Positions 1 through 64,000 of a DNA stretch of 64,000 nt are shown here, in pieces. Position 1 is the stretch's first letter. Each line of letters begins with the position of its first letter. The stretch covers positions 62,001 through 126,000 of the forward strand of contig NZ_FOYX01000001.1 of assembly GCF_900112245.1 (NCBI RefSeq). Reading direction: 5' to 3'. A program made the translations under genes and the position numbers. This stretch comes from Maribacter stanieri (lineage in GTDB: Bacteria > Bacteroidota > Bacteroidia > Flavobacteriales > Flavobacteriaceae). The notes beneath the pieces were generated by a model. The model had not been told where the DNA came from. It saw only the letters and a list, made by a program, of their open reading frames with translations, and did not search any database.

Positions 1-943
1 TACCTTTCGCCATTTCTGCAAACGGATTTACAGAGCCCCATGCATCATTTGGATTATCTTTTAAATAATGAACATCTAAATGATCTGGTGCAAACACTAA
101 TCTAGCACAAGCATAGAATTCAAATAAAATTCCACTTCCTGGATCAACAATGTAGATAAAGAAACCTTCATCTGCCTTGTGCCTTGTTGGTGCACCCATA
201 ACACTCTTATACCCCTTTTCTATAAAATAGTCTAAGGCTAAAAGTACCTCTTCACGACTATCTACATTCCAACAAATATGATTTAAAACTGCTTGATTTG
301 GTTCTATATTCGGGTCTGTAAAGATGGCAATGTCATGTGATAAGTTTGCAAGGGTATGTAAACCTCCAATTGGGGGTATTTCATCTGAAATACGAATTTC
401 ATCTGGATTTTTAAATCCTAAAGCTTTCCAAAATGCTTTTTCAGCAGGGTAAGCACCTTTTGATACCATATATGTTACGTGGTCAAATCTTCTTGGATTA
501 GCACCTTGTAAACGATTGCTAGCATATCGATCGGCATACACACTACCACGTTCCCCTTCTTCACGAAGCCATTGTACATCCCAAAAAACCTCATGCATAT
601 GGCCTTCAGGAGATTGAAATTTAAAAGCTTTACCATGACCTAGGTCACCATCATACCAACCTCTGCCTGCACCAATACTTTCCAAATATTCAACAGCTTC
701 TTCTAAAGCCTCTGGGCTATCCGCTCTCCACCCAATATGTCCAAGTCCAGACTTGTCGCTTTGCGTTAATTTTAAGGTATGATGAAAATAATCTCCCCAA
801 GCTCTTAAATAAACCGAACCTTCTTCTCTTCCTGTTATATCCATTCCAACGATATCACCAAAAAAATGTACCGATTTCTCAAGGTCTTTGGTTAAGACCT
901 CAACATGGGCCATTTGCGAAAAATAATGTGGGTTTTTTGCCAT
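1..943 (-). CDS. Extradiol (type I, VOC-fold) ring-cleavage dioxygenase, C-terminus cut by window edge
   Basis: I translated this frame by hand from ATG at 943; 314 codons are visible and the gene runs off the left edge. It is a two-module vicinal-oxygen-chelate protein like catechol 2,3-dioxygenase. The C-terminal module shows the three Fe(II) ligands as H155 (in DHVTYMV), H222 (in LNHICWNV) and E275 (in GILFEFYA), at spacing close to that of XylE-type enzymes. The N-terminal module (about residues 8-125) has the same fold without ligands. It should cleave a catechol next to its hydroxyls, giving a yellow semialdehyde. The exact substrate (catechol, homoprotocatechuate or a substituted catechol) cannot be read. 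A -7-like box (TAAATTTG on the minus strand, 978-985) lies 35 nt upstream. It sits in an aromatic catabolic region that also has an intradiol route. Confidence 0.85.
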   Translation of the reverse strand, partial: MAKNPHYFSQMAHVEVLTKDLEKSVHFFGDIVGMDITGREEGSVYLRAWGDYFHHTLKLTQSDKSGLGHIGWRADSPEALEEAVEYLESIGAGRGWYDGDLGHGKAFKFQSPEGHMHEVFWDVQWLREEGERGSVYADRYASNRLQGANPRRFDHVTYMVSKGAYPAEKAFWKALGFKNPDEIRISDEIPPIGGLHTLANLSHDIAIFTDPNIEPNQAVLNHICWNVDSREEVLLALDYFIEKGYKSVMGAPTRHKADEGFFIYIVDPGSGILFEFYACARLVFAPDHLDVHYLKDNPNDAWGSVNPFAEMAKG

Positions 944-1225
944 TTCTATAAATTTTATTATTCTTTCTTTAGTATTACAAATTTACTTTATACTTACTCA
1001 AATTCTGAATCATTAAGAGGGATGTACTATTCTAAATCAATTATATTTATATTTATTACAAGGTTTATTTGGTTTAAATTATTCATTTTAAGCTAAAATC
1101 TGCTTAAGACAAGAAGGTTACTGATTTAGTGCTTAAGACTAATTTTACATATTAGGTCTCAATTACACTGAACTATTATCAATTATCTATTTATGCTTTT
1201 CGTTAATTAAACCTTTTCGTAAAAC

Positions 1226-1858
1226 CTATTTTATTTGCTCGTATTGACTCAATTCCATTCCACTTCCAATAGGCAATAATACTGAAGAGAAAACTCCTGT
1301 ATTACGTATTCGGTTTTGATAGCGTTTTGTTTCTTCAATTGATTGTGTCGGGAATATCATATTATCTGCAACCACCCAAGCCTTATTTTTTAATTTAGGA
1401 TAAAATAATTCAAAGCAAGGCAGGTATAATTCTTTCCAAACATCTACTAAAACAAAATCAAAAGTCTCTTTTGCTTCTTTCATAAGCGCTAAAGCATCAC
1501 CCACTCTAAAATCAACATATTTCGAAAGACCCGCTTCGTATAATCTATGTTTAGCGTATGTTACTTTGGTTTCATCGGCCTCTAACGTAATTACAATGCC
1601 GTCATTTTCTCTTGCTGCTTCTGCCAACCATAGGGTAGAATAGCCATAAGATGTTCCTATTTCTAATATCGTTTTCGATTTAGCTGATTTTAATAAGGTA
1701 TTCATAAAAACGGCAGCATCTTCACCTACCGATAACAAAAACTCATCACGCCGTTTCATACCTTCAACAACAGGCAAAGACTTCATAATCTCATCCTCTG
1801 ACTGCATGCGCTCATCATAAGCCGCTAAAACTTGAAGAAATTTCGAATCCTTTGTCAT
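1226..1858 (-). CDS. Catechol-type O-methyltransferase (class I, SAM-dependent)
   Basis: 210 aa, the usual size for the COMT/CCoAOMT-like O-methyltransferase family. SAM motif I reads ILEIGTSYGYSTLWLA (about residues 66-81), and an acidic residue ends strand 2 in ITLEAD. The family's divalent-metal and catechol-binding residues appear conserved: Asp in FVLVDVWKE and the Asp-Asn pair in VVADNM. This predicts transfer of a methyl group to one hydroxyl of a catechol. It lies 6 nt downstream of a DUF3861-like gene and is probably co-transcribed with it. Its neighbourhood encodes a vanillate demethylase, the opposite reaction, so it may detoxify catechols or make a signal; that is inference. Start at ATG 1858 fits family length. 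Confidence 0.8.
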   Translation of the reverse strand: MTKDSKFLQVLAAYDERMQSEDEIMKSLPVVEGMKRRDEFLLSVGEDAAVFMNTLLKSAKSKTILEIGTSYGYSTLWLAEAARENDGIVITLEADETKVTYAKHRLYEAGLSKYVDFRVGDALALMKEAKETFDFVLVDVWKELYLPCFELFYPKLKNKAWVVADNMIFPTQSIEETKRYQNRIRNTGVFSSVLLPIGSGMELSQYEQIK

Positions 1859-1864
1859 TCCTTT

Positions 1865-2161
1865 TTATTCCTCGGATTTTAATTTTTTCATCATAGCACC
1901 AAAAGCTGGTCTGAAATCTTCAAATAGTGGATTGTCTTTGTTCTTTAACATAACTTCACTAAAAAGTTTAAGTCCAATTGCAAATTCTACCGAATCTTGT
2001 TCCGTTTTAAAACGGTTTCGTTTTTTCATACGTTCGATAATATTGAATATATTATCATGGTTGCCAAATTCAAATTCAATAGGTTCATAGATTTTGTGAT
2101 CTGGTCTTAGTAATTCTAAAAGCTCTAGTTTTAATTTATATTTATTTGCTTTCTTTTCCAT
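1865..2161 (-). CDS. DUF3861-like small protein
   Basis: 98 aa, acidic and basic residues mixed, no signal peptide or membrane segment, so probably cytoplasmic. The pattern NHDNIFNIIERMKKR, then FAIGLKLFSEVMLKNKDNPLF and a final FGAMMKKLK resembles what I recall of DUF3861, a family without known function. It precedes the O-methyltransferase by 6 nt, suggesting a two-gene unit. No catalytic motif is visible. The family assignment is from memory of the pattern and should be confirmed by a profile search. Confidence 0.6.
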   Translation of the reverse strand: MEKKANKYKLKLELLELLRPDHKIYEPIEFEFGNHDNIFNIIERMKKRNRFKTEQDSVEFAIGLKLFSEVMLKNKDNPLFEDFRPAFGAMMKKLKSEE

Positions 2162-2261
2162 AATCTATGTGTTTCAGAACTAATTGATTTTTTTTGCATT
2201 TACGAACAGTTTCTCTCTTAACTAAAATGCCTAGGCAGCTAATATTTCATAAACTATTTAT

Positions 2262-3473
2262 CTACTTGCTTACGCTCTCAACAAACACTTTTCCCTTGGT
2301 TTCCTCTAATTTGGATAAGAAAAATAAGGCCAATACTGCCAATGCTGCAGCAACCCATAAAAATGCTGATTCATCAAAAATATCTGAAAGTGCTCCAGAT
2401 ACGGCAGGAATAATTACACCACCAACAATTTCTGCAACCGCAGTTACAAAACCAATTGCTTTTGCTTTTAAATGATTAGGAACGGCTTCAGAAGGCACTA
2501 TAGCAGCAACTAGAGGTATTGCACCTACCATAGCGTAACTTAAAAACATTGCTGGTAAATGAATGCCAGACCCATTTAGAAAATATACTGCAAAAGGATA
2601 GAATATACCCAGACCAACAGCGATATAAAGTGCTTTTTTTCTTCCAATCTTGTCAGAGATACCTGGAAAAAATAAAGATGAAATAAGCATCGCAACACCT
2701 AATAGACCCATGGTTTTTTGCATATCACCAGCAGACATTCCTTGTACATCAGTAAAGTATTTGGTAATGAAAGGTATGGTAGCAAACCACCAACCAAAGA
2801 CGCAGCAAGCTAAAGCAGTTCCCCATTTTATATTCTTGTAAGCCCAAATTTCTTTTAGTGCAAAACCAGTATTGTTTTCAGCGCCCCTACTTTCTGTAGT
2901 TGATTTTTTAAGATAGAAAGCCGCAATTAGCCCTAGTGCCAAACCAGGAACACCAGCAATATAAAAGGCTGTGCGCCAACCCATATTTTCAGCTATTTGA
3001 ATCAAAATTACGGGTGCTAAAATAGAACCAAATAAAGCTCCACCAACAGCTTGTAAAATGCCTACATTAAGACCAAGTCTACTAGGTGTAGATTCTCGTT
3101 CCACAAAGACTTGCGCCAATGGAATTACCGGACCTTCTGCCAAACCCATAATTAAACGAGCCACCAATAAGGTCCCAAAACCAATAGCCATACCTGAACC
3201 AAATGAACAGACAGAAAAAATAACGATGGCAATTAGAAACGTGATTTTGTTTTTGTTTTTAGACTCTGACCATGCTGTAGTATAATAACTTGAAAAAGCC
3301 CAAGCCAAAGACAGTACTCCTGCTAAGAGTCCTATTTGAGTATTATTTAAATTAAGGTCTTTGGCTACGAAGGGAACTAAATAATTTAGCGCTAACCTGT
3401 CAAAAAATAGTACTCCAAAGGTCAAGGCCATTAAGCTAACTATTCCATTTTCGTATGAGAAAAATTTTTTCAT
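2262..3473 (-). CDS. MFS transporter, probable aromatic acid or organic anion carrier
   Basis: 403 aa with about 12 hydrophobic segments, typical for the major facilitator superfamily. The first helix carries FFDRLALNYLVPFVAKDL and the loop after helix 2 has a degenerate MFS signature. A second-half signature, SDKIGRKKALY, follows helix 8, and helix 4 has the LIMGLAEGPVIPLAQ pattern seen in anion:cation symporters. It sits 12 nt downstream of the sulfatase gene on the same strand and in the same transcription direction as the TonB receptor. The group would desulfate a phenolic compound and move the product across the inner membrane. The substrate is inferred from neighbours only. Confidence 0.75.
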   Translation of the reverse strand: MKKFFSYENGIVSLMALTFGVLFFDRLALNYLVPFVAKDLNLNNTQIGLLAGVLSLAWAFSSYYTTAWSESKNKNKITFLIAIVIFSVCSFGSGMAIGFGTLLVARLIMGLAEGPVIPLAQVFVERESTPSRLGLNVGILQAVGGALFGSILAPVILIQIAENMGWRTAFYIAGVPGLALGLIAAFYLKKSTTESRGAENNTGFALKEIWAYKNIKWGTALACCVFGWWFATIPFITKYFTDVQGMSAGDMQKTMGLLGVAMLISSLFFPGISDKIGRKKALYIAVGLGIFYPFAVYFLNGSGIHLPAMFLSYAMVGAIPLVAAIVPSEAVPNHLKAKAIGFVTAVAEIVGGVIIPAVSGALSDIFDESAFLWVAAALAVLALFFLSKLEETKGKVFVESVSK

Positions 3474-3485
3474 TGCTACAATAAT

Positions 3486-5111
3486 TTAATGTGGTGATTT
3501 TCTAAACTGTGTTTTTTTACCCATTTCCTCAGACCATGCAATAACTCCATTATTTTTTGCCCATTCATTGTAAATAGCATCCATTTTTGCGATGGTTTCA
3601 GGTTGTGTAGCTGCTATATCGTTTGATTCGGTTCTATCGGTGGAAAGGTCATACAATTCCCACTCTTTGTTGTATTGATGAACACCTTTTAAATCGCCAA
3701 GCCATACCGCGCGATCACCAAACCACTCAAAACATATAGGTTGTTCTCTAGTCCAATCTTCGCCTTGTAATAGAGGTAAAAAACTTTCACCAACAAGAGG
3801 GTTAGGTGTTACACCATTATAGCTTTCAGGATATTCAATATCGGCAATATCTAATAATGTTGGCATGATATCTACAAGATGCGAACCTCCCTTTAAAATC
3901 TTACCAGATACTTTTTGGCCTGGATAACGTATGATAAATGGAGTTGCTGTACCACCTTCATAAGGAGATGATTTGTAACTTCTAAGTGGACTATTTGAAA
4001 CTTGAGCCCAGTTTTTTGAATATGCCTCCATTGAACCGGCAGTACCTACAGGGCCTTCGTTTCGTTTAACGGTAAAAGGCATTTTACCAACATCCATATT
4101 TTCAGCACCATTATCGGATAGGAAGATTATTACGGTATTATTCAACTGTCCTGTTGTGCCTAAATAGTTTAATAGTTTCCCTATATTTTGGTCTAGGTTA
4201 TCTACCATGGCGGCATAAACTTCCATTTTCAAAGTCCACTCGCTTTTTTCTTCTGCGTTCAGGCTATCCCATGCCGGTAATGAATTGTCCTTAAATGGAT
4301 TCCATTCCTCTTCTGCCAAACCTAGTTTTTTAACATTTTCAAAACGTAGCTTGCGAAGCTCATCCCAACCTGCATCATATTTACCTTTATATTTTGCAAT
4401 GTCTTCTGGCTTTGCATGTAAAGGCCAATGTGGTGCGTTATAGGCCATGTATAAAAAGAATGGTTTTTCTTTTTCTTTGTTGGCAACAAAATCAATGGCC
4501 CTGTTAGTCAATTCATCCGTTAGGTAAAAGTCTTCTTTATCAATATTGTAAACCTCGTTGCCTTCATATAAAAATGCTGTAGAAGGCGGGCCCTTCAAAA
4601 GTGGCTTGGTATCAAAATAACTTTCCCCACCATCTAAAAATCCAAAAAAGTTATCAAAACCACGTTGTATTGGCCAATGTGGTTTATCGTTCCCAACATG
4701 CCATTTTCCCGTCATGTAGGTAGAATAGCCCCCATTTTTAAATACTTCGCCTAAGGTTAAAGATTCTTTATTAAGATAGCCTTCATAGCCAGGCAGACCA
4801 AAGTCTTCATTAAAAAAGCCTATACCTGCTTTGTGCGGATATTGACCTGTGAGTAGACTTGAACGTGAAGGGGCGCAAATAGTATTTGTGTAAAATCTTT
4901 CTAACCGTGTTCCTTCAGATGCAAGACGGTCAAGACTGGGAGTGTTTATTTCCGATCCGTAATTGCCCAGGTCTGAAAAGCCCATATCATCGGCCATAAT
5001 TAAAACAACGTTTGGCTTTTGATCGGTTTGAACAATTTCTTTCTTATCTATAGCACCATGTTTGCAGCTCAAAAAGAAAAGCGTCATAATACCTAAAACT
5101 AGTATTCTCAT
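3486..5111 (-). CDS. Sulfatase (type I, formylglycine-dependent), lipoprotein
   Basis: 541 aa. The N-terminus ends in LFFLSC, with lipobox Cys16, so it should be an exported lipoprotein. Metal-binding aspartates are seen as ADDMGFSD (residues 40-47). The formylglycine motif CAPSRSSLLTG begins at Cys79 (C-x-P-S-R), followed by TGKWHVG further on. This is a Cys-type S1 sulfatase that needs anaerobic or aerobic maturation in the cell before or during export. It hydrolyses a sulfate ester; in this context (TonB receptor, MFS, vanillate and protocatechuate genes) sulfated phenolics are the likely substrate rather than polysaccharide, but the sequence does not prove it. It lies between the MFS gene and the TonB receptor gene, all on the minus strand. 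Confidence 0.88.
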   Translation of the reverse strand: MRILVLGIMTLFFLSCKHGAIDKKEIVQTDQKPNVVLIMADDMGFSDLGNYGSEINTPSLDRLASEGTRLERFYTNTICAPSRSSLLTGQYPHKAGIGFFNEDFGLPGYEGYLNKESLTLGEVFKNGGYSTYMTGKWHVGNDKPHWPIQRGFDNFFGFLDGGESYFDTKPLLKGPPSTAFLYEGNEVYNIDKEDFYLTDELTNRAIDFVANKEKEKPFFLYMAYNAPHWPLHAKPEDIAKYKGKYDAGWDELRKLRFENVKKLGLAEEEWNPFKDNSLPAWDSLNAEEKSEWTLKMEVYAAMVDNLDQNIGKLLNYLGTTGQLNNTVIIFLSDNGAENMDVGKMPFTVKRNEGPVGTAGSMEAYSKNWAQVSNSPLRSYKSSPYEGGTATPFIIRYPGQKVSGKILKGGSHLVDIMPTLLDIADIEYPESYNGVTPNPLVGESFLPLLQGEDWTREQPICFEWFGDRAVWLGDLKGVHQYNKEWELYDLSTDRTESNDIAATQPETIAKMDAIYNEWAKNNGVIAWSEEMGKKTQFRKSPH

Positions 5112-5245
5112 AATGTATTTTTTAATTTTTAAAATATATAACAGCCTTAAGTATATTCAGATGTTTTAAGTGACCAGAGATACTGAATCATAAGAAATCC
5201 TGTATCTCTAGTTTAAAACACTTACTTAAAAAGCTAAAACAAAAC

Positions 5246-8119
5246 TTAGAATCTATAGGTCGCTGTCAAGAAATAAGCTCTTGGCATACTTCCTTGGGTC
5301 GAAAATATAGCATTAGGATTGTTGGCGATAAAATCTGGCGGAAAACCATCTCTGTTTAGTGCAGCAGGGAAACCTCCAGGTCCTTGCCATCCTAAAATCC
5401 CATATTTATCCAAGACGTTGTTAATGTTCAATTGTAAACCGAATTTTTTAGAAAAATCATAACCGAAGGCTAAATCTACACTACCGAATGCAGGTAATAG
5501 AAATGAATTGGGCACGTTAGCCTGTCTTGCTCCCATATAACTATAGTTTAAAGAACTATAGAATTTTTCACCGTTGTAAATTGGGTTAATATTGAATATT
5601 ACGTTTGCACTGTTATCTGCTTCGTTGCCCGAGTATTCAATAATGGTATCGTCTGCTGGCCCATCTCTTCCTTCATTCCAAGTCGTGTATTTGTCGGCTT
5701 TAGCATATTGAATTACCGCATTACTTCTTACCATCCATTTATCGGTTAAATTAATGGTTGTTTCTAACTCAAAACCAAGAGTTGTATACTCGGCAAATTG
5801 AAAAGGAGGTGAATACCTCGTACCATCTTCATTTGAAAATGTTTGAATATTAGGAACATTATTCAGGTTGCTGTAAAAAGGTGTTGCTACCAATTGTAGT
5901 TTCTCGGTATTTACTTTATAACCTATTTCAAATTGTGTTATTTCTTCCAGTAATGCCGGTGTATTTTCTACCAGTGCATCATCATTTAAATCAAGGTAGA
6001 AGAAAGTCGATGGTGCTTTATTACCCCGAGCAAATCTGGCATAAATTGCCTGCTGGTCACTGAATTTATAATTAAGACCTGCGGTATAAGAAAAACTATT
6101 TAATTTATAATCGTAATTAACAGGGGCGCCTGCGGTACCACCACCGTTATCCCAAAGGGTTAGCGGATTTCCATCAAGCCCACCAAAAGATGGATCATTT
6201 TGTCGTGGATTTGGAACACCGATAGAATTAAAACCTTTAGAGGTTACATCTTCATATCGCATTCCATAATCTAATGTAAGTTTTTCTGTAATCTTCCAAT
6301 TATGACCAAAGAAGAGCGCAAAAATACCCTGTGTGGTTTCACCATCATCAGAACCAGTCCATCCAACATTCATAAAACCTTCTGGACTAGTAACATCATA
6401 GGTTTGACCATTGTCTGCGTCTAACGTAATTTGGGCAGGTACCGGTTGGTTTTGAATTAAACCACCGCTTAGCCCCATACCTTTGCTCCAGTTGGTAATA
6501 TCTAATTTAGAACGACTATAAAAACTACCTAAATTAAAACTACTTTTCTCTGTTTTTTTAGTAAACACCAATTGATTGGCAATTTCATTTCTGTCAATAT
6601 CTTGATAGAACAATGGCATAAACAAAAGCGAATTTGGTTGAATGTTTGATCCAGGAAAATTATTGTTAGGCCCTGGAGTAAGAATTGCTGGAGGTCCTGG
6701 GACAGCATTTGGACCTACATTTGGCGCTAAATTAACAGTACCAAATTCCTGTCCTGTTCTCGGATCTGCAAAACGATATGTTCCTGTTCTGGCAGGGTTT
6801 GGACCAGCAAACAATCCTGGTATCGCATAAAAAAGAAAACTGGTAGTGCTTATTGGCGTAACCACTGCTGTAGCGTTTCTTTCATCATCTTTTCTTGAAT
6901 ATTTAAAATCGTTCTTTAAAGAAAAACCATTGCCCAAATCCTGTTTCCAATTAAAACCAATTGAACGGTCTATGTTGTGTAATAAATCTGTAGAATTGAT
7001 GGTTCTTGTACCCGCTTCATTAAAAGGTACTTCCATTGAAAAATCATATAAAGCATAAGAATCGTATTTAGAAAAGCCATCTGCAATTTGTGGGTCTTGC
7101 CAATTCGTAGATGGTATAAACGCCATTCTATCATTCTTATCATTTAGATATTTTAAATTCAATTGAAAGAATCCTGTTTTATATTTTTTTACCAAGTTAG
7201 CTCTTATCTGACCACCTTTGTTTACAGGATATCCACGATCTCTTGCGCCGTCCGATTGGCGGAAGAAACCTCCAACATTATAAGTCCAACCATTACTCAT
7301 TGGTCCGCCAATATTAAAGTCAGCCCTATAATATGGGTTTTTTCCATTGCCTTCAAGACCATACTTAGCACGTACTTCACCAGCAAATTCATTACCTCCT
7401 GTTTTGGATACGTAATTAAAAATACCACCTGGAGCATTTGCGCCCAAAATAGATGCGGTACCACCTCTAACAGCTTCTACTCTTGCCGTCATAGCATCAG
7501 CTCTCAAAAATAAATCTGGAAATAATTCCACATTTGTAACAGGTAAACCATCCTCTTGCAAGGATACATATCTATACCCATTAATATTATCAATTGAGTT
7601 TGCCGAAAGTCCTCTTGAATAAACCGAGTTCCAAATTTCTCCCCGTGCTTGGTTTACAAATACCCCCGGTATATTTTTCAATAAATCCGCTGAACTCGTA
7701 GGTGCAACTCTTGCCAATTGTTTGGCACCGATAGTTGTAATCGCCACAGATGCATCCATACGACTACGTGAATCAAAAACACCAGTGACAATAACATCAT
7801 CTAATTGTGTGGCATCTTCAGATAACATAACGGACAATGATTGGGATTGAGGTACGGATACCGTAATTTTTTGTCTTGAAAATCCAACGTAGGAAACAAT
7901 TAATTGATATTCTCCAGAATCCAAACCACTAAGGGTAAATTTTCCGTCAAAATCTGTCATTGTGCCATTTTTTGTGCCTTCAATCAAAACAGAGGCACCA
8001 GGTAGAACGGCACCAGCTTCGTCTTGTACTTGACCAGAAATTTCACCCGTTTGTGCCTGGGTAAAACCAATCAATAAGAAGCCTAAACAAGTTAAAAGTA
8101 GTCTAGCGTGATTTTTCAT
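5246..8119 (-). CDS. TonB-dependent outer-membrane receptor (no SusD partner)
   Basis: 957 aa. Signal peptide about residues 1-22 (ending FTQAQ), then a carboxypeptidase-D regulatory-like domain (about 26-110, GEISGQVQDEAGAVLPGASV), a plug (about 115-230, with LLKNIPGVFVNQARGE and VEAVRGGTASILG) and a 22-strand type barrel ending in an aromatic residue (ATYRF). No SusD gene follows, so it resembles siderophore or small-molecule receptors more than glycan receptors. It heads the minus-strand group with the sulfatase and MFS transporter and may import a sulfated or free phenolic compound. A perfect 9-bp inverted repeat lies 24 nt before its start codon. Confidence 0.88.
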   Translation of the reverse strand: MKNHARLLLTCLGFLLIGFTQAQTGEISGQVQDEAGAVLPGASVLIEGTKNGTMTDFDGKFTLSGLDSGEYQLIVSYVGFSRQKITVSVPQSQSLSVMLSEDATQLDDVIVTGVFDSRSRMDASVAITTIGAKQLARVAPTSSADLLKNIPGVFVNQARGEIWNSVYSRGLSANSIDNINGYRYVSLQEDGLPVTNVELFPDLFLRADAMTARVEAVRGGTASILGANAPGGIFNYVSKTGGNEFAGEVRAKYGLEGNGKNPYYRADFNIGGPMSNGWTYNVGGFFRQSDGARDRGYPVNKGGQIRANLVKKYKTGFFQLNLKYLNDKNDRMAFIPSTNWQDPQIADGFSKYDSYALYDFSMEVPFNEAGTRTINSTDLLHNIDRSIGFNWKQDLGNGFSLKNDFKYSRKDDERNATAVVTPISTTSFLFYAIPGLFAGPNPARTGTYRFADPRTGQEFGTVNLAPNVGPNAVPGPPAILTPGPNNNFPGSNIQPNSLLFMPLFYQDIDRNEIANQLVFTKKTEKSSFNLGSFYSRSKLDITNWSKGMGLSGGLIQNQPVPAQITLDADNGQTYDVTSPEGFMNVGWTGSDDGETTQGIFALFFGHNWKITEKLTLDYGMRYEDVTSKGFNSIGVPNPRQNDPSFGGLDGNPLTLWDNGGGTAGAPVNYDYKLNSFSYTAGLNYKFSDQQAIYARFARGNKAPSTFFYLDLNDDALVENTPALLEEITQFEIGYKVNTEKLQLVATPFYSNLNNVPNIQTFSNEDGTRYSPPFQFAEYTTLGFELETTINLTDKWMVRSNAVIQYAKADKYTTWNEGRDGPADDTIIEYSGNEADNSANVIFNINPIYNGEKFYSSLNYSYMGARQANVPNSFLLPAFGSVDLAFGYDFSKKFGLQLNINNVLDKYGILGWQGPGGFPAALNRDGFPPDFIANNPNAIFSTQGSMPRAYFLTATYRF

Positions 8120-8142
8120 TTTAGTTAGTTTAAGTTGGATAA

Positions 8143-8162
8143 AAAATGATATTTATCATTTT
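8143..8162. promoter_or_regulatory. Perfect inverted repeat in the leader of the TonB receptor gene
   Basis: Nine-base arms (AAAATGATA and TATCATTTT) separated by two T's lie just upstream of the receptor start at 8119. It could be an operator or an mRNA hairpin at the ribosome entry region. The rest of 8120-8409 is very AT-rich with no other clear signal. Confidence 0.4.
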
Positions 8163-8409
8163 AATATTTAAATTTTATTAATATATCAAAAATGATGTCT
8201 ACAAATTTCTAATATAATAATGGTATTTGTGAATCAAAAAAAGAACTATACTATTCAAAATCAAATCTTTTTGATGATTTTTTAATTTAGATTTTGTTTA
8301 AACACAATCCAAATAGATATAATTTTTCTACAAAATCATTTAGCAGAATCGATACCGGAAAGTGGCAAAATTTAAAATGGGAATAAAGGGCAATTTAAAA
8401 TGGAATACA

Positions 8410-9321
8410 CTAGTTGGTTTGTGCGTATTCTTTTGGAGAAAGTCCGGTTTGTTTTTTAAAAAAACGCGCAAAATTACTTGGGGTCTGATTACAAAGTTTC
8501 ACGGCGATTTCCGAGATGTTAAGTTCAGAATGTTTGATTAATGTTTTTGCTTCTAAGATGAGCATTTCTTTAAGAAGATCCTGTGCGGTTTTATCAATTG
8601 CGGTTTTAACACATTTATTAAGGTAGTTTGGTGTAACATTCAATAAATCTGCATAGTCGGTTATATTTTGATAATCATAAATATGTTTTGCAAGTGCATG
8701 TTTATACCGTTTTGTAATTTCAAAATTCGACTTTCTATTTTTCGTTACAACCTCTGGCATTTCAGATTTAAGTTCCTCAAAAATTGTCATTAAATATAAG
8801 GAAATCAAGTTTTTACCAGAACTCTCTCCTCTATAAATAGTGAATAACCGCTCTAAAATATCAGCAATGATATCCTGTATTTTAGTATTTAACTGTACTA
8901 TAGGATTAGACTGGTATTGAAAAAAAGCAAAACGCTCGGTCAACATACCTTTTGGGAATATATCTAGAATACGTTCATGAAAATGGCAGTAAAAACCTTC
9001 GGCATCTTCACTGATCATATCATGCTCCGTAATTTGATATGCGGGTAAAAAGAAAATAGCAGGAGCCTTTATTTCATAACTATTTAATCCTTTACTTCTT
9101 CTAGAGGTTCCTTTGGTTAAAAAAAAGAAATCGTGAAAAGTTTTACGATGGGGTAGTACATGAAAACGTTTCTTGTCACTAATATCATCGATCCTATTAA
9201 TATGAAAGTCATCATGTCTTGTATTGGATATTATGGGCAACCAATCAATAGAATGCATATGAAAATTAGATATTTCATATGAACTTAAGGTCGGTATATT
9301 TTTTTCTTTACCAATTTTCAT
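8410..9321 (-). CDS. AraC-family transcriptional regulator
   Basis: 303 aa. The N-terminal half is cupin-like (FHDFFFLTKGTS, then PAIFFLPAYQITEHD), the usual ligand-sensing part. The last 100 residues form the double helix-turn-helix: helix one around ITDYADLLNVTPNYLNKCVK and helix two around NISEIAVKLCNQTPSNFARFFKKQTGLSPKEYA. It lies between the TonB receptor and the cyclase-family gene, all on the minus strand, and 24 nt downstream of the cyclase gene. It probably controls the receptor/sulfatase group or the divergent van operon in response to an aromatic acid. The inducer is not readable. Confidence 0.85.
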   Translation of the reverse strand: MKIGKEKNIPTLSSYEISNFHMHSIDWLPIISNTRHDDFHINRIDDISDKKRFHVLPHRKTFHDFFFLTKGTSRRSKGLNSYEIKAPAIFFLPAYQITEHDMISEDAEGFYCHFHERILDIFPKGMLTERFAFFQYQSNPIVQLNTKIQDIIADILERLFTIYRGESSGKNLISLYLMTIFEELKSEMPEVVTKNRKSNFEITKRYKHALAKHIYDYQNITDYADLLNVTPNYLNKCVKTAIDKTAQDLLKEMLILEAKTLIKHSELNISEIAVKLCNQTPSNFARFFKKQTGLSPKEYAQTN

Positions 9322-9345
9322 GTTTGCTCAATACCTAAGTGAAAA

Positions 9346-10104
9346 TTATTCATCCAAAATGGCTACCGCACGGGTCCACCCTGCGCTGGCTTTTTCAATT
9401 TTTGCCGGAAAACAAGCTACTTTAAATCCAAAAGGGGGAAGTTTATCTAAGTTAGCCAATTTTTCTATTTGGCAGTATTCTTTTTCAATACCTACGTAGT
9501 GAGCTTGCCAAATGATCCCTGGTCTAGGGTTTGATCTGTAATCTTTAGCTTGTAGGTGTAAAGGAATGTCCCAACTCCATCCATCTGTACCCATAACCTT
9601 AATACCTTGGTCTATTAGCCAATGAGTTGCTTTTGCAGAAGCACCAACATGCCTACTGGTAAAATCTTTTTCGTGTAAATGTTTGGAAGCATCACAACGA
9701 ATTAAAACAATATCGTAAGGCTTTAAGGTGTATTTAATGGCGGCTAATTTCTCTTTTAAATCGTTTGGTTCAAACATATAACCGGCGGGCTTATCCGTAA
9801 AGTCCAACACAACTCCATCTCTAAAAAACCAATCCAGGGGCATTTCATCAATTGTTCTTGATGGTTCGCCATTACAGGTTGGGTAATAATGGTAGGGAGC
9901 ATCAACATGAGTTCCAGCATGACTATTTACCGTTAAAAATTCTCCGGCAGGGCCATTTCCATCTGGAAATACATCACCTAAACCATCGAATAAAATCTTA
10001 CCCATGGTTTTAGCCCCTTTTTTGTGGTCTTCATAATTAATGGCGGTAGGGAAAGGCTCTTTTACTTTGTCTGAAATGGTTACGGATAAGTCAATTATTC
10101 TCAT
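9346..10104 (-). CDS. Cyclase-family (kynurenine formamidase-like) metal-dependent hydrolase
   Basis: 252 aa. The family's metal-binding motif is clear: H62-A-G-T-H66-V-D68-A-P-Y-H72. Further conserved pieces are VLIRCDASKHLHEKDF, GTDGWSWDIPLH and the final AIEKASAGWTRAVAIL-type tail. Members hydrolyse amides or lactones (for example formylkynurenine) and some act in ring-cleavage pathways. No signal peptide, so cytoplasmic. It is divergent from vanA across a 218-bp gap and upstream of the AraC gene on the same strand. Its closeness to an extradiol dioxygenase suggests hydrolysis of a ring-cleavage product, which is inference. Confidence 0.8.
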   Translation of the reverse strand: MRIIDLSVTISDKVKEPFPTAINYEDHKKGAKTMGKILFDGLGDVFPDGNGPAGEFLTVNSHAGTHVDAPYHYYPTCNGEPSRTIDEMPLDWFFRDGVVLDFTDKPAGYMFEPNDLKEKLAAIKYTLKPYDIVLIRCDASKHLHEKDFTSRHVGASAKATHWLIDQGIKVMGTDGWSWDIPLHLQAKDYRSNPRPGIIWQAHYVGIEKEYCQIEKLANLDKLPPFGFKVACFPAKIEKASAGWTRAVAILDE

Positions 10105-10322
10105 AGTCTATTGGTAATAATTCATTTTAAGCATGAACTTTATTAATAAATCGTATTTTTTGTAGGATACTTTTGTAAAGTTGCTAAAAAGAAATATAAA
10201 AATTGAATCAATTATAGGCTAAAAATATTCAATATCAATCCTTTATTGTAAAATTTATTAAAAATGTATCAAATTGTATTCTAAATCATAAGGTTTAGCA
10301 GATAATCCTATAAAACCACATC

Positions 10323-11384
10323 ATGTCTACACATACTTTTACCATGAACGAATCTTTCCCCATGAACGCTTGGTATGCCGTTGCATGGGATGTAGAACTA
10401 AAGCATAAATTACTACCACGTACAATTTGTAATAAGCCTTTGGTATTATATAGAAAAAAAGATGGAACGCCAATAGCTTTAGAGGATGCTTGCTGGCATA
10501 GACTATTGCCCTTGTCTAAAGGTAGCCTAAGAGAAGATACGGTTGTTTGCGGTTATCATGGGCTTGAGTATAATAGTGATGGGCGTTGTTCGTATATGCC
10601 ATCGCAAGAAACCATAAACCCATCTGCCTGTGTACGCTCATATCCTGTAATTCAGAAATATCGTTTTATTTGGGTATGGATGGGCAACCCGGCATTGGCC
10701 GATGAATCAAAAATTCCGGATATGCATTGGAACGATGATCCAGACTGGGCAGGTGACGGACAAATGATTAAAGTGCACTGTAATTACAGGTTGGTGGTTG
10801 ATAATTTGATGGACCTTACCCACGAAACTTTTGTACATTCAGAAACTATTGGTGACCGTAATGTGGCAGAAGCACCCTTTGATGTACACTACGATGAGAA
10901 AACGGCGACCGTTACGCGTTGGATGAAAGATATACAGCCACCACCATTTTGGAAAGGGCAATTGAACAAAGTATTTGACCATGATGGTACTGTAGATCGC
11001 TGGCAGATCATAAAATTTGAAGCTCCCTGTACCGTAAATATAGATGTTGGCGTAGCTATAGCGAATACGGGTGCTCAAGAAGGTGATAGGTCTAAAGGGG
11101 TCAATGGCTACGTATTAAATACCATAACACCATCTACGAACCAGACCTGTCTTTATTTCTGGGCGTTCAGCAGAAATTATAACTTAAAGGACCAAAGCAA
11201 TACCACAGAACTTAAAAATGGGGTCGCCCATATTTTTTCTCAGGATGAGGATATTTTAGAGGCCCAACAAAAGGCAATCAACGAAAACCCGGATCGTGAA
11301 TTTTATAATTTGAACATAGATGCCGGGGCCATGTGGGCAAGAAGAATTACTGATAATATGGTCGCAAAAGAAAAGAAGGACTAA
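10323..11384 (+). CDS. vanA: Vanillate O-demethylase oxygenase subunit (Rieske)
   Basis: 353 aa, the length of VanA-type oxygenases. The Rieske cluster ligands are C57, H59, C76 and H79 (ACWHR and VVCGYHG). The mononuclear iron site is D164-x2-H167-x4-H172 (MDLTHETFVH). These enzymes take electrons from the reductase and oxidise the methoxy group of vanillate, giving protocatechuate and formaldehyde. The start codon overlaps no obvious ribosome site; VanA proteins often begin near MNAWYAVAW, so Met8 (10344) or Met14 (10362) are alternatives. vanB follows with a one-base overlap (TAATG), which implies translational coupling. A related substrate such as syringate or another methoxybenzoate cannot be excluded. 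Confidence 0.88.
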   Translation: MSTHTFTMNESFPMNAWYAVAWDVELKHKLLPRTICNKPLVLYRKKDGTPIALEDACWHRLLPLSKGSLREDTVVCGYHGLEYNSDGRCSYMPSQETINPSACVRSYPVIQKYRFIWVWMGNPALADESKIPDMHWNDDPDWAGDGQMIKVHCNYRLVVDNLMDLTHETFVHSETIGDRNVAEAPFDVHYDEKTATVTRWMKDIQPPPFWKGQLNKVFDHDGTVDRWQIIKFEAPCTVNIDVGVAIANTGAQEGDRSKGVNGYVLNTITPSTNQTCLYFWAFSRNYNLKDQSNTTELKNGVAHIFSQDEDILEAQQKAINENPDREFYNLNIDAGAMWARRITDNMVAKEKKD

Positions 11385-12361
11385 TGAGATATAGGAATAC
11401 TTGGGAAGATGCCGTGGTGAGTAAAATGGAAAAAGTTGCAGATAATGTAATGCAGATTCAAATTATCCCTGCAGGTGATACAGCGGCTTTTACAGTGGGG
11501 TCACATTTAGATATTGCTGTTTTAATCAATGACTTGCCAGAAATCAGGAGTTACTCTTTGGTTGGGCGGTACGGTTCAAATAAACCCTATACCATAGCGG
11601 TAAAACGTTTGCCCGCAAGCCGTGGCGGGTCCAAATATATGTGGGGATTAAAAGAAGGTAGCAAATTGCGCATTTCACAGCCCACCAATCATTTTGAACT
11701 TAGTTTTAATACTTCTAATTATCTACTTATAGCAGGCGGTATTGGAATTACGCCCATTCTAGGGATGGCCGAAGAGTTAATGGCGAAAACTGACAAAAAT
11801 GTACGCATGTTATATTTGGGCAGGTCTGCCCAAGAAATGCCTTATATAGAGGCGTTGCAAAAGTTATTGGGGCAACGCTTAACAGTACATTATAGTGATA
11901 TTGATGGTTTTTTTGATACGTCAAAAATTTTAAATCTTTGCGATATTGAAACGCAAGTATACTTATGTGGACCCATTGGCTTAATGAATGCAGTTCGAAA
12001 GAAATGGGAAAATGGACCGTTAAATAATCAAAATTTACGGTTCGAGACTTTTGGGGCTTCGGGTTTGTTTGCTCCCCAGGCATACACTGTTAAATTACCA
12101 AGGTTTAATAGAGAAGTACAGGTAAATGAAAATCAAACCTTATTATCAGCTTTACTTAATGCAAAAATTGATGTCATGTATGATTGCAAAAAAGGAGAAT
12201 GCGGATTATGTCAAGTAGATATTCTTGAGTATTCTGGCGATATTGATCATCGCGATTTCTTTTTCAGCGAAGAAGAAAAAGGTGAAAATAAAAAAATGTG
12301 TACCTGTGTAAGCAGGGTAGCCAATGGTAATATTACCATAGACACTGCTTATAGGGGATAG
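11384..12361 (+). CDS. vanB: Vanillate O-demethylase reductase subunit (FMN, NADH, plant-type 2Fe-2S)
   Basis: 325 aa with the order of phthalate dioxygenase-type reductases: flavin-binding barrel (RSYSL, residues 55-59), NAD-binding domain (AGGIGITP 117-124 and YLCGP 193-197) and a C-terminal ferredoxin with C268, C273, C276 and C306 or C308. It passes electrons from NADH through FMN and the 2Fe-2S cluster to the Rieske centre of the preceding gene product. The gene starts inside the vanA stop codon and is followed after 24 nt by an aromatic-acid transporter. All domains are intact. Confidence 0.88.
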   Translation: MRYRNTWEDAVVSKMEKVADNVMQIQIIPAGDTAAFTVGSHLDIAVLINDLPEIRSYSLVGRYGSNKPYTIAVKRLPASRGGSKYMWGLKEGSKLRISQPTNHFELSFNTSNYLLIAGGIGITPILGMAEELMAKTDKNVRMLYLGRSAQEMPYIEALQKLLGQRLTVHYSDIDGFFDTSKILNLCDIETQVYLCGPIGLMNAVRKKWENGPLNNQNLRFETFGASGLFAPQAYTVKLPRFNREVQVNENQTLLSALLNAKIDVMYDCKKGECGLCQVDILEYSGDIDHRDFFFSEEEKGENKKMCTCVSRVANGNITIDTAYRG

Positions 12362-12385
12362 TTACAACATCTAATACACGATAAA

Positions 12386-13684
12386 ATGTCTAAACCAATT
12401 ACACTGCAGTTAGATGAGCGTGCCATCTCTACCATGCAATACGCTACCATATTCGTTTGTTTTTTAATGAACATTTTAGATGGTATGGATGTGCTAGTCA
12501 TTTCATATTGTGCCCCTGCAATCGCTAAATCTTGGGCTGTTGGTCCAGAAGCTTTAGGTATGGTATTTAGTGCAGGTCTTGCAGGAATGGCATTGGGGGC
12601 ATTATTACTGGCGCCATATGCGGATAAGATTGGCCGAAAAAAAATGATTTTGATAAGTGCCTTTTTAATGGGTACAAGTATATTTTTAACAGGTTACACA
12701 GAAACAGTACCGCAATTGATTTTTCTTCGCTTTATTAGTGGTTTAGGCATTGGTAGCATGCTCGCAAGTACCGCATCTTTAACGGCAGAATACACACCAA
12801 ACAGGTCAAAGGACTTTTGGGTGAGTTTTGTATTGTCTGGCTACCCTATCGGGGCTATAATAGCGGGGTATGTTGCTGCTTCTGTAGTACCATCAAGTGG
12901 GTGGCAAATGATGTTTAAACTTGCCGGCCTTGCTTCATTTATTACCATTCCGTTAATTTTTATGTTCCTTTCGGAATCCATTGAATATTATGTAAGAAGG
13001 CAACCAAAGCATGCACTTGTGAAGGTTAATCGTCTTTTAACTAAATTAAGAATACCTGAAATTTCTACCTTACCAGAAAAACCGGCTAAATCGTTAGGTA
13101 TTCCTGTAAATCAACTTCTTTCTAAAAAATACAAACGATCTACTATTCAGTTATGGGTAGCCTTATTTTTTGCCTTCGGATGCTTATACTTTCTCATCAG
13201 TTGGATTCCAAAACTGACCACGAATGCGGGCTTGTCAATGGAACTGGCCATTTACTCGGGTACGGTATTTAATGTAGGTGCGTTTTTTGGTATTATTATA
13301 CAAGGGTATATTTCATCTAAAATGGGACTTAAAAAAACCATTGCCCTGTTCTTGGGGATAACAGCTGTTTTAATGGCAATGTTCAGTGTATTTGTAGGTT
13401 CACATTTTATACTTATAGTCTTTGGACTATTAGGTTTTACCCTACAAGGTGGTTTTGTTGGGCTGTATGCCGTGGCTGCCCGTATGTATCCCACAGAATT
13501 TAGAACTACAGGTGTGGGCTGGGCCATTGGTGCAGGTAGACTGGGAGGTGTATTGGGTCCTGCACTTGGCGGTGTACTCGTAGGTATGGGGCTTTCGATG
13601 TCCGCCAATTTTATGATTTTTGCCGTTCCTGCGCTTTTGGCAGGGGTGGTTACCTATTTTATTTCATCAAAGGAAATTTCTTAG
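12386..13684 (+). CDS. MFS transporter of the aromatic acid:H+ symporter type (PcaK/VanK-like)
   Basis: 432 aa, about 12 membrane helices. Helix 1 has the DGMDV motif (DGxD) typical of aromatic acid:H+ symporters, and the loop between helices 2 and 3 reads YADKIGRKKM. Helix 4-5 has RFISGLGIGSMLASTASLTAEY, also typical of this family. It is the third gene of the van operon and should import vanillate or a related benzoate. A late segment, YPTEFRTTGVGWA, matches the second-half signature. Intact length. Confidence 0.82.
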   Translation: MSKPITLQLDERAISTMQYATIFVCFLMNILDGMDVLVISYCAPAIAKSWAVGPEALGMVFSAGLAGMALGALLLAPYADKIGRKKMILISAFLMGTSIFLTGYTETVPQLIFLRFISGLGIGSMLASTASLTAEYTPNRSKDFWVSFVLSGYPIGAIIAGYVAASVVPSSGWQMMFKLAGLASFITIPLIFMFLSESIEYYVRRQPKHALVKVNRLLTKLRIPEISTLPEKPAKSLGIPVNQLLSKKYKRSTIQLWVALFFAFGCLYFLISWIPKLTTNAGLSMELAIYSGTVFNVGAFFGIIIQGYISSKMGLKKTIALFLGITAVLMAMFSVFVGSHFILIVFGLLGFTLQGGFVGLYAVAARMYPTEFRTTGVGWAIGAGRLGGVLGPALGGVLVGMGLSMSANFMIFAVPALLAGVVTYFISSKEIS

Positions 13685-13725
13685 AAAAACAGAGCATAAA
13701 CAAATATTACTCAAAGCGATCAACA

Positions 13726-14319
13726 ATGAACAATTTAAAATCACTTCTTACAGGAAAATATATGCTTTGGCTTCTATTGGCCATACCGGGCATTATGATG
13801 ACCTTGAATTACGCAAAAGGACAATTTAAGTATGAAGACATCATGCATATTACCGGAGAATTTGCTGCTCGTATGTTGATTATAAGTCTTATTGCAACTC
13901 CAATTCGTTTAATGTTCCCTAAAACTAAAGTAGCGCAATGGTTATTAAGAAATAGACGCTTTTTTGGGGTTGCGGCATTTGCCTATACCTTACTCCATAC
14001 CATTTTTTATGTGCTGGAATTTCCAATTTCTAAAATAGTAAATGAATCAATAGAGCTATCAATACTTACGGGGTGGATTGCCTTTTTCGTGTTTATTCCT
14101 TTAGCCATGACGAGTACCAATGCAGCAGTCAAACGAATGGGGCGCAATTGGAAAAAGTTACAACAATGGGTGTATCTGGCTGCTATTATGGCTTTCGCTC
14201 ATTGGGCACTTCTTGGGCTACAAGGAGAAGAAGGTAGTATGGCCGGAGCTTTGGCCCATTTTGTACCTGTAATGCTTTTACAGCTGTACCGGGTTTATAA
14301 GCAGAAGTTTTCAAAGTAA
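13726..14319 (+). CDS. Ferric reductase-like (MsrQ/YedZ-type) haem membrane protein
   Basis: 197 aa with about six hydrophobic helices. The pattern TGEFAARMLIISLIATPIR, then RRFFGVAAFAYTLLHTIFYV, and later QWVYLAAIMAFAHWALL matches the ferric-reductase-like transmembrane family that includes MsrQ. Histidines H25-type, in LLHT and in AHWA are candidates for b-type haem ligands. MsrQ normally works with the periplasmic MsrP; no msrP is adjacent here. It lies 41 nt after the aromatic-acid transporter and reads as the last gene of the van operon, where its role is unknown; an electron-transfer link to the demethylase or to formaldehyde stress is only a guess. Confidence 0.7.
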   Translation: MNNLKSLLTGKYMLWLLLAIPGIMMTLNYAKGQFKYEDIMHITGEFAARMLIISLIATPIRLMFPKTKVAQWLLRNRRFFGVAAFAYTLLHTIFYVLEFPISKIVNESIELSILTGWIAFFVFIPLAMTSTNAAVKRMGRNWKKLQQWVYLAAIMAFAHWALLGLQGEEGSMAGALAHFVPVMLLQLYRVYKQKFSK

Positions 14320-14694
14320 TCAGCAAGCTTTTTAGGTTTCTGTCTTTGTTGAATTATGCTTTAATTTTCATGCTGAAATCTGTAAAATTGAACTTCCCAA
14401 TTTTGCTAGCCAAGGGGATTACTCTTATCCTTGAATTAAAACTCCAGTGACTGGTAGACCCAATGACTGAATACGCTCTTTACTGTATTGCATTTACACT
14501 GCCCTAAATACCAATTCCGGAACAATAGATTTAACAATAAATCGTTGTAATACGGTTATAAAAGGCTATTTGCAGTAATTAAACTGAACGTTTTGTAAGA
14601 TGTGGTGGTTTACATTGGCCATTTTTTAAAAACTACACTTGGCTTTTATTTAATTAAACCTTTAGCGAATATAGTAGTCAAAAAAATAAAATTA
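14320..14694. other. Gene-free stretch after the van operon
   Basis: I see no convincing ORF, RNA gene or clear terminator hairpin here. It holds the promoter region of the following lipoprotein gene, whose leader cannot be defined from sequence alone. Confidence 0.5.
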
Positions 14695-15789
14695 ATGATG
14701 AATAGATACTTTATACTAGTGGTCTTATTTATTTTGGCAAGTTGTCAATCTGATGATACCATAGACCCCATTATAGAAGATGATACGGATACACCTAGTG
14801 CACCTGATGTTTCCTTGTATTTTCCGTCAACTTCTACCAACGAATGGGAAACGATAGCTCCTAATGAAATAAACTGGAATACGGACAAATTGGAAGAGCT
14901 CAGGAGTTTTCTGATCGGTGAGAACACAAAATCATTTATGGTATTATTGAATGGAAGAATTGTAGTTGAGGATTATTACAATGGCCATACGGCTAGCGAT
15001 ACTTGGCAGTGGAACAGCGCGGGCAAAACACTTGTTACCGCTACCGTTGGTATTGCGCAACAAAATAGTTTAATCAATATTGAAAATAAGGTTTCTGATT
15101 ATTTAGGTACCGATTGGACAAGTACAACACCCCAGCAAGAAGATTTGATTACCGTTAAGAACCTGTTGTCTATGACTTCTGGTTTGGACGACGAGCCACA
15201 AGTAGTAATTAAAAGAAATTTAACCTATCTGGCCGATGCTGGTACAAGATGGGCCTATGGCAATGTTTTTCAGCGTTTAATGAATGTTGTAGAAGATGCC
15301 AGCGGAACGGAATTTGAAACGTATTTCAACAATGAGTTAGGTGATAGAATAGGAATGAACGGCTTTTGGAACAATGGTCTAATCTATCGCATTTATAATA
15401 GTGATACAAGGAGCATGGCCAAATTTGGGCTATTGGCTTCACAAAATGGAAATTGGGACGGAACGCAAATCGTTGATGAGAACTTCTTTATTGAAAGCAA
15501 AACAACTTCGCAAAATATCAATCCCTCGTACGGCTATCTCTGGTGGCTAAATGGAAAAAATAAATACATGCTACCTTCCAGTCAAACGGAATATGACGGA
15601 ACCCTTGTACCCAATGCCCCAAATGACATGGTTGCCGCTATGGGTAAAGATGAACAGCGCATCTATATTGTACCTAGTAGCAATCTGGTAATTCTAAGAA
15701 TGGGTGAGGCTACGGTATCTGGTGATAATTTTGCCCTATCGTCTTTTGACAATATGTTTTGGGAAAAATTCAATGAAGTTATTAAGTAA
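14695..15789 (+). CDS. Serine hydrolase of the beta-lactamase class C family, lipoprotein
   Basis: About 364 aa from ATG 14695 (or 14698). I prefer this start to the upstream in-frame ATG at 14602 because it places a lipoprotein signal at the N-terminus (NRYFILVVLFILASC, lipobox Cys). The active-site S-x-x-K is SAGK (about residues 107-110 from 14698) and the second motif Y-x-N is in WAYGN. The ending GYLWWL and the ESKTTS pattern also fit. Such proteins are exported esterases, peptidases or lactamases of unknown substrate. It precedes a second exported hydrolase gene by about 115 nt. Confidence 0.8.
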   Translation: MMNRYFILVVLFILASCQSDDTIDPIIEDDTDTPSAPDVSLYFPSTSTNEWETIAPNEINWNTDKLEELRSFLIGENTKSFMVLLNGRIVVEDYYNGHTASDTWQWNSAGKTLVTATVGIAQQNSLINIENKVSDYLGTDWTSTTPQQEDLITVKNLLSMTSGLDDEPQVVIKRNLTYLADAGTRWAYGNVFQRLMNVVEDASGTEFETYFNNELGDRIGMNGFWNNGLIYRIYNSDTRSMAKFGLLASQNGNWDGTQIVDENFFIESKTTSQNINPSYGYLWWLNGKNKYMLPSSQTEYDGTLVPNAPNDMVAAMGKDEQRIYIVPSSNLVILRMGEATVSGDNFALSSFDNMFWEKFNEVIK

Positions 15790-15903
15790 TAAATACAGCT
15801 ATTAACTGCTGTTCCTAAGTTTAGAATGCAAATACCAATGAAAAGTGAACTTAAAGTTTCAAAAGGGATTTCATTCTTAGAAAATCTTTTATTCAACCCT
15901 AGT

Positions 15904-17124
15904 ATGAAGTTTAAAATGTTCTTTTGGCATTGTTGCGCAATACTACTAATCAGTTGCTCAAAAGAAGGGGATGCTGTCGTTTCTGAAAATGAACGGCAAT
16001 TGGAAATTCCGCTATCAAGTGTGGACTACGGTTCTATGGATAATTGGTATTTTCATCCTGATCAAACATTAAATTTTCTGAAAACCTATGATTTGGATAT
16101 TGCTGTCATTGATGAAAATTTAAGCATTAGTTCTACCGTTGAGGTCAGCAATAATGCCGCTATAAATACAGGGATTGATGTATTTTGGGTACATCCTACC
16201 CATCTTATAAATCCACCTACATCCCCAGGTACGGTAGCAATTGAAAATCAGGATACCAGTTTTATCGGGCTATCCATTTTGGCCCAGGGAGCATTATTGG
16301 CAAAGTATGGCCGTTTTTACGCACCAAAATATAGGCAAGCCACACCTGCATCCTTCTTAAGCGCTTTTTATACCGAAGAAGAAAGGGCTGCAGCTTTATT
16401 GGAAACCTATTCAGATATAAAGGCATCTTTTCAAAATTATTTGGACAACCATAATAATGGCAATAAAATTATTCTTGCCGGGCACTCTCAAGGGTCATTT
16501 CTTTTAGCAATGCTGGTGAGAGACCTCTTTGATACGAATCCGGAATTACGGGAAAAACTAGTAACGGCAGCCTTAGGAGGAATGGGCTATGTTTATGCGC
16601 TCGATAATTCCACCTTAGGGGGTTGGTGGCAAAACATAGGTCTTTGTAAGACTACGAGTGAGTGTGGGTGCGTTCATTACTGGAGAAGTTATGAAAATGA
16701 TGAGACCATACCGGAGCCTGAAACAACCTTCCCGTCTTACAGCGAGACTTTGGTAAATAGTGGATTGGTATATCGCACAACGGATAAAAACAAGGACACG
16801 TTTTATCAGGATAATTTAATTTTTGACTCCCAAAGTAGTCCATTGCGCTATATAACACCAGGTATTCCGTATAGTTTTAGTAATGGGGCAAATTTTGTAG
16901 CCTTTGACAATATGTACACAGCTCGTTTTAAAAGAGCATCTAGTCAAAGAACAGGTTTGGCCGTTGATTACATTGCAAACGCATCTGATCAACGACCTAA
17001 CGAATTAGAAAATTTAGAAAGTCCTATAATATTTTCGGACGGAGATTATCACGTTAAAGATTATCATATTTATATCTGGGCATTAATGCAACAAATAGAT
17101 GTAAAGATTACGAATTGTCAATAA
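15904..17124 (+). CDS. DUF3089 alpha/beta-hydrolase lipoprotein
   Basis: About 406 aa from ATG 15904; this start gives a lipoprotein signal (KFKMFFWHCCAILLISC) whereas the longer frame from 15826 does not. The nucleophile elbow is GHSQGS, preceded by NKIILA, and the early part has DVFWVHPTHL and the middle has FYAPKYRQATPASF, all as recalled for DUF3089 proteins. They are predicted serine hydrolases without a proven substrate. It follows the beta-lactamase-type gene on the same strand, so two exported hydrolases sit between the van and pca groups and might release phenolic acids from esters. A short inverted repeat (17131-17137 with 17150-17156) lies just after the stop. Confidence 0.75.
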   Translation: MKFKMFFWHCCAILLISCSKEGDAVVSENERQLEIPLSSVDYGSMDNWYFHPDQTLNFLKTYDLDIAVIDENLSISSTVEVSNNAAINTGIDVFWVHPTHLINPPTSPGTVAIENQDTSFIGLSILAQGALLAKYGRFYAPKYRQATPASFLSAFYTEEERAAALLETYSDIKASFQNYLDNHNNGNKIILAGHSQGSFLLAMLVRDLFDTNPELREKLVTAALGGMGYVYALDNSTLGGWWQNIGLCKTTSECGCVHYWRSYENDETIPEPETTFPSYSETLVNSGLVYRTTDKNKDTFYQDNLIFDSQSSPLRYITPGIPYSFSNGANFVAFDNMYTARFKRASSQRTGLAVDYIANASDQRPNELENLESPIIFSDGDYHVKDYHIYIWALMQQIDVKITNCQ

Positions 17125-17349
17125 CAGCTAAGCCCTATAATTAAAAATTTAGGGCTAAAATAATCCGGTATAGTCTGCAAATACGGTTGGCTTTAGTAAC
17201 CCACCACAATAGCAATCATACTTTCTACATAATTACAGTACCTTTTTTATGCGCTGGGTTTCAATGCAGAAAACAACAATATGTAAATCGTATCGTTATT
17301 TTTTAATAGCGGTAGGTAACCAAAAGTGCTCACATAGGGTTATAACACT

Positions 17350-17841
17350 ATGTGGCATATATTGAGAAAACTAAAAAAGGACAGGTGTAATATGGTAACG
17401 AAGAGCGTAGTATCCAATTTTAAGCATATCATGGGCGGAAAAATGTATTTCTTCTTTAAGAAAAGTGTGTGGCGCTACCTTTTGGCAACCCTAATGATTG
17501 CTGTTGTGGTGCCTGTAAGGCAGTATAATTTCATCACTTCATTTCTGATCTATTTTTTTGGTTTATTGCTGATCGTATTTCCAATAATGATTATGGCCGC
17601 CAGGGTTCAGGGAAAAAACATGGAATTTGATGCGGAGGTAACATTTTCTGAAGAAAAGATAACAATTAAGCATAGGAATAAAGACTTGGTAGAAACCAAG
17701 GATTGGAATTGGATCAAGAAGATAAGTGCTACAAAAGAGAGGTTTGTGTTGGTAGTAAACCAAAGACAGCAATTTGTAATTTCTTTAGCAAAAGAGGGGT
17801 TAACACAAGCTGAAATAGCGTTTTTTGAAACCAAAATATAA
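17350..17841 (+). CDS. Hypothetical two-helix membrane protein, YcxB-like C-terminal domain
   Basis: 163 aa. Two hydrophobic helices (about residues 40-57 and 62-83) are followed by a soluble part with DAEVTFSEEKITIKHRNKD, then WIKKISATKERFVLVVNQRQQFVISL, which resembles the YcxB-like domain. No function is known. The start is uncertain: ATG 17392 (MVTKSVV) or a later Met would still keep both helices. It stands alone with 225 bp of gene-free DNA upstream. Confidence 0.5.
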   Translation: MWHILRKLKKDRCNMVTKSVVSNFKHIMGGKMYFFFKKSVWRYLLATLMIAVVVPVRQYNFITSFLIYFFGLLLIVFPIMIMAARVQGKNMEFDAEVTFSEEKITIKHRNKDLVETKDWNWIKKISATKERFVLVVNQRQQFVISLAKEGLTQAEIAFFETKI

Positions 17842-18082
17842 GCAACTCCTATCTTCCCTATAGGATCCAACAACCAACAACGAACAACCAACCTTTACGC
17901 TTTCCCGTAATCTAGTACCATTAAGTTTATGTACTTTTCCAATAAATTCTAAAGCATACGTCCCTCTACTGCTTTAGAGATTAGAGTTGCTTGTAACGTG
18001 GTTATGTATGCTTACATATATTTACTATTAAAATAACTCTCGTAACTATATACAACCTTAGGCTTTAAGCTAAATAATTAAA

Positions 18083-19204
18083 ATGAGTGGAAAAAACATA
18101 CATTCTGAACCTTTTGATAGTGGAACAATAACGAAACTCGAAATATTTGAGGATTATGCTCAAGCTTGGATTCCAACATTTTTGCCACAAACTCACTTTA
18201 GCGAGATTCATATATTTGATTTCTTTTCTGGGCCAGGTTATGATTCAAATAAAATAGCTGGTAGCCCTATCCGTCTTTTAACAAAAATAAATGAGCATTT
18301 AGGTAATATATTAAGAACTAAAACTAAAATTGTTTTACACTTCAATGAATTAGAGCCTAACAGAAAAACACAAAAGAAGTTTGAATTATTAAAAAAGAAT
18401 TGTGAAGATTTCATTTCGCAAAATCCAAAATTTAAATATTTCCTTACTGTAAACTATTACAATGAAGATGCAAATCAATTGTTTTTCAAACTAATTCCAA
18501 TAATAAAAGAATATCCGTCACTGGTCTATTTAGACCAAAACGGTGTAAAATTCATTTCCCAAGAATATATTGATGAACTTGAAAGATTAAGTACAACTGA
18601 TTTTATCTATTTTGTATCATCTTCTTTTTTTAGAAGATATGGTATGACAGAAGAATTTAAAAAAGCTTTAGAAATAGATATTAAAGAGTTGGAAAGTGAG
18701 GAATACCGAAATATGCATCGTTTGGTCTATAATAAAATCAAATCAAGACTTCCAAAAAATTCAGAATTAAAATTATTTCCATTTTCAATCAAGAAAAAGA
18801 GAAATATTTATGGAATCATATTTGGAGCAAAGAATTATGCAGCAGTTGATAAATTTTTAGATATAGCTTGGAAAAGAAACAACTTAAACGGAGAGGCTGA
18901 TTTTGACATTGATGAAGATAACAGTAAAATTCAGCTCGATATGTTTGAGGGACAAAAATTGACAAAAGTTGAGAAATTTAAAAATGAATTAGAATCCAAA
19001 CTTTTGGAAAGAAAAACTGTTACAAATAAAGCAGTTTTAATGTATACTTATACAAATGGACATATTCCAAAACACGCTGTTGATTTATTGAAGCTAATGA
19101 AAAAACAAGGTAAATTGGAATATGAAGGGAAATCACCTTTCTTAAATTATGTTAATGTGTTTAGGAAAGATAATATTGTAACTTATAAAATAATCTCAAA
19201 TTAA
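18083..19204 (+). CDS. tcmP: Three-Cys-motif partner protein (TcmP-like)
   Basis: 373 aa. The N-terminal part has HIFDFFSGPGYDSNKIAGSPI, the FxGPG-GSP signature recalled for TcmP, with a Rossmann-like core and LVYLDQNGVKFISQEYI after it. The C-terminal 100 residues are lysine-rich and look like a winged-helix tail (AVLMYTYTNGHIPKHAVDLLKLMKKQGKLEY). It ends exactly where the three-Cys partner begins (TAA then ATG with no gap), as is usual for this pair. The biochemical function is not known to me. The local sequence is visibly more AT-rich than the neighbouring pca operon, which fits recent transfer. Confidence 0.8.
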   Translation: MSGKNIHSEPFDSGTITKLEIFEDYAQAWIPTFLPQTHFSEIHIFDFFSGPGYDSNKIAGSPIRLLTKINEHLGNILRTKTKIVLHFNELEPNRKTQKKFELLKKNCEDFISQNPKFKYFLTVNYYNEDANQLFFKLIPIIKEYPSLVYLDQNGVKFISQEYIDELERLSTTDFIYFVSSSFFRRYGMTEEFKKALEIDIKELESEEYRNMHRLVYNKIKSRLPKNSELKLFPFSIKKKRNIYGIIFGAKNYAAVDKFLDIAWKRNNLNGEADFDIDEDNSKIQLDMFEGQKLTKVEKFKNELESKLLERKTVTNKAVLMYTYTNGHIPKHAVDLLKLMKKQGKLEYEGKSPFLNYVNVFRKDNIVTYKIISN

Positions 19205-19930
19205 ATGGCGCAATCAAGCATAGAATGGACAGAAATGACTTGGAATCCTACAACAGGTTGTTCTAAGGTATCGCAAGGATGTAAATTTTGCTATGCAGAG
19301 ATTATGTCCAAACGCTTAAAAGCGATGGGTGTTGAAAAATACAATGACAATTTTAAAGTCAGAACTCACGATAAAGAATTGAAAGTTCCATACACTTGGA
19401 AAAAAGCTAAAGTAGTTTTTGTGAATTCAATGAGTGATTTATTTCACGAAGACATTCCTTTAGAGTTTATTAAAAAGGTTTTTAAAGTAATGAATGATAA
19501 TCCAAGACACGTCTTTCAAGTTCTGACAAAACGAGCCGAAAGACTTCTTGAGGTTCACAAGGAATTAAAATGGTCGCATAATATTTGGATGGGAGTTTCT
19601 GTCGAAGAACAAAAAGTTGAAAATAGAATTGACTTTTTAAGAAAGATAAATGCTAGAGTAAAGTTCCTATCACTCGAACCTTTAATTGGGCCTTTGCAAA
19701 ATCTGAATTTAAAACATATTGATTGGGTAATTGTTGGTGGCGAAAGTGGTCATACACCTCGACCGATGGATGCTGATTGGGTTATTGACATTCAAGAGCA
19801 ATGCGAAAAAGCAGACGTTGCATTTTTCTTTAAACAATGGGGCGGAAAAAATAAAAAGAAAAACGGTAGAGTTTTAAACGGTCGAACTTATGACGAAATG
19901 CCAGAATTGGAATTACAGCAAAGCGTGTAA
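19205..19930 (+). CDS. DUF5131 / phage Gp37-Gp68 family three-Cys-motif protein (radical-SAM-like)
   Basis: 241 aa. The three cysteines are C19, C26 and C29 (GCSKVSQGCKFCYAE), spaced x6 and x2, like an iron-sulfur site of radical-SAM-type enzymes. Other family features are FVNSMSDLFHEDIP, QVLTKRAERL, FLSLEPLIGP and WVIVGGESGHTPRPMD, ending with FFFKQWGG. Homologues occur in phages and mobile islands; the reaction is unknown to me. It follows TcmP with zero spacing, so the two are one unit. A structured intergenic sequence follows at 19931-20128. Confidence 0.85.
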   Translation: MAQSSIEWTEMTWNPTTGCSKVSQGCKFCYAEIMSKRLKAMGVEKYNDNFKVRTHDKELKVPYTWKKAKVVFVNSMSDLFHEDIPLEFIKKVFKVMNDNPRHVFQVLTKRAERLLEVHKELKWSHNIWMGVSVEEQKVENRIDFLRKINARVKFLSLEPLIGPLQNLNLKHIDWVIVGGESGHTPRPMDADWVIDIQEQCEKADVAFFFKQWGGKNKKKNGRVLNGRTYDEMPELELQQSV

Positions 19931-20128
19931 AAACACTACTGGCAACAATGTTTTTTAAAATAGCGCAAGTCATTGCTCAAACTAAGGTTTGGGTATTTTT
20001 CGGAAAGTCGCTAATTTTTTGAATTTGACAAATTTCCAAAAATAAAATTTAAAAATTCCGCTTATGTTTATCCGAAATTTATCGCTTATTTTCAGCGCTA
20101 CTTTTCATATTCAAGACCGTTATCTAAA
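19931..20128. repeat. Structured intergenic element after the TcmP/DUF5131 pair
   Basis: This 200-bp stretch has no ORF but has nested imperfect inverted repeats: TAGCGC near 19962 with GCGCTA near 20096, and AATTTTTTGAATTT near 20013 with AATTTAAAAATT near 20046. I recall very similar sequences (GTTTGGGTATTT, then AAGTCGCTAATTTTTTGAA) beside unrelated accessory genes in other Flavobacteriia, so I take it as a dispersed, cassette-associated repeat. Only one copy is seen in this window. Confidence 0.45.
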
Positions 20129-20447
20129 ACCAACCAAAAATCATCCCTTCCTAAACTCCCCAGGTGCTACGCCCACCCGCTTTTTAAACAACGGGCTAAA
20201 ATAGGCAGGGTATTTAAAATTTAAAAAGTAGGCTACTTCGGCTATGGAGTATGAAGTGTTTAATAGGTATTTTCTGGCCTCGTTCATGGTAAAATCTTGT
20301 ACCACTTTAAAGGCAGATTTTCCGGTTACGGTATGGCAAATACGGTTAAGGGGGGTTTTGGTAATACCCAGGGCATCGGCATATTTCTTTATGCTCAGCA
20401 GGTTCTGTGCATGTTGTCGTATCAATTCTTGAAATTGCTGATAATAC
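20129..20447. repeat. 319-bp imperfect direct repeat, copy A
   Basis: This segment matches 22008-22326 without gaps (constant offset 1879 bp) with scattered mismatches, roughly nine bases in ten identical by eye. It covers the C-terminal coding part of an AraC regulator plus 12 bp beyond its stop. Similarity stops abruptly at 20447. Confidence 0.85.
20141..20447 (-). pseudogene. Truncated AraC regulator (C-terminal fragment)
   Basis: The frame encodes only the DNA-binding domain of the regulator at 22020-22889; the whole cupin domain is missing. The ORF continues upstream to an ATG at 20536 but those 30 residues (FFKTNIIIRFCVL...) are unrelated to the parent. The helix-turn-helix has non-conservative changes compared with the intact copy: KTPLNRI for QTHLNRV, NFKYPAYFSPLF for NFNDPAYFSRLF. 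This suggests decay after duplication. If expressed it might still bind DNA and compete with the full-length regulator, which is speculation. Confidence 0.75.
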
Positions 20448-20604
20448 ATGATTTTCCATTGGCAAAATAAAGGCCTTCCTAATTCCAAAACCGGTAACAC
20501 GCAAAAGCGGATAATAATGTTGGTTTTAAAGAACAATATGTAATAAATTTCATTGCAGTTTGTAACATTTTCATCATAGCATACTCTTTAACAAAAGCAA
20601 AAAA

Positions 20605-21897
20605 ATGAAGAACATTTATACCATTCTTTTTACGGTTTTAGGGGTCATAGGATTTTCCCAAACCAAAAGTGATTACTTGCAAAAAAACCGATTTGATCTA
20701 ACAAAAACCGAGTTTGAATTTCCACAAAAAGATTTTCAGCTCATTGGCTTTGGAGCCTATCACGGTAGCCAAAAAACCGAAACCACAGAAATTGCACTCA
20801 TAGAATCCTTAACCAAAGATGATACCATAAAATACTATCTGCCAGAAACAGATTTCAGCATTGCCCACTACTTTAACCAGTATCTTAAAACCGGAGATAC
20901 CATTTTATTAAAAGAATTGGTAGTGCATTATGGAAATAGAATACCACAGGATAAAAGCATTGCTACCTATACTAAATGGAAAAAACTTAAAACTCTAAAT
21001 GATAATTTACCTGCAAAGAATAAACTTAAGGTTGTAGGTGTTGATCTTTTAGTAAGCTATAAATTTACCGCTAAGCATTTATTGGAATTGTTAGACCAGA
21101 AAATGCACACAAGGGCATCAGTACTGGCATTAGCTAAAATGACTGCAAACGATACTGTTAATTTTTTTCCATTTACGGCAACGTTTTCAAAGAAAGTTTT
21201 AGAAAATTTAGTTCAAGATTATGAAGACAACCGAAATGAATTTGAAAATAGTATTGCAGACAAATTTAGTTTTGAGCACATCATAAAAAACCTAAAAGAA
21301 ACCTTTGTAGACTTTGACAATTCTATGAAGAGAGAAAGGCTAATGTTTGAAAACTACGTAGCATTAAGCACCTACTACCAATTTGATAAAAAACCACAGT
21401 TTGCCCGATTTGGCTTTTTTCATATAGAAAAACAATGGGAAGGAAAAAACCCTTCTTTTTTTGTTCAATTAATTGAAAATGGAATTATTGGGAGAGATAG
21501 ACTACTATCGGTCATTGGTTATCTAACAGAAAGCAGGGTACTTTGGGGAAGGGTTTTAGACGATAATGGAAATTATAGAGAATATAACACGGAGGGGGGC
21601 TATGGAATTGGCGACTATGAAAAAGAGTATTTTCTTGGAATTGACAAACTAAAGGAAAGCAAAATCTCAGACATTACGCTATTTCGTTTAAACCAACCCC
21701 AAACACCGTATGCTGACGGAATTCCAGATTTAATGGAAATCGTTATGACGGATGAGAAATCAAATGGAGACTTAGTTAAAGGAAAATCCACGACCGAATA
21801 TTTAGACTATGCTGTTTTGATTTCTAATTCAAAAGCAAGTGTTCCAATTGAAGAAATGGATAAAAAAGCGTTACCTAACAATGTAAATTATAAGTAA
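20605..21897 (+). CDS. Secreted erythromycin esterase-like protein
   Basis: 430 aa with a signal peptide (KNIYTILFTVLGVIGFSQ, about residues 1-19). The first domain begins FQLIGFGAYHGSQKTETTEIALIESL, which resembles the GExTHG start of the erythromycin esterase/EreA-like fold, and a later FDNSMKRERLMFENYVAL and FARFGFFHIEK also fit. The Glu expected three residues before the first His is Ala here, so esterase activity is doubtful. It lies between the two copies of a 319-bp direct repeat and so seems to have arrived or been shuffled with that duplication. Substrate unknown. Confidence 0.55.
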   Translation: MKNIYTILFTVLGVIGFSQTKSDYLQKNRFDLTKTEFEFPQKDFQLIGFGAYHGSQKTETTEIALIESLTKDDTIKYYLPETDFSIAHYFNQYLKTGDTILLKELVVHYGNRIPQDKSIATYTKWKKLKTLNDNLPAKNKLKVVGVDLLVSYKFTAKHLLELLDQKMHTRASVLALAKMTANDTVNFFPFTATFSKKVLENLVQDYEDNRNEFENSIADKFSFEHIIKNLKETFVDFDNSMKRERLMFENYVALSTYYQFDKKPQFARFGFFHIEKQWEGKNPSFFVQLIENGIIGRDRLLSVIGYLTESRVLWGRVLDDNGNYREYNTEGGYGIGDYEKEYFLGIDKLKESKISDITLFRLNQPQTPYADGIPDLMEIVMTDEKSNGDLVKGKSTTEYLDYAVLISNSKASVPIEEMDKKALPNNVNYK

Positions 21898-22007
21898 GCT
21901 TAACGAAAAAACATAGAGGTATTCCACGTGTCAAACTTTGTACTTAGCTTAAAATTTAGAGCTTGTTAACGTCTACTTTGTATACGGGAAAACGTATAAT
22001 AACAACC

Positions 22008-22326
22008 ACCAACCAAAAATCATCCCTTCCTAAACTCCCCAGGTGCTACGCCCACCCGTTTTTTGAACAAGCGGCTAAAATAGGCAGGGTCGTTAAAATT
22101 TAAGAAGTAGGCTACTTCGGCAATGGAGTATGAGGTATTGAGCAGGTATTTTTTGGCCTCGTTCATGGTAAAATCTTGTACCACTTTAAGGGCAGATTTT
22201 CCGGTTACGGTATGGCAAACACGGTTAAGGTGGGTTTGGGTTATGCCTAGGGCATCGGCAAATTTCTTTATGCTCAACAGGTTCTGTGCATGTTGTCGTA
22301 TCAATTCTTGAAATTGCTGATAATAC
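22008..22326. repeat. 319-bp imperfect direct repeat, copy B
   Basis: Partner of 20129-20447, same orientation. This copy is part of the intact AraC gene and is therefore the likely parent. Confidence 0.85.
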
Positions 22327-22889
22327 GCCAAGTTTTTATTGTTGGAAAGTAGGGCATCTGCCGTATTTCTGAATTTTTCACGAAAAAGCGCTAGGTATAC
22401 CAATTCAAAATACCTTCTTAAAGCTAAAAGTTTTTCTGGAGCATCATCAAAGATTTCGTTTTGTATTTTGTCTTTAAGGTACCGCACATCAGAAAAGGTA
22501 TTGGTGTTCTCTAAAAAGGAAAAACAGTTCAATTGGTTGCTCTGCTTTTTAATACCGGCTTTATCCTGTAAAAGTGTGTCATAAAAAGATACGGAGAGGG
22601 TAATGACCTCCCCAACAATAGAAGGCTCAAAATGAAACCCATGTAATACGTTGGCAGGTACCGTAACCACGCAGGGTGCAGCAAGTTCAATACGGTTACC
22701 TTCAGAAAGTAAAACACCGGTACCTACTTCTACAACAAACAATTGTACCAAATCTGTATGAATATGCTCGGCAATCTCCCATTCATAAATTTTACTGCGA
22801 TCCTCTAAGGGTTCAATATGTATAAAGTCGGTCACCAAAGGCTGTTGATGCTCGCCGTACAATCCCTTATAACGTAGTAAATCGTTCAT
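22020..22889 (-). CDS. AraC-family regulator of the pca/pob operon (PobR-like)
   Basis: 289 aa. N-terminal cupin sensor domain (AEHIHTDLVQLFVVEVGTGVLLSEG, then VVTVPANVLHGFHF), C-terminal double helix-turn-helix (residues about 190-289, ending FKKRVGVAPGEFRKG). The gene is divergent from pcaH, with about 200 bp between the starts, the usual layout for an activator of an aromatic operon, and the domain order is that of PobR-type 4-hydroxybenzoate sensors. The ligand is inferred from pobA and pcaHG in the operon. The 3' part is duplicated at 20141-20447. Confidence 0.85.
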   Translation of the reverse strand: MNDLLRYKGLYGEHQQPLVTDFIHIEPLEDRSKIYEWEIAEHIHTDLVQLFVVEVGTGVLLSEGNRIELAAPCVVTVPANVLHGFHFEPSIVGEVITLSVSFYDTLLQDKAGIKKQSNQLNCFSFLENTNTFSDVRYLKDKIQNEIFDDAPEKLLALRRYFELVYLALFREKFRNTADALLSNNKNLAYYQQFQELIRQHAQNLLSIKKFADALGITQTHLNRVCHTVTGKSALKVVQDFTMNEAKKYLLNTSYSIAEVAYFLNFNDPAYFSRLFKKRVGVAPGEFRKG

Positions 22890-23058
22890 TATGTTTATTT
22901 ATAACTGATGTTATTATGTTTTAAATATAGTATAAAGTAATGTATTACAGTATTTTAATGAAATATATTGTCTTATTTAAACATTTTAAGGTATTGATAA
23001 TGTTTATTTTGTCCTACTATTATTCAAAATTGTCCTAAGGATTAAAAATTACTTGTAT

Positions 23059-23066
23059 TAGCTTTG
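23059..23066 (+). promoter_or_regulatory. Putative -7 box of the pca operon
   Basis: TAGCTTTG fits the Bacteroidetes TAnnTTTG box and lies 27 nt before the pcaH ATG. The nearest upstream TTG is 26 bp away, more than the usual 19, so activation by the divergent AraC protein would be expected. Confidence 0.4.
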
Positions 23067-23092
23067 GAAGACAGTAGTTTAATACATTGAAC

Positions 23093-23800
23093 ATGAGCAT
23101 TACAACGGAATCCAAATTTGATATCGAAGTACAACCGCCCTATTTAGATGAAGCCTATAAATCGACTATTTTAAGAGCGCCATTGCAACCCTTGGTCGTG
23201 CCTAAAAAGAAAGACATTACCTTATCAGGTCCGCTTTTTAAAGATTTTAAATTAGGGGCTTTAGACCATGATCTTACCAAGAATTCTATAAAAGATGGAG
23301 AACCTATTGGCGAGCGTATTGTGGTGCATGGCAAAGTCACCAATGAATATGGGCACCCTTTACCACATACGTTAATTGAGTTGTGGCAGGCAAATTCTGC
23401 TGGGCGCTATGTACATAAGGTAGATCAACATGACGCACCCTTGGACCCTAATTTTTTAGGTACGGGACGTTGTATGACAGATGCACATGGCTATTATAAA
23501 TTCTACACCATAAAACCGGGTGCTTACCCTTGGGGAAACCACCCCAATGCATGGCGGCCAAATCATATACATTTTTCGTTGTTCGGGGGCGATATTGCCA
23601 GTAGGTTGATTACCCAAATGTACTTTCCTGGCGATCCGCTCTTTGAGCATGACCCTATTTTTAAGGCTGTCCCCCCAAAAGGCAGGGAATTGTTGGTGTC
23701 AGCTTTTGACCTATCGGTTACCGAGGCCAATTTTGCACTGGGCTATCGGTTCGATATTGTTTTACGTGGAAAAAATGCAACCCCATTTGAAAATTTGTAA
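23093..23800 (+). CDS. pcaH: Protocatechuate 3,4-dioxygenase beta subunit
   Basis: 235 aa from ATG 23093; an in-frame TTG at 23087 is less likely. The four Fe(III) ligands of intradiol enzymes are Y106, Y145, H158 and H160 (GRYVHK, GAYPWGNH, RPNHIHFS), within two positions of the Pseudomonas numbering. With PcaG it opens protocatechuate between the hydroxyls to 3-carboxy-cis,cis-muconate. First gene of a seven-gene operon with spacings of 4 to 13 nt. Its sequence is intact; the N-terminal 40 residues before the core are usual for beta subunits. Confidence 0.93.
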   Translation: MSITTESKFDIEVQPPYLDEAYKSTILRAPLQPLVVPKKKDITLSGPLFKDFKLGALDHDLTKNSIKDGEPIGERIVVHGKVTNEYGHPLPHTLIELWQANSAGRYVHKVDQHDAPLDPNFLGTGRCMTDAHGYYKFYTIKPGAYPWGNHPNAWRPNHIHFSLFGGDIASRLITQMYFPGDPLFEHDPIFKAVPPKGRELLVSAFDLSVTEANFALGYRFDIVLRGKNATPFENL

Positions 23801-23806
23801 ACAAGT

Positions 23807-24349
23807 ATGAAGACATCAGCAGTTAAAAAACAGACTCCTTCACAAACTATAGGGCCTTATTTTGCCTACGGGTTAACGCCACAACAGTATGGCTATGATT
23901 TTGATAGTTGGGTAGACCATGATATGGTTAAAGGGTTAAATAATGTGGAAACCATTACCATAACGGGTACCGTTTACGATGGTAATGCACAGCCCGTAGA
24001 TGATGCCATGATAGAACTTTGGCAGGATGATGGAGTGCATAAATTGTTTGGACGCTACGGCTCGGGTACGGATGAGGGAAATACATTTACCTTTAAAACA
24101 ATAAAACCAAAATCGGTTAATGGTCAGGCACCATTTATTCATGTAATACTATTTATGCGTGGTCAATTATTGCATTCATATACACGTATTTATTTTGCCG
24201 ATGAACAGCAGCTTAATGAAACTGATGCTAATTTAAATGCTGTTGATACCGATAGAAAGCACACGTTGGTCGCGGAGAAGAAAGGCGATTCTTATGTATT
24301 CAATATTTACATGCAGGGGCGCAATGAAACCGTTTTTTTTGAAATTTAA
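23807..24349 (+). CDS. pcaG: Protocatechuate 3,4-dioxygenase alpha subunit
   Basis: 180 aa. Same fold as PcaH but without the iron ligands, as expected for alpha. It starts KQTPSQTIGPYFAYGL, the typical alpha N-terminus, and has VDDAMIELWQDDG and FIHVILFMRG where PcaH has its ligand region. It forms the heteromeric enzyme with PcaH and completes the substrate pocket. Six nt separate it from pcaH and 13 nt from pcaB. Confidence 0.92.
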   Translation: MKTSAVKKQTPSQTIGPYFAYGLTPQQYGYDFDSWVDHDMVKGLNNVETITITGTVYDGNAQPVDDAMIELWQDDGVHKLFGRYGSGTDEGNTFTFKTIKPKSVNGQAPFIHVILFMRGQLLHSYTRIYFADEQQLNETDANLNAVDTDRKHTLVAEKKGDSYVFNIYMQGRNETVFFEI

Positions 24350-24362
24350 TACATAGCAGTAC

Positions 24363-25673
24363 ATGTCGCTCTACACTGAGACTTTTTACGCCAATGAACT
24401 CACTGAACTTTTTTCCGATCGCGAGTCCGTCACCAAACTTTTAAACGTAGAAGCTGCCTTGGCACAGGCACAAGCTGAGGTAGGGTTGATCCCAACAACG
24501 GCATCAAAAATAATATCAGAATGTTGTGCGGTAGATGCTATTGACATTAATGCTTTAAAATCTGATATTGTTTTAGGGGGTAATGTTGCCATTCCTTTAG
24601 TAAAGCAATTAACAAAGGCCATTAAAAACCGTGATTTTGAAGCTTCTAAATATGTGCATTTAGGAGCTACCAGTCAAGATATAATAGACACTGCAACAAT
24701 ACTAACGATTAAGGAATACGTTGTTTGGTTAGAGGGCAAATTAGAAGTTTTACAGCATGCATTGGTACAACTCACAAAAGACCATATGCACACGATTATG
24801 ATGGGTAGAACCTTGTTGCAGCAAGCAAAACCCATGACGTTCGGTCTAAAATCTGCCGGATGGCTAGAAGGTATTTCGCGCACTAGAACAAGATTGAACG
24901 AACTAAAAAGTCGTTTGTTTTGCATTCAGTTAGGTGGCGCCGTAGGTACTGGTAATGCCAATATCACAACCGAGGTTCAAATGGCCTTCGCTAAAAACCT
25001 AGACTTGAATGCATCTTTTCCATGGCAGTCACAGCGAGATTCCTTAGCAGAATTTGCTTCTGTTTTAGGAGTTCTGTCAGGGTCTTTGGGTAAAATAGCA
25101 AAGGATATTTCCTTACTCATGCAAACAGAAGTTGGGGAGGTTTTTGAAGGTGCCGAAGAAGGCAAAGGTGGTTCCAGTACCATGCCACATAAACGCAATC
25201 CTGTTGGATGCACGCTTATTTTGAGCAACGCCACCCGCACACCCGGTTTAGTGGCTACAATGCTTACCGCTATGCCCCAAGAACATGAACGTTCTGCTGG
25301 ATTATGGCATGCGGAATGGGAAACATTAACGCAACTCATGAATTTAACCGGTGGTTCTTTAGAAAAGTCCGTCGATTTAATAACGAATCTAGAAGTTAAT
25401 AAAGACCGGATGCTCCAGAATATAGAGCTTACGAACGGACTCATTTATGCCGAAAAGGTGTCATTGTATCTGTCCAAATCCTTAGGAAAAATGCAAGCCC
25501 ACGATTCGGTAAAAAAGGCGTGTACCTTGGCTTTGCAACAACAAAAGCATTTAAAAGAGGTAGTGCAAGAAATGCACCCACAAATAGAATCTATAGAAGA
25601 TTTGTTCAAACCTGATAATGCCATAGGCAATAGTGTGGTCTGGACAGAAAATATATTAAAAAAGTATTCATAA
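24363..25673 (+). CDS. pcaB: 3-carboxy-cis,cis-muconate cycloisomerase
   Basis: 436 aa, member of the fumarase/aspartase superfamily. The superfamily signature GSSTMPHKRNP is at about residues 268-279, and the helix with HLGATSQDIIDTA (about 96-108) provides the other active-site part. It converts 3-carboxymuconate to 4-carboxymuconolactone, the second step after ring cleavage. The C-terminal region (AQAHDSVKKAC-type) is like bacterial PcaB. Located between pcaG and the pcaD-pcaC fusion with 4 nt to the next start. Confidence 0.92.
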   Translation: MSLYTETFYANELTELFSDRESVTKLLNVEAALAQAQAEVGLIPTTASKIISECCAVDAIDINALKSDIVLGGNVAIPLVKQLTKAIKNRDFEASKYVHLGATSQDIIDTATILTIKEYVVWLEGKLEVLQHALVQLTKDHMHTIMMGRTLLQQAKPMTFGLKSAGWLEGISRTRTRLNELKSRLFCIQLGGAVGTGNANITTEVQMAFAKNLDLNASFPWQSQRDSLAEFASVLGVLSGSLGKIAKDISLLMQTEVGEVFEGAEEGKGGSSTMPHKRNPVGCTLILSNATRTPGLVATMLTAMPQEHERSAGLWHAEWETLTQLMNLTGGSLEKSVDLITNLEVNKDRMLQNIELTNGLIYAEKVSLYLSKSLGKMQAHDSVKKACTLALQQQKHLKEVVQEMHPQIESIEDLFKPDNAIGNSVVWTENILKKYS

Positions 25674-25677
25674 GGTT

Positions 25678-26808
25678 ATGAAAACAAACTATAAATTACA
25701 GGGAACACCCAACAGTCCCGTACTGATGTTCTCTAATTCCCTAGGGGCAGATTTAACCATGTGGGATGAATTGGTGCCGTATTTACTACCTTATTTTAGG
25801 GTTTTACAATATGATACAAGGGGGCATGGGAAAAGCGAACTTACGGACGGACCCTACACTATAGAACAATTGGGCCACGATGTAATTGACCTTTTGGATA
25901 CATTAAAAATAGATAAAGTGTATTTCTGCGGCTTGTCCATGGGCGGGTTGATCGGTCAGTACTTGGGAATCAACCATCCAAACCGTTTACACAAACTCAT
26001 TATCAGTAATACAGATGCTAAGATTGGTACTGTAGAACGATGGAACGACCGTATTGAAACCATCAATGAACAAGGCATGCAAGCTATCGTAGATGCCACA
26101 ATGGAAAAATGGTTTACCGAAAGCTATCACCAAACGCATACATCCCGCTTAGCGGAAATGAAAAAAATATTCTTGGCGAACAGCCCAGAAGGATATACCG
26201 CCTGTTGTGCTGCAATTGGCAATGCCGATTTTAGGGCGGATATTAAACAAATTCAGCTAGAGACTTTAATCATTACAGGTGATGAAGATGCCGTTACTAA
26301 TGTGACCCAAGCCGAAATCATGCAAAAAGAAATAGCAGGTGCTGAGCTAAAAGTGTTTCATGCCAGGCATTTGCCAAGCACCGAATTACCATCATATTAC
26401 GCTGAAACGCTTATCAATTTTATAGTCGGCGAAGATACTTTTGATAGAGGTATGCATGTACGTAGAACGGTTTTAGGTGATGCCCACGTGGATAGGGCCA
26501 ACGGAAACAAGAATGAATTCAACACCGATTTTCAAGAATTTATTTCGCACTATGCATGGGGAGAAATTTGGACCCGACCAGGTTTGCCCAAACACAGTAG
26601 AAGCCTTATAACCCTTGCCATGTTGATACCGCTCAATAAGAAAGCGGAGTTTAAAATGCATGTAAAAGCGGCATTCAACAATGGTGTAACCAAAGATGAA
26701 ATAAAAGAAGTGATTCTACAATCAGGAATTTATTGTGGTTTACCCGCAGCCAACGATGCCATGCATTCGGCAGAAGAAGTATTTACAGATTTAGGAATAG
26801 AATACTAA
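25678..26808 (+). CDS. pcaL: Fused 3-oxoadipate enol-lactone hydrolase / 4-carboxymuconolactone decarboxylase
   Basis: 376 aa with two domains. Residues 1-250 are an alpha/beta-hydrolase with nucleophile S87 (CGLSMGG), the PcaD part. Residues about 255-376 are a carboxymuconolactone decarboxylase domain (RRTVLGDAHVDRA, then HYAWGEIWTRPGL, and GIYCGLPAANDAMH), the PcaC part. The one protein does decarboxylation of 4-carboxymuconolactone and hydrolysis of the enol-lactone to 3-oxoadipate. Domain order (hydrolase first) is that of known PcaL fusions. Four nt separate it from pobA. Confidence 0.92.
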   Translation: MKTNYKLQGTPNSPVLMFSNSLGADLTMWDELVPYLLPYFRVLQYDTRGHGKSELTDGPYTIEQLGHDVIDLLDTLKIDKVYFCGLSMGGLIGQYLGINHPNRLHKLIISNTDAKIGTVERWNDRIETINEQGMQAIVDATMEKWFTESYHQTHTSRLAEMKKIFLANSPEGYTACCAAIGNADFRADIKQIQLETLIITGDEDAVTNVTQAEIMQKEIAGAELKVFHARHLPSTELPSYYAETLINFIVGEDTFDRGMHVRRTVLGDAHVDRANGNKNEFNTDFQEFISHYAWGEIWTRPGLPKHSRSLITLAMLIPLNKKAEFKMHVKAAFNNGVTKDEIKEVILQSGIYCGLPAANDAMHSAEEVFTDLGIEY

Positions 26809-26812
26809 CCGG

Positions 26813-28006
26813 ATGATACATATTAAAACACAAGTAGGAATAATAGGTGCCGGACCTTCGGGGATGGTCTTGGCAAATTGGTTGAAAAAACACGATATAG
26901 ATGCCGTAGTCATAGAACTACGCTCACGGGAATATGTTGAAGGTAGGGTTCGTGCCGGTTTGGTAGAACAGAACACCAAAGATATTTTGAAGGAATTGGG
27001 GCTTGATGCCCGAATGAAAAAAGAAGGCATTGTTCATGATGCCGTATACCTTAGTTTTGATGAGGAACGTGTTCATATACCATTTGGCGAATTGACCGGC
27101 GGCAGAACCATAACTATTTACGGTCAGCAGGAAATTACCAAAGATCTTACGGATGCTTGGTTGCAAGAGGGCGGAGAACTGCACTTTGAAACTAGGGCGA
27201 CCAAAATAGTAGATTTTGATACGAAGCGTCCTAAAATACATTTTGAAAAAGACGGCGAAGAAGGAATTCTGGAATGCGATTTTGTGGCGGCCTGTGACGG
27301 TTTTCATGGCATTGGACGTAAGACCTTGCCAAAGAAAAGTTTCCAGTCCTATGATATTACCTATCCGTTCAGCTGGTTGGGAATATTGGCAAATGTAGCG
27401 CCTTCAACAGATGAATTAATATATGCATATCAGGAGAATGGTTTTGCATTACATAGTTTACGTTCAGAGACCGTAAGTAGATTATATGTTCAGGTAGACA
27501 ATGATGAATCGGTAGATAATTGGTCTGATGATAGAATTTGGAGTGAATTATCTAAGCGATTAGCTACACCTAGTTGGGAGCTTAAAGAGGGTCCTATTTT
27601 TGAAAAAGGAATAACGCCTATGCGCAGCCATATGATTGATAGTTTACGAAGTGGCAGATTATTATTGGCTGGCGATGCTGCACATATAGTTCCACCAACA
27701 GGGGGTAAAGGAATGAACTTGGCCATTGCCGATGTAAAACATATGGTTGACGCCTTTGTGGCCTATTATAAAACGAATTCTGAAACGTTACTGGACACTT
27801 ATACCAATGATGCCCTTCGTAGAATATGGAGAGCGCAGGATTTTTCGAATTTCATGACTAAATTATTTCACAAACAAGACGCTCATGGGTCATTTACCTA
27901 TCGCTTACAAAAAGCAAAATTTGATTATCTAAAAGTATCTAGAGCATATAAAACCACCATAGCAGAGAACTATGTAGGGCTACCGTTTGAATCGTTTAAA
28001 AATTAA
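26813..28006 (+). CDS. pobA: 4-hydroxybenzoate 3-monooxygenase
   Basis: 397 aa, the usual length of PobA. FAD-binding GAGPSG at residues 12-17, then RVRAGLVEQ (the family's substrate-side motif), the DG motif CDGFHGIGR and the second FAD motif GDAAHIVPPTGGKGMNLAI. It hydroxylates 4-hydroxybenzoate to protocatechuate with NADPH and O2, feeding the enzymes encoded around it. It lies inside the pca operon, so 4-hydroxybenzoate and protocatechuate use are jointly controlled, probably by the divergent AraC protein. Confidence 0.92.
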   Translation: MIHIKTQVGIIGAGPSGMVLANWLKKHDIDAVVIELRSREYVEGRVRAGLVEQNTKDILKELGLDARMKKEGIVHDAVYLSFDEERVHIPFGELTGGRTITIYGQQEITKDLTDAWLQEGGELHFETRATKIVDFDTKRPKIHFEKDGEEGILECDFVAACDGFHGIGRKTLPKKSFQSYDITYPFSWLGILANVAPSTDELIYAYQENGFALHSLRSETVSRLYVQVDNDESVDNWSDDRIWSELSKRLATPSWELKEGPIFEKGITPMRSHMIDSLRSGRLLLAGDAAHIVPPTGGKGMNLAIADVKHMVDAFVAYYKTNSETLLDTYTNDALRRIWRAQDFSNFMTKLFHKQDAHGSFTYRLQKAKFDYLKVSRAYKTTIAENYVGLPFESFKN

Positions 28007-28012
28007 ATCCCA

Positions 28013-29359
28013 ATGAAAACAGTTCCAATAATAAGTGCTGAAAAAGCAGCAAGTTTAGTAAAAGATGGCGACATCATTTTAGGGGGTGGCTTTGGTATGA
28101 CGGGTAACCCCGTGAATATCATTCATGAATTGGCAAAGACCAAGACCAAAGACCTCACCTTTATTGCAAACAATGTAGGCGAACCTAATATGGGCGGTGG
28201 TCGCTTGTTGAACAATGGTCAATTAAAGAAAATGATCGGCTCTTTTTTTACTTCGAATAGGGAAGCCGTTTTAGCGGCACAAGAAGGTCGTGTGGAATAT
28301 GAATTATTGCCTCAAGGAACTTTGGCAGAAGCTATACGGGCAGGTGGTGCAGGTATTGGCGGATTTTATACGCCCACATCAGCAGGAACCTTAATCGCTG
28401 AAGGACGAGAAACCAAAATATTGAACGGTAAAGAGCAAGTGTTTATAGAAGGTGTTCGAGGAAATGTAGCCATTATAAGAGCTTGGAAAGCAGATACGGC
28501 AGGAAATCTGCAATACCGCATGACCGAACAAAATTTCAATAGAGCAATGGCAACAGCTGCTGATATTGTAATTGCCGAAGTGCAAGAAATTGTTCCGAAT
28601 GGGGAAATTGACCCCAATGAAATTCATACTCCAGGTTGTTTTGTAGACTATTTGGTGGAGCGAAAACTAACAGAAGAAGATTTGGGTTCTTCAGCATCGG
28701 TAGGTTCCTCAAAAGTAATTGATGAAAAACGGATGAATATGGCCAAACGAGCGTTTGCGGAATTAGAAAAAGGCGATGTGGTGAATCTTGGAATTGGCAT
28801 CCCAACTTTAGTAGCCGATTTGATAAAACCAGAAGACGGCATCATTCTACATACCGAAAACGGAATGCTAGGTGTAGGCCCCGAACCAAAAGATGGTGGC
28901 GGCGCTATGTATTATCCTGTAAATGCAGGTAAAGTACCAGTAACGGCGTTGCCTGGAAGCAGTTATTTTGATAGTGCCGATAGTTTTGCCATGATTCGTG
29001 GCGGGCATATTGATGTGGCCATTATGGGCGGATTGGAAGTAGATGCGCAAGGAAATCTGGCCAACTGGTCCGTACCCGGAAAACCTTTGTTAGGTGTAGG
29101 CGGTGCGATGGATTTAGCATCGGGCGCCAAAAAATTAATTATTACATTACGCCATACGGATAGAGACGGCGGTTCAAAAGTAGTTGAAAATTGCACGTTA
29201 CCCATTACGGATTTTAGCTGTGTAGATATGTTGATTACGGAATTGGCCGTGTTCAAGTTTATTGACGGGCAGTTGACCCTTATAGAGATTTTACCAGGTA
29301 GTACCTTGGAAGAAGTCCGTGAAAAAACCGAAGCCAAATTTGTAGAACAGTTACAGTAG
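28013..29359 (+). CDS. pcaIJ: Fused 3-oxoadipate CoA-transferase (alpha and beta subunits in one chain)
   Basis: 448 aa. The first half is the A subunit ([31 protein letters not shown]), the second the B subunit with the catalytic glutamate E282 in [11 protein letters not shown]. These are usually two genes, pcaI and pcaJ; here one reading frame covers both with a linker near residues 220-235. It moves CoA from succinyl-CoA to 3-oxoadipate. Whether the true acceptor is 3-oxoadipate or acetoacetate cannot be read, but the operon decides for 3-oxoadipate. Confidence 0.9.
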
Positions 29360-29363
29360 AAAA

Positions 29364-30581
29364 ATGAAAGAAGCATATATAGTTGACGCGATAAGAACCC
29401 CAATAGGTAGTTTTAGAGGTGCTTTGGCACAAGTGAGAGCAGATGATTTGGCGGCAATTCCCATCAAGGCCTTACTCGAAAAATATCCGAATCTACCCAA
29501 AGATGCGATTGATGATGTTATACTAGGATGCCATAATCAAGCCGGGGAAGACAATAGAAATGTGGCGCGTATGGCGCTACTCTTGGCAGGATTACCATAT
29601 ACCGTTCCCGGTGAAACGATCAATAGATTATGCTCATCAGGTATGTCTGCCGTGGTGCAAGCAAATCGTGCTATTAAAGCTGGAGATGGCGATGTATTTA
29701 TTGCCGGAGGAATGGAACACATGTCTAGAGGACCTTTGGTGATTTCAAAGTCAGCTATAGCGTTTGGTAACGATTCCAAAATGGAAGACTCTAGCTTTGG
29801 ATGGCGTTTTGTGAATAAAAAGTTACATGAAATGTATGGTACGGATGCCATGGGAATTACCGCAGAAAATCTAGCTGAGATGTTTAACATAAGCAGGGAA
29901 GACCAAGATTTATTCGCGTATAATTCTCAAATGAAAGCCACTAAAGCACAACAAAATGGTATTTTAGGGGAAGAAATTTGTCCGGTTGAAATTCCACAAC
30001 GAAAAGGAGACCCCATTATCGTGAGTCAAGATGAATTCATAAGACCGAGTACAACGGTAGAAAAATTAGCCACTTTAAGAGCCGTCTTCAAAAAAGATGG
30101 AACGGTAACCGCAGGTAATGCATCAGGATTAAATGACGGTGCCGCAGCAATGTTAGTTGTTTCAGAAGATGCCTTGAAAAAATACAATCTCACGCCAAAA
30201 GCTAGAATAGTAGCTTCAGCTGTAGTGGGTGTAGAACCAAAAATAATGGGTATTGGTCCTGTGTACGCCACAAGAAAAGTTTTGGCAAAAGCAGGCTTGG
30301 AATTAAAGGACATGGATGTACTAGAATTCAACGAAGCCTTTTCCGCTCAAGCGCTAGCCTGTACACGAGAGTTAGGTTTAGCAGATGATGACCCAAGAAT
30401 AAACCCTAACGGCGGAGCGATTGCTATCGGTCACCCTTTAGGAATGTCTGGTACACGAATACTTCAAGCGGCAACGAACGAATTAATTCGATCCGGAGGA
30501 AAATATGGTTTGGCTACCATGTGTGTGGGTGTAGGCATGGGGTATGCTACTATTATTGAGAATGTCTCTACAAGTAAGTAA
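29364..30581 (+). CDS. pcaF: 3-oxoadipyl-CoA thiolase
   Basis: 405 aa, full-length thiolase. Active-site C90 in INRLCSSGMS, GHPLGMSGTR histidine near residue 358, and the second cysteine in MCVGVGMGYA near 389. It splits 3-oxoadipyl-CoA into succinyl-CoA and acetyl-CoA, ending the beta-ketoadipate pathway. It is the last gene of the operon, starting 4 nt after the CoA-transferase; no clear hairpin terminator follows. Confidence 0.92.
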   Translation: MKEAYIVDAIRTPIGSFRGALAQVRADDLAAIPIKALLEKYPNLPKDAIDDVILGCHNQAGEDNRNVARMALLLAGLPYTVPGETINRLCSSGMSAVVQANRAIKAGDGDVFIAGGMEHMSRGPLVISKSAIAFGNDSKMEDSSFGWRFVNKKLHEMYGTDAMGITAENLAEMFNISREDQDLFAYNSQMKATKAQQNGILGEEICPVEIPQRKGDPIIVSQDEFIRPSTTVEKLATLRAVFKKDGTVTAGNASGLNDGAAAMLVVSEDALKKYNLTPKARIVASAVVGVEPKIMGIGPVYATRKVLAKAGLELKDMDVLEFNEAFSAQALACTRELGLADDDPRINPNGGAIAIGHPLGMSGTRILQAATNELIRSGGKYGLATMCVGVGMGYATIIENVSTSK

Positions 30582-30664
30582 ATAAATCAAGAAAACACTC
30601 ATTTTTTTTTAAGATATCGATATGAAAGTTATTTAAAGTTAGGATTCGTTTGTGTAGCATATGA

Positions 30665-31333
30665 ACGGAAAATATGGTTCTCTCAACCTCAGAAGAAGAT
30701 AATCCTTTGGCTACGGATTTGGCGAGAGCGTAGGTAGACGATTTTCAATCTACCAATGGAGGTAATTGGGGCATGGAGAGCGTAAATGCCATGATAAAAC
30801 ATTGGCCTGCCGGTGGACCGGAAGAGGTTGGTAACGTGTACATTCCGATTAATTTACAGTATAGCCCCTATACAGCTGATACAGCAAGGGAAGTAAGTTT
30901 GGCCGGAGGTAGTCCTTTAGAAGACTTTACCAATAGAGGTTATAAAGGAAAATCAGTTAAGACCATCAATGCGACCGATATGCAATTGGTAAAAGATACA
31001 AAAGCAAAAATGGGAGACAAACCGGTCATTGTATCAGTAAAAATAGCAAAGCCAATGGTTTTTTCTCAGATAGAAGTTAGCGCTGCCGCAATTCTTGTGC
31101 CTATGGGTATTCAAGACCAAGCCTTAATGGAAATTATTACTGGTGCTGCAGAACCGTCAGGCTTGTTGCCATTTCAAATGCCTGCCGATATGTTGACAGT
31201 AGAGGCACAATTCGAAGATGTACCAAGAGATATGCAGCCTTACTCAGATTCAGATGGCAATACGTATGATATCGCCTTTGGATTGAATTGGAACGGGGTA
31301 ATCGAAGATGCAAGGGGGCAAAAGTATCGGTAA
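30665..31333 (+). pseudogene. Decayed GH3 beta-glucosidase
   Basis: The frame gives pieces typical of Bacteroidetes GH3 enzymes: NPLATDLARA, then an in-frame TAG at 30731-30733, then DDFQSTNGGNWGMESVNA, HWPAGGPEE, then a jump to VYIPINLQYSPYTA with the catalytic core missing, and the C-terminal part GDKPVIVSVKIAKPMVF, PSGLLPFQMPA and DIAFGLNWNGVI. An upstream in-frame TGA at 30662 closes the frame. So there is one nonsense codon and at least one large internal deletion; a translated remnant from ATG 30773 would be 186 aa and inactive. Confidence 0.8.
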
Positions 31334-31650
31334 AACTAAACCTTAGGGAGGTCACACATTTTAATAATTTCTTTAAGAAAAAAATACATATAGGTCACTC
31401 CAAATTTTGGAGCTCATAATAAACGATGTGCTAATTTTAGACAAATGAACTATTTCTAAATCTAAAACTGAAATGAAAATTGAATTTAAAAGAATTAAAA
31501 TAATCTGAACACCAATTTCTTTTTTACCTAAATTGCAATAAGAATTTATTAATAATCAGAAAACTAAAACTGCATACGTTTTTGCATACGATTTTATAAT
31601 TTAATAGCGGTTGAGCCCAATAAAACCGTTGGGAATTTTCCATACGAGGA
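31334..31650. other. Gene-free stretch with short direct repeats next to the tRNA fragment
   Basis: No gene seen. TGCATACG occurs at 31571-31578 and again at 31583-31590, 12 bp apart, and CATACG again at 31641-31646. Short repeats of this sort next to a partial tRNA are what arm sites of a tyrosine integrase look like, but no integrase gene is in the window. Confidence 0.4.
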
Positions 31651-31694
31651 GCTCATAACCCGAAGGTCGCTGGTTCGAGTCCAGTCCCCGCTAC
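31651..31694 (+). other. 3' fragment of tRNA-fMet (CAT anticodon), att-like site
   Basis: From the anticodon loop onward this reads as initiator tRNA: CTCATAA loop (CAT at 31654-31656), CCCGA stem strand, variable loop, T-arm GGTTCGAGTCC and acceptor strand CCCCGCT. The D-arm and the 5' acceptor and anticodon strands are absent; the sequence before 31651 does not pair. It is therefore not a working tRNA but the kind of 3' duplicate left at one end of an element inserted in a tRNA gene. A terminator follows directly. Confidence 0.75.
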
Positions 31695-31703
31695 TAAGTT
31701 TAA

Positions 31704-31731
31704 AGCCTCTGAAACTTCAGAGGCTTTTTTT
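31704..31731 (+). terminator. Rho-independent terminator after the tRNA fragment
   Basis: Stem GCCTCTG/CAGAGGC (up to 9 bp) with a T7 tract. It likely served the original tRNA gene. Confidence 0.8.
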
Positions 31732-31839
31732 ATTTATAATATTTTAAAGAGATCATTACTATTTAATACGAAAGTTCATGCTATTAATTTGAAACTAGAA
31801 TCTCTTCTCATTTTTCCATTTTAGCAAAACCTAAAACGT

Positions 31840-34140
31840 TTAATTTTCTCTAAATATTTCAAATACTAGGTCTTTGGTAAGTGGTTGTCCCTTTGCCTTA
31901 TCCCGAATTTCATCAAAGCTAAATCTAAAGTCGCATCCTGCTTTGTATTCGCTACAGCCATAAGCCGATTTTCCTTTTATGATAACGCCCTTATTACATT
32001 TTGGACAACTATTTTCTTCAGAAGTATTCTTTACTTGAACTTTACCTTTTTTAGGTTCTAACTTGAGTTTGAAATTTTCATCAAACCTAACTAATCCTTC
32101 AACTGAAGTATTATTAATTTTAAAGCCTTTTAAATTTACCGTAGACCCTTTTTGAAACAACCTAATAAACTGTTTTTCTGAAATGGTTTTACCTTCAATT
32201 TTAAATGGCAATACAAAATCGCAAGTCTTATTAAATTCAGAACACCCATAAGCTGTTTTTCCTTTTCGAATGGTGCCTTTCTTACATTTAGGGCAAACCT
32301 CTGATGTTATTCCTGTGGCCTTTTTAATAGCTTTTTTCTTAGAAGCCGCTGCTGCCGGTTTATTATTTATCGCTGAAATATTCGCCTTTTTTGTTTCACT
32401 TCGCACTTCGTAAACCAAATGATCTACCATTTGCTTCATTTGCTTAATAAAACTACCAGCACTAAAAGTTCCTTTTTCAATATCTTTTAACTGCTTCTCC
32501 CATTTACCAGTTAGCTCGGCAGATTTTAGCATTTCGTTTTGTATGGTATCAATTAATTGAATACCTGTAACTGTTGGAATTACCTGCTTTTTATTTCGCT
32601 TTATATATTTTCTACGGAACAACGTTTCAATAATATTGGCACGTGTAGAGGGTCGTCCAATACCGTTTTCTTTCATTATCTCACGAAGTTCATCATCATC
32701 AACTTGTTTTCCTGCAGTTTCCATTGCTCGTAATAGTGAGGCTTCAGTAAATTGTTTTGGCGGCTTCGTTTGCTTTTCAATAAACGAAGGTTGGTGTGGC
32801 CCCTTTTCGCCTTTCTGGAAAGTTGGTAATATTCCAGGCTCTTTGGAGGTGTTATTGGGTGTTTCGAAAACAACACGCCATCCTTTTTCTAAAATCTCCT
32901 TACCTGTTGCCTTGAATTTTACTTTCTCTGCTTTACCAATTACAGTTGTATTAGATACTTTGCAATCTGGATAAAATACAGCAATAAAACGGCGTACAAT
33001 TATATCGTAGACCTGTTGTTGATTGTATTGTAAGTTTATTTGTTGCCCTGTTGGTATAATTGCATGGTGATCCGTAACCTTACCATCATCAAAAACCTTT
33101 TTAGTTTTCTTTAATTTCTTCCCATCTAGCGGTTGCGTTAAAGTTGCATAGTTAGATAAGTTCTTTAAAATTCCTGGAACTTTTGGATATACGTCATTTG
33201 GCAAAAAAGTGGTATCTACTCTTGGGTAGGTCACTACTTTTTGCTCGTATAATTTCTGAACTATTTTTAAAGTTTCATCGGCACTAAAACCGAATTTGGT
33301 GTTACAATAGACTTGTAAACCTGTTAAATCAAATAGCTTGGGAGCATATTCATTCCCTGCTTTTTTGGTCGTAGAAACAATTTCAAAATCATGCTCTTTT
33401 ACAATAGAAGCTAATTTCTCCCCGTCTTCCATTTTAAGAAAACGCCCTTCTTCATAACTAAATAGTGTATCGCGATAAAGTGTTTGTAATTCCCAATACG
33501 GTTGTGGTTTAAAATTTTCTATCTCATTAAACCGGTTAACCAACATTGCCAAAGTAGGCGTTTGCACACGACCAACAGATAACATTTGTTTATAGCCACC
33601 ATGTTTTAAAGTATATAATCGTGTTGCATTCATTCCTAAAAGCCAATCTCCAATAGCTCTAGAAAAACCTGCGTAATATAGATTGTCGTAATCTTCTGAT
33701 GGTTTTAAGTTTTTGAAACCTTCTTTTATGGCTTCTGTCGTAAGTGAAGAAATCCAAAGTCGTTCAACTTTTCCTTTATAATTGGCTTGACTTAAGACCC
33801 AACGTTGTATAAGCTCTCCTTCTTGCCCAGCATCCCCACAGTTTATAACAACATCTGCTTTATCAAATAGTTGCTTAATAATTTTAAACTGTTTTTTTAT
33901 ACCAGAATCTTTAGACACTTTGGTTTCAAAGCGTTCCGGCAGCATGGGTAGATTGTTTAAATCCCAACTTTTCCAATGTGGCTTGTAATCATTTGGCTCC
34001 TTTAAAGTACAAAGATGTCCAAAAGTATACGTTACCGCATAACCATTGCCTTCATAATAGCCATCACGTTTGGTATTAGCTCCAAGTACAGAAGCAATTT
34101 CTCGTGCTACAGATGGTTTTTCGGCAATACAGACTTTCAT
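31840..34140 (-). CDS. topB: DNA topoisomerase III (type IA)
   Basis: 766 aa from ATG 34140, chosen over the upstream in-frame ATG at 34173 because MKVCIAEKPSVA is the normal Toprim start. E7 is in the Toprim domain, the catalytic tyrosine is Y305 (TYPRVD) and SVGRVQTPTLA is present. The Toprim acidic motif, usually DADREGE, reads DAGQEGE (residues 103-109), so the middle Asp is Gly; I recall this variant in other Bacteroidetes TopB. Two C-terminal four-cysteine zinc modules (CPKCKKGTIRKG and CPKCNKGVIIKG) bind DNA. It relaxes or decatenates DNA. It lies just right of the att-like tRNA scar. Confidence 0.9.
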   Translation of the reverse strand: MKVCIAEKPSVAREIASVLGANTKRDGYYEGNGYAVTYTFGHLCTLKEPNDYKPHWKSWDLNNLPMLPERFETKVSKDSGIKKQFKIIKQLFDKADVVINCGDAGQEGELIQRWVLSQANYKGKVERLWISSLTTEAIKEGFKNLKPSEDYDNLYYAGFSRAIGDWLLGMNATRLYTLKHGGYKQMLSVGRVQTPTLAMLVNRFNEIENFKPQPYWELQTLYRDTLFSYEEGRFLKMEDGEKLASIVKEHDFEIVSTTKKAGNEYAPKLFDLTGLQVYCNTKFGFSADETLKIVQKLYEQKVVTYPRVDTTFLPNDVYPKVPGILKNLSNYATLTQPLDGKKLKKTKKVFDDGKVTDHHAIIPTGQQINLQYNQQQVYDIIVRRFIAVFYPDCKVSNTTVIGKAEKVKFKATGKEILEKGWRVVFETPNNTSKEPGILPTFQKGEKGPHQPSFIEKQTKPPKQFTEASLLRAMETAGKQVDDDELREIMKENGIGRPSTRANIIETLFRRKYIKRNKKQVIPTVTGIQLIDTIQNEMLKSAELTGKWEKQLKDIEKGTFSAGSFIKQMKQMVDHLVYEVRSETKKANISAINNKPAAAASKKKAIKKATGITSEVCPKCKKGTIRKGKTAYGCSEFNKTCDFVLPFKIEGKTISEKQFIRLFQKGSTVNLKGFKINNTSVEGLVRFDENFKLKLEPKKGKVQVKNTSEENSCPKCNKGVIIKGKSAYGCSEYKAGCDFRFSFDEIRDKAKGQPLTKDLVFEIFREN

Positions 34141-34332
34141 TTTATAAATTATACAGGTATAAATATTGTGCACACTAGCAGAGTGCTAATAAAAACAGCG
34201 CTAAAATACAGTTATGTAGATTTTGAATTAGTGTATTTAGTAAAAATAATTGCGACACTAAGCAGTAGCAGCGAAAATACCATTAACAAGTGAAGTGTTA
34301 TGGGTTCCTATTTTCTAGATTTATATTTTTAC

Positions 34333-34773
34333 CTAGTACGTCAAGGTATTATAACCATTAGCTTGTAATTGAAGCACCCTTACCGAAGCTGTTGGCGTTA
34401 CGTTGAGTCCATCAAAAAGTGTCTCTTCAGCTACACCTAATTTTTCCATGGCAACACTACATACGCTTACTTTGACCTTTCCTTTATATTTTTGAAAAAA
34501 CTTCTCTAGTTCAGAATCTTTTACCAGTTGCGTAACTACTTTCCCTTTGACCACTATTTCATAATCTTCTATTAAAACTCCATTTTCAATAAGTAAATCG
34601 TACATATTTAAAACTCCTTTAAAATGCCTTTCTGTAGTAAGTACAAAAGCATACTTAGGTGTTTTTTGTAAATCGGCAACTGCTTGTTGGTCTAATTTTT
34701 TCTGCCCTTGAACTTCTACTGTAGCAGTAATCATGACCATAATGACTAGAAATATTCGGAAAATATTGTTCAT
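34333..34773 (-). CDS. Secreted DsrE/DsrF-like protein
   Basis: 146 aa with a signal peptide (NIFRIFLVIMVMITATVEVQGQ). The mature part has the DsrE-like pattern YAFVLTTERHFKGVLNMYDLLIENG, then VKVSVCSVAMEKLGV with a single conserved cysteine that in this family can carry sulfur. Exported members of the family are common in Bacteroidetes but their role is unclear. It is a single gene with AT-rich flanks. Confidence 0.65.
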   Translation of the reverse strand: MNNIFRIFLVIMVMITATVEVQGQKKLDQQAVADLQKTPKYAFVLTTERHFKGVLNMYDLLIENGVLIEDYEIVVKGKVVTQLVKDSELEKFFQKYKGKVKVSVCSVAMEKLGVAEETLFDGLNVTPTASVRVLQLQANGYNTLTY

Positions 34774-35054
34774 GACTTTTATTTTAATGTATATATATTA
34801 AATAAAAATACTGAATTATAATGCCATTTCTAATTTACGCTATGTGAAAATCCATAACTCTATTTACATCATTAGCATTTTACTACAAAATGACTAAGAA
34901 CAAATTAAAAAGTAGTAAAAAATACGATCGCTGACAATGACTGTACTAACATTTAATTCGTTCAGAAATCAAAATAAATTAAACAATGTCAAAAATGAAA
35001 TAATTAAAATTACACAGCTAAAAGCTCTCCGTAATTTTTGAAATGAAGTGGTTT

Positions 35055-35501
35055 TTAATTGAGTTTCTTTTGCTCTAATTTATTAAGTAAATTCTTAGCC
35101 GCTAGCCAAAACCGCTTGGAAGTTGGGTTGGGAATAACAGACATTTCAGGAATATCGGATTCAGGACTGACCATTAATTTAATATATTGAAAAGCTTCAT
35201 TTGGTATGTCATCTGATAGATAAGCCATACTCCAAGTATCAAATTCTCTTGAATATATATTGCCCTTAGAAAGTAAAATCACTTCATAATGACGTGAATC
35301 TACCCTAATTTTTTCAAATAATGCTAGAACTATCTCAGCTTCCCCTTCCAAATACTGTATAAAAAATCCTTTATGATATACCAGGCAACCTGTAATATCA
35401 TGTCTCTTATTGAAATCTCTTGACTCATTTAAAATATCATCAACTTGCTTGGTCGAAAGGGTATTGGCTGTTGATCTATACACAAGATTGTACATATACA
35501 T
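35055..35501 (-). CDS. BLUF-domain blue-light photoreceptor
   Basis: 148 aa, a short BLUF protein with little beyond the sensor. The flavin-switch residues are present: Y8 (LVYRS), N31, Q49 (FIQYLEG), W90 and M92 (DTWSM). BLUF proteins bind FAD and rearrange a hydrogen-bond network on blue light, then signal through partner proteins. No output domain is fused and no obvious partner gene is adjacent. Met1 and Met3 are both possible starts. Confidence 0.88.
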   Translation of the reverse strand: MYMYNLVYRSTANTLSTKQVDDILNESRDFNKRHDITGCLVYHKGFFIQYLEGEAEIVLALFEKIRVDSRHYEVILLSKGNIYSREFDTWSMAYLSDDIPNEAFQYIKLMVSPESDIPEMSVIPNPTSKRFWLAAKNLLNKLEQKKLN

Positions 35502-35727
35502 CTAAGAATTAGAAACTATTCAATTAAATTATAAGTTAACAACTTTCAACGAATAAAACCCTCTAAACGTATTCTTTTTCTTACATATTTGTTTTAATGA
35601 ATAGGCTTCACATCTTATGATAATGGTATTCAGCAATTAAATCTGATGCGTTAATTATAAATTTAATAGCGACTATTGAAACCCATTTTTAAACATAATT
35701 TTCAACAGAACTTTAAACTTAGAAATT

Positions 35728-36195
35728 ATGAAAAATAAAATATTAGCAACTTTAGTATTAACGGTAGTTTTAGCTTCTTGCTCAGGCACTAAAAAAACAA
35801 CTTCCAATACTGAAAAAACAGATACAGTAGTTTCTGCAGAAAAGGAAAATACCGAAAATAGCAATACAACTTCACAAGTATCTAAAGCTTCAATTCAACC
35901 CAATATTGCCGTACAAACAAACGGTTCTACAGGTGCTATGAGTAATAGTATGGCAAAGACCAATACAAAAAGTACTTCTAAAGAAAACTCTCAAATGTTC
36001 AAAGCCCTTGAGATGAGCGAAGAACAAGTTACCACATATAATGCTGCAATGAACCAATTTAAAACTAAGCAAGCCAATATGCCAAGTGGTGAGATGTTAG
36101 GTAGTATTGAGAGTGAGCGAACACGACAATTAAAAAACATTTTATCTAGTGCTCAATTTGCTAAATACGAAAAATGGCAGGCAGATAATCAGTAG
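35728..36195 (+). CDS. Small lipoprotein of unknown function
   Basis: 155 aa. Signal peptide with lipobox LASC (Cys18), then a Ser/Thr/Lys/Glu-rich low-complexity linker (residues 20-85) and a helical C-terminal part containing MSEEQVTTYNAAMNQF and LSSAQFAKYEKW, which is reminiscent of small LTxxQ-like periplasmic domains. I do not recognise the family with certainty. It lies divergent from the BLUF gene. Confidence 0.55.
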   Translation: MKNKILATLVLTVVLASCSGTKKTTSNTEKTDTVVSAEKENTENSNTTSQVSKASIQPNIAVQTNGSTGAMSNSMAKTNTKSTSKENSQMFKALEMSEEQVTTYNAAMNQFKTKQANMPSGEMLGSIESERTRQLKNILSSAQFAKYEKWQADNQ

Positions 36196-36325
36196 TCACA
36201 CAACTTAGAACCAGTTTTAAAAGATATGATTGTGCAACTTATCGAATCAATTCTAAAAGGTATTCAACTAACATACCGCTATTACCTCTTGTAACTTTAC
36301 GGCATAACATTTAAAGAACATAACA

Positions 36326-36835
36326 ATGATAAAACCCACAGCACAAGTACCTGAGTTAAAATTACCTCTTATTAACGATACACAATGGAGTTTATATGAT
36401 CAAGACAGTACATCTTTTACCATGCTAGTATTCTATCGTGGTCTACACTGTCCTGTTTGTAGAAAGTATTTAGAATCTTTAACTAAAAAACTTAAAGATT
36501 TTAGTGGTCGAGGAGTACATCTAATCGCAATTAGTATGGATAGCGAAGAAAGAGCTAAAAAAGCTGGAAATGAATGGAATATTCCTGAACTTCCTGTTGG
36601 ATATAATTTACCTATTGAAAATGCAAGAGAATGGGGATTATACATTTCTAAAAAAACGTCTGAAAAAGAACCAGATGTATTTTCAGAACCCGGGCTATTC
36701 TTGATAAGACCTGATAATACACTTTATGCCAGCTCTATACAAACAATGCCTTTTGCAAGACCAGACTGGGACGACATTTTAAATGCTATTGACTATGTAA
36801 CTAAAAACGATTACCCTGCCAGAGGTGGAGAGTAA
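36326..36835 (+). CDS. Peroxiredoxin-like AhpC/TSA family protein
   Basis: 169 aa thioredoxin-fold protein. The active motif is YRGLHCPVCRKYLE with C42 and C45, a CxxC in the place where peroxiredoxins have the peroxidatic cysteine. It lacks a signal peptide and is probably cytoplasmic; it should reduce peroxides or act as a disulfide reductase. Followed by a strong hairpin terminator. Confidence 0.75.
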   Translation: MIKPTAQVPELKLPLINDTQWSLYDQDSTSFTMLVFYRGLHCPVCRKYLESLTKKLKDFSGRGVHLIAISMDSEERAKKAGNEWNIPELPVGYNLPIENAREWGLYISKKTSEKEPDVFSEPGLFLIRPDNTLYASSIQTMPFARPDWDDILNAIDYVTKNDYPARGGE

Positions 36836-36870
36836 TATTACATTTACTTACAATAATCGGTTAAAACACA

Positions 36871-36912
36871 AAAAGTGATTTGTTCATATCAAGGAACAAA
36901 TCACTTTTTTTT
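36871..36912. terminator. Bidirectional hairpin terminator between the peroxiredoxin-like and RraA-like genes
   Basis: Arms AAAGTGATTTGTTC and GAACAAATCACTTT with loop ATATCAAG, A-rich on the left and T8 on the right, so it can end transcription of the two convergent genes. Confidence 0.85.
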
Positions 36913-36946
36913 ATGTTATTCTTACTTTATAATTAGAACAAGTAAT

Positions 36947-37663
36947 TTAATTTTTATCTGACTTCCATTTTTCGAACATCGCTTTTATTTCTTCATCTAC
37001 CATTGGGTACAAGCCTATAATCGCGTTACCACCCTTTACTTTTTCCAAAACAAAATCTTCATATAAAGTCATTTGAATACATTCATCCGCAACCTCATCC
37101 GCCAAATGCGCCGGTATTACCATTACTCCATCATCATCACCAATTATAACATCACCAGGAAAAACGGCTACATCTCCGCAACCAATTGGGTCGTTAATCG
37201 CTATTGCTTGATGCAATGTTAGATTAGTAGGTGCGGTAGGTCTATTATGATAGGAGGAAAAATCTAAATCCGCTATTTCTGCAGAATCCCGAAAACCACC
37301 ATCTGTAATAATACCAGATGCTCCCCTTACCATTAAACGTGTTACTAAAATTGACCCTGCCGATGCTGCTCTTGCATTTTGTCGACTGTCAATAACTAAC
37401 ACAGCCCCCTCTGGGCATTCCTCTACTGCTACTCTCTGTAAATGCTTAGGGTCCCTAAAAACCTCAATGGTATTTAAATCTTCTCTCGCAGGTATGTAGC
37501 GCAAAGTATAGGCTTCACCAACCATTGTTGGTCTTCCTGATCTTAATGGTTTTACACTCTGTATGAATTGATTTTTTAATCCTTTTTTAAAAAGACAAGT
37601 AGCAACCGTTGCCGTACTTACTTTTTTTAGTTTTTCTTTGGTAGAAGTTGATAGTCTAGTCAT
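36947..37663 (-). CDS. RraA-family protein (HMG/CHA aldolase-like)
   Basis: 238 aa from ATG 37663; the longer frame from 37729 adds residues not seen in the family and would overlap the upstream gene. Family features are GRPTMVGEAYTLRY, then AGSILVTRLMVRGASGIITDGGFRDSAEI, and GDVIIGDDDGVMVIPAHLA. Members either inhibit RNase E or act as aldolases on branched 2-oxo acids; the substrate here is unknown. It follows the Tat-exported TIM-barrel gene by 22 nt at the edge of the alginate locus, which favours a sugar-acid role. Confidence 0.72.
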   Translation of the reverse strand: MTRLSTSTKEKLKKVSTATVATCLFKKGLKNQFIQSVKPLRSGRPTMVGEAYTLRYIPAREDLNTIEVFRDPKHLQRVAVEECPEGAVLVIDSRQNARAASAGSILVTRLMVRGASGIITDGGFRDSAEIADLDFSSYHNRPTAPTNLTLHQAIAINDPIGCGDVAVFPGDVIIGDDDGVMVIPAHLADEVADECIQMTLYEDFVLEKVKGGNAIIGLYPMVDEEIKAMFEKWKSDKN

Positions 37664-37685
37664 GATATCTTTTCTATAGTTTATC

Positions 37686-38654
37686 TTATTGCGCTCTTTG
37701 CCATGCTTCCCTAATAAAAAGCAAATCATGTTTCATTTTGGCAAATACTTCCTTTTTATCCATGATAATTTCTTTTGCTCCATGTTCTGCCCCGCCAAGG
37801 TCATATTCTAAGTGTAATGATATTGGCACATTGATTTTATATTTTTTAAGAAGCGAAAAATACTTATCAAACTCAACCACACCTTCACCTAATGGAATAT
37901 TAATAGGTTCGTATTTTCCATTTTTATAACCCCACTTAAAATCTTTTATAACTATCGATTTGATAAGCGGCTCAATACGGCGCAAATCTAATTCCCAACT
38001 TTTTCCACCTTCTACTACTGCATGCCGAATATCATATTGGCACCCCATATAATTATCATCTGCCTTTGATAAAATTGTAGGCAAATCCCAAATAGGTGCT
38101 CCAACATGATTACCAGCGTGGTTTTGATAACAACCGATTAAACCCAGTTTTTTGTTGACCTCCCCAAGTTTAGCTGCTTGCTCTGAGAATATGGCCTGAC
38201 TCTCTTCTATTGAAGTATTCTCTGGGTATGTAAGCCAACCGGTACGGTAGTGACTGAAACCTGCCTTACTTGCCGCCTCTAAAACACGCTGTTCAGTTTC
38301 ATTCGAAATATCCCAAACGTTTGTGGTCAACATTTGTAGTTTTAACCCATACTTCTTCATTGCTTCTACCGCTTTTGGCAAATCTTCTGTAACATTTTCC
38401 GGTAGTACATGACCTTTTGGACGAACGGTTAAATCCAACCCATTAAAACCAATATCAGCAGCAGCAGAACACATTTCATTATAGTCTAAAAATTGTAGAT
38501 GTTTAGAGAATAAATTCACCTCAATATCATTTCTAGAAACTACAGAAGAAGCTAAAAGAGGGCTCCCTATTTGCAGTAATGATATGCCTGCCAATGCAGT
38601 AGCAGATTTCTTTGTAAAGTCTCTCCTTGATATCCCTTTATTATCATTTCTCAT
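37686..38654 (-). CDS. Tat-exported sugar phosphate isomerase/epimerase-like TIM-barrel protein
   Basis: 322 aa. The N-terminus has a twin-arginine signal (SRRDFTKKSATALAGISLLQIGSP split across residues 9-30). The rest is a xylose-isomerase-like/AP-endonuclease-2 barrel: GFNGLDLTVRPKGH, LQMLTTNVWD, LGLIGCYQNHAGNH, IVIKDFKWGY and LGEGVVEFDKYF provide candidate metal ligands. Export of such an isomerase to the periplasm suggests it acts on an oligo- or monosaccharide there. It is divergent from the PL6 lyase gene and may share the operator in that gap. Confidence 0.75.
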   Translation of the reverse strand: MRNDNKGISRRDFTKKSATALAGISLLQIGSPLLASSVVSRNDIEVNLFSKHLQFLDYNEMCSAAADIGFNGLDLTVRPKGHVLPENVTEDLPKAVEAMKKYGLKLQMLTTNVWDISNETEQRVLEAASKAGFSHYRTGWLTYPENTSIEESQAIFSEQAAKLGEVNKKLGLIGCYQNHAGNHVGAPIWDLPTILSKADDNYMGCQYDIRHAVVEGGKSWELDLRRIEPLIKSIVIKDFKWGYKNGKYEPINIPLGEGVVEFDKYFSLLKKYKINVPISLHLEYDLGGAEHGAKEIIMDKKEVFAKMKHDLLFIREAWQRAQ

Positions 38655-38701
38655 TTTAACGAACTTAAAATTGTTTTAAAGGTAGATTTTATGTTAAAAA
38701 T

Positions 38702-38731
38702 TTGGATGTCTTACAAATATATGTATTTTTG
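38702..38731 (+). promoter_or_regulatory. Promoter of the PL6 lyase gene (TTG-N19-TAnnTTTG)
   Basis: TTG at 38702-38704, 19 bp spacer, TATTTTTG at 38724-38731: an exact match to the Bacteroidetes consensus. A possible minus-strand -7 box for the divergent isomerase gene (TATATTTG, 38721-38714) overlaps the spacer. Confidence 0.65.
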
Positions 38732-38753
38732 GTCAACCAAACTGGTTAACCAA
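38729..38753. promoter_or_regulatory. Tandem operator at the PL6 promoter (2 x TTGGnnAACCAA-type 12-mers)
   Basis: 12-mers at 38729 (TTGGTCAACCAA) and 38742 (CTGGTTAACCAA), start to start 13 bp. The first overlaps the 3' end of the -7 box by 3 nt. Identical arrangements stand before susC and gntR. Best candidate regulator is the GntR/FadR protein at 51716. Confidence 0.7.
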
Positions 38754-38768
38754 TATTATCAAATTCAA

Positions 38769-41090
38769 ATGAAAAATAAATTCTTATTCAAGGCATTTTT
38801 ATTGATCATGTTTATCTCAACAATTTCTTGGGTAAATAAAGATAAAAATGATGTCCTAGTTCATAATATCGCTGAATTTGACGAAGCAGTTTCTAGTGCA
38901 GAGCCTGGTACTGTAATTGTCTTGGCTAACGGAATATGGAATAATGTTCAGTTTAAATTTACAGGAGAAGGTACCAAAAATGCTCCAATTACAGTAAAGG
39001 CAGAAACACCGGGCAAAGTATTTATTGAAGGGATTTCTAATTTAGAAATTTCCGGAAATTATTTAATAGTTGACGGACTGTTTTTTAGAAATGGTCATAC
39101 CCCAACTGAAAATGTAATTGCGTTTAGAACAAGCGAAGAAAATGTAGCTAATTACTCTAGGGTAACTAATTGTGTAATTCTAGATTATAATCAGCAACAA
39201 CGAGACAAAGATGATCTCTGGGTTCAGTTTTATGGTACTCATAATACACTAGACCATTGTTATATTGCTGGTAAAACAAATGGTGGACCAACAGTTAGGG
39301 TAGATTTGAAAGGAAACCAAAGCATTAGAAATTATCATCAAATTGTTGATAATCATTTTGGACCAAGACCTAGAAAAGGTGGCGCTAGAGGAGAAACTAT
39401 TCAACTAGGAAGTAGCTTTACCTCTATGTCGCCAAGTAATACAACTATTGCCAATAATTTATTTGAAGAATGTAATGGGGAAGTTGAGATTATTTCTAGC
39501 AAGACAAATTTTAACGAAATTAGAAATAATGTATTCTATAAAAGTGAAGGTTCTGTTGTAACACGTCATGGTAATTATGCCGTTATAGATGGTAATTATT
39601 TTATTGGTGATGGAGAAAATAAAAATTATGGTGGAATTAGACTGGTAAACACAGGACACTGGGTTATAAATAATTACTTCTATAAAATTATTGGTGAAAA
39701 CTTTAGAAGTCCACTAGCTGTAATGAACGGAATTCCTAAATCACCATTAAACAGATATAATCAAGTTACAGATGTTGTGGTTGCCTATAATACGTATGTA
39801 GATTGTAAATCGCCATGGCAATTTGGAGTGGGTACAAACATTGAACAAAAAGATGTACTTCCAGAATCTGAAATACGCTCAGCCAGAGCTCTTAGAACAG
39901 AAGTTGCCAATAATATTATCTACAACAGCATAGGTGATGAACATATAATTATTGAACATGACAAAGCTGATGGAGTAAAATTCAAAAGTAATATTATTAA
40001 TAACCAAGAGATAAGTTTTGGGGATACAACAAGAATTAAAGCTAGTGAATTTCAATTGACAAAAGTTGGCGAGTATGTCTATCTACCTAAATTAACCAGT
40101 GAGTTTGATATTTACCAAGGTTTTGGTTTTAATACAATTACCAAAGATCTTTTTGGAAATTCTAGAGAAGACAAAAATTCAATTGGTGCTGTGGTTCAAG
40201 GTGAATTTAAGGACACTGATATTTTAAACAAAGCTAAATACGGAGCAAGTTGGTATTCTAATATTGTAAAAAATACATCTCCTAACATTATAGAAGTTTC
40301 CAAAACCAAAGGAGAATTAGCAGCCAAAATAGCTACTGCTAAAGCAGGAGATATTATCTCTTTAAAACCAGGGAAATACAAAGTATCAAAATCGATACTA
40401 ATCAACAAAACAATTACAATTCAATCTAAAGAAAACGAAAAAGCTGAAATCGTCTTTACCGGAGCAGATAACACTCCACTATTTGAATTAAACCCTTATG
40501 GAATTTTAAATCTTAAGAATGTATCACTTACCGGTAACGGTAAACAAAAAGCATTTTCTAACCTAAAAGAAAATATGTCTAACCAATACGGTTTAACCGT
40601 TACGGGTTGCGATATCAATAATTTCGATTATGTATTAAAAGCATACAAACAAACATTTGCCCAAGAAATCACTTTTAAAGATACTGCAATTGCCGATTGT
40701 GAAAACGGTATTGAATTGTCTGAAGAAACGAATGACAAAGGAGATTACAACGTAGAATACTTAACTATTCAAAACTGTACATTCACTAACGTTAACCAAA
40801 ATGTGATTGATTATTATAGGGGTGGCTATGATGAATCAACCATTGGAGGAAACTTATTGGTTACAAACTCTAGCTTTTCAAATTGCGGCTCTAAAGAAGA
40901 AAACGGAATTTTATTAAACACTAGAGGTATCGTAAATGTTGATATTTCAAACAATACTTTTAAAAACAATAATGTAAAATTAGTGGCATTACTATGGGGA
41001 GCAAAGAATAATTCACATGCTGATAATGTAATTACAAACTCAGGTCAGATTAAGGTTGAAGAAAATTTGAAGATGAAATTAATGTACTAA
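38769..41090 (+). CDS. PL6-family alginate lyase
   Basis: 773 aa from ATG 38769, which gives a signal peptide (KNKFLFKAFLLIMFISTISW); the longer frame from 38691 runs through the promoter. The protein is a right-handed parallel beta-helix. The catalytic pair is K245 and R266 (SKTNFNEIRNN and VVTRHGNYAV), 21 residues apart as in chondroitinase B and PL6 alginate lyases. A second beta-helix-like part follows (about 480-773), as in two-domain members. It cuts alginate by beta-elimination outside the cell or in the periplasm. First gene of the lyase operon with PL17 and kdgF. Confidence 0.88.
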   Translation: MKNKFLFKAFLLIMFISTISWVNKDKNDVLVHNIAEFDEAVSSAEPGTVIVLANGIWNNVQFKFTGEGTKNAPITVKAETPGKVFIEGISNLEISGNYLIVDGLFFRNGHTPTENVIAFRTSEENVANYSRVTNCVILDYNQQQRDKDDLWVQFYGTHNTLDHCYIAGKTNGGPTVRVDLKGNQSIRNYHQIVDNHFGPRPRKGGARGETIQLGSSFTSMSPSNTTIANNLFEECNGEVEIISSKTNFNEIRNNVFYKSEGSVVTRHGNYAVIDGNYFIGDGENKNYGGIRLVNTGHWVINNYFYKIIGENFRSPLAVMNGIPKSPLNRYNQVTDVVVAYNTYVDCKSPWQFGVGTNIEQKDVLPESEIRSARALRTEVANNIIYNSIGDEHIIIEHDKADGVKFKSNIINNQEISFGDTTRIKASEFQLTKVGEYVYLPKLTSEFDIYQGFGFNTITKDLFGNSREDKNSIGAVVQGEFKDTDILNKAKYGASWYSNIVKNTSPNIIEVSKTKGELAAKIATAKAGDIISLKPGKYKVSKSILINKTITIQSKENEKAEIVFTGADNTPLFELNPYGILNLKNVSLTGNGKQKAFSNLKENMSNQYGLTVTGCDINNFDYVLKAYKQTFAQEITFKDTAIADCENGIELSEETNDKGDYNVEYLTIQNCTFTNVNQNVIDYYRGGYDESTIGGNLLVTNSSFSNCGSKEENGILLNTRGIVNVDISNNTFKNNNVKLVALLWGAKNNSHADNVITNSGQIKVEENLKMKLMY

Positions 41091-41202
41091 TCCAAAAATA
41101 AAAACACTACCCTATAATTCATTTGTTTCAACCTTCTGCAATAAAATAATTTTCAGAAAAAGATACTATTTTCAAATGATTTTTGAATAGCAAAATAAAA
41201 GA

Positions 41203-43443
41203 ATGTATATAAAAAGAATCAACTGGGCGATAATAACTATCACATGTTTATTTATAAGCATTTGCCCTCTAATCATTCAAGCTCAAGAACATCCTAACCT
41301 TATTTTAACCAAGGCTGGGGTAGAAAAAATTAGAGCTCAATTAGGTAATGTTCCTCTATTTGATGCTTCACTTCAAAAACTAAAAGAAGAAGTAGATGCA
41401 GAAATGGCTCTAGGTATAGATACACCTATTCCAAAAGATTATTCTGGTGGCTACACACATGCACGTCATAAGCGTAACATGACAGTGATGCAACAAGCTG
41501 GTGTTCTATATCAAATATTGGACGATGAAAAATATGCGAAGTATGTAAAAGACATGTTAATGCAATATGAGGGTATGTATAAAACATTACCGCTGCATCC
41601 AAAAACAAGATCTTATGCTAGAGGTAAATTATTTTGGCAATGTTTAAATGATTCTAACTGGTTAGTTTACGTTAGCCAGGCTTACGATTGCATCTATAAT
41701 TACTTAAGCAAGGTCGAAAGAAAAAAATTAGAAAAGAATCTTTTTAAGCCATTTGCAGATCATATTTCGGTAGATAGTCCGCAATTTTATCAAAGAGTTC
41801 ACAATCACAGTACATGGGGCAATGCCGCAGTTGGTATGATTGGTTTGGTGATGAATGACAAAGAGTTAATTGACCGTGCGCTATATGGTATTAAAGGGGT
41901 GAATTTAGATAAAACCGCTAAAGATGACGATGGTGGTTTTTTGAATGAAGATGGAAAAGCAGGTTTCTTAGCGAATATAGAAGAGCCATTTTCTCCTGAT
42001 GGATATTATAATGAAGGTCCTTATTACCAACGTTATGCCATGTATCCTTTTTTAATTTTTGCTGAAGGATTACACAACGTAAAACCTGAATTAAAAATAT
42101 TTAAGTACAAAGATGGTGTCCTTTTAAAATCAATTAATGCACTCATTAATTTATCTGATGCCGATGGCGATTTCTTTCCACTAAACGACGGACAAAAAGG
42201 GATGTCATACTATAACGATGCTTTAGTTACAGCGGTAGATATTTCTTATTATTTCGGGAACCAAGACCCAGGCTTGTTAAGTATCGCTGAAAAACAAAAT
42301 AAGGTCTTATTAGACGATTCTGGCTTAGCAGTTGCGCTCGGAGTTAAAAATGGTGAAGCCAAACCATTCGATAAAAAATCAATTAACCTATCTGATGGAC
42401 CAGATGGTACCCAGGGTGGAGTTGGTATTTTACGTAGTGAAGATTTAGAGCTTGTTTTTAAATATGCTTCGCAAGGATCAAGTCATGGTCATTATGATAA
42501 GTTGTCCTATTCATTCTACGATAATGGAGATGAAGTACTACAAGATTACGGTTTAGCCCGTTTTGTAAATATTGAGCAAAAAGGTGGTGGTAACTATTTA
42601 AAGGAAAATAAAACTTGGGCAAAACAAACCATTGCCCATAACACACTAGTGCAGAATGAGAAGTCTCACTACCAAGGTAAATATGATATTGGAAGTAAGT
42701 ATCATCCAGATTTATATCTTTTTGATGTTTCAAATGCCGACATTCAATTATTAAGTGCAAAGGAAACAAATGCGTATCCGGGAACAGAAATGCATAGAAC
42801 TATGGCTATTATCAAAGACGAAAGTTTTGAAAAGCCATTCATGCTAGATATTCTTAAAGTCAAATCTGACAGCACAAATCAATACGATTTACCTTTTTAT
42901 TTCATGGGGCAAGTATTGAACACAAATTTTGAATATGAAGTTCCTAAAACGCTAGAACCTTTAGGAAAAGACAATGGATATCAACATTTATGGTCAGAAG
43001 GTTGTGCTAATACAACAGACGAAAACACCAAATTAAGTTGGTTAGAAAAAGGGAGATTCTACACCTTAACATCTGCAACTTTAAAAGATGATGAACTACG
43101 GTTTGTAAGAATAGGAGCTAACGACCCAGAATTTAATTTAAGAAGAGAAGCGGGCTTTATTATTCGTAGAAAGGATTCTAAAAACACGCTGTTTGTTTCG
43201 ACGATAGAAGCACATGGTAGTTATAGTCCAGTCTCAGAATCTGCCTTGAACTCTAAAAGCAACATTACAGATTTAAAAGTGATTTTAGATACAGTAGATT
43301 ATACAGCTATTTCAATTACTACCATAAATGGTAATAGTAAATTGCTTATTCTAGCAAATAATAATGCTTCTAAAGAAGCGAAACATATTTTGAAAATAAA
43401 CGATAAGGATTACACTTGGACAGGTTCTTATTATTACAATTAA
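41203..43443 (+). CDS. PL17-family oligoalginate lyase
   Basis: 746 aa. Signal peptide about residues 1-28 (CPLIIQAQ). N-terminal alpha-toroid with N201-H202 (RVHNHSTWGN), the same positions as in the characterised Alg17c-type enzyme, and tyrosines 268-275 (YYNEGPYY) that include the likely catalytic base/acid. C-terminal heparinase II/III-like beta-sandwich starts near GGVGILRSE with HGHYDKLSYSFYDNG. It releases unsaturated monouronate from alginate oligomers, the substrate of KdgF encoded next (23 nt downstream). Confidence 0.9.
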   Translation: MYIKRINWAIITITCLFISICPLIIQAQEHPNLILTKAGVEKIRAQLGNVPLFDASLQKLKEEVDAEMALGIDTPIPKDYSGGYTHARHKRNMTVMQQAGVLYQILDDEKYAKYVKDMLMQYEGMYKTLPLHPKTRSYARGKLFWQCLNDSNWLVYVSQAYDCIYNYLSKVERKKLEKNLFKPFADHISVDSPQFYQRVHNHSTWGNAAVGMIGLVMNDKELIDRALYGIKGVNLDKTAKDDDGGFLNEDGKAGFLANIEEPFSPDGYYNEGPYYQRYAMYPFLIFAEGLHNVKPELKIFKYKDGVLLKSINALINLSDADGDFFPLNDGQKGMSYYNDALVTAVDISYYFGNQDPGLLSIAEKQNKVLLDDSGLAVALGVKNGEAKPFDKKSINLSDGPDGTQGGVGILRSEDLELVFKYASQGSSHGHYDKLSYSFYDNGDEVLQDYGLARFVNIEQKGGGNYLKENKTWAKQTIAHNTLVQNEKSHYQGKYDIGSKYHPDLYLFDVSNADIQLLSAKETNAYPGTEMHRTMAIIKDESFEKPFMLDILKVKSDSTNQYDLPFYFMGQVLNTNFEYEVPKTLEPLGKDNGYQHLWSEGCANTTDENTKLSWLEKGRFYTLTSATLKDDELRFVRIGANDPEFNLRREAGFIIRRKDSKNTLFVSTIEAHGSYSPVSESALNSKSNITDLKVILDTVDYTAISITTINGNSKLLILANNNASKEAKHILKINDKDYTWTGSYYYN

Positions 43444-43466
43444 ACTAATATTAAAACAATAAAAAA

Positions 43467-43841
43467 ATGAAGCGATTTAGTGAAAAGTACGTCATTTCAA
43501 AAGATATGGAATGGGAAAAACTTGGAGGAGGTGTATCACGAAAGTTTTTAGGATACGATAATCAAATCATGATGGTGAAAGTAAAATTTGACAAAGGAGC
43601 ATTAGGTGCGCCACATCAACATTTTCATACTCAGGCTACTTATTGTGTTTCAGGTAAATTTGAATTTGAAATTGATGGGGTAAAGCAAATTGTAGAAGCA
43701 GGTGACGGAGTTTATATAGAACCTAATTTATTACATAGTGCCGTTTGCTTAGAAGAAGGTATGCTAATTGACACTTTTAGCCCTGTAAGAGAAGATTTCT
43801 TAAGCGGAGGTGCGGTATCTTATTTCGGAGATAAAGAATAG
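43467..43841 (+). CDS. kdgF: KdgF, unsaturated uronate ring-opening cupin
   Basis: 124 aa small cupin. Metal-site histidines in APHQHFHTQ (H50, H52, H54) with H90, and the active-site trio D102, F104 and R108 (DTFSPVR) matching the known KdgF pattern. It speeds conversion of 4,5-unsaturated monouronate into the linear keto form (DEH). It directly follows the lyase that makes this product. No signal peptide, so the last step is cytoplasmic even though PL17 has an export signal. Confidence 0.9.
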   Translation: MKRFSEKYVISKDMEWEKLGGGVSRKFLGYDNQIMMVKVKFDKGALGAPHQHFHTQATYCVSGKFEFEIDGVKQIVEAGDGVYIEPNLLHSAVCLEEGMLIDTFSPVREDFLSGGAVSYFGDKE

Positions 43842-43947
43842 ATAACCATCAATTATTATTATAATTTTAATGGTTGTATTTCAATTCGAAAATATTTTAT
43901 GAAGTAAATATTATTTTAATCACATTTTAAATGCTGAACCAAAGATT

Positions 43948-45198
43948 ATGACAACGGAAAATATATCCATTACAGGAAAATTTAAAAGGAGTCTTAAGAA
44001 TTTTGGTCCAGCATTTTTTATTATCGGCTATGTTGTAGGCACAGGTAGTGTAACCTCTATGGTAGTTTCTGGTGCTAAGTATGGGCTTAGCCTTTCATGG
44101 GCACTTCTACTCTCTTGCTTTTTCACATACTTCTTATTGGTGTCAATTAGTAAGTTGACCATCGTTTCTGGAGATACCCTAATGCTTAATTTTAAAAAAG
44201 CATTTGGAAAACCGCTCACCATTTTTATTATTACCGCATTACTGGTATCAATAGTTTCTTCATGCATAGGTGTTATGGGTGTTGTTGCCGAAGTAACTAT
44301 GGAATGGATTTCAGTAAAAACCTCCGTTTCATTTCTTAACAAACCTATTGTTTCTATCTTTTTCATCGCATTACTTATTGGTCTTTTTTGGACCGGTAAA
44401 CACGAAAATTTCATAAAGGCAATGAGTATTATGGTTGGCTTTATGGCACTGGCTTTTATCATTACTAGTTTTATGGTGGTACAGGAAGCTGGCACTTCTA
44501 TTTCCGAGTTCTTCCCAGAATTACCTAAAGGCGATAATAACGGATTAGTAATTGCCGGTATAGTAGGTACTACTATGGCCGGTGTTTGCTTAGCTTCTAG
44601 AAGTATTTTGGTTCAAGAACAAAACTGGGGCTTAAAAGATTTAAAGACAGAGAATAAAGATGCCATGTCCTCTATGGTAATGACATTTTTAATTAGTCTT
44701 GCCATAATGATCAGTGCAACTGGCACACTTTACTTTAAAGGTGCCCCTGTAGATGATGCTACTGATATGATGCATGCTTTAGGACCATGGGCAGGAGATT
44801 TTGCTCTTACCCTATTTACCTTGGGAATTATTGGCGCAGGATTATCATCAATCTTCCCCAACCTATTATTATTCCCTTGGCTGATCGCAGACTATACAGA
44901 CACTGAGCGCGATATGAAAAAACCACTATATAAGGGTATAGTAGTTTTAGTAGCACTATCTGGTTTAATCGTTCCTATTTTAGGAGGAAAACCAGTTTGG
45001 ATCCTAATAGCCTCTCAAGCATTGAGTCCGTTCGTAATGCCTTTAATTACACTCTTTCTTCTTATCCTTCTAAACAAAGAGAGCATTATGAAAGAACATA
45101 AAATAGGTCTTTGGATGAACCTGGCTTTAGGTGCTACTTTTATATTCAACTGCTATATGCTATACGTTGCCTTAAACGGATTTATTGATTTTATCTAA
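43948..45198 (+). CDS. Nramp-fold transporter lacking the metal-binding motifs
   Basis: 416 aa with about 11 helices. Alignment by eye to Nramp: helix 1 FGPAFFIIGYVVGTGSVTS corresponds to GPGFL...DPGN, but DPGN is GTGS (residues 31-34). Helix 6 GTTMAGVCLASRSILVQ corresponds to GATVMPHNLYLHSSLVQ, but the metal-coordinating MPH is AGV. So the scaffold is Nramp and the classical divalent-metal site is gone. Its place between kdgF and manA in an alginate locus points to a different substrate, perhaps a sugar acid or another ion. Convergent with manA, only 2 nt between stops. Confidence 0.75.
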   Translation: MTTENISITGKFKRSLKNFGPAFFIIGYVVGTGSVTSMVVSGAKYGLSLSWALLLSCFFTYFLLVSISKLTIVSGDTLMLNFKKAFGKPLTIFIITALLVSIVSSCIGVMGVVAEVTMEWISVKTSVSFLNKPIVSIFFIALLIGLFWTGKHENFIKAMSIMVGFMALAFIITSFMVVQEAGTSISEFFPELPKGDNNGLVIAGIVGTTMAGVCLASRSILVQEQNWGLKDLKTENKDAMSSMVMTFLISLAIMISATGTLYFKGAPVDDATDMMHALGPWAGDFALTLFTLGIIGAGLSSIFPNLLLFPWLIADYTDTERDMKKPLYKGIVVLVALSGLIVPILGGKPVWILIASQALSPFVMPLITLFLLILLNKESIMKEHKIGLWMNLALGATFIFNCYMLYVALNGFIDFI

Positions 45199-45200
45199 TC

Positions 45201-46316
45201 TTACTTAGGAGGATAACAAAGTAATATCTTCGATTCAATTTTGGAGGTAAAAACAACCTCATCTATTGCAGCAGAGAAGAATATTTCATCACCTTGAGAA
45301 AAACTATATTCTTTTCCCCCACATGTAATGCTACCCTCACCAAAATAAATTACCGCAACAAAAAAGCTACCATTGGCTTTGATTGAATGTTCTCCGTTCA
45401 GATCCAATTCGCTTAAACCAAAACAATCTGTGTGCGTCTCATTAAATATGGTATTTAGGGTATGGGTATCAGAAGAATCTATTGTTTTTGGAGATACCTT
45501 CCATCTTTTCAAGGCTTCCTCGTAAGAACAGCCATCATAATGAAAACAGTCTAACATATTTTGCTCCCCTACTCCCTGATGTATCAGTTCATCGGAGATT
45601 TCTAGACCTGCAGGTGTAATCTTTTCCACACGCATGGTATAATCCGTAGGTTCTTGAACTTCCATTAAAAAACAACCACTACCAATAGCATGCGGCACAC
45701 CACCATAAATCATATACGCATCACCAGGGTTTACTTCTATTTTATGTAAGCACCCCAACATACCTTCAATATCTTGATTTACAAATAGGGTTTCCCATTG
45801 TTCTTTTGTAACTCCTTCCTTAAAGCCCATGTAAATGACACTTTTTTCGCCATTTACCTCGCGCTTGTTCAATACATACCAAGATTCAGTTTTACCGAAA
45901 GCCGAGTTAAGCATAGTGCGGGCATAATTTTTATCTGGATGTACTTGAATGGTTAATCGCTCTTTAGAATCAAGCATTTTAATGAGCACACCAGTAGTGC
46001 CAAATTTATCAGCTAAAGCTTTTCCTAAGTATAATTCTTTGTTAGAAGCCACTAATTCTTTTAACGAATGTGTGCCCGACGGTGTTTCAACCAAAGACAA
46101 CCCTTCATTCTCAGGTCTTCCATTTCCTCGAGCCGTAACGGTAGACATAATCCACTCTTCTGGCATACTACCATCCACTTCTGGAGTCACTTGTTTCCAC
46201 TTATCTATTAATGCGCCACCTTCATAAGTACGCCAAACCCTATTAGAATATTGTTTTAATGGTATAGATGCGTATTGCTCAAAATTGTTCTTCATAATAC
46301 AATGCTTATTGTTCAA
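45201..46316 (-). CDS. manA: Mannose-6-phosphate isomerase, class I
   Basis: 371 aa. Zinc-site residues in LTIQVHPDK and ESWYVL, and GGVPHAIGSG in the second cupin half. A second in-frame Met at 46295 (MKNNFEQ) is a possible start. It interconverts mannose-6-P and fructose-6-P. It is transcribed toward the Nramp-like gene and away from susC; the common 613-bp gap to susC holds the tandem operator, so co-regulation is possible. In an alginate locus it could feed GDP-mannose or take in mannose; the direct link to mannuronate is not known. Confidence 0.85.
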   Translation of the reverse strand: MNNKHCIMKNNFEQYASIPLKQYSNRVWRTYEGGALIDKWKQVTPEVDGSMPEEWIMSTVTARGNGRPENEGLSLVETPSGTHSLKELVASNKELYLGKALADKFGTTGVLIKMLDSKERLTIQVHPDKNYARTMLNSAFGKTESWYVLNKREVNGEKSVIYMGFKEGVTKEQWETLFVNQDIEGMLGCLHKIEVNPGDAYMIYGGVPHAIGSGCFLMEVQEPTDYTMRVEKITPAGLEISDELIHQGVGEQNMLDCFHYDGCSYEEALKRWKVSPKTIDSSDTHTLNTIFNETHTDCFGLSELDLNGEHSIKANGSFFVAVIYFGEGSITCGGKEYSFSQGDEIFFSAAIDEVVFTSKIESKILLCYPPK

Positions 46317-46929
46317 TAAAATTATCAGAACCCAATGAATATCAAAAGTTTGAATTCATTGAATACTATCTATTCTTAAAAAATAATTGAAAAATTAGAG
46401 AGGAAAACCATTCAAATTTAGTGATTTTACGACTAAAACCCCCTCCAAATAAGAGCATATTTGAGAAAATTAAAAAAGCCTTATTTGTTAACAAACTGCT
46501 ATATCCTCAATAATTTATAGGGTTAAAAGAATATTTCAAAAATTATAGCGACTCTAAAGTTGTTAAAATGCAAATTTCTCTTTTTTTAACGATTAAATAA
46601 CATATATTTGGTAAACCAAATTGGATAACCAGTTTGGAAAACCAAAAATGAGTCATCATTCCTTAAATTAAAATCGAACTTAAATTTCACTTAAACTCAA
46701 TGACAAAAAAATCAGATTAACACATTTACAACATTACTTCTCATTTAAATGGAGAAGATTAATTACAACATGTATTATTTGCTGTTCATGTTTTTTCCTT
46801 AAGCAAGAGTTTAACAACTTGAAAAGAACATAACAGATGTAAAAATGAAGTTTTACTCAAAGTTTCATTTTAGAATGCTTTAATCAGACTTTAATAAGTC
46901 GAACTTAAATTAACATAACAAGACTACAA
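46317..46929. promoter_or_regulatory. Regulatory gap between manA and susC with long susC leader
   Basis: No ORF. TATATTTG at 46603-46610 fits the -7 box; no TTG stands 19 bp upstream. If it is the promoter, the susC leader is about 310 nt. A hairpin (AAAATGAA 46842-46849 with TTCATTTT 46864-46871) lies 60 nt before the start codon. No known riboswitch was recognised. Confidence 0.5.
46608..46645. promoter_or_regulatory. Triple tandem operator before susC (3 x TTGGnnAACCAA-type 12-mers)
   Basis: 12-mers at 46608 (TTGGTAAACCAA), 46621 (TTGGATAACCAG) and 46634 (TTGGAAAACCAA), each start 13 bp after the last. The first overlaps the end of the -7 box by 3 nt, as at the PL6 and gntR promoters. 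Confidence 0.75.
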
Positions 46930-49900
46930 ATGAATTTAAAAACGAAATTAGTATTAATGATGGTATTGTTACTCAACATATCATTATTCGCACAAGACGG
47001 CTACACCTTAACTGGTACGGTACTGGACGAAACAAATATGCCCGTTCCAGGAGCTAACGTTGTTATCCAAAACACAACTACAGGAACTTCTACCGATTTT
47101 GACGGTAATTTTTCAATTACAGTTTCTAACGGTGATGTTTTAGAATTTTCTTCTATTGGTTATGCCAAAAAGGAAGTAGCCGTTACCGGTCAACAAACTT
47201 TAAACGTTGTTCTTGCTGAAGACGCTAGTCAACTTGAAGAAGTTGTTGTTGTAGGTTACGGTTCTCAGAAAAAGAGTGACATTACCGGTTCTGTCTCTTC
47301 AGTAAAATCTGAAGAATTGAACGCATATCCTGTGTTAGATGCTGCTCAAGCTCTACAAGGTCGTGCAGCGGGTGTTGTAGTACAATCCAACAACGGTGGT
47401 GAACCAGGCGCTCCAATCAGTATAAAAATTAGAGGTAATACCTCTATTAATGCAAGTAGCTCTCCGCTTGTTGTTGTAGATGGTTTTGTAGGTGCTTCTA
47501 TGCCACAGGCTAATGATATTGAGTCAATGGAAGTTTTAAAAGATGCATCGGCGACTGCTATATACGGATCAAGAGGTTCAAATGGTGTTATACTTGTAAC
47601 TACTAAAAAAGGTAGAAGCGGAAAATTATCAATTGAAGCTAACACCACTTACGCAATTCAAAATATATCTAACAGATTAGATTTGTTGAATGCTAGTGAA
47701 TTTGCCGATTATCAAAATCAAATTAGAACTAATAATGGTGTTTCTACGCCATATGCTCAAGGACCTGCTAATACTGACTGGCAAGATTTAATCTATAGAT
47801 CAGGTAGCACATCTAATAACCAAGTATCATTTTCAGGTGGTAGCGAGAAAATTAATTTTTATGCTTCTGCCAACTACTTTAAACAAGATGGTATTATAAT
47901 CGGTTCTGATTTTGAAAGATTAACTTTCTTATCTAACATCGACGCTCAAGTAACAGATAAATTAAAGTTAGGAATGAACCTTTTTGGAAGTAGAGGCATT
48001 AAAAATGGTTCTGCAACACAATCAAACGGTTCAGTTTCTGCTGGTGGAGATGACGTAATTACTTTAGCTTTAAGATATGCACCTGATCAACCAGTTTATA
48101 ATGCAGATGGAACTTATACATTTGGTAATACTGTAGGTGACCCTGTTGACAACCCATTTGCTGTTGCAACAGAAAGAATCGATGAAACAAAAACTGATAA
48201 TTTCAGAGCTAATTTATATGCTAATTATGAAATCTTAGAAGGTCTTAGTTTTAAAACTACTTTTGGTTTAAGTACAGAAAATCAAACTAGAGGTATCTTC
48301 TTACCATCATTATTAACCCAGACTGCAGGTGGGGAAAGCGGAAGAGCAATAGTAGATACTAATAGAGAAACAAGTGTTTTAAGTGAAAACTATTTGACTT
48401 ACACTAAAGAATTCGGTAAAAGTAACTTAACCTTATTAGGAGGGTACTCTTACCAAAAAACCGTTAATGAAAACTTTTTCTCTGAAGCTACCGGTTTCAT
48501 CTCAGATGGTTTTTCTTACTATGGTTTAGGTTCCGCAACGAATATCTTACAACCAAGTTCTTCAAAATCAGATGTAGAAATTCAATCTCAATTTGGTAGA
48601 TTTAATTATGACTTCGATGATAAATATTTATTGACCGCAACGATAAGAAGAGATGGTGCATCAAACTTTTCGGCTAATGAAAAGTATGCTCTTTTCCCTT
48701 CTGCAGCTTTAGGTTGGAAAGTTTCTAATGAAAACTTTCTTAAAGACAGCAAGGCTATTTCTAATTTGAAATTTAGAGCTAGTTACGGTGTTACTGGTAA
48801 CCCTTCAATTGGTGCTTACGAATCTTTATCAAGACTTGAGACGCTTTATGCTTCAAGCAACGGACAAACTGTTAGTGCTGTAACTCCAGAACAACCTGAA
48901 AATCCTAATTTGAAATGGGAATCTTCATACCAAACAAACTTTGGTATTGATTTGGGTCTTATTAACAATAGGGTATCTGTATCCTTGGATTACTACAACA
49001 TAGATACTAAAGATTTGATTTTAACGGATAACAGTATCACAGAATATTTAGGTTTCTCAGGTGATGATATTTTAGCCAATGTTGGGGAAATAAACAACAG
49101 AGGTCTTGAAATTGCTTTAAGTACAAAAAACATTCTTAAAGAAGATTTTAGATGGACAACCGATTTCAATATTGCATTCAATAAAAATGAAGTAGTTAGC
49201 TTAGTTAATGATGCAGATTTGTTTTTCGATGCTACGCCAAGTTATTTTAGTCATGACAGAAGTTATGTTTTAAGAGTTGGTGAAGAAGTTGGTCTTTTCT
49301 GGGGTTATGAATATGCTGGTGTTTATCAAGGCGGTACAGCTCCTGCAGGTACACAAACCTTATCAGGTGGCGTAGCAGGTGATCCATTATTCGCAGATAT
49401 TGATGGAAGTGGTGATATTACAGAAGCAGATAGAACAACGATAGGTAATCCTAATCCTGATTTTACATGGGGCTTCACTAATAACTTTAGCTACAAAAAT
49501 TTAGATTTAAGTATATTTCTTCAAGGTTCTCAAGGCGGAGATATCTTTAACTTGACCAATGTTCAGTTAACGAATGGAGATGCAAATACTACTAGAGCTT
49601 ACTATAATAGTGCATGGACTCCAACAAATACAGACACAAACGCTCCGCGTGTTGGTAACAACAGTAACAGAGAAATTTCTTCTCGTTTTATAGAAGATGG
49701 TAGTTATGTTAGACTTAAGAATATTTCTTTAGGTTACACAGTACCTTCTGATATTACAGAAAAATTAGGTCTTGATAACCTTAGATTATCTTTAAGTGGC
49801 CAAAACCTATTAACCTTTACAAACTATTCTGGCTTAGATCCTGAAGTAAGTTACTATGGTTCTGGTGGCAACAATAACACTTCATCTAATACCGCTCAAG

Positions 49901-49965
49901 GTTTTGACTTTGGTAACTACCCAACGGTAAGAACTGTTACTATGAGCCTTAATTTAAAGTTTTAA
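46930..49965 (+). CDS. SusC-like TonB-dependent transporter (alginate oligosaccharides)
   Basis: 1011 aa. Signal peptide about 1-21 (NISLFAQ), carboxypeptidase-regulatory-like domain (25-100, TLTGTVLDETNMPVPGANV), SusC signature VVVGYGSQKKSDITGSVSSV near residues 105-124, plug with LQGRAAGVVVQSNNGGEPG and the barrel ending SLNLKF. It imports oligosaccharides bound by SusD using TonB energy. The susD gene follows 26 nt later. The substrate is inferred from the lyase, KdgF, KdgK and DEH reductase genes around it. Confidence 0.92.
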   Translation: MNLKTKLVLMMVLLLNISLFAQDGYTLTGTVLDETNMPVPGANVVIQNTTTGTSTDFDGNFSITVSNGDVLEFSSIGYAKKEVAVTGQQTLNVVLAEDASQLEEVVVVGYGSQKKSDITGSVSSVKSEELNAYPVLDAAQALQGRAAGVVVQSNNGGEPGAPISIKIRGNTSINASSSPLVVVDGFVGASMPQANDIESMEVLKDASATAIYGSRGSNGVILVTTKKGRSGKLSIEANTTYAIQNISNRLDLLNASEFADYQNQIRTNNGVSTPYAQGPANTDWQDLIYRSGSTSNNQVSFSGGSEKINFYASANYFKQDGIIIGSDFERLTFLSNIDAQVTDKLKLGMNLFGSRGIKNGSATQSNGSVSAGGDDVITLALRYAPDQPVYNADGTYTFGNTVGDPVDNPFAVATERIDETKTDNFRANLYANYEILEGLSFKTTFGLSTENQTRGIFLPSLLTQTAGGESGRAIVDTNRETSVLSENYLTYTKEFGKSNLTLLGGYSYQKTVNENFFSEATGFISDGFSYYGLGSATNILQPSSSKSDVEIQSQFGRFNYDFDDKYLLTATIRRDGASNFSANEKYALFPSAALGWKVSNENFLKDSKAISNLKFRASYGVTGNPSIGAYESLSRLETLYASSNGQTVSAVTPEQPENPNLKWESSYQTNFGIDLGLINNRVSVSLDYYNIDTKDLILTDNSITEYLGFSGDDILANVGEINNRGLEIALSTKNILKEDFRWTTDFNIAFNKNEVVSLVNDADLFFDATPSYFSHDRSYVLRVGEEVGLFWGYEYAGVYQGGTAPAGTQTLSGGVAGDPLFADIDGSGDITEADRTTIGNPNPDFTWGFTNNFSYKNLDLSIFLQGSQGGDIFNLTNVQLTNGDANTTRAYYNSAWTPTNTDTNAPRVGNNSNREISSRFIEDGSYVRLKNISLGYTVPSDITEKLGLDNLRLSLSGQNLLTFTNYSGLDPEVSYYGSGGNNNTSSNTAQGFDFGNYPTVRTVTMSLNLKF

Positions 49966-49991
49966 TAAAGAATTAATTTAAAATAAGAAAA

Positions 49992-51521
49992 ATGAAAATA
50001 TATAAATTATTACTGTTATTGGTAGGGTTATCAATAATGGGCTGTTCAGATTTAGAAGAAGAGCCTGTAGGTATATTGTCTGCTGAAGGTTTCTTTGAAA
50101 CTCCTGCAAATATACAAACAGCGGTAGATGGTTCTTTAACTCATGCTATCAACGAGAAGTTTTGGGGTAGAAAATTGTCAATTGCGTTAATGTTACGTTC
50201 AGACATGGTTAGTCTTGCTTCTAATGAAACAAGAAGGGTTGAAATGAACGAGTTTACTACTCTTGCCAGCAATGGTATGATCAGTGAATTTTGGCCAAGA
50301 ACCTATCAAGGTATTGCTGCTGCGAACGCTGCAATTGCTGGGGCTGAAGATGTAGATGTAGATGATTCCATAAAAAATCCTATAACAGCTCAAGCTTATT
50401 TTGCAAGAGCGTTCTACTATTTTCATTTAGTACGCCTTTTTGGAGATGTTCCTTATATCGATGCTCCAGTAACTGATTTTGATGCCGCTACCTCTATAAG
50501 TAGAACTCCAGCTGCAGAAGTATATGAAAATATAATTTCAGATTTAGAGTATGCAAAAACGTGGTTACCAGCAACGGTAACTTCAAGAGCTACACCTTCG
50601 AAAGCGGCAGCTAGTTCTTATCTAGCTTTAGTTTATTTGACATTAGAACAATGGCAAAACTCTTTTGACGAAGCTCAAGAAGTTATTGATAATGCAGGAA
50701 CTTATAATTTAGCATTAGAGTCCAACTTTCAAAACCTATTTAATGCCGATGTAATAGATGCATCTCTTGAACCGATTTTTGCATTAGACTACAATAATTT
50801 CGAAGCTGATGATAATGCTTATGACCAAACAGCTCCTATGACCGGTATCAGAGGAGACGATAGAAACTTAGGAGGAGGATGGTCTGTAGCCGTACCAACT
50901 TTAGAAGTTTATACAACATGGGATGCAGGAGATTACAGAAGAGCTGTTAGTATGGACGACGAAGTATCTATTGGAGGTACAGTTGTTGACTACACTCAAT
51001 TTGACATCAGTGGTCACGAATTTGCCAAGAACAACCCTTACGTTGCAAAATACACGCGTTTTCCTGGACCATTTGCTCGTGCAAACGCTAGAGCAACTAG
51101 CCATAACTATTCTATGATCCGTTATGCAGAAGTATTATTGATTGCAGCGGAAGCAGCAGTAGAACTAGGAGACAACGCAACTGCCCTTAACTATATCAAC
51201 CAGGTTAGAGCAAGAGCTAGAATGGGTGGAGAAACTCAAACTGGGGCAGGTGTTCCTGTAACTTTTGAACCAAGTGCAGTTCCTGCGGACCTTACAGGAA
51301 CCGTTACAATTGACGACATCTTAGAAGAAAGAAGATTAGAGTTTGCTTTTGAAGGAATAAGATGGTACGATATTGCTAGAAGAAAAATAGGAAACGAAGT
51401 ATTTGGAGCATCTGGATTAGAAGGTGAAAAGCCATTTTTCTCTGAAGATGATTATTTACTTCCATTACCTGAAGACGAATTAGAAAGAAACCCTAACCTT
51501 ACACAGAACCCAGGGTACTAA
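49992..51521 (+). CDS. SusD-like surface glycan-binding lipoprotein
   Basis: 509 aa. Lipobox at Cys18 (LSIMGC), then the SusD/RagB fold: early part AEGFFETPANIQTAVDGSL, TPR-like helices FARAFYYFHLVRLFGDVPYI, and the C-terminal segment RRLEFAFEGIRWYDIARR, all typical. It sits on the SusC barrel as a lid and binds alginate fragments. A strong terminator follows at 51568-51604, separating it from gntR. Confidence 0.92.
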   Translation: MKIYKLLLLLVGLSIMGCSDLEEEPVGILSAEGFFETPANIQTAVDGSLTHAINEKFWGRKLSIALMLRSDMVSLASNETRRVEMNEFTTLASNGMISEFWPRTYQGIAAANAAIAGAEDVDVDDSIKNPITAQAYFARAFYYFHLVRLFGDVPYIDAPVTDFDAATSISRTPAAEVYENIISDLEYAKTWLPATVTSRATPSKAAASSYLALVYLTLEQWQNSFDEAQEVIDNAGTYNLALESNFQNLFNADVIDASLEPIFALDYNNFEADDNAYDQTAPMTGIRGDDRNLGGGWSVAVPTLEVYTTWDAGDYRRAVSMDDEVSIGGTVVDYTQFDISGHEFAKNNPYVAKYTRFPGPFARANARATSHNYSMIRYAEVLLIAAEAAVELGDNATALNYINQVRARARMGGETQTGAGVPVTFEPSAVPADLTGTVTIDDILEERRLEFAFEGIRWYDIARRKIGNEVFGASGLEGEKPFFSEDDYLLPLPEDELERNPNLTQNPGY

Positions 51522-51567
51522 ATAATATATAAGTTAATTAAAAGAGAGTTGTTTGAGTTAGTTGTTA

Positions 51568-51604
51568 AGATTGCTGGCTTGTTAAGCGAGCCAGCAAATC
51601 TTTT
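51568..51604 (+). terminator. Rho-independent terminator after susD
   Basis: Arms AAGATTGCTGGCTTG and CGAGCCAGCAAATCTT with a short TTAAG loop followed by T's. One bulged A in the right arm. Confidence 0.8.
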
Positions 51605-51659
51605 AGAATAAGTATCTAACATTAAGTACTTGAAATAATTAATAACGAGGTTATTTTTA

Positions 51660-51667
51660 TAAATTTG
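51660..51667 (+). promoter_or_regulatory. Putative -7 box of gntR (TAAATTTG)
   Basis: Fits TAnnTTTG; 49 nt before the gntR ATG. It stands 5 nt before the first operator 12-mer, the same offset as at the PL6 and susC promoters. No TTG at 19 bp. Confidence 0.5.
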
Positions 51668-51689
51668 AAAAACCAATCTGGTTAACCAA
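51665..51689. promoter_or_regulatory. Tandem operator before gntR (autoregulation)
   Basis: 12-mers at 51665 (TTGAAAAACCAA, one arm degenerate) and 51678 (CTGGTTAACCAA), start to start 13 bp. The second is identical to the second PL6 site. Suggests the GntR protein controls its own gene. Confidence 0.65.
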
Positions 51690-51715
51690 TTTTTTGAAAT
51701 AACAAAATGTGAAAT

Positions 51716-52417
51716 ATGAAGCTACAAATCCTTACTAAATCCGAACATAAAGATCTTCATAATGATATTATCGCTAAAATTCGAGATTTAATCAATAACA
51801 AAAATCTTGAGCCTGGAGATAAATTACCTTCAGAGCGTATGTTATCAGAACGATTTAATGTAAGTAGAGGAAATGTACGCGAATCAATTCAGAAATTAGA
51901 ATTCTACGGAATCCTAAAATCTAAACCACAAAGTGGAACATTCGTAGCGGACATTGGTCAAGTAGCAATGAACGGTATGATGGATGATATTCTTGGACTA
52001 GAAGACCCAGATTTTAAATCATTGGTGGAAACAAGAATCTTATTAGAACTAAAAACAGTACGACTAGCTGCACAAAGAAGAACAGATGCAGATTTAGTAA
52101 AAATGGAAGCGGCATTAGATGCTTACAAAGAAAAGGTATTGAATAATGAAGATGCTGTTCAAGAAGATTTACTTTTTCATTTAGCAATTGCCCAAGCTTG
52201 TAGAAATAGTACTATCAATAGAATGATGCTAATTATTACACCAGAGATCATAAACAATTTTGAAAAATATCATGTTTGTGACAAGGATCAAAGCTTAAAA
52301 GGAATAAAAGAGCATCAAGATATTTTTGACGCTATAAAAAGACAAAATACACAGGAAGCAAAACAGATGATGAAAGTACATTTCAATGCTCTTTATCAAT
52401 ATTGTTACAATATATAA
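51716..52417 (+). CDS. GntR/FadR-family regulator (FCD domain), probable controller of the alginate locus
   Basis: 233 aa. Winged helix at residues about 12-78 (LEPGDKLPSERMLSERFNVSRGNVRESIQKLEFYG in two parts), then an all-helical FCD ligand domain (90-230) with FHLAIAQACRN. FCD regulators often sense sugar acids such as KDG or uronates and lose DNA binding on ligand. Its FadR class commonly binds short palindromes, consistent with TTGGnnAACCAA sites at its own, susC and PL6 promoters. Ligand and sign of control are inferred. Confidence 0.88.
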   Translation: MKLQILTKSEHKDLHNDIIAKIRDLINNKNLEPGDKLPSERMLSERFNVSRGNVRESIQKLEFYGILKSKPQSGTFVADIGQVAMNGMMDDILGLEDPDFKSLVETRILLELKTVRLAAQRRTDADLVKMEAALDAYKEKVLNNEDAVQEDLLFHLAIAQACRNSTINRMMLIITPEIINNFEKYHVCDKDQSLKGIKEHQDIFDAIKRQNTQEAKQMMKVHFNALYQYCYNI

Positions 52418-52473
52418 AAGGCTTTCCTTTAAAAAATTTATAACCAAGCACTAACCAAAAAGAACAAATTATT

Positions 52474-53751
52474 ATGAAAGTTAAAGGTTTAAGATGGTGG
52501 ATTATCACATTGATTTGCTTGGCTACAGTAATCAATTATATCGATAGAACAGCTTTCGGTGTCATGTGGCCAGAAATGGGCAAAGATTTGGGTATGGACG
52601 AATCTGACTACGGAATAATGCTTAGTATTTTTATGGGCACCTACGCCATAGGTAAATTTCTTTCAGGTAAACTTTATGACATTATTGGTACAAGAATGGG
52701 GTTCGTTGTATCAATTGTTGTTTGGTCAGTAGCATCTGTATTTCATGCTTTTGCTAGAGGACTTATTTCACTTACTTTATTTAGAGCCCTTTTAGGTTTA
52801 GGTGAGGCAGGTAATTGGCCGGGAGCCGTAAAAAGTAATGGAGAATGGTTTCCTGTAAAACAACGTGCAATAGCTCAAGGTATATTTAATGCAGGAGCAT
52901 CTTTAGGTAGTGTAATAGCTCCACTATTAATTGCTTTCCTTTATGGGCATTTTGGATGGCGAATGACATTTATAATCATTGGTTTAGTAGGTTTAATATG
53001 GGTAATTCCATGGTTGTTCATTAATAAATCTAAACCAGGAAAACACCCTTGGATTACAGAGGAAGAGCTAAAATTTATTAATAGCGATAGAATTGTAGAT
53101 TTAGATAAAGATGATGATGAAAAGGGACTATCTGTTGGTCAAATATTAAGTTATAAAGAATCTTGGGGTGTATTAGCATCTAGATTTTTTATAGAACCTA
53201 TATGGTGGCTATTTGTAGGTTGGATGCCACTTTACTTGAATTCTGAATTCGGCTTTAGCGTTGAAGAAATAGGATCGACCATTTGGATTTCTTATTTAGG
53301 TGGAATGGCTGGTAGTATTATTGGAGGTTGGTACAGTGGAAAATTAATGGAAACCAAATCTGTAGATGCCGCTAGAAAAATTACTATAACTATTGGCGGT
53401 GTCTTAATATTCCTAGGTCTACTCGGAATCATTTTCTTAGTTAATGAAAATAACCCAATGACATTTATTTATATAGTTGCTGTTGTTCTTTTTGGCTTTC
53501 AATTTGCCATTGGTAACATACAAACTATATCAAGTGACCTCTTTAGAGGCCCATCTGTAGGAACCCTTGCAGGTTTAGCAGGCACGGTTGCCGCTGTATC
53601 GGTAATCATTATGAACTCTTTAATTCCAATGATTGCGCAGGTATCGTACACTCCGGCATTTATTGTAATAGCAGTATTAGCCCCAATGGCTGTGCTGTCC
53701 ATTTATGTATTGATTAAAAAAATTAGACCAGTAGAAGTTGAATCAGAATAA
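52474..53751 (+). CDS. MFS transporter, hexuronate/DEH type (anion:cation symporter)
   Basis: 425 aa, 12 helices. N-terminus RWWIITLICLATVINYIDRTAFGVMWPEM is typical of ExuT-like hexuronate carriers, with the helix 4 pattern LFRALLGLGEAGNWPGAVK also characteristic of that family. It should carry unsaturated uronate or DEH from the periplasm into the cytoplasm. It follows gntR by 56 nt and precedes the SDR gene by 13 nt, one operon. Confidence 0.85.
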   Translation: MKVKGLRWWIITLICLATVINYIDRTAFGVMWPEMGKDLGMDESDYGIMLSIFMGTYAIGKFLSGKLYDIIGTRMGFVVSIVVWSVASVFHAFARGLISLTLFRALLGLGEAGNWPGAVKSNGEWFPVKQRAIAQGIFNAGASLGSVIAPLLIAFLYGHFGWRMTFIIIGLVGLIWVIPWLFINKSKPGKHPWITEEELKFINSDRIVDLDKDDDEKGLSVGQILSYKESWGVLASRFFIEPIWWLFVGWMPLYLNSEFGFSVEEIGSTIWISYLGGMAGSIIGGWYSGKLMETKSVDAARKITITIGGVLIFLGLLGIIFLVNENNPMTFIYIVAVVLFGFQFAIGNIQTISSDLFRGPSVGTLAGLAGTVAAVSVIIMNSLIPMIAQVSYTPAFIVIAVLAPMAVLSIYVLIKKIRPVEVESE

Positions 53752-53764
53752 CAATTAAATAATT

Positions 53765-54526
53765 ATGAGTACAGAAGGAAAAGTAGCAGTAATTACAGGA
53801 GCAACTGGAGGAATCGGTTTTGAAGTTGCTAAAAGATTAGGACAAGACGGTTTTACAGTTATCTTAAATGGTATAGATGACGAAGCTGGCGCCAAAAGAG
53901 TAAAAGAATTGACCGCAGAAGGTATTACTGCAGAATATTTAGGTTTTGACGTTACTAATGAAGAAGCTGTAACCAAAAACATCAAAGCAATTGGTGATAA
54001 ATACGGTAAAATTGATACGCTAGTGAACAATGCTGGTGGATTAGGAGGTAGATCAAGATTCGAAGAGATGACTACTGAATTTTACAGATCGGTAATGGCA
54101 TTAAACCTTGATTCTACATTCTTTGCATCAAGAGCAGCGATCCCTTACCTTAAAAAAGGTGAACACCCATCTATAATCAATTATACATCTAATGCAGCAT
54201 GGACCGCAGGTGGACCAGGTGCAGGTATATATGGTACATCTAAAGCAGGTGTTAATGCTATAACTAGAGCTTTAGCTAAAGATCTTGCAGAATATGGTAT
54301 TAGAGTTAATGCAGTATCTCCTGGTACAATTGATACTCCATTCCATGCACAGATTAAAGCTACTAAACCAGAAGTTTTCGCTTCTTGGGCAAATAACATT
54401 ATGTTAGGTAGATTAGGACAACCTAGTGATGTTGCTGGTGTTGTTTCTTTTCTTGCAGGTAAAGATGCTGCTTTCATTACAGCAGAAACTATCCAAATTG
54501 GTGGTGGTCAAGCTTTAGGAATCTAG
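53765..54526 (+). CDS. SDR-family reductase, probable DEH reductase
   Basis: 253 aa classical short-chain dehydrogenase. Cofactor motif TGATGGIG (11-18), NNAGG (88-92) and the catalytic triad S142, Y156, K160 (YTSN and YGTSK). In the alginate pathway such an enzyme reduces 4-deoxy-L-erythro-5-hexoseulose uronate to 2-keto-3-deoxygluconate, which KdgK then phosphorylates. The specific assignment rests on its neighbours. Ends in a bidirectional terminator shared with lacI. Confidence 0.82.
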   Translation: MSTEGKVAVITGATGGIGFEVAKRLGQDGFTVILNGIDDEAGAKRVKELTAEGITAEYLGFDVTNEEAVTKNIKAIGDKYGKIDTLVNNAGGLGGRSRFEEMTTEFYRSVMALNLDSTFFASRAAIPYLKKGEHPSIINYTSNAAWTAGGPGAGIYGTSKAGVNAITRALAKDLAEYGIRVNAVSPGTIDTPFHAQIKATKPEVFASWANNIMLGRLGQPSDVAGVVSFLAGKDAAFITAETIQIGGGQALGI

Positions 54527-54549
54527 ATTAAATTCTTTATATACATACT

Positions 54550-54586
54550 AAAAAAGCGTTATTGTAATTACAATAACGCTTTTTTT
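54550..54586. terminator. Bidirectional terminator between the SDR gene and lacI
   Basis: Long palindrome AAAAAAGCGTTATTGTAA and its complement, A-run left, T-run right; it runs up to the lacI stop codon. Confidence 0.88.
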
Positions 54587-55601
54587 ATTCAGATGAACTT
54601 CTAACTATTAATTCTGAATCTAGTATTATTTTATTCAAAGATTGTACAACAACATCCCTTTCTAAATAACCCAAAAAAGTTTCAGCGGCCAGCTTACCTA
54701 TTTGCTCACTATGTTGATTAATACTAGTAATTGAAGGAGTAACTAAAGAAGTGAACGGCTCATTTCCAAACCCCACCAATTTTATTTCTTCGGGTACTTT
54801 TATTCCTTTTTCCTTTAAAACCTGTAGAGAACCCAAAGCGGCATAATCACTTGCTACATAAACCGCATCTGGTCTATTTTTTAACGCCAACAATTTTTCT
54901 ATTTGTTGCCTTCCATCTTCTAAAGTCAAACTACTTTCTATCAATAACTCATCATCATGTGGCAAGTCGTGCTTTTTTATCGCATCGATATAACCCCGTA
55001 TTCTGTTATTAAAAATTCGCGTTCTTCTATATCCGCCAATATGTGCTATACGCTTACAACCTTGTGATACTAGATGATCAACAATCATATGACTACTCTT
55101 ATAATCATCGATACCAACATAATCCACATTTAAATCATTCTCCCCCCTATCAAAAAGAATTAGCGGAATTCCATAAGATTTTATTTTTTCATAATAAGAT
55201 AAATCGACCGTCTCATTCGCCATAGATGCAATAATTCCATCTACCTGAGTATACAATAGGGCATCAATATTCTTACATTCCTTTTCAAAAGATTCGTTAG
55301 ATTGTGTTATAATAATATTATACCCGGCTTTATTGAGTACCTCCTCCATGTTTTCAACCACCGATGAGAAAAAACTACTATTAGTCCTAGGCACTATTAC
55401 CCCTACTAAATTGCTTTTTCCTTTCCTAAGAGCACTTGCTAAATGATTAGGTTGATAATTTAATTCTTTGGCTACTTGCTTAACTGCTTTTTTGGTTTTT
55501 ACGCTAATGCGCGCATCATCGTTTAAAGCTTTGGAAACAGCTGCGGTAGAAATACTTAAAACATTAGCAATGTCTTTTAAAGTTGTTCTTTTTTTATTCA
55601 A
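54585..55601 (-). CDS. LacI-family transcriptional regulator
   Basis: 338 aa. Helix-turn-helix at residues 6-30 (LKDIANVLSISTAAVSKALN), hinge YQPNHLASALRKGKSNLVG with the central LA, then a periplasmic-binding-like effector domain. Divergent from kdgK. Two copies of the palindrome core TTAATCGATTAA stand in the gap, one before each gene, so it is likely to control both kdgK and itself. Effector may be KDG or KDPG; not readable. Confidence 0.88.
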   Translation of the reverse strand: MNKKRTTLKDIANVLSISTAAVSKALNDDARISVKTKKAVKQVAKELNYQPNHLASALRKGKSNLVGVIVPRTNSSFFSSVVENMEEVLNKAGYNIIITQSNESFEKECKNIDALLYTQVDGIIASMANETVDLSYYEKIKSYGIPLILFDRGENDLNVDYVGIDDYKSSHMIVDHLVSQGCKRIAHIGGYRRTRIFNNRIRGYIDAIKKHDLPHDDELLIESSLTLEDGRQQIEKLLALKNRPDAVYVASDYAALGSLQVLKEKGIKVPEEIKLVGFGNEPFTSLVTPSITSINQHSEQIGKLAAETFLGYLERDVVVQSLNKIILDSELIVRSSSE

Positions 55602-55617
55602 CTTCTTTATATATATT

Positions 55618-55635
55618 TGTTTAATCGATTAACCA
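55618..55635. promoter_or_regulatory. LacI-type operator, proximal to lacI
   Basis: TGTTTAATCGATTAACCA, core TTAATCGATTAA (55621-55632), CG in the centre as usual for LacI-family sites. It lies 17 nt upstream of the lacI start. Confidence 0.75.
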
Positions 55636-55696
55636 AAAGTAAGACTTTAATTAACTTAATCAAAAAATGTCTTTTTTGGTTATTTTTTACCCTAAT

Positions 55697-55714
55697 TGGT
55701 TAATCGATTAAACA
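55697..55714. promoter_or_regulatory. LacI-type operator, proximal to kdgK
   Basis: TGGTTAATCGATTAAACA, core TTAATCGATTAA (55700-55711). It is the exact reverse complement of the 55618 site apart from nothing visible; centre to centre 79 bp. Confidence 0.75.
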
Positions 55715-55750
55715 AGCAATAAATTATTACATATTTAACTAATAGTCAAC

Positions 55751-56797
55751 ATGAAAAAAGTAGTAACATTCGGGGAGATAATGCTTCGCTTAGCACCTCA
55801 AGGATTTTTAAGATTTTCACAAGCCAATAATTTTGATGTCGTATACGGTGGTGGAGAATCTAACGTAGCGGTTTCTTTAGCTAATTATGGTGTTCCTGTA
55901 GATTTCGTAACACGTTTGCCAAAGAATGATATTGGTGAATGTGCGATGATGGAAATGCGTAAAAGAGGTGTTGGAGTAGATAAAATCGTTTATGGTGGTG
56001 ACCGTTTAGGTATCTATTTCTTAGAAACCGGAGCAGTATCTAGAGGTAGTAAAGTAGTTTATGACAGAGCACATTCGGCAATTGCAGAAATTGAATCAGG
56101 AATGATCGATTGGGACGCTGTTTTTGAAGGTGTTGAATGGTTTCATTGGACAGGTATTACACCAGCAATATCTCAAGGAGCCGCTGATGTTTGTTTAGAA
56201 GCTGTTAAAGCTGCAAGTGCAAAAGGAATTACAATCTCTACAGATTTAAATTATAGAGCTAAACTTTGGACATACTGTGACGATGCTCACAGAGAAAAAG
56301 TAATGGCTGGTTTAACTGAGTATTGCGATATTATTTTAGGGAACGAAGAAGATGCTGAAAAGCATTTTGGAATTCACCCAGAAGGATTGGATGTTCATAA
56401 AGATGGTGCCGATGTTAAAGCGGAAGCTTTCTTATCTGTATGTAAGCAAATGATGAAGAAATTCCCTAAAGCTAAAAAGGTAATTACTACTTTAAGAGGT
56501 TCTATCTCTGCATCGCACAACACATGGGCAGGTGTATTATGGGACGGTTCTAAAATGTACGAAACACGCCAATACCAAATTACAGATATCGTTGATAGAG
56601 TTGGTGGTGGAGATTCTTTCATGGGAGGTTTGATCTACGGATTATTAAAATACCCAGAAGATGACCAAAATGCATTGGACTTCGCAGTTGCTGCATCATG
56701 TTTAAAGCATACAATTAAAGGAGATGCCAACCTAGTAACAGTTTCTGAAGTAGAGAAACTAATGGGTGGTGATGCTTCTGGTAGAGTTGCTAGATAA
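55751..56797 (+). CDS. kdgK: 2-keto-3-deoxygluconate kinase (PfkB family)
   Basis: 348 aa. Starts KKVVTFGEIMLRLAPQG and GGGESNVAVSLANYG, the N-terminal substrate side of PfkB sugar kinases. The C-terminal motif DRVGGGDSFMGGLIYG holds the catalytic Asp. It phosphorylates KDG to KDPG. First gene of kdgK-pfp-kdgA, opposite lacI. Lengths and motifs match KDG kinases of Bacteroidetes. Confidence 0.9.
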   Translation: MKKVVTFGEIMLRLAPQGFLRFSQANNFDVVYGGGESNVAVSLANYGVPVDFVTRLPKNDIGECAMMEMRKRGVGVDKIVYGGDRLGIYFLETGAVSRGSKVVYDRAHSAIAEIESGMIDWDAVFEGVEWFHWTGITPAISQGAADVCLEAVKAASAKGITISTDLNYRAKLWTYCDDAHREKVMAGLTEYCDIILGNEEDAEKHFGIHPEGLDVHKDGADVKAEAFLSVCKQMMKKFPKAKKVITTLRGSISASHNTWAGVLWDGSKMYETRQYQITDIVDRVGGGDSFMGGLIYGLLKYPEDDQNALDFAVAASCLKHTIKGDANLVTVSEVEKLMGGDASGRVAR

Positions 56798-56841
56798 TTC
56801 AACTCAATTATAACACTTAAAATATCCTTTAAAATCTAAAT

Positions 56842-58062
56842 ATGTCTAAAAAATCTGTTTTAATTCTTTGCGGTGGCGGACCTGCACCAGGTATAAATAC
56901 CGTTATCAGTACCGTTGCAAAAGCATTTTTAAAAGATGACTACAGAGTATTAGGACTTCATGAAGGTTTTAAAGGAATATTCGATAAAAATCCTAAAATC
57001 AAGGAGTTTGATTTTTTCCATGCAGATAGGATTTTTAGCAGGGGTGGCTCAACATTAATTATGAGCCGTTTTAAACCTAAAAACGAAAAACTAAACACTA
57101 ACCTGTTTATTGATAATAACGTAAAACTGTTGGTAAGTATAGGTGGTGACGACACAGCTTCTACTGCCAACAGAATTACTGGTTTTTTAAAGAAAGAAGG
57201 AATAGCTATTGCTAATATTCACGTACCCAAAACCATTGATAACGATTTACCCTTACCAGATAGAAACCCAACATTCGGTTTTCACTCAGCAAAGGATGAA
57301 GGTGTACGTATTGGCAATACAACTTATGAAGATGCACGTACCAGCCAAAACTGGTTTGTAATGTCTACTATGGGGCGTTCCGCAGGGCATTTGGCATTTG
57401 GAATTGCAGCAAGTTGCCACTTTCCAATGATGATTATTCCTGAAATGTTCAACCGTACTTCTATCACTTTTGATAAAGTGGTACGTATGGTAATTTCTTC
57501 CATGATCAAACGTAAAATTGAAGACATCCATTATGGTGTAGCTCTAATTAGTGAAGGAGTTTTTCATAATATGCCTGAATCTGAATTGGATAAATGTGGT
57601 ATTAGTTTTACCTATGATGATCACGGACATCCAGAATTAGGGAATGTTAGTAAAGCGCATATTTTTAATATGCTAGTTCAAAAAAAATTAAAGGAGTTAG
57701 GTATTGATATTAAAAGTAGACCGGTTGAACTGGGCTACGAATTACGCTGTTGCAGGCCCATAGGTTTTGACCTTACACTATGTACGGTTTTAGGTCTAGG
57801 CGTAAAAAAATTATTTGACGAAGGTAAAAGTGGCTGTATGGTCACCGCTAATTCTAGAGGGGAAATAACGCCCCTATTCTTATCGGATATTCAAGATGAG
57901 AATGGCAAAATTGCACCTCGTTTGGTAGATATTAATTCAGAATTAGCTGAGTTATGTTTCCAAAACCTATTCTATGTAAACGAAGGTGATTACAAGGATG
58001 CAAAAAAATATGTACCCAACCCTTCAGAATACGATTTCAACAAAATTTTAACCGAGAAATAA
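56842..58062 (+). CDS. pfp: 6-phosphofructokinase with pyrophosphate-type signature
   Basis: 406 aa. Phosphoryl-donor site G101-G-D-D104-T has Asp where ATP enzymes have Gly (GGDGS), and the next motif is P129-K130-T-I-D-N-D where ATP enzymes have PGTIDND. Asp and Lys at these two positions mark pyrophosphate-dependent PFKs. Such enzymes work in both directions, so it can run fructose-1,6-bisphosphate to fructose-6-P when the cell lives on uronate-derived triose. It lies between kdgK and kdgA with 44 and 8 nt gaps. Confidence 0.85.
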   Translation: MSKKSVLILCGGGPAPGINTVISTVAKAFLKDDYRVLGLHEGFKGIFDKNPKIKEFDFFHADRIFSRGGSTLIMSRFKPKNEKLNTNLFIDNNVKLLVSIGGDDTASTANRITGFLKKEGIAIANIHVPKTIDNDLPLPDRNPTFGFHSAKDEGVRIGNTTYEDARTSQNWFVMSTMGRSAGHLAFGIAASCHFPMMIIPEMFNRTSITFDKVVRMVISSMIKRKIEDIHYGVALISEGVFHNMPESELDKCGISFTYDDHGHPELGNVSKAHIFNMLVQKKLKELGIDIKSRPVELGYELRCCRPIGFDLTLCTVLGLGVKKLFDEGKSGCMVTANSRGEITPLFLSDIQDENGKIAPRLVDINSELAELCFQNLFYVNEGDYKDAKKYVPNPSEYDFNKILTEK

Positions 58063-58070
58063 AAATACAA

Positions 58071-58739
58071 ATGGCACAATATTCAAGAATAGAAGTAGCA
58101 AATGTAATGAAGGAATCTGGTATGGTCCCTTTGTTCTACCACCCAGATATAGAGTTAGGTAAAAAAATATTACAAGCTTGTTATGATGGTGGTGCAAGAT
58201 TAATGGAATTTACCGCTCGTGGCGATTTCGCTTTTGAAGTGTTTTCTGAATTAAACAAATACGCAATTAAAAATCTTCCAGGTATGATTATGGGTGTAGG
58301 ATCAATTACAGATGCTGCAGCTGCTTCATACTATATGTCTATTGGCGCAAATTTTATTGTAACACCTTCTTTAAGAGAAGATATAGCAATTGTTTGTAAC
58401 CGTAGAAAAGTATTATGGTCTCCTGGCTGTGGTTCTTTAACGGAAATAAACAAAGCCGAAGAAATGGGCTGTGAAATTGTAAAATTATTCCCTGGAGACC
58501 TTTACGGACCTGGTTTTGTAAAAGGAATTAAAGGACCTCAACCTTGGACAAGCATAATGCCAACAGGTGGTGTAAGTACAGATGAAGCCAACCTTAAAGC
58601 TTGGTTCGATTCTGGAGTTACTTGCGTTGGTATGGGATCTAAACTTATCAGTAAAGATATTTTAGCAAATAAAGATTACGCAGGATTAGAAGCTTTGGTT
58701 AAAGATACCTTAGCCAAAATCAAAAAAATGCGGTCATAA
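58071..58739 (+). CDS. kdgA: KDPG (2-keto-3-deoxy-6-phosphogluconate) aldolase
   Basis: 222 aa class I aldolase. The Schiff-base lysine is K138 (EIVKLFPGD), E46 and R50 sit in LMEFTARG, and the phosphate-binding loop is TGGVS. It splits KDPG into pyruvate and glyceraldehyde-3-P, the last step of the alginate route. It starts 8 nt after the PFK gene; a long hairpin terminator follows at 58820. Confidence 0.9.
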   Translation: MAQYSRIEVANVMKESGMVPLFYHPDIELGKKILQACYDGGARLMEFTARGDFAFEVFSELNKYAIKNLPGMIMGVGSITDAAAASYYMSIGANFIVTPSLREDIAIVCNRRKVLWSPGCGSLTEINKAEEMGCEIVKLFPGDLYGPGFVKGIKGPQPWTSIMPTGGVSTDEANLKAWFDSGVTCVGMGSKLISKDILANKDYAGLEALVKDTLAKIKKMRS

Positions 58740-58819
58740 AGCATAAAGGCATCTATAAATGAATTAAACACTCATTCTCTGTAGCCTTATAAAAGTGCAT
58801 ATTTAAGTTGTTAGTTGGA

Positions 58820-58873
58820 AAAGAGCATTAAAATCTATGGCATTACGCCAGATTTTGTGCTCTTTTTGTTTTT
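58820..58873 (+). terminator. Long hairpin terminator after kdgA
   Basis: Outer arms AAAGAGCA/TGCTCTTT, inner arms AAAATCT/AGATTTT and GGC/GCC around a small loop, then a T-rich tail. Much longer than a minimal terminator. Confidence 0.8.
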
Positions 58874-59030
58874 ATATTACCAAAACAGAATACTGCCGTT
58901 CAAAATTAAAACTACCTAATTATTTAACTATCAGACAGATAAACTTTATGCCTTTAATTAATGTAAATTTTACACGATACATTACTTAAATCAGAAATGT
59001 AAATACACAAATTGTTTTTACTTTAGAGGA

Positions 59031-60695
59031 ATGGAATACAAAAAAGTGCCATCTCCCAACCATATATTTTTCCTCTTTATTTGGATTTTACTACTACCTT
59101 TTTATTCCATAGCACAAATATCAAATGACACCATTCGCTATTACCATAATGCCATTACAAACCCATCTGTACCACTAGATCTTCCTTCTGGAATTCAATT
59201 CTTCACCAAAAAAAAACAGATTGATTTAAAAACAAACGACACCTTAAGCGCCATATATGATTTAAGGTTATTATCTATTGCTGAATTCAAAATTGGAAAC
59301 AATTTTAATAGTGAAAACCACATTGTTGAAGCGCTAGACCTTATACAATCGATGACTTCAGGAGATACGCTGATTAATGCAAAAGTTGGTCTTTACAATC
59401 AACTTGGTAGAATTTATAGAGCTTCTGATAACTTTTCGGAAGCCATAAAAACTTATGACAAAGCTTTAGCCATTGCCCACAAGCTAAATGATAGTGTTGT
59501 TATTCTCAACAATAAAGCAAACATATACAAAGACCTAACAGAATTTAATAATGCCTTAGGCATTTATACATTACTAAATGATAAACATTCGCAATTAAAT
59601 AACGACAACCAAAAATCTTTGATAATTGATAACCTTGGGTATATACAATCTAAACTTAATTTACCAGAGGCTTTTGAAAATCTGCAGAGTGCTTTAGCGC
59701 TACGAGAAAAAAATAGTGATCTTATTGGTCTTCATGCTAGTAATACCCACTTATCTGAGTATTATTTAGACAAAAAAGATACTACCAATGCTATTATTTA
59801 TGCAGAAAAAGCGCTGTCTTTATCTAACAAAATCAATAGTAATTCCTTTAAACTTGAATCCATTTCTAAACTTATGGATATGAATAAAAATCCACTTATT
59901 CATGAATATAGAAAATTGACCGATAGTATTGCAAAAGCCAAACAAGTTGCGGAAAACAAAAATGCTTTTCTAAAATATAATGTAGCTGAAGAACAGAAAA
60001 AAACACAAGCCAGTAAATTACTTCAAGAAATTGAATCTCGTAAAAGACTAGCATACCAATCGCTAGCCTTTGTCATTTTTCTAATTTTAATTGGCTCCTA
60101 CTTTATTTATCGTAATAGATATAGAAAAGCGAAGATTGAAGAAATCTATAAGACAGAAACCAGAATTGCCAAAAAAGTACATGATGAAGTTGCAAATGAT
60201 GTGTATAAACTAATGGCTTCTCTTGAGAATAATTCAAATATCGATAACAAGTTGATAGATGAAATGGAGAAAATTTATACTAAAACAAGAGATATTTCGA
60301 GAGAAAATAGCGCAATTGACCTTAATCAAGATTTTGGCATTCAATTAAATGATTTGCTGTTAGGTTATAAAAACGGTAATGTAAATGTAATAACCCGTAA
60401 CCTGTCTAAAATACCTTGGAACACTATACATGAACTAAATAAAACTGCTATTTACAGGGTATTACAAGAGTTAATGACAAATATGCGTAAACATAGTCAA
60501 GCGACTTTTGTAACCTTGGTCTTTAAAAAAGTGGGATCAAAAATTCATATAAATTACCGTGATAACGGAGTGGGATGTGATCTTTCTAAAAAAAATGGAC
60601 TTCAACATACGGAATCCCGTATCGCTTCTTTAAAAGGAACTATTATTTTTGAATCTAAGCAAGGTGATGGCTTTAAGGTATCAATAATAATTTAG
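59031..60695 (+). CDS. TPR-containing membrane sensor histidine kinase
   Basis: 554 aa. Signal/anchor at 10-30, a periplasmic part with about five tetratricopeptide-like repeats (residues 70-300, for example LYNQLGRIYRASDNFSEAI), a coiled segment, a second membrane helix (about 343-363) and a cytoplasmic kinase. The phospho-acceptor is H384 (KKVHDEVANDV), then an ATP domain with LQELMTNMRKHSQA (N box) and DNGVGCD. It is of the HisKA_3/LytS-like class common in Bacteroidetes. It pairs with the response regulator 3 nt downstream. Ligand unknown. Confidence 0.85.
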   Translation: MEYKKVPSPNHIFFLFIWILLLPFYSIAQISNDTIRYYHNAITNPSVPLDLPSGIQFFTKKKQIDLKTNDTLSAIYDLRLLSIAEFKIGNNFNSENHIVEALDLIQSMTSGDTLINAKVGLYNQLGRIYRASDNFSEAIKTYDKALAIAHKLNDSVVILNNKANIYKDLTEFNNALGIYTLLNDKHSQLNNDNQKSLIIDNLGYIQSKLNLPEAFENLQSALALREKNSDLIGLHASNTHLSEYYLDKKDTTNAIIYAEKALSLSNKINSNSFKLESISKLMDMNKNPLIHEYRKLTDSIAKAKQVAENKNAFLKYNVAEEQKKTQASKLLQEIESRKRLAYQSLAFVIFLILIGSYFIYRNRYRKAKIEEIYKTETRIAKKVHDEVANDVYKLMASLENNSNIDNKLIDEMEKIYTKTRDISRENSAIDLNQDFGIQLNDLLLGYKNGNVNVITRNLSKIPWNTIHELNKTAIYRVLQELMTNMRKHSQATFVTLVFKKVGSKIHINYRDNGVGCDLSKKNGLQHTESRIASLKGTIIFESKQGDGFKVSIII

Positions 60696-60698
60696 CGC

Positions 60699-61364
60699 AT
60701 GTTCAAAAAAGTTTTAATCGCAGAGGATATGGAAGACATCAATAAAGGTGTACATACCCTACTGACAGAGTTAGGAGTTTCACATATTGATCAGGTTCAA
60801 TATTGCGATGACGCGTATTTAAAAATCAAAAGAGCTGATCTTGATCAAGAACCTTATGATTTGGTCGTCTCTGATTTGTCTTTCAAAGTAGATCATAGAT
60901 TACAAACGTACACTTCTGGACACGCTTTGGTGGAGAAGTTAAAGGAAGAATTCCCCGACCTTAAGGTAATCGTTTACTCTGTAGAGGATAGACTGCAAGC
61001 CGTTAGAACCCTTTTCAATCAACATAATATAGATGCCTATGTTTGTAAAAGTAGAAACGGACTTAAAAACTTAAGTCTTGCCATTAGCGAAATAGCTGTG
61101 GGTAAAACTTTCTTATCTCCTGAAGTGTCCAATGCTTTTAGCAGCGCAAACGAATTAGAAATTGATGACTATGATATCTCCCTGTTAGACAATCTAAGTA
61201 AAGGATTATCACAAGATGAAATAAGTGCTTTGTATAGAAAAGAGAATATTTCACCTGCCAGCCTAAGCTCTATAGAAAAACGACTTAATAAATTACGTAT
61301 CCAGTTCAATGCCAACAATGCCATACATCTTGTGGCAATCGTAAAAGATTTAGGTCTAATATAA
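60699..61364 (+). CDS. Response regulator (receiver plus LuxR-like output)
   Basis: 221 aa. Receiver residues: E9-D10, phospho-acceptor D59 (LVVSDLS) and K117 (YVCKSRNG). The output part from about 150 has a diverged LuxR-type helix-turn-helix: LLDNLSKGLSQDEISALY, then SPASLSSIEKRLNKLRIQF, with extra residues between helices compared with the family. It should be phosphorylated by the upstream kinase. Target genes cannot be read; the kdg operon on one side and the malonate operon on the other are candidates. Confidence 0.82.
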   Translation: MFKKVLIAEDMEDINKGVHTLLTELGVSHIDQVQYCDDAYLKIKRADLDQEPYDLVVSDLSFKVDHRLQTYTSGHALVEKLKEEFPDLKVIVYSVEDRLQAVRTLFNQHNIDAYVCKSRNGLKNLSLAISEIAVGKTFLSPEVSNAFSSANELEIDDYDISLLDNLSKGLSQDEISALYRKENISPASLSSIEKRLNKLRIQFNANNAIHLVAIVKDLGLI

Positions 61365-61778
61365 AATTAGAATTTTTACATCACTCTTACGGAAAACCGT
61401 AACTCCGTTTTACAAAATGCGCTTAGTTTTGAAATCGTATAACTAGAAATTTAAACACTAAACATAAACTATAACTTTTAATACTATGGCCATCCTGCTG
61501 AAGAGGTATTTCGGGGGAACTAACCAATTTGGCAGGTATGGCTTTTATCTAATATTCAAAGAGACTAAATACTTATCTGCCGAGGTTGTTTTTCTAAATT
61601 ACATCAATTCTTTTTTAATAAAAAAATACAACTACATCATTAATCTCATCAAAATTTCACCCCTAGTTTATCAATATCACATTAAACTCTTGAATGTGTA
61701 AATATCCTTTCAATTTTGGCGTTTTCAGAATTGGTGCTTACCTTGTTTGGCAGTCTATTTTTTAAGCAACCATAAACC
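61365..61778. other. Gene-free stretch before the malonate operon
   Basis: A small inverted repeat (TTACGG/CCGTAA, 61387-61402) follows the regulator gene. A 71-codon frame at 61486-61701 has no family features and is not accepted. Promoter of the next gene must lie here but I see no full consensus. Confidence 0.45.
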
Positions 61779-63257
61779 ATGATAACATTAATTGAAAGAG
61801 CCAATTCGTTCAGCGAACGAATTGCCATTAAAAGTGATGGCCAAAATTATACATACAATCGATTATTAGAGCAGTCAGCATCCGTTGCCGCTTATCTTCT
61901 ACAAGACCAAAAAGATTTAAACGAAGCTAGAATTGCATTTCTAGTTCCTGCTAGTTTTTCATATGCCGCCGTTCAATGGGGAATTTGGAGAGCTGGTGGT
62001 ATTGCAGTTCCTTTATGCGAAAAGCATCCCTTACCATCAATTCAATATGTACTAGAAGACACTAAAGCAACTACAGTCATCTATACCGAAGCATTCGAAG
62101 AATTGCTTTCGCCTCTTTTTAAAAGCACCAATATTCAATTTCTAAAATATGCAGATATTACTCCTAAAAAATGTGAGTTACCCACAATAACCTTAGACCG
62201 AAGAGCACTTATCTTATATACAAGTGGCACTACTGGGCTACCTAAAGGTGTGGTAACCACTCATGCCAATATTGAAGCACAAATTACGGCGCTAACAACG
62301 TCTTGGGAGTGGAACAAAAATGACCATGTGCTGAATGTTTTACCACTGCACCACGTACACGGTATCATAAATATGTTGAGTTGTGCCTTATGGAGTGGTG
62401 CCTGTTGTGAGTTCTTACCAAAATTTAGCCCGAAAGCTATATTTGATATTTTCTCGAAAGACGCGCTTAATATATTCATGGCAGTACCCACCATTTATTT
62501 TAAATTAATCACCTACTTCAACGAACTTCCCCAAAATGAACAATTAGCAATTTCCGACCATTTGTCCAAATTTAGGCTCATGGTATCAGGATCTGCTGCA
62601 TTGCCGGTTAGTGTTTTAGAAGAATGGAAAGATATAAGCGGACATACATTATTGGAACGTTATGGAATGACAGAAATGGGCATGGCAATTAGTAACCCAT
62701 ACAACGGCACACGTAGACCAGGTCATATTGGCCAACCATTACACGGGGTATCTATTCGACTTGCAGATGAAAATAACAATGCTGTTGCTGTTGGTGAACA
62801 AGGAGAAATTCAAATTAAAGGGCCTAATGTATTTAAAGAATATTGGGGGAAACCAGATGCCACGGCAGAGACATTTACGCAAGACGGATGGTTTAAATCT
62901 GGCGATATAGCCATTTTCGATATTGATAGCTATCAGATTTTAGGTAGAAACTCTGTAGACATTATTAAATCTGGGGGTTATAAAATCTCGGCATTGGAAA
63001 TTGAAGAAGTACTGCGCACACATCCGAATATTAAGGATTGTGGCGTAGTTGGTATTCCAGATTTAGAATGGGGTGAAATTATTGGTGCAAGTATCATCTT
63101 AAAATTCGGAGAGTTATCTACCGATGATTTAACCTCGTGGATTCAAGAAAAATTACCAGCTTACAAAACTCCTAGAAGGTTTGTTTTTCAAGATGACTTA
63201 CCTAGAAATGTTATGGGTAAGGTTACCAAAAACGAAATTAAAAAACTGTTTATTTAA
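61779..63257 (+). CDS. matB: Malonyl-CoA synthetase-like acyl-CoA ligase
   Basis: 492 aa AMP-forming acyl-CoA synthetase. ATP motif YTSGTTGLPKGV (T148-G157 core), LERYGMTEMGMAISNPYNGTRRPGHIG and DGWFKSGDIAIFD, with the catalytic lysine in PRNVMGKVTKNEI. The short length and the RYGMTE pattern with a following NPY are usual in MatB. It makes malonyl-CoA from malonate. The adjacent malonate uptake genes madL and madM support this assignment strongly. Confidence 0.82.
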   Translation: MITLIERANSFSERIAIKSDGQNYTYNRLLEQSASVAAYLLQDQKDLNEARIAFLVPASFSYAAVQWGIWRAGGIAVPLCEKHPLPSIQYVLEDTKATTVIYTEAFEELLSPLFKSTNIQFLKYADITPKKCELPTITLDRRALILYTSGTTGLPKGVVTTHANIEAQITALTTSWEWNKNDHVLNVLPLHHVHGIINMLSCALWSGACCEFLPKFSPKAIFDIFSKDALNIFMAVPTIYFKLITYFNELPQNEQLAISDHLSKFRLMVSGSAALPVSVLEEWKDISGHTLLERYGMTEMGMAISNPYNGTRRPGHIGQPLHGVSIRLADENNNAVAVGEQGEIQIKGPNVFKEYWGKPDATAETFTQDGWFKSGDIAIFDIDSYQILGRNSVDIIKSGGYKISALEIEEVLRTHPNIKDCGVVGIPDLEWGEIIGASIILKFGELSTDDLTSWIQEKLPAYKTPRRFVFQDDLPRNVMGKVTKNEIKKLFI

Positions 63258-63268
63258 AAAATCATCCA

Positions 63269-63643
63269 ATGAAAATTTACGGGGTAGCACTATTGGCAGC
63301 ATGTTTTTTAGTTGGAAAACTATTAGGGAATCTCTTAGGAAAACTGATTAACATTAATAGCGATATTGGAGGTGTTGGCTTTGCGATGATTCTATTGATC
63401 GCATCTAGTATTTACCTTCGAAAAAAAGGATGGTTAGTTCCTGAGACAGAGAAAGGCATCTTGTTTTGGAGTTCCATGTATATTCCGATTATTGTTGCAA
63501 TGGCCGCAACATTGAATGTAAAAGCAGCCGTCTCTGGTGGCTTCGTTGCTGTCGTTGCCGGCATTGTAACCACTTTTGCATGTATGATGCTTCTACCCGT
63601 ACTTTCCAAAATCGGTAAAAATGATACTAGCCCTAAAAACTAA
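63269..63643 (+). CDS. madL: Malonate transporter subunit MadL
   Basis: 124 aa, four hydrophobic helices, beginning KIYGVALLAACFLVGKLLGNLLGKL as in MadL. With MadM it forms the Na+-dependent malonate importer. It starts 11 nt after matB and ends 2 nt before madM, so the three form one operon. Confidence 0.85.
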   Translation: MKIYGVALLAACFLVGKLLGNLLGKLININSDIGGVGFAMILLIASSIYLRKKGWLVPETEKGILFWSSMYIPIIVAMAATLNVKAAVSGGFVAVVAGIVTTFACMMLLPVLSKIGKNDTSPKN

Positions 63644-63645
63644 GC

Positions 63646-64000
63646 ATGGAAATCATTGATAAAGTCATTGCTAAAAACGGACTCATATTTGCCTTTCTCT
63701 TTGTTGGTTTTGTAATGCTGTTTTCATTTTTAATTTCTAAAAAGCTCTTACGTAATAAAATACCTGGTGTTGCCATTGCCATTCTCATTGGTTTGGCGCT
63801 CGCATTTACAGGTAATAAAAAAGGTATGGCCGATATTCCACTTTTTGCTGGCATGGCAATTTTAGGCGGTTCCATGTTTCGAGATTTTGCTGTTGTAGCT
63901 ACAGCCATGAGTGCCGATATTTCAAAAATTAAGCAGGCCGGACTTGCAGGTATTATTTCGCTATTTATTGGGGTAACCGTGACCTTTTCTTTAGGTGCAA
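63646..64000 (+). CDS. madM: Malonate transporter subunit MadM, truncated by window end
   Basis: 118 codons are visible from ATG 63646. The helices contain FAFLFVGFVMLFSFLISKKL and IPLFAGMAILGGSMFRDFAVVATAM, the latter a MadM hallmark. Partner of MadL in malonate uptake. The rest of the gene lies to the right of the window. Confidence 0.85.
   Translation, partial: MEIIDKVIAKNGLIFAFLFVGFVMLFSFLISKKLLRNKIPGVAIAILIGLALAFTGNKKGMADIPLFAGMAILGGSMFRDFAVVATAMSADISKIKQAGLAGIISLFIGVTVTFSLGA

What the first reader, a model, noticed from the sequence alone, without database searches (positions are those of the whole stretch)
38702..51689. One promoter-operator design at three alginate promoters: tandem 12-mers on a 13-bp period overlapping the -7 box
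Seen: TTGGnnAACCAA-type 12-mers start at 38729 and 38742; 46608, 46621 and 46634; 51665 and 51678. Every step is exactly 13 bp. In all three promoters the TAnnTTTG box starts exactly 5 nt before the first 12-mer (38724, 46603, 51660). Inference: a GntR/FadR dimer array starting at the -7 box, repressing PL6, SusCD and its own gene. A 13-bp phase is not a whole helical turn, so neighbouring dimers would sit on different faces, which is unusual.
Basis: partly seen in the sequence, partly recalled or inferred. Interest (0 to 1): 0.75.

Follow-up and report, generated by a model that had tools for sequence, protein, structure and literature searches.

The report
Alginate repressor's phased operators inside promoters
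A marine seaweed-degrading bacterium most likely keeps its alginate-eating genes off with copies of a short repressor-binding site, spaced exactly 13 letters apart and overlapping the promoter; the layout recurs in related bacteria and most likely belongs to an already described repressor, AusR.

Summary
The 4.46-Mb genome holds one further array, at a second alginate locus with a second copy of the regulator, plus a single operator before an SDR gene. In the window, L036 and 79 regulator loci of Flavobacteriaceae, 100 of 100 boxed first units have a second 12-mer at exactly +13 and none at 8-12 or 14-24. TAnnTTTG begins 5 nt before the first 12-mer in 103 of 107 arrays and at none of 16 other offsets. 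Of 100 relatives, 30 have arrays and a close regulator homologue, 1 arrays only, 0 regulator only. Best reading: operators of the FadR-type GntR repressor AusR, blocking RNA polymerase from -7 to about +31. AusR is published for Zobellia, with single, double or triple operator copies (quoted in a review). I could not read that paper, so the 13-bp phase and promoter register may already be in print. Dimers on different DNA faces have a precedent in NanR. Binding was not tested.

The parts
38701..38704 (+). -33 element TTTG of the PL6 promoter, exactly 19 bp before the -7 box
   Evidence: sequence; across arrays TTT(T/G) is commonest at this offset, 58 of 107, but 51 of 107 one base nearer
38724..38731 (+). 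-7 box TATTTTTG; predicted transcription start about 38736
   Evidence: box placed at -12 to -5 in F. psychrophilum (PMC9723704, passage)
38729..38740 (+). operator unit 1, TTGGTCAACCAA
38742..38753 (+). operator unit 2, CTGGTTAACCAA
38769..41090 (+). PL6 / chondroitinase-B-family lyase; the start at 38691 given by the ORF list lies upstream of the promoter, the in-frame ATG at 38769 is likelier
   Evidence: Pfam PF14592
41203..43443 (+). PL17-type oligoalginate lyase (heparinase II/III-like plus alginate lyase domain; the name PL17 is inferred)
   Evidence: Pfam
43467..43841 (+). cupin protein, KdgF-like (the name is inferred)
   Evidence: Pfam Cupin_2
43948..45198 (+). Nramp-like transporter
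   Evidence: Pfam PF01566
46603..46610 (+). -7 box TATATTTG of the SusCD promoter; predicted start about 46615; T-run at 46581-46587 in the -33 place
46608..46619 (+). operator unit 1, TTGGTAAACCAA
46621..46632 (+). operator unit 2, TTGGATAACCAG
46634..46645 (+). operator unit 3, TTGGAAAACCAA
46930..49965 (+). SusC-like TonB-dependent receptor
   Evidence: Pfam
49992..51521 (+). SusD-like protein
   Evidence: Pfam
51660..51667 (+). -7 box TAAATTTG of the regulator's own promoter; predicted start about 51672; no clear -33 element
51665..51676 (+). operator unit 1, TTGAAAAACCAA (3 mismatches to the ideal palindrome, the most in the window arrays)
51678..51689 (+). operator unit 2, CTGGTTAACCAA
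51716..52417 (+). AusR-type repressor: GntR winged helix (16-77) plus FCD domain (103-224)
   Evidence: Pfam; model with winged helix, linker helix and helical bundle
52474..53751 (+). MFS transporter, probably cotranscribed with the regulator
   Evidence: Pfam; 56-bp gap after the regulator gene
53765..54526 (+). short-chain dehydrogenase, probably cotranscribed
   Evidence: Pfam; 13-bp gap

Best explanation
The 12-mers are operators of the FadR-type GntR protein encoded at 51716-52417, an AusR homologue. One dimer binds each imperfect palindrome (ideal TTGGTTAACCAA, GT-N2-AC spacing). Unit 1 contains the TTG of the -7 box TAnnTTTG, so it would cover about -7 to +5; units 2 and 3 would cover +7 to +18 and +20 to +31. 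Bound protein would deny sigma and RNA polymerase the -7 box and the start region. The fixed 13-bp pitch lets neighbouring dimers bind side by side, about 86 degrees round the helix, and probably help each other. An alginate breakdown product, probably an unsaturated uronate or KDG-like acid bound in the FCD pocket, would release the repressor and switch on PL6, SusCD, the second PUL, the SDR gene and the repressor itself. Shown here: motif, phase, register, polarity, conservation, co-occurrence, downstream genes. Inferred: binding, one dimer per unit, cooperativity, occlusion, effector.
For: Own genome: 4 arrays, 0 control. Among 100 genomes: arrays plus a regulator homologue of 63-100% identity in 30, arrays only in 1 (G008, 85% complete), such a regulator only in 0, neither in 69 (my cross-reading; 19 further genomes have only weaker GntR matches and count as lacking it). 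Spacing in 79 loci, 1.52 Mb, scored on the eight outer letters: 151 pairs at 13, 58 at 26, 6 at 39, 12 at 1 (overlapping readings), 29 in all at every other distance from 2 to 80; control motif none at 13, 26 or 39. Without seeding on the step: of 100 boxed first units, 100 have a 12-mer with at most 2 outer mismatches at +13, 51 at +26, 0 at 8-12 and 14-24. TAnnTTTG at -5 in 103 of 107 arrays and at 0 of the other 16 offsets tested; 82 of 85 after removing identical sequences. Linker base A or T in 176 of 176. Downstream, among 124 arrays that carry TAnnT: SusC 69, AusR 20, PL6 13, PL17 6, MFS 2, Nramp 1, SusD-like fragment 1, unlabelled 12. Recognition-helix R51 and R55 and FCD D151, H155, H200, H222 are invariant in the 34 homologues that I aligned, the window's and 33 of the 79 loci. 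Single operators in the same register before 17 of 20 SDR orthologues. Reviews quoting AusR (passages); FadR-subfamily palindromes TKGT/ACMA with a 2- or 3-nt centre (PMC4494728, passages).
Against: No binding, footprint or start-site data. The Zobellia paper could not be read and Zobellia AusR is not in my set, so orthology to it is inferred from family, gene neighbourhood and reviews. The 79 loci were fetched with the regulator as bait, so they are enriched for this system, and many are close relatives. 4 of 107 arrays lack TAnnTTTG at -5; bare TAnnT also occurs at -3 in 75 of 107, a by-product of TATAT followed by TT. The -33 element is blurred: exact TTTG in 12 of 107 at N19 and 10 of 107 at N18. 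In the regulator's own promoter in the window unit 1 is poor (TTGA) and no -33 element is evident. Palindromes are unequal: right half AAC kept in 234 of 264 units, left GTT in 69 of 264, which a simple symmetric dimer site does not predict. The protein lacks the long N-terminal extension that NanR uses for cooperativity (GntR domain starts at residue 16). No array was found in 3 of 79 loci even on a looser look (L080, L105, L110).
Confidence: 0.86

Rival explanations
1. NanR-like reading: the protein recognises the conserved right half AACCA as polar direct repeats every 13 bp, each dimer binding asymmetrically with one arm on the strong half and the other on a poor one.
For: Right half more conserved than left at the inner letters; polarity follows the promoter in 109 of 124 arrays, level in 8, opposite in 7; NanR dimers bind repeats asymmetrically (PMC8012715, passages).
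Against: The outer left half is also well kept (position 2 T 269 of 269, position 3 G 265 of 269, position 4 G 244 of 269; units were chosen with at most one outer mismatch, so this is partly by construction; without a condition on unit 2, positions 2 and 3 are T and G in 100 of 100). The lone site before the SDR gene is the perfect palindrome in 16 of 17 cases.
Confidence: 0.25
2. The dimer sits across unit junctions, on CCAA-W-TTGG, and the 12-mer is not the binding unit.
For: The junction is also palindromic, its linker is A or T in 176 of 176, and 100 of 100 boxed units in the bait loci have a second unit.
Against: Operators with no second unit exist: in L176 and L177 a perfect 12-mer is followed by no TTGG; the family consensus has GT before AC, as inside the 12-mer.
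Confidence: 0.05
3. The repeats act in the mRNA as small hairpins (UUGG-loop-CCAA) in the 5' leader.
For: Units 2 and 3 probably lie downstream of the start; TTGG and CCAA can pair; in unit 2 the outermost pair is C-G instead of T-A in 9 of 100.
Against: At the same pair the mismatch C-A is commoner (31 of 100), and A-C mismatches occur at pair 4-9 (11 of 100); no both-sided change at pairs 2-11, 3-10 or 4-9. Unit 1 overlaps the promoter itself. A protein-binding palindrome would also allow the symmetric C-G form. My first count could not have seen changes on both sides of an outer pair, because of how units were chosen.
Confidence: 0.04
4. The 12-mers belong to the neighbouring LacI-type regulator (54585-55601, -).
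For: Its 20-mer shares the edges TTGGTTAA/TTAACCAA and also abuts a -7 box.
Against: The two separate: G019 has the LacI 20-mer but neither arrays nor a close GntR homologue, while G002, G023, G027, G032, G036 and G037 have arrays and no exact match to that 20-mer pattern.
Confidence: 0.04

Closest known systems
AusR regulon of Zobellia galactanivorans (Dudek et al. 2020, NAR 48:7786; not held, seen only through passages of PMC7874173, PMC8286568 and PMC8073546)
   Same: GntR-family repressor inside an alginate PUL; single, double or triple operator copies at the promoters; binding stopped by alginate breakdown products; AusR duplication also reported in Zobellia
   Different: Other genus (Maribacter, inferred from the nearest named locus, 97% identity); here the 13-bp phase, the -7 register and the polarity are measured across relatives; whether the paper gives them is unknown to me
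E. coli NanR on (GGTATA)3
   Same: FadR-subfamily protein; up to three dimers on tandem repeats, facing different sides of the helix (PMC8012715, passages)
   Different: NanR repeats are direct and less than half a turn apart, and cooperativity needs an N-terminal extension; here near-palindromes on a 13-bp pitch and no long extension
FadR-subfamily palindromes with extra half-boxes 7-12 nt from the centre (Suvorova 2015, PMC4494728, passages and section 17)
   Same: TKGT/ACMA consensus; the next unit's left half lies 9 nt from each centre, inside that range
   Different: Here the additional box is extended into full repeated operators

Membership tests
FadR subfamily of GntR regulators | N-terminal GntR winged helix plus all-helical C-terminal domain | tested here: met
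   Pfam GntR 1.4e-18 and FCD 1.7e-26; model shows winged helix, linker helix and six or seven C-terminal helices, mean pLDDT 75, pTM 0.60, wing poorly defined
FadR subfamily of GntR regulators | palindromic operator with GT and AC 2-3 nt apart | tested here: met
   TTGGT-TA-ACCAA type, GT-N2-AC; consensus as in PMC4494728. That this protein binds it is not shown
AusR (alginate PUL repressor) | GntR repressor gene in an alginate PUL with SusCD and lyases | tested here: met
AusR (alginate PUL repressor) | single, double or triple operator copies at alginate promoters | tested here: met
   1 (SDR), 2 (PL6, regulator), 3 (SusC, SusC2); as DNA motifs only
AusR (alginate PUL repressor) | sequence orthology to Zobellia AusR | not tested
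AusR (alginate PUL repressor) | binds the operator and is released by alginate products | not testable with these tools
   needs protein
NanR-type cooperative repressor | long N-terminal extension that mediates cooperativity | tested here: not met
   GntR domain begins at residue 16; so it may work like NanR but is not filed as one

The most novel reading that the evidence does not exclude
Flavobacteria build repressible promoters by making the TTTG of the -7 box the first letters of the operator. The AusR arrays are a polar, quarter-turn-phased version (13 bp, about 86 degrees per step) on which one to four dimers wind round the DNA from -7 downstream, and a LacI-type regulator in the same window uses the same fusion with one 20-bp operator serving two divergent promoters. 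The fused -7 box/operator would be a general design of the group, arising in unrelated repressor families.
Probability: 0.3. Interest if true: 0.6.

Novelty: new member of a known kind. Interest (0 to 1): 0.45.

Why it matters
It gives a precise, testable operator rule (12-mer, 13-bp pitch, A/T linker, first unit fused to TAnnTTTG, copy number by promoter class) for predicting alginate regulons in Flavobacteriaceae, adds a second PUL and an SDR gene to the predicted regulon, and poses a clean structural question: how FadR-type dimers pack a quarter turn apart without NanR's extension.

Tried and rejected
RNA hairpins: disfavoured, not excluded (the first count was blind to both-sided changes at outer pairs, so I repeated it without a condition on unit 2). 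LacI ownership of the arrays: rejected by separate occurrence. Junction-binding register: disfavoured. A larger set of single-site regulon members: the boxed single pattern gives 9 hits in the genome (5 of them not at arrays) against 4 for its control, so only the SDR site, present in all 6 genomes of that call, was kept; L150, a site before a 276-aa ORF, in 3 of 6, was set aside. The variable-gap search also gave 4 control hits (one each in G005, G023, G031, G062) and 7 matches at steps other than 13 or 26; these were not examined.

Papers: the listings showed me no paper on operator phase or -7 overlap, and one search found none; I saw listings only. AusR together with alginate and GntR, or with Zobellia, is in the same 3 papers; of those I saw passages and section 7 of PMC8073546. 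PMC8012715 and PMC9723704: passages. PMC4494728: passages and section 17.

Rows dropped: 1 of 108 arrays lay inside an ORF (L109) and was left out and the array part of 78; 5 of 129 readings were the same array read on the other strand and were dropped; required TAnnT upstream, so the box count comes only, which did not. Searches also include L126-L145, so some genomes may count twice. Two of the 20 arrays labelled AusR there lie 370 and 615 bp from that gene and may serve another one. Arrays were seeded on the 13-bp step, so the spacing evidence is. 7 of 79 loci showed no array at the threshold; 4 of these (L089, L097, L101, L123) hold a boxed unit followed at 13 bp by CTGGTTAACCAG, just below it. 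The list of matches was cut short; I used its per-genome tallies.
Full report
What is there. The seven 12-mers, their 13-bp steps and the three TAnnTTTG boxes were read directly. Three units match TTGGnnAACCAA fully, four differ by one outer letter. The genes downstream are a PL6 lyase with a PL17-type lyase, a cupin and an Nramp-like transporter; SusC and SusD; and a GntR/FCD regulator followed by MFS and SDR genes.

Chance. The tandem pattern occurs in the whole 4.46-Mb genome only at these three places and at C8:14090-14127 (three units); the pattern read backwards gives none. In 100 genomes, own included, 31 have arrays and no control hit appears. The single 12-mer is not in excess of chance: tandem phase and position make the signal.

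The extra sites. The C8 array precedes a second SusC/SusD pair, a PKD protein, a 480-aa protein without Pfam match, two PL7 (Alginate_lyase2) genes, a second regulator 76% identical to the first, and an Nramp-like gene. A single operator with its box, TATATTTGGTTAACCAA, lies before an SDR gene on C7. Of 62 genomes searched, 20 have a close orthologue of that SDR (E at most 1e-90); all 20 are among the 25 array-bearing genomes of that set. 17 of the 20 keep the boxed operator; the three without it are L192, L193 and L194. L193 and L194 lie near arrays on the same contigs, and L192 is near a second, 50%-identical regulator homologue. Among its solved relatives is chain 3afm, called carbonyl reductase; that this is the alginate DEH reductase of Sphingomonas A1 is recalled, not shown.

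Phase. In 79 loci from Flavobacteriaceae fetched with the regulator as bait, I scored the eight outer letters symmetrically, allowing one mismatch. Distances between hits: 13 (151), 26 (58), 39 (6), 1 (12, overlapping readings), and 29 in all for every other distance from 2 to 80. A control motif of the same letters back to front gave 490 hits and none at 13, 26 or 39. A second count that starts from boxed first units and asks nothing of what follows found, in 100 of 100, a 12-mer with at most two outer mismatches at +13; none at 8-12 or 14-24; 51 at +26 and 1 to 3 at 25 and 27-29 (the window, L036 and the 79 loci). A search allowing unit starts 10 to 40 bp apart in 60 genomes returned steps of 13 or 26 except for 7 matches, with 4 hits for its control.

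Register. In 107 arrays outside ORFs, TAnnTTTG begins at -5 in 103 and at none of the 16 other offsets tested; after removing identical sequences 82 of 85. Bare TAnnT also occurs at -3 in 75 of 107, which follows from TATAT before TT. TTT(T/G) is commonest at -28, N19 before the box (58 of 107; 51 at -27); exact TTTG is there in 12 and 10 of 107, so the -33 element is blurred. With the box at -12 to -5 as mapped in F. psychrophilum (PMC9723704, passage), unit 1 covers -7 to +5, unit 2 +7 to +18, unit 3 +20 to +31. In 20 stretches fetched from further genomes, 23 of 23 arrays have TAnnTTTG at -5 on at least one strand, most of them on the minus strand; 2 have it on both. In 5 arrays of the whole set TAnnT occurs on both strands.

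Anatomy of the unit. The right half AAC is kept in 234 of 264 units, the left GTT in 69 of 264; linkers are A or T in 176 of 176. Polarity follows the promoter in 109 of 124 arrays, is level in 8 and reversed in 7. Copy number goes with promoter class: SusC arrays have three or four units in 53 of 69; PL6, PL17, MFS, Nramp and regulator arrays have two in 40 of 42 (strict units only). The lone SDR operator is a perfect palindrome in 16 of 17, while array units average 1.0 to 2.75 mismatches by class. I infer that weak units are made up for by number.

The protein. Regulator and arrays go together: of 100 genomes 30 have both, 1 arrays only (85% complete), 0 regulator only, 69 neither (homologues at 63% identity or more counted, 19 genomes with only weaker GntR matches counted as lacking it). 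Genomes of one genus are not independent, but the array-bearing genomes belong to 9 of 50 genera. Recognition-helix arginines R51 and R55 and FCD residues D151, H155, H200, H222 are invariant in the 34 homologues aligned; that these four are metal ligands is recalled. The paralogue keeps the same two arginines, so both repressors probably read the same operators. Solved relatives include PdhR and NanR.

Mechanism. Most likely one dimer per 12-mer blocks the -7 box and start region, with help between neighbours set 13 bp (about 86 degrees at 10.5 bp per turn) apart. The effector is inferred from reviews: alginate breakdown products stop AusR binding (passages).

What is known. AusR of Zobellia galactanivorans is a published GntR repressor of alginate genes, and PMC7874173 says it binds single, double or triple operator copies. 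That paper itself is not held. I therefore file this as a new member of a known kind, and claim no priority for the 13-bp pitch or the -7 register.

A wider pattern. The LacI-type gene and the divergent pfkB-family sugar kinase gene in the same window share a 20-mer whose ends also abut TAnnT, on both strands at 55617; the second copy at 55696 has it on neither. The doubly boxed form recurs in the 11 regulator loci L047-L057 of Maribacter and, symmetrically, in L064, L101 and L118. Two unrelated repressors thus seem to use an operator that begins with the TTTG of the -7 box. Whether this is general was not tested.

Check of this report. Recounting against the calls led to one new computation, a weaker statement against RNA hairpins (its odds moved from 0.03 to 0.04), and disclosure of the blurred -33 element, the -3 TAnnT count and the control hits.

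Noticed in passing
window 55617-55636 and 55696-55715: Two copies, in opposite orientation, of a 20-bp LacI-type operator TTG.TTAATCGATTAA.CAA between a LacI-family gene (54585-55601, -) and a pfkB-family sugar kinase gene (55751, +). At the first copy TAnnT abuts the operator on both strands, so one operator carries parts of two overlapping divergent -7 boxes; recurs in other Maribacter loci.
   Followed up: partly
L036 and L196 (contig C8 of the same genome): Second alginate PUL: SusC2, SusD2, PKD protein, a 480-aa protein without Pfam match, two PL7 lyases, second AusR-type regulator (76% identical) and an Nramp-like transporter, with a three-unit array.
   Followed up: yes
L131 3722-4099 (-): A 125-aa ORF with only the winged-helix part of an AusR homologue, behind a two-unit array and ahead of MFS, SDR and kinase genes; either a decayed copy or a ligand-blind DNA binder.
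   Followed up: partly
L156 645-1415 (-): SDR gene with a single boxed operator; close orthologues were found only in array-bearing genomes among the 62 searched; candidate DEH reductase.
   Followed up: yes
window 36947-38654 (-): RraA-like and xylose-isomerase-like genes run away from the PL6 promoter; the PL6 array lies about 74 bp before their start, but no TAnnT abuts it on that strand.
   Followed up: no
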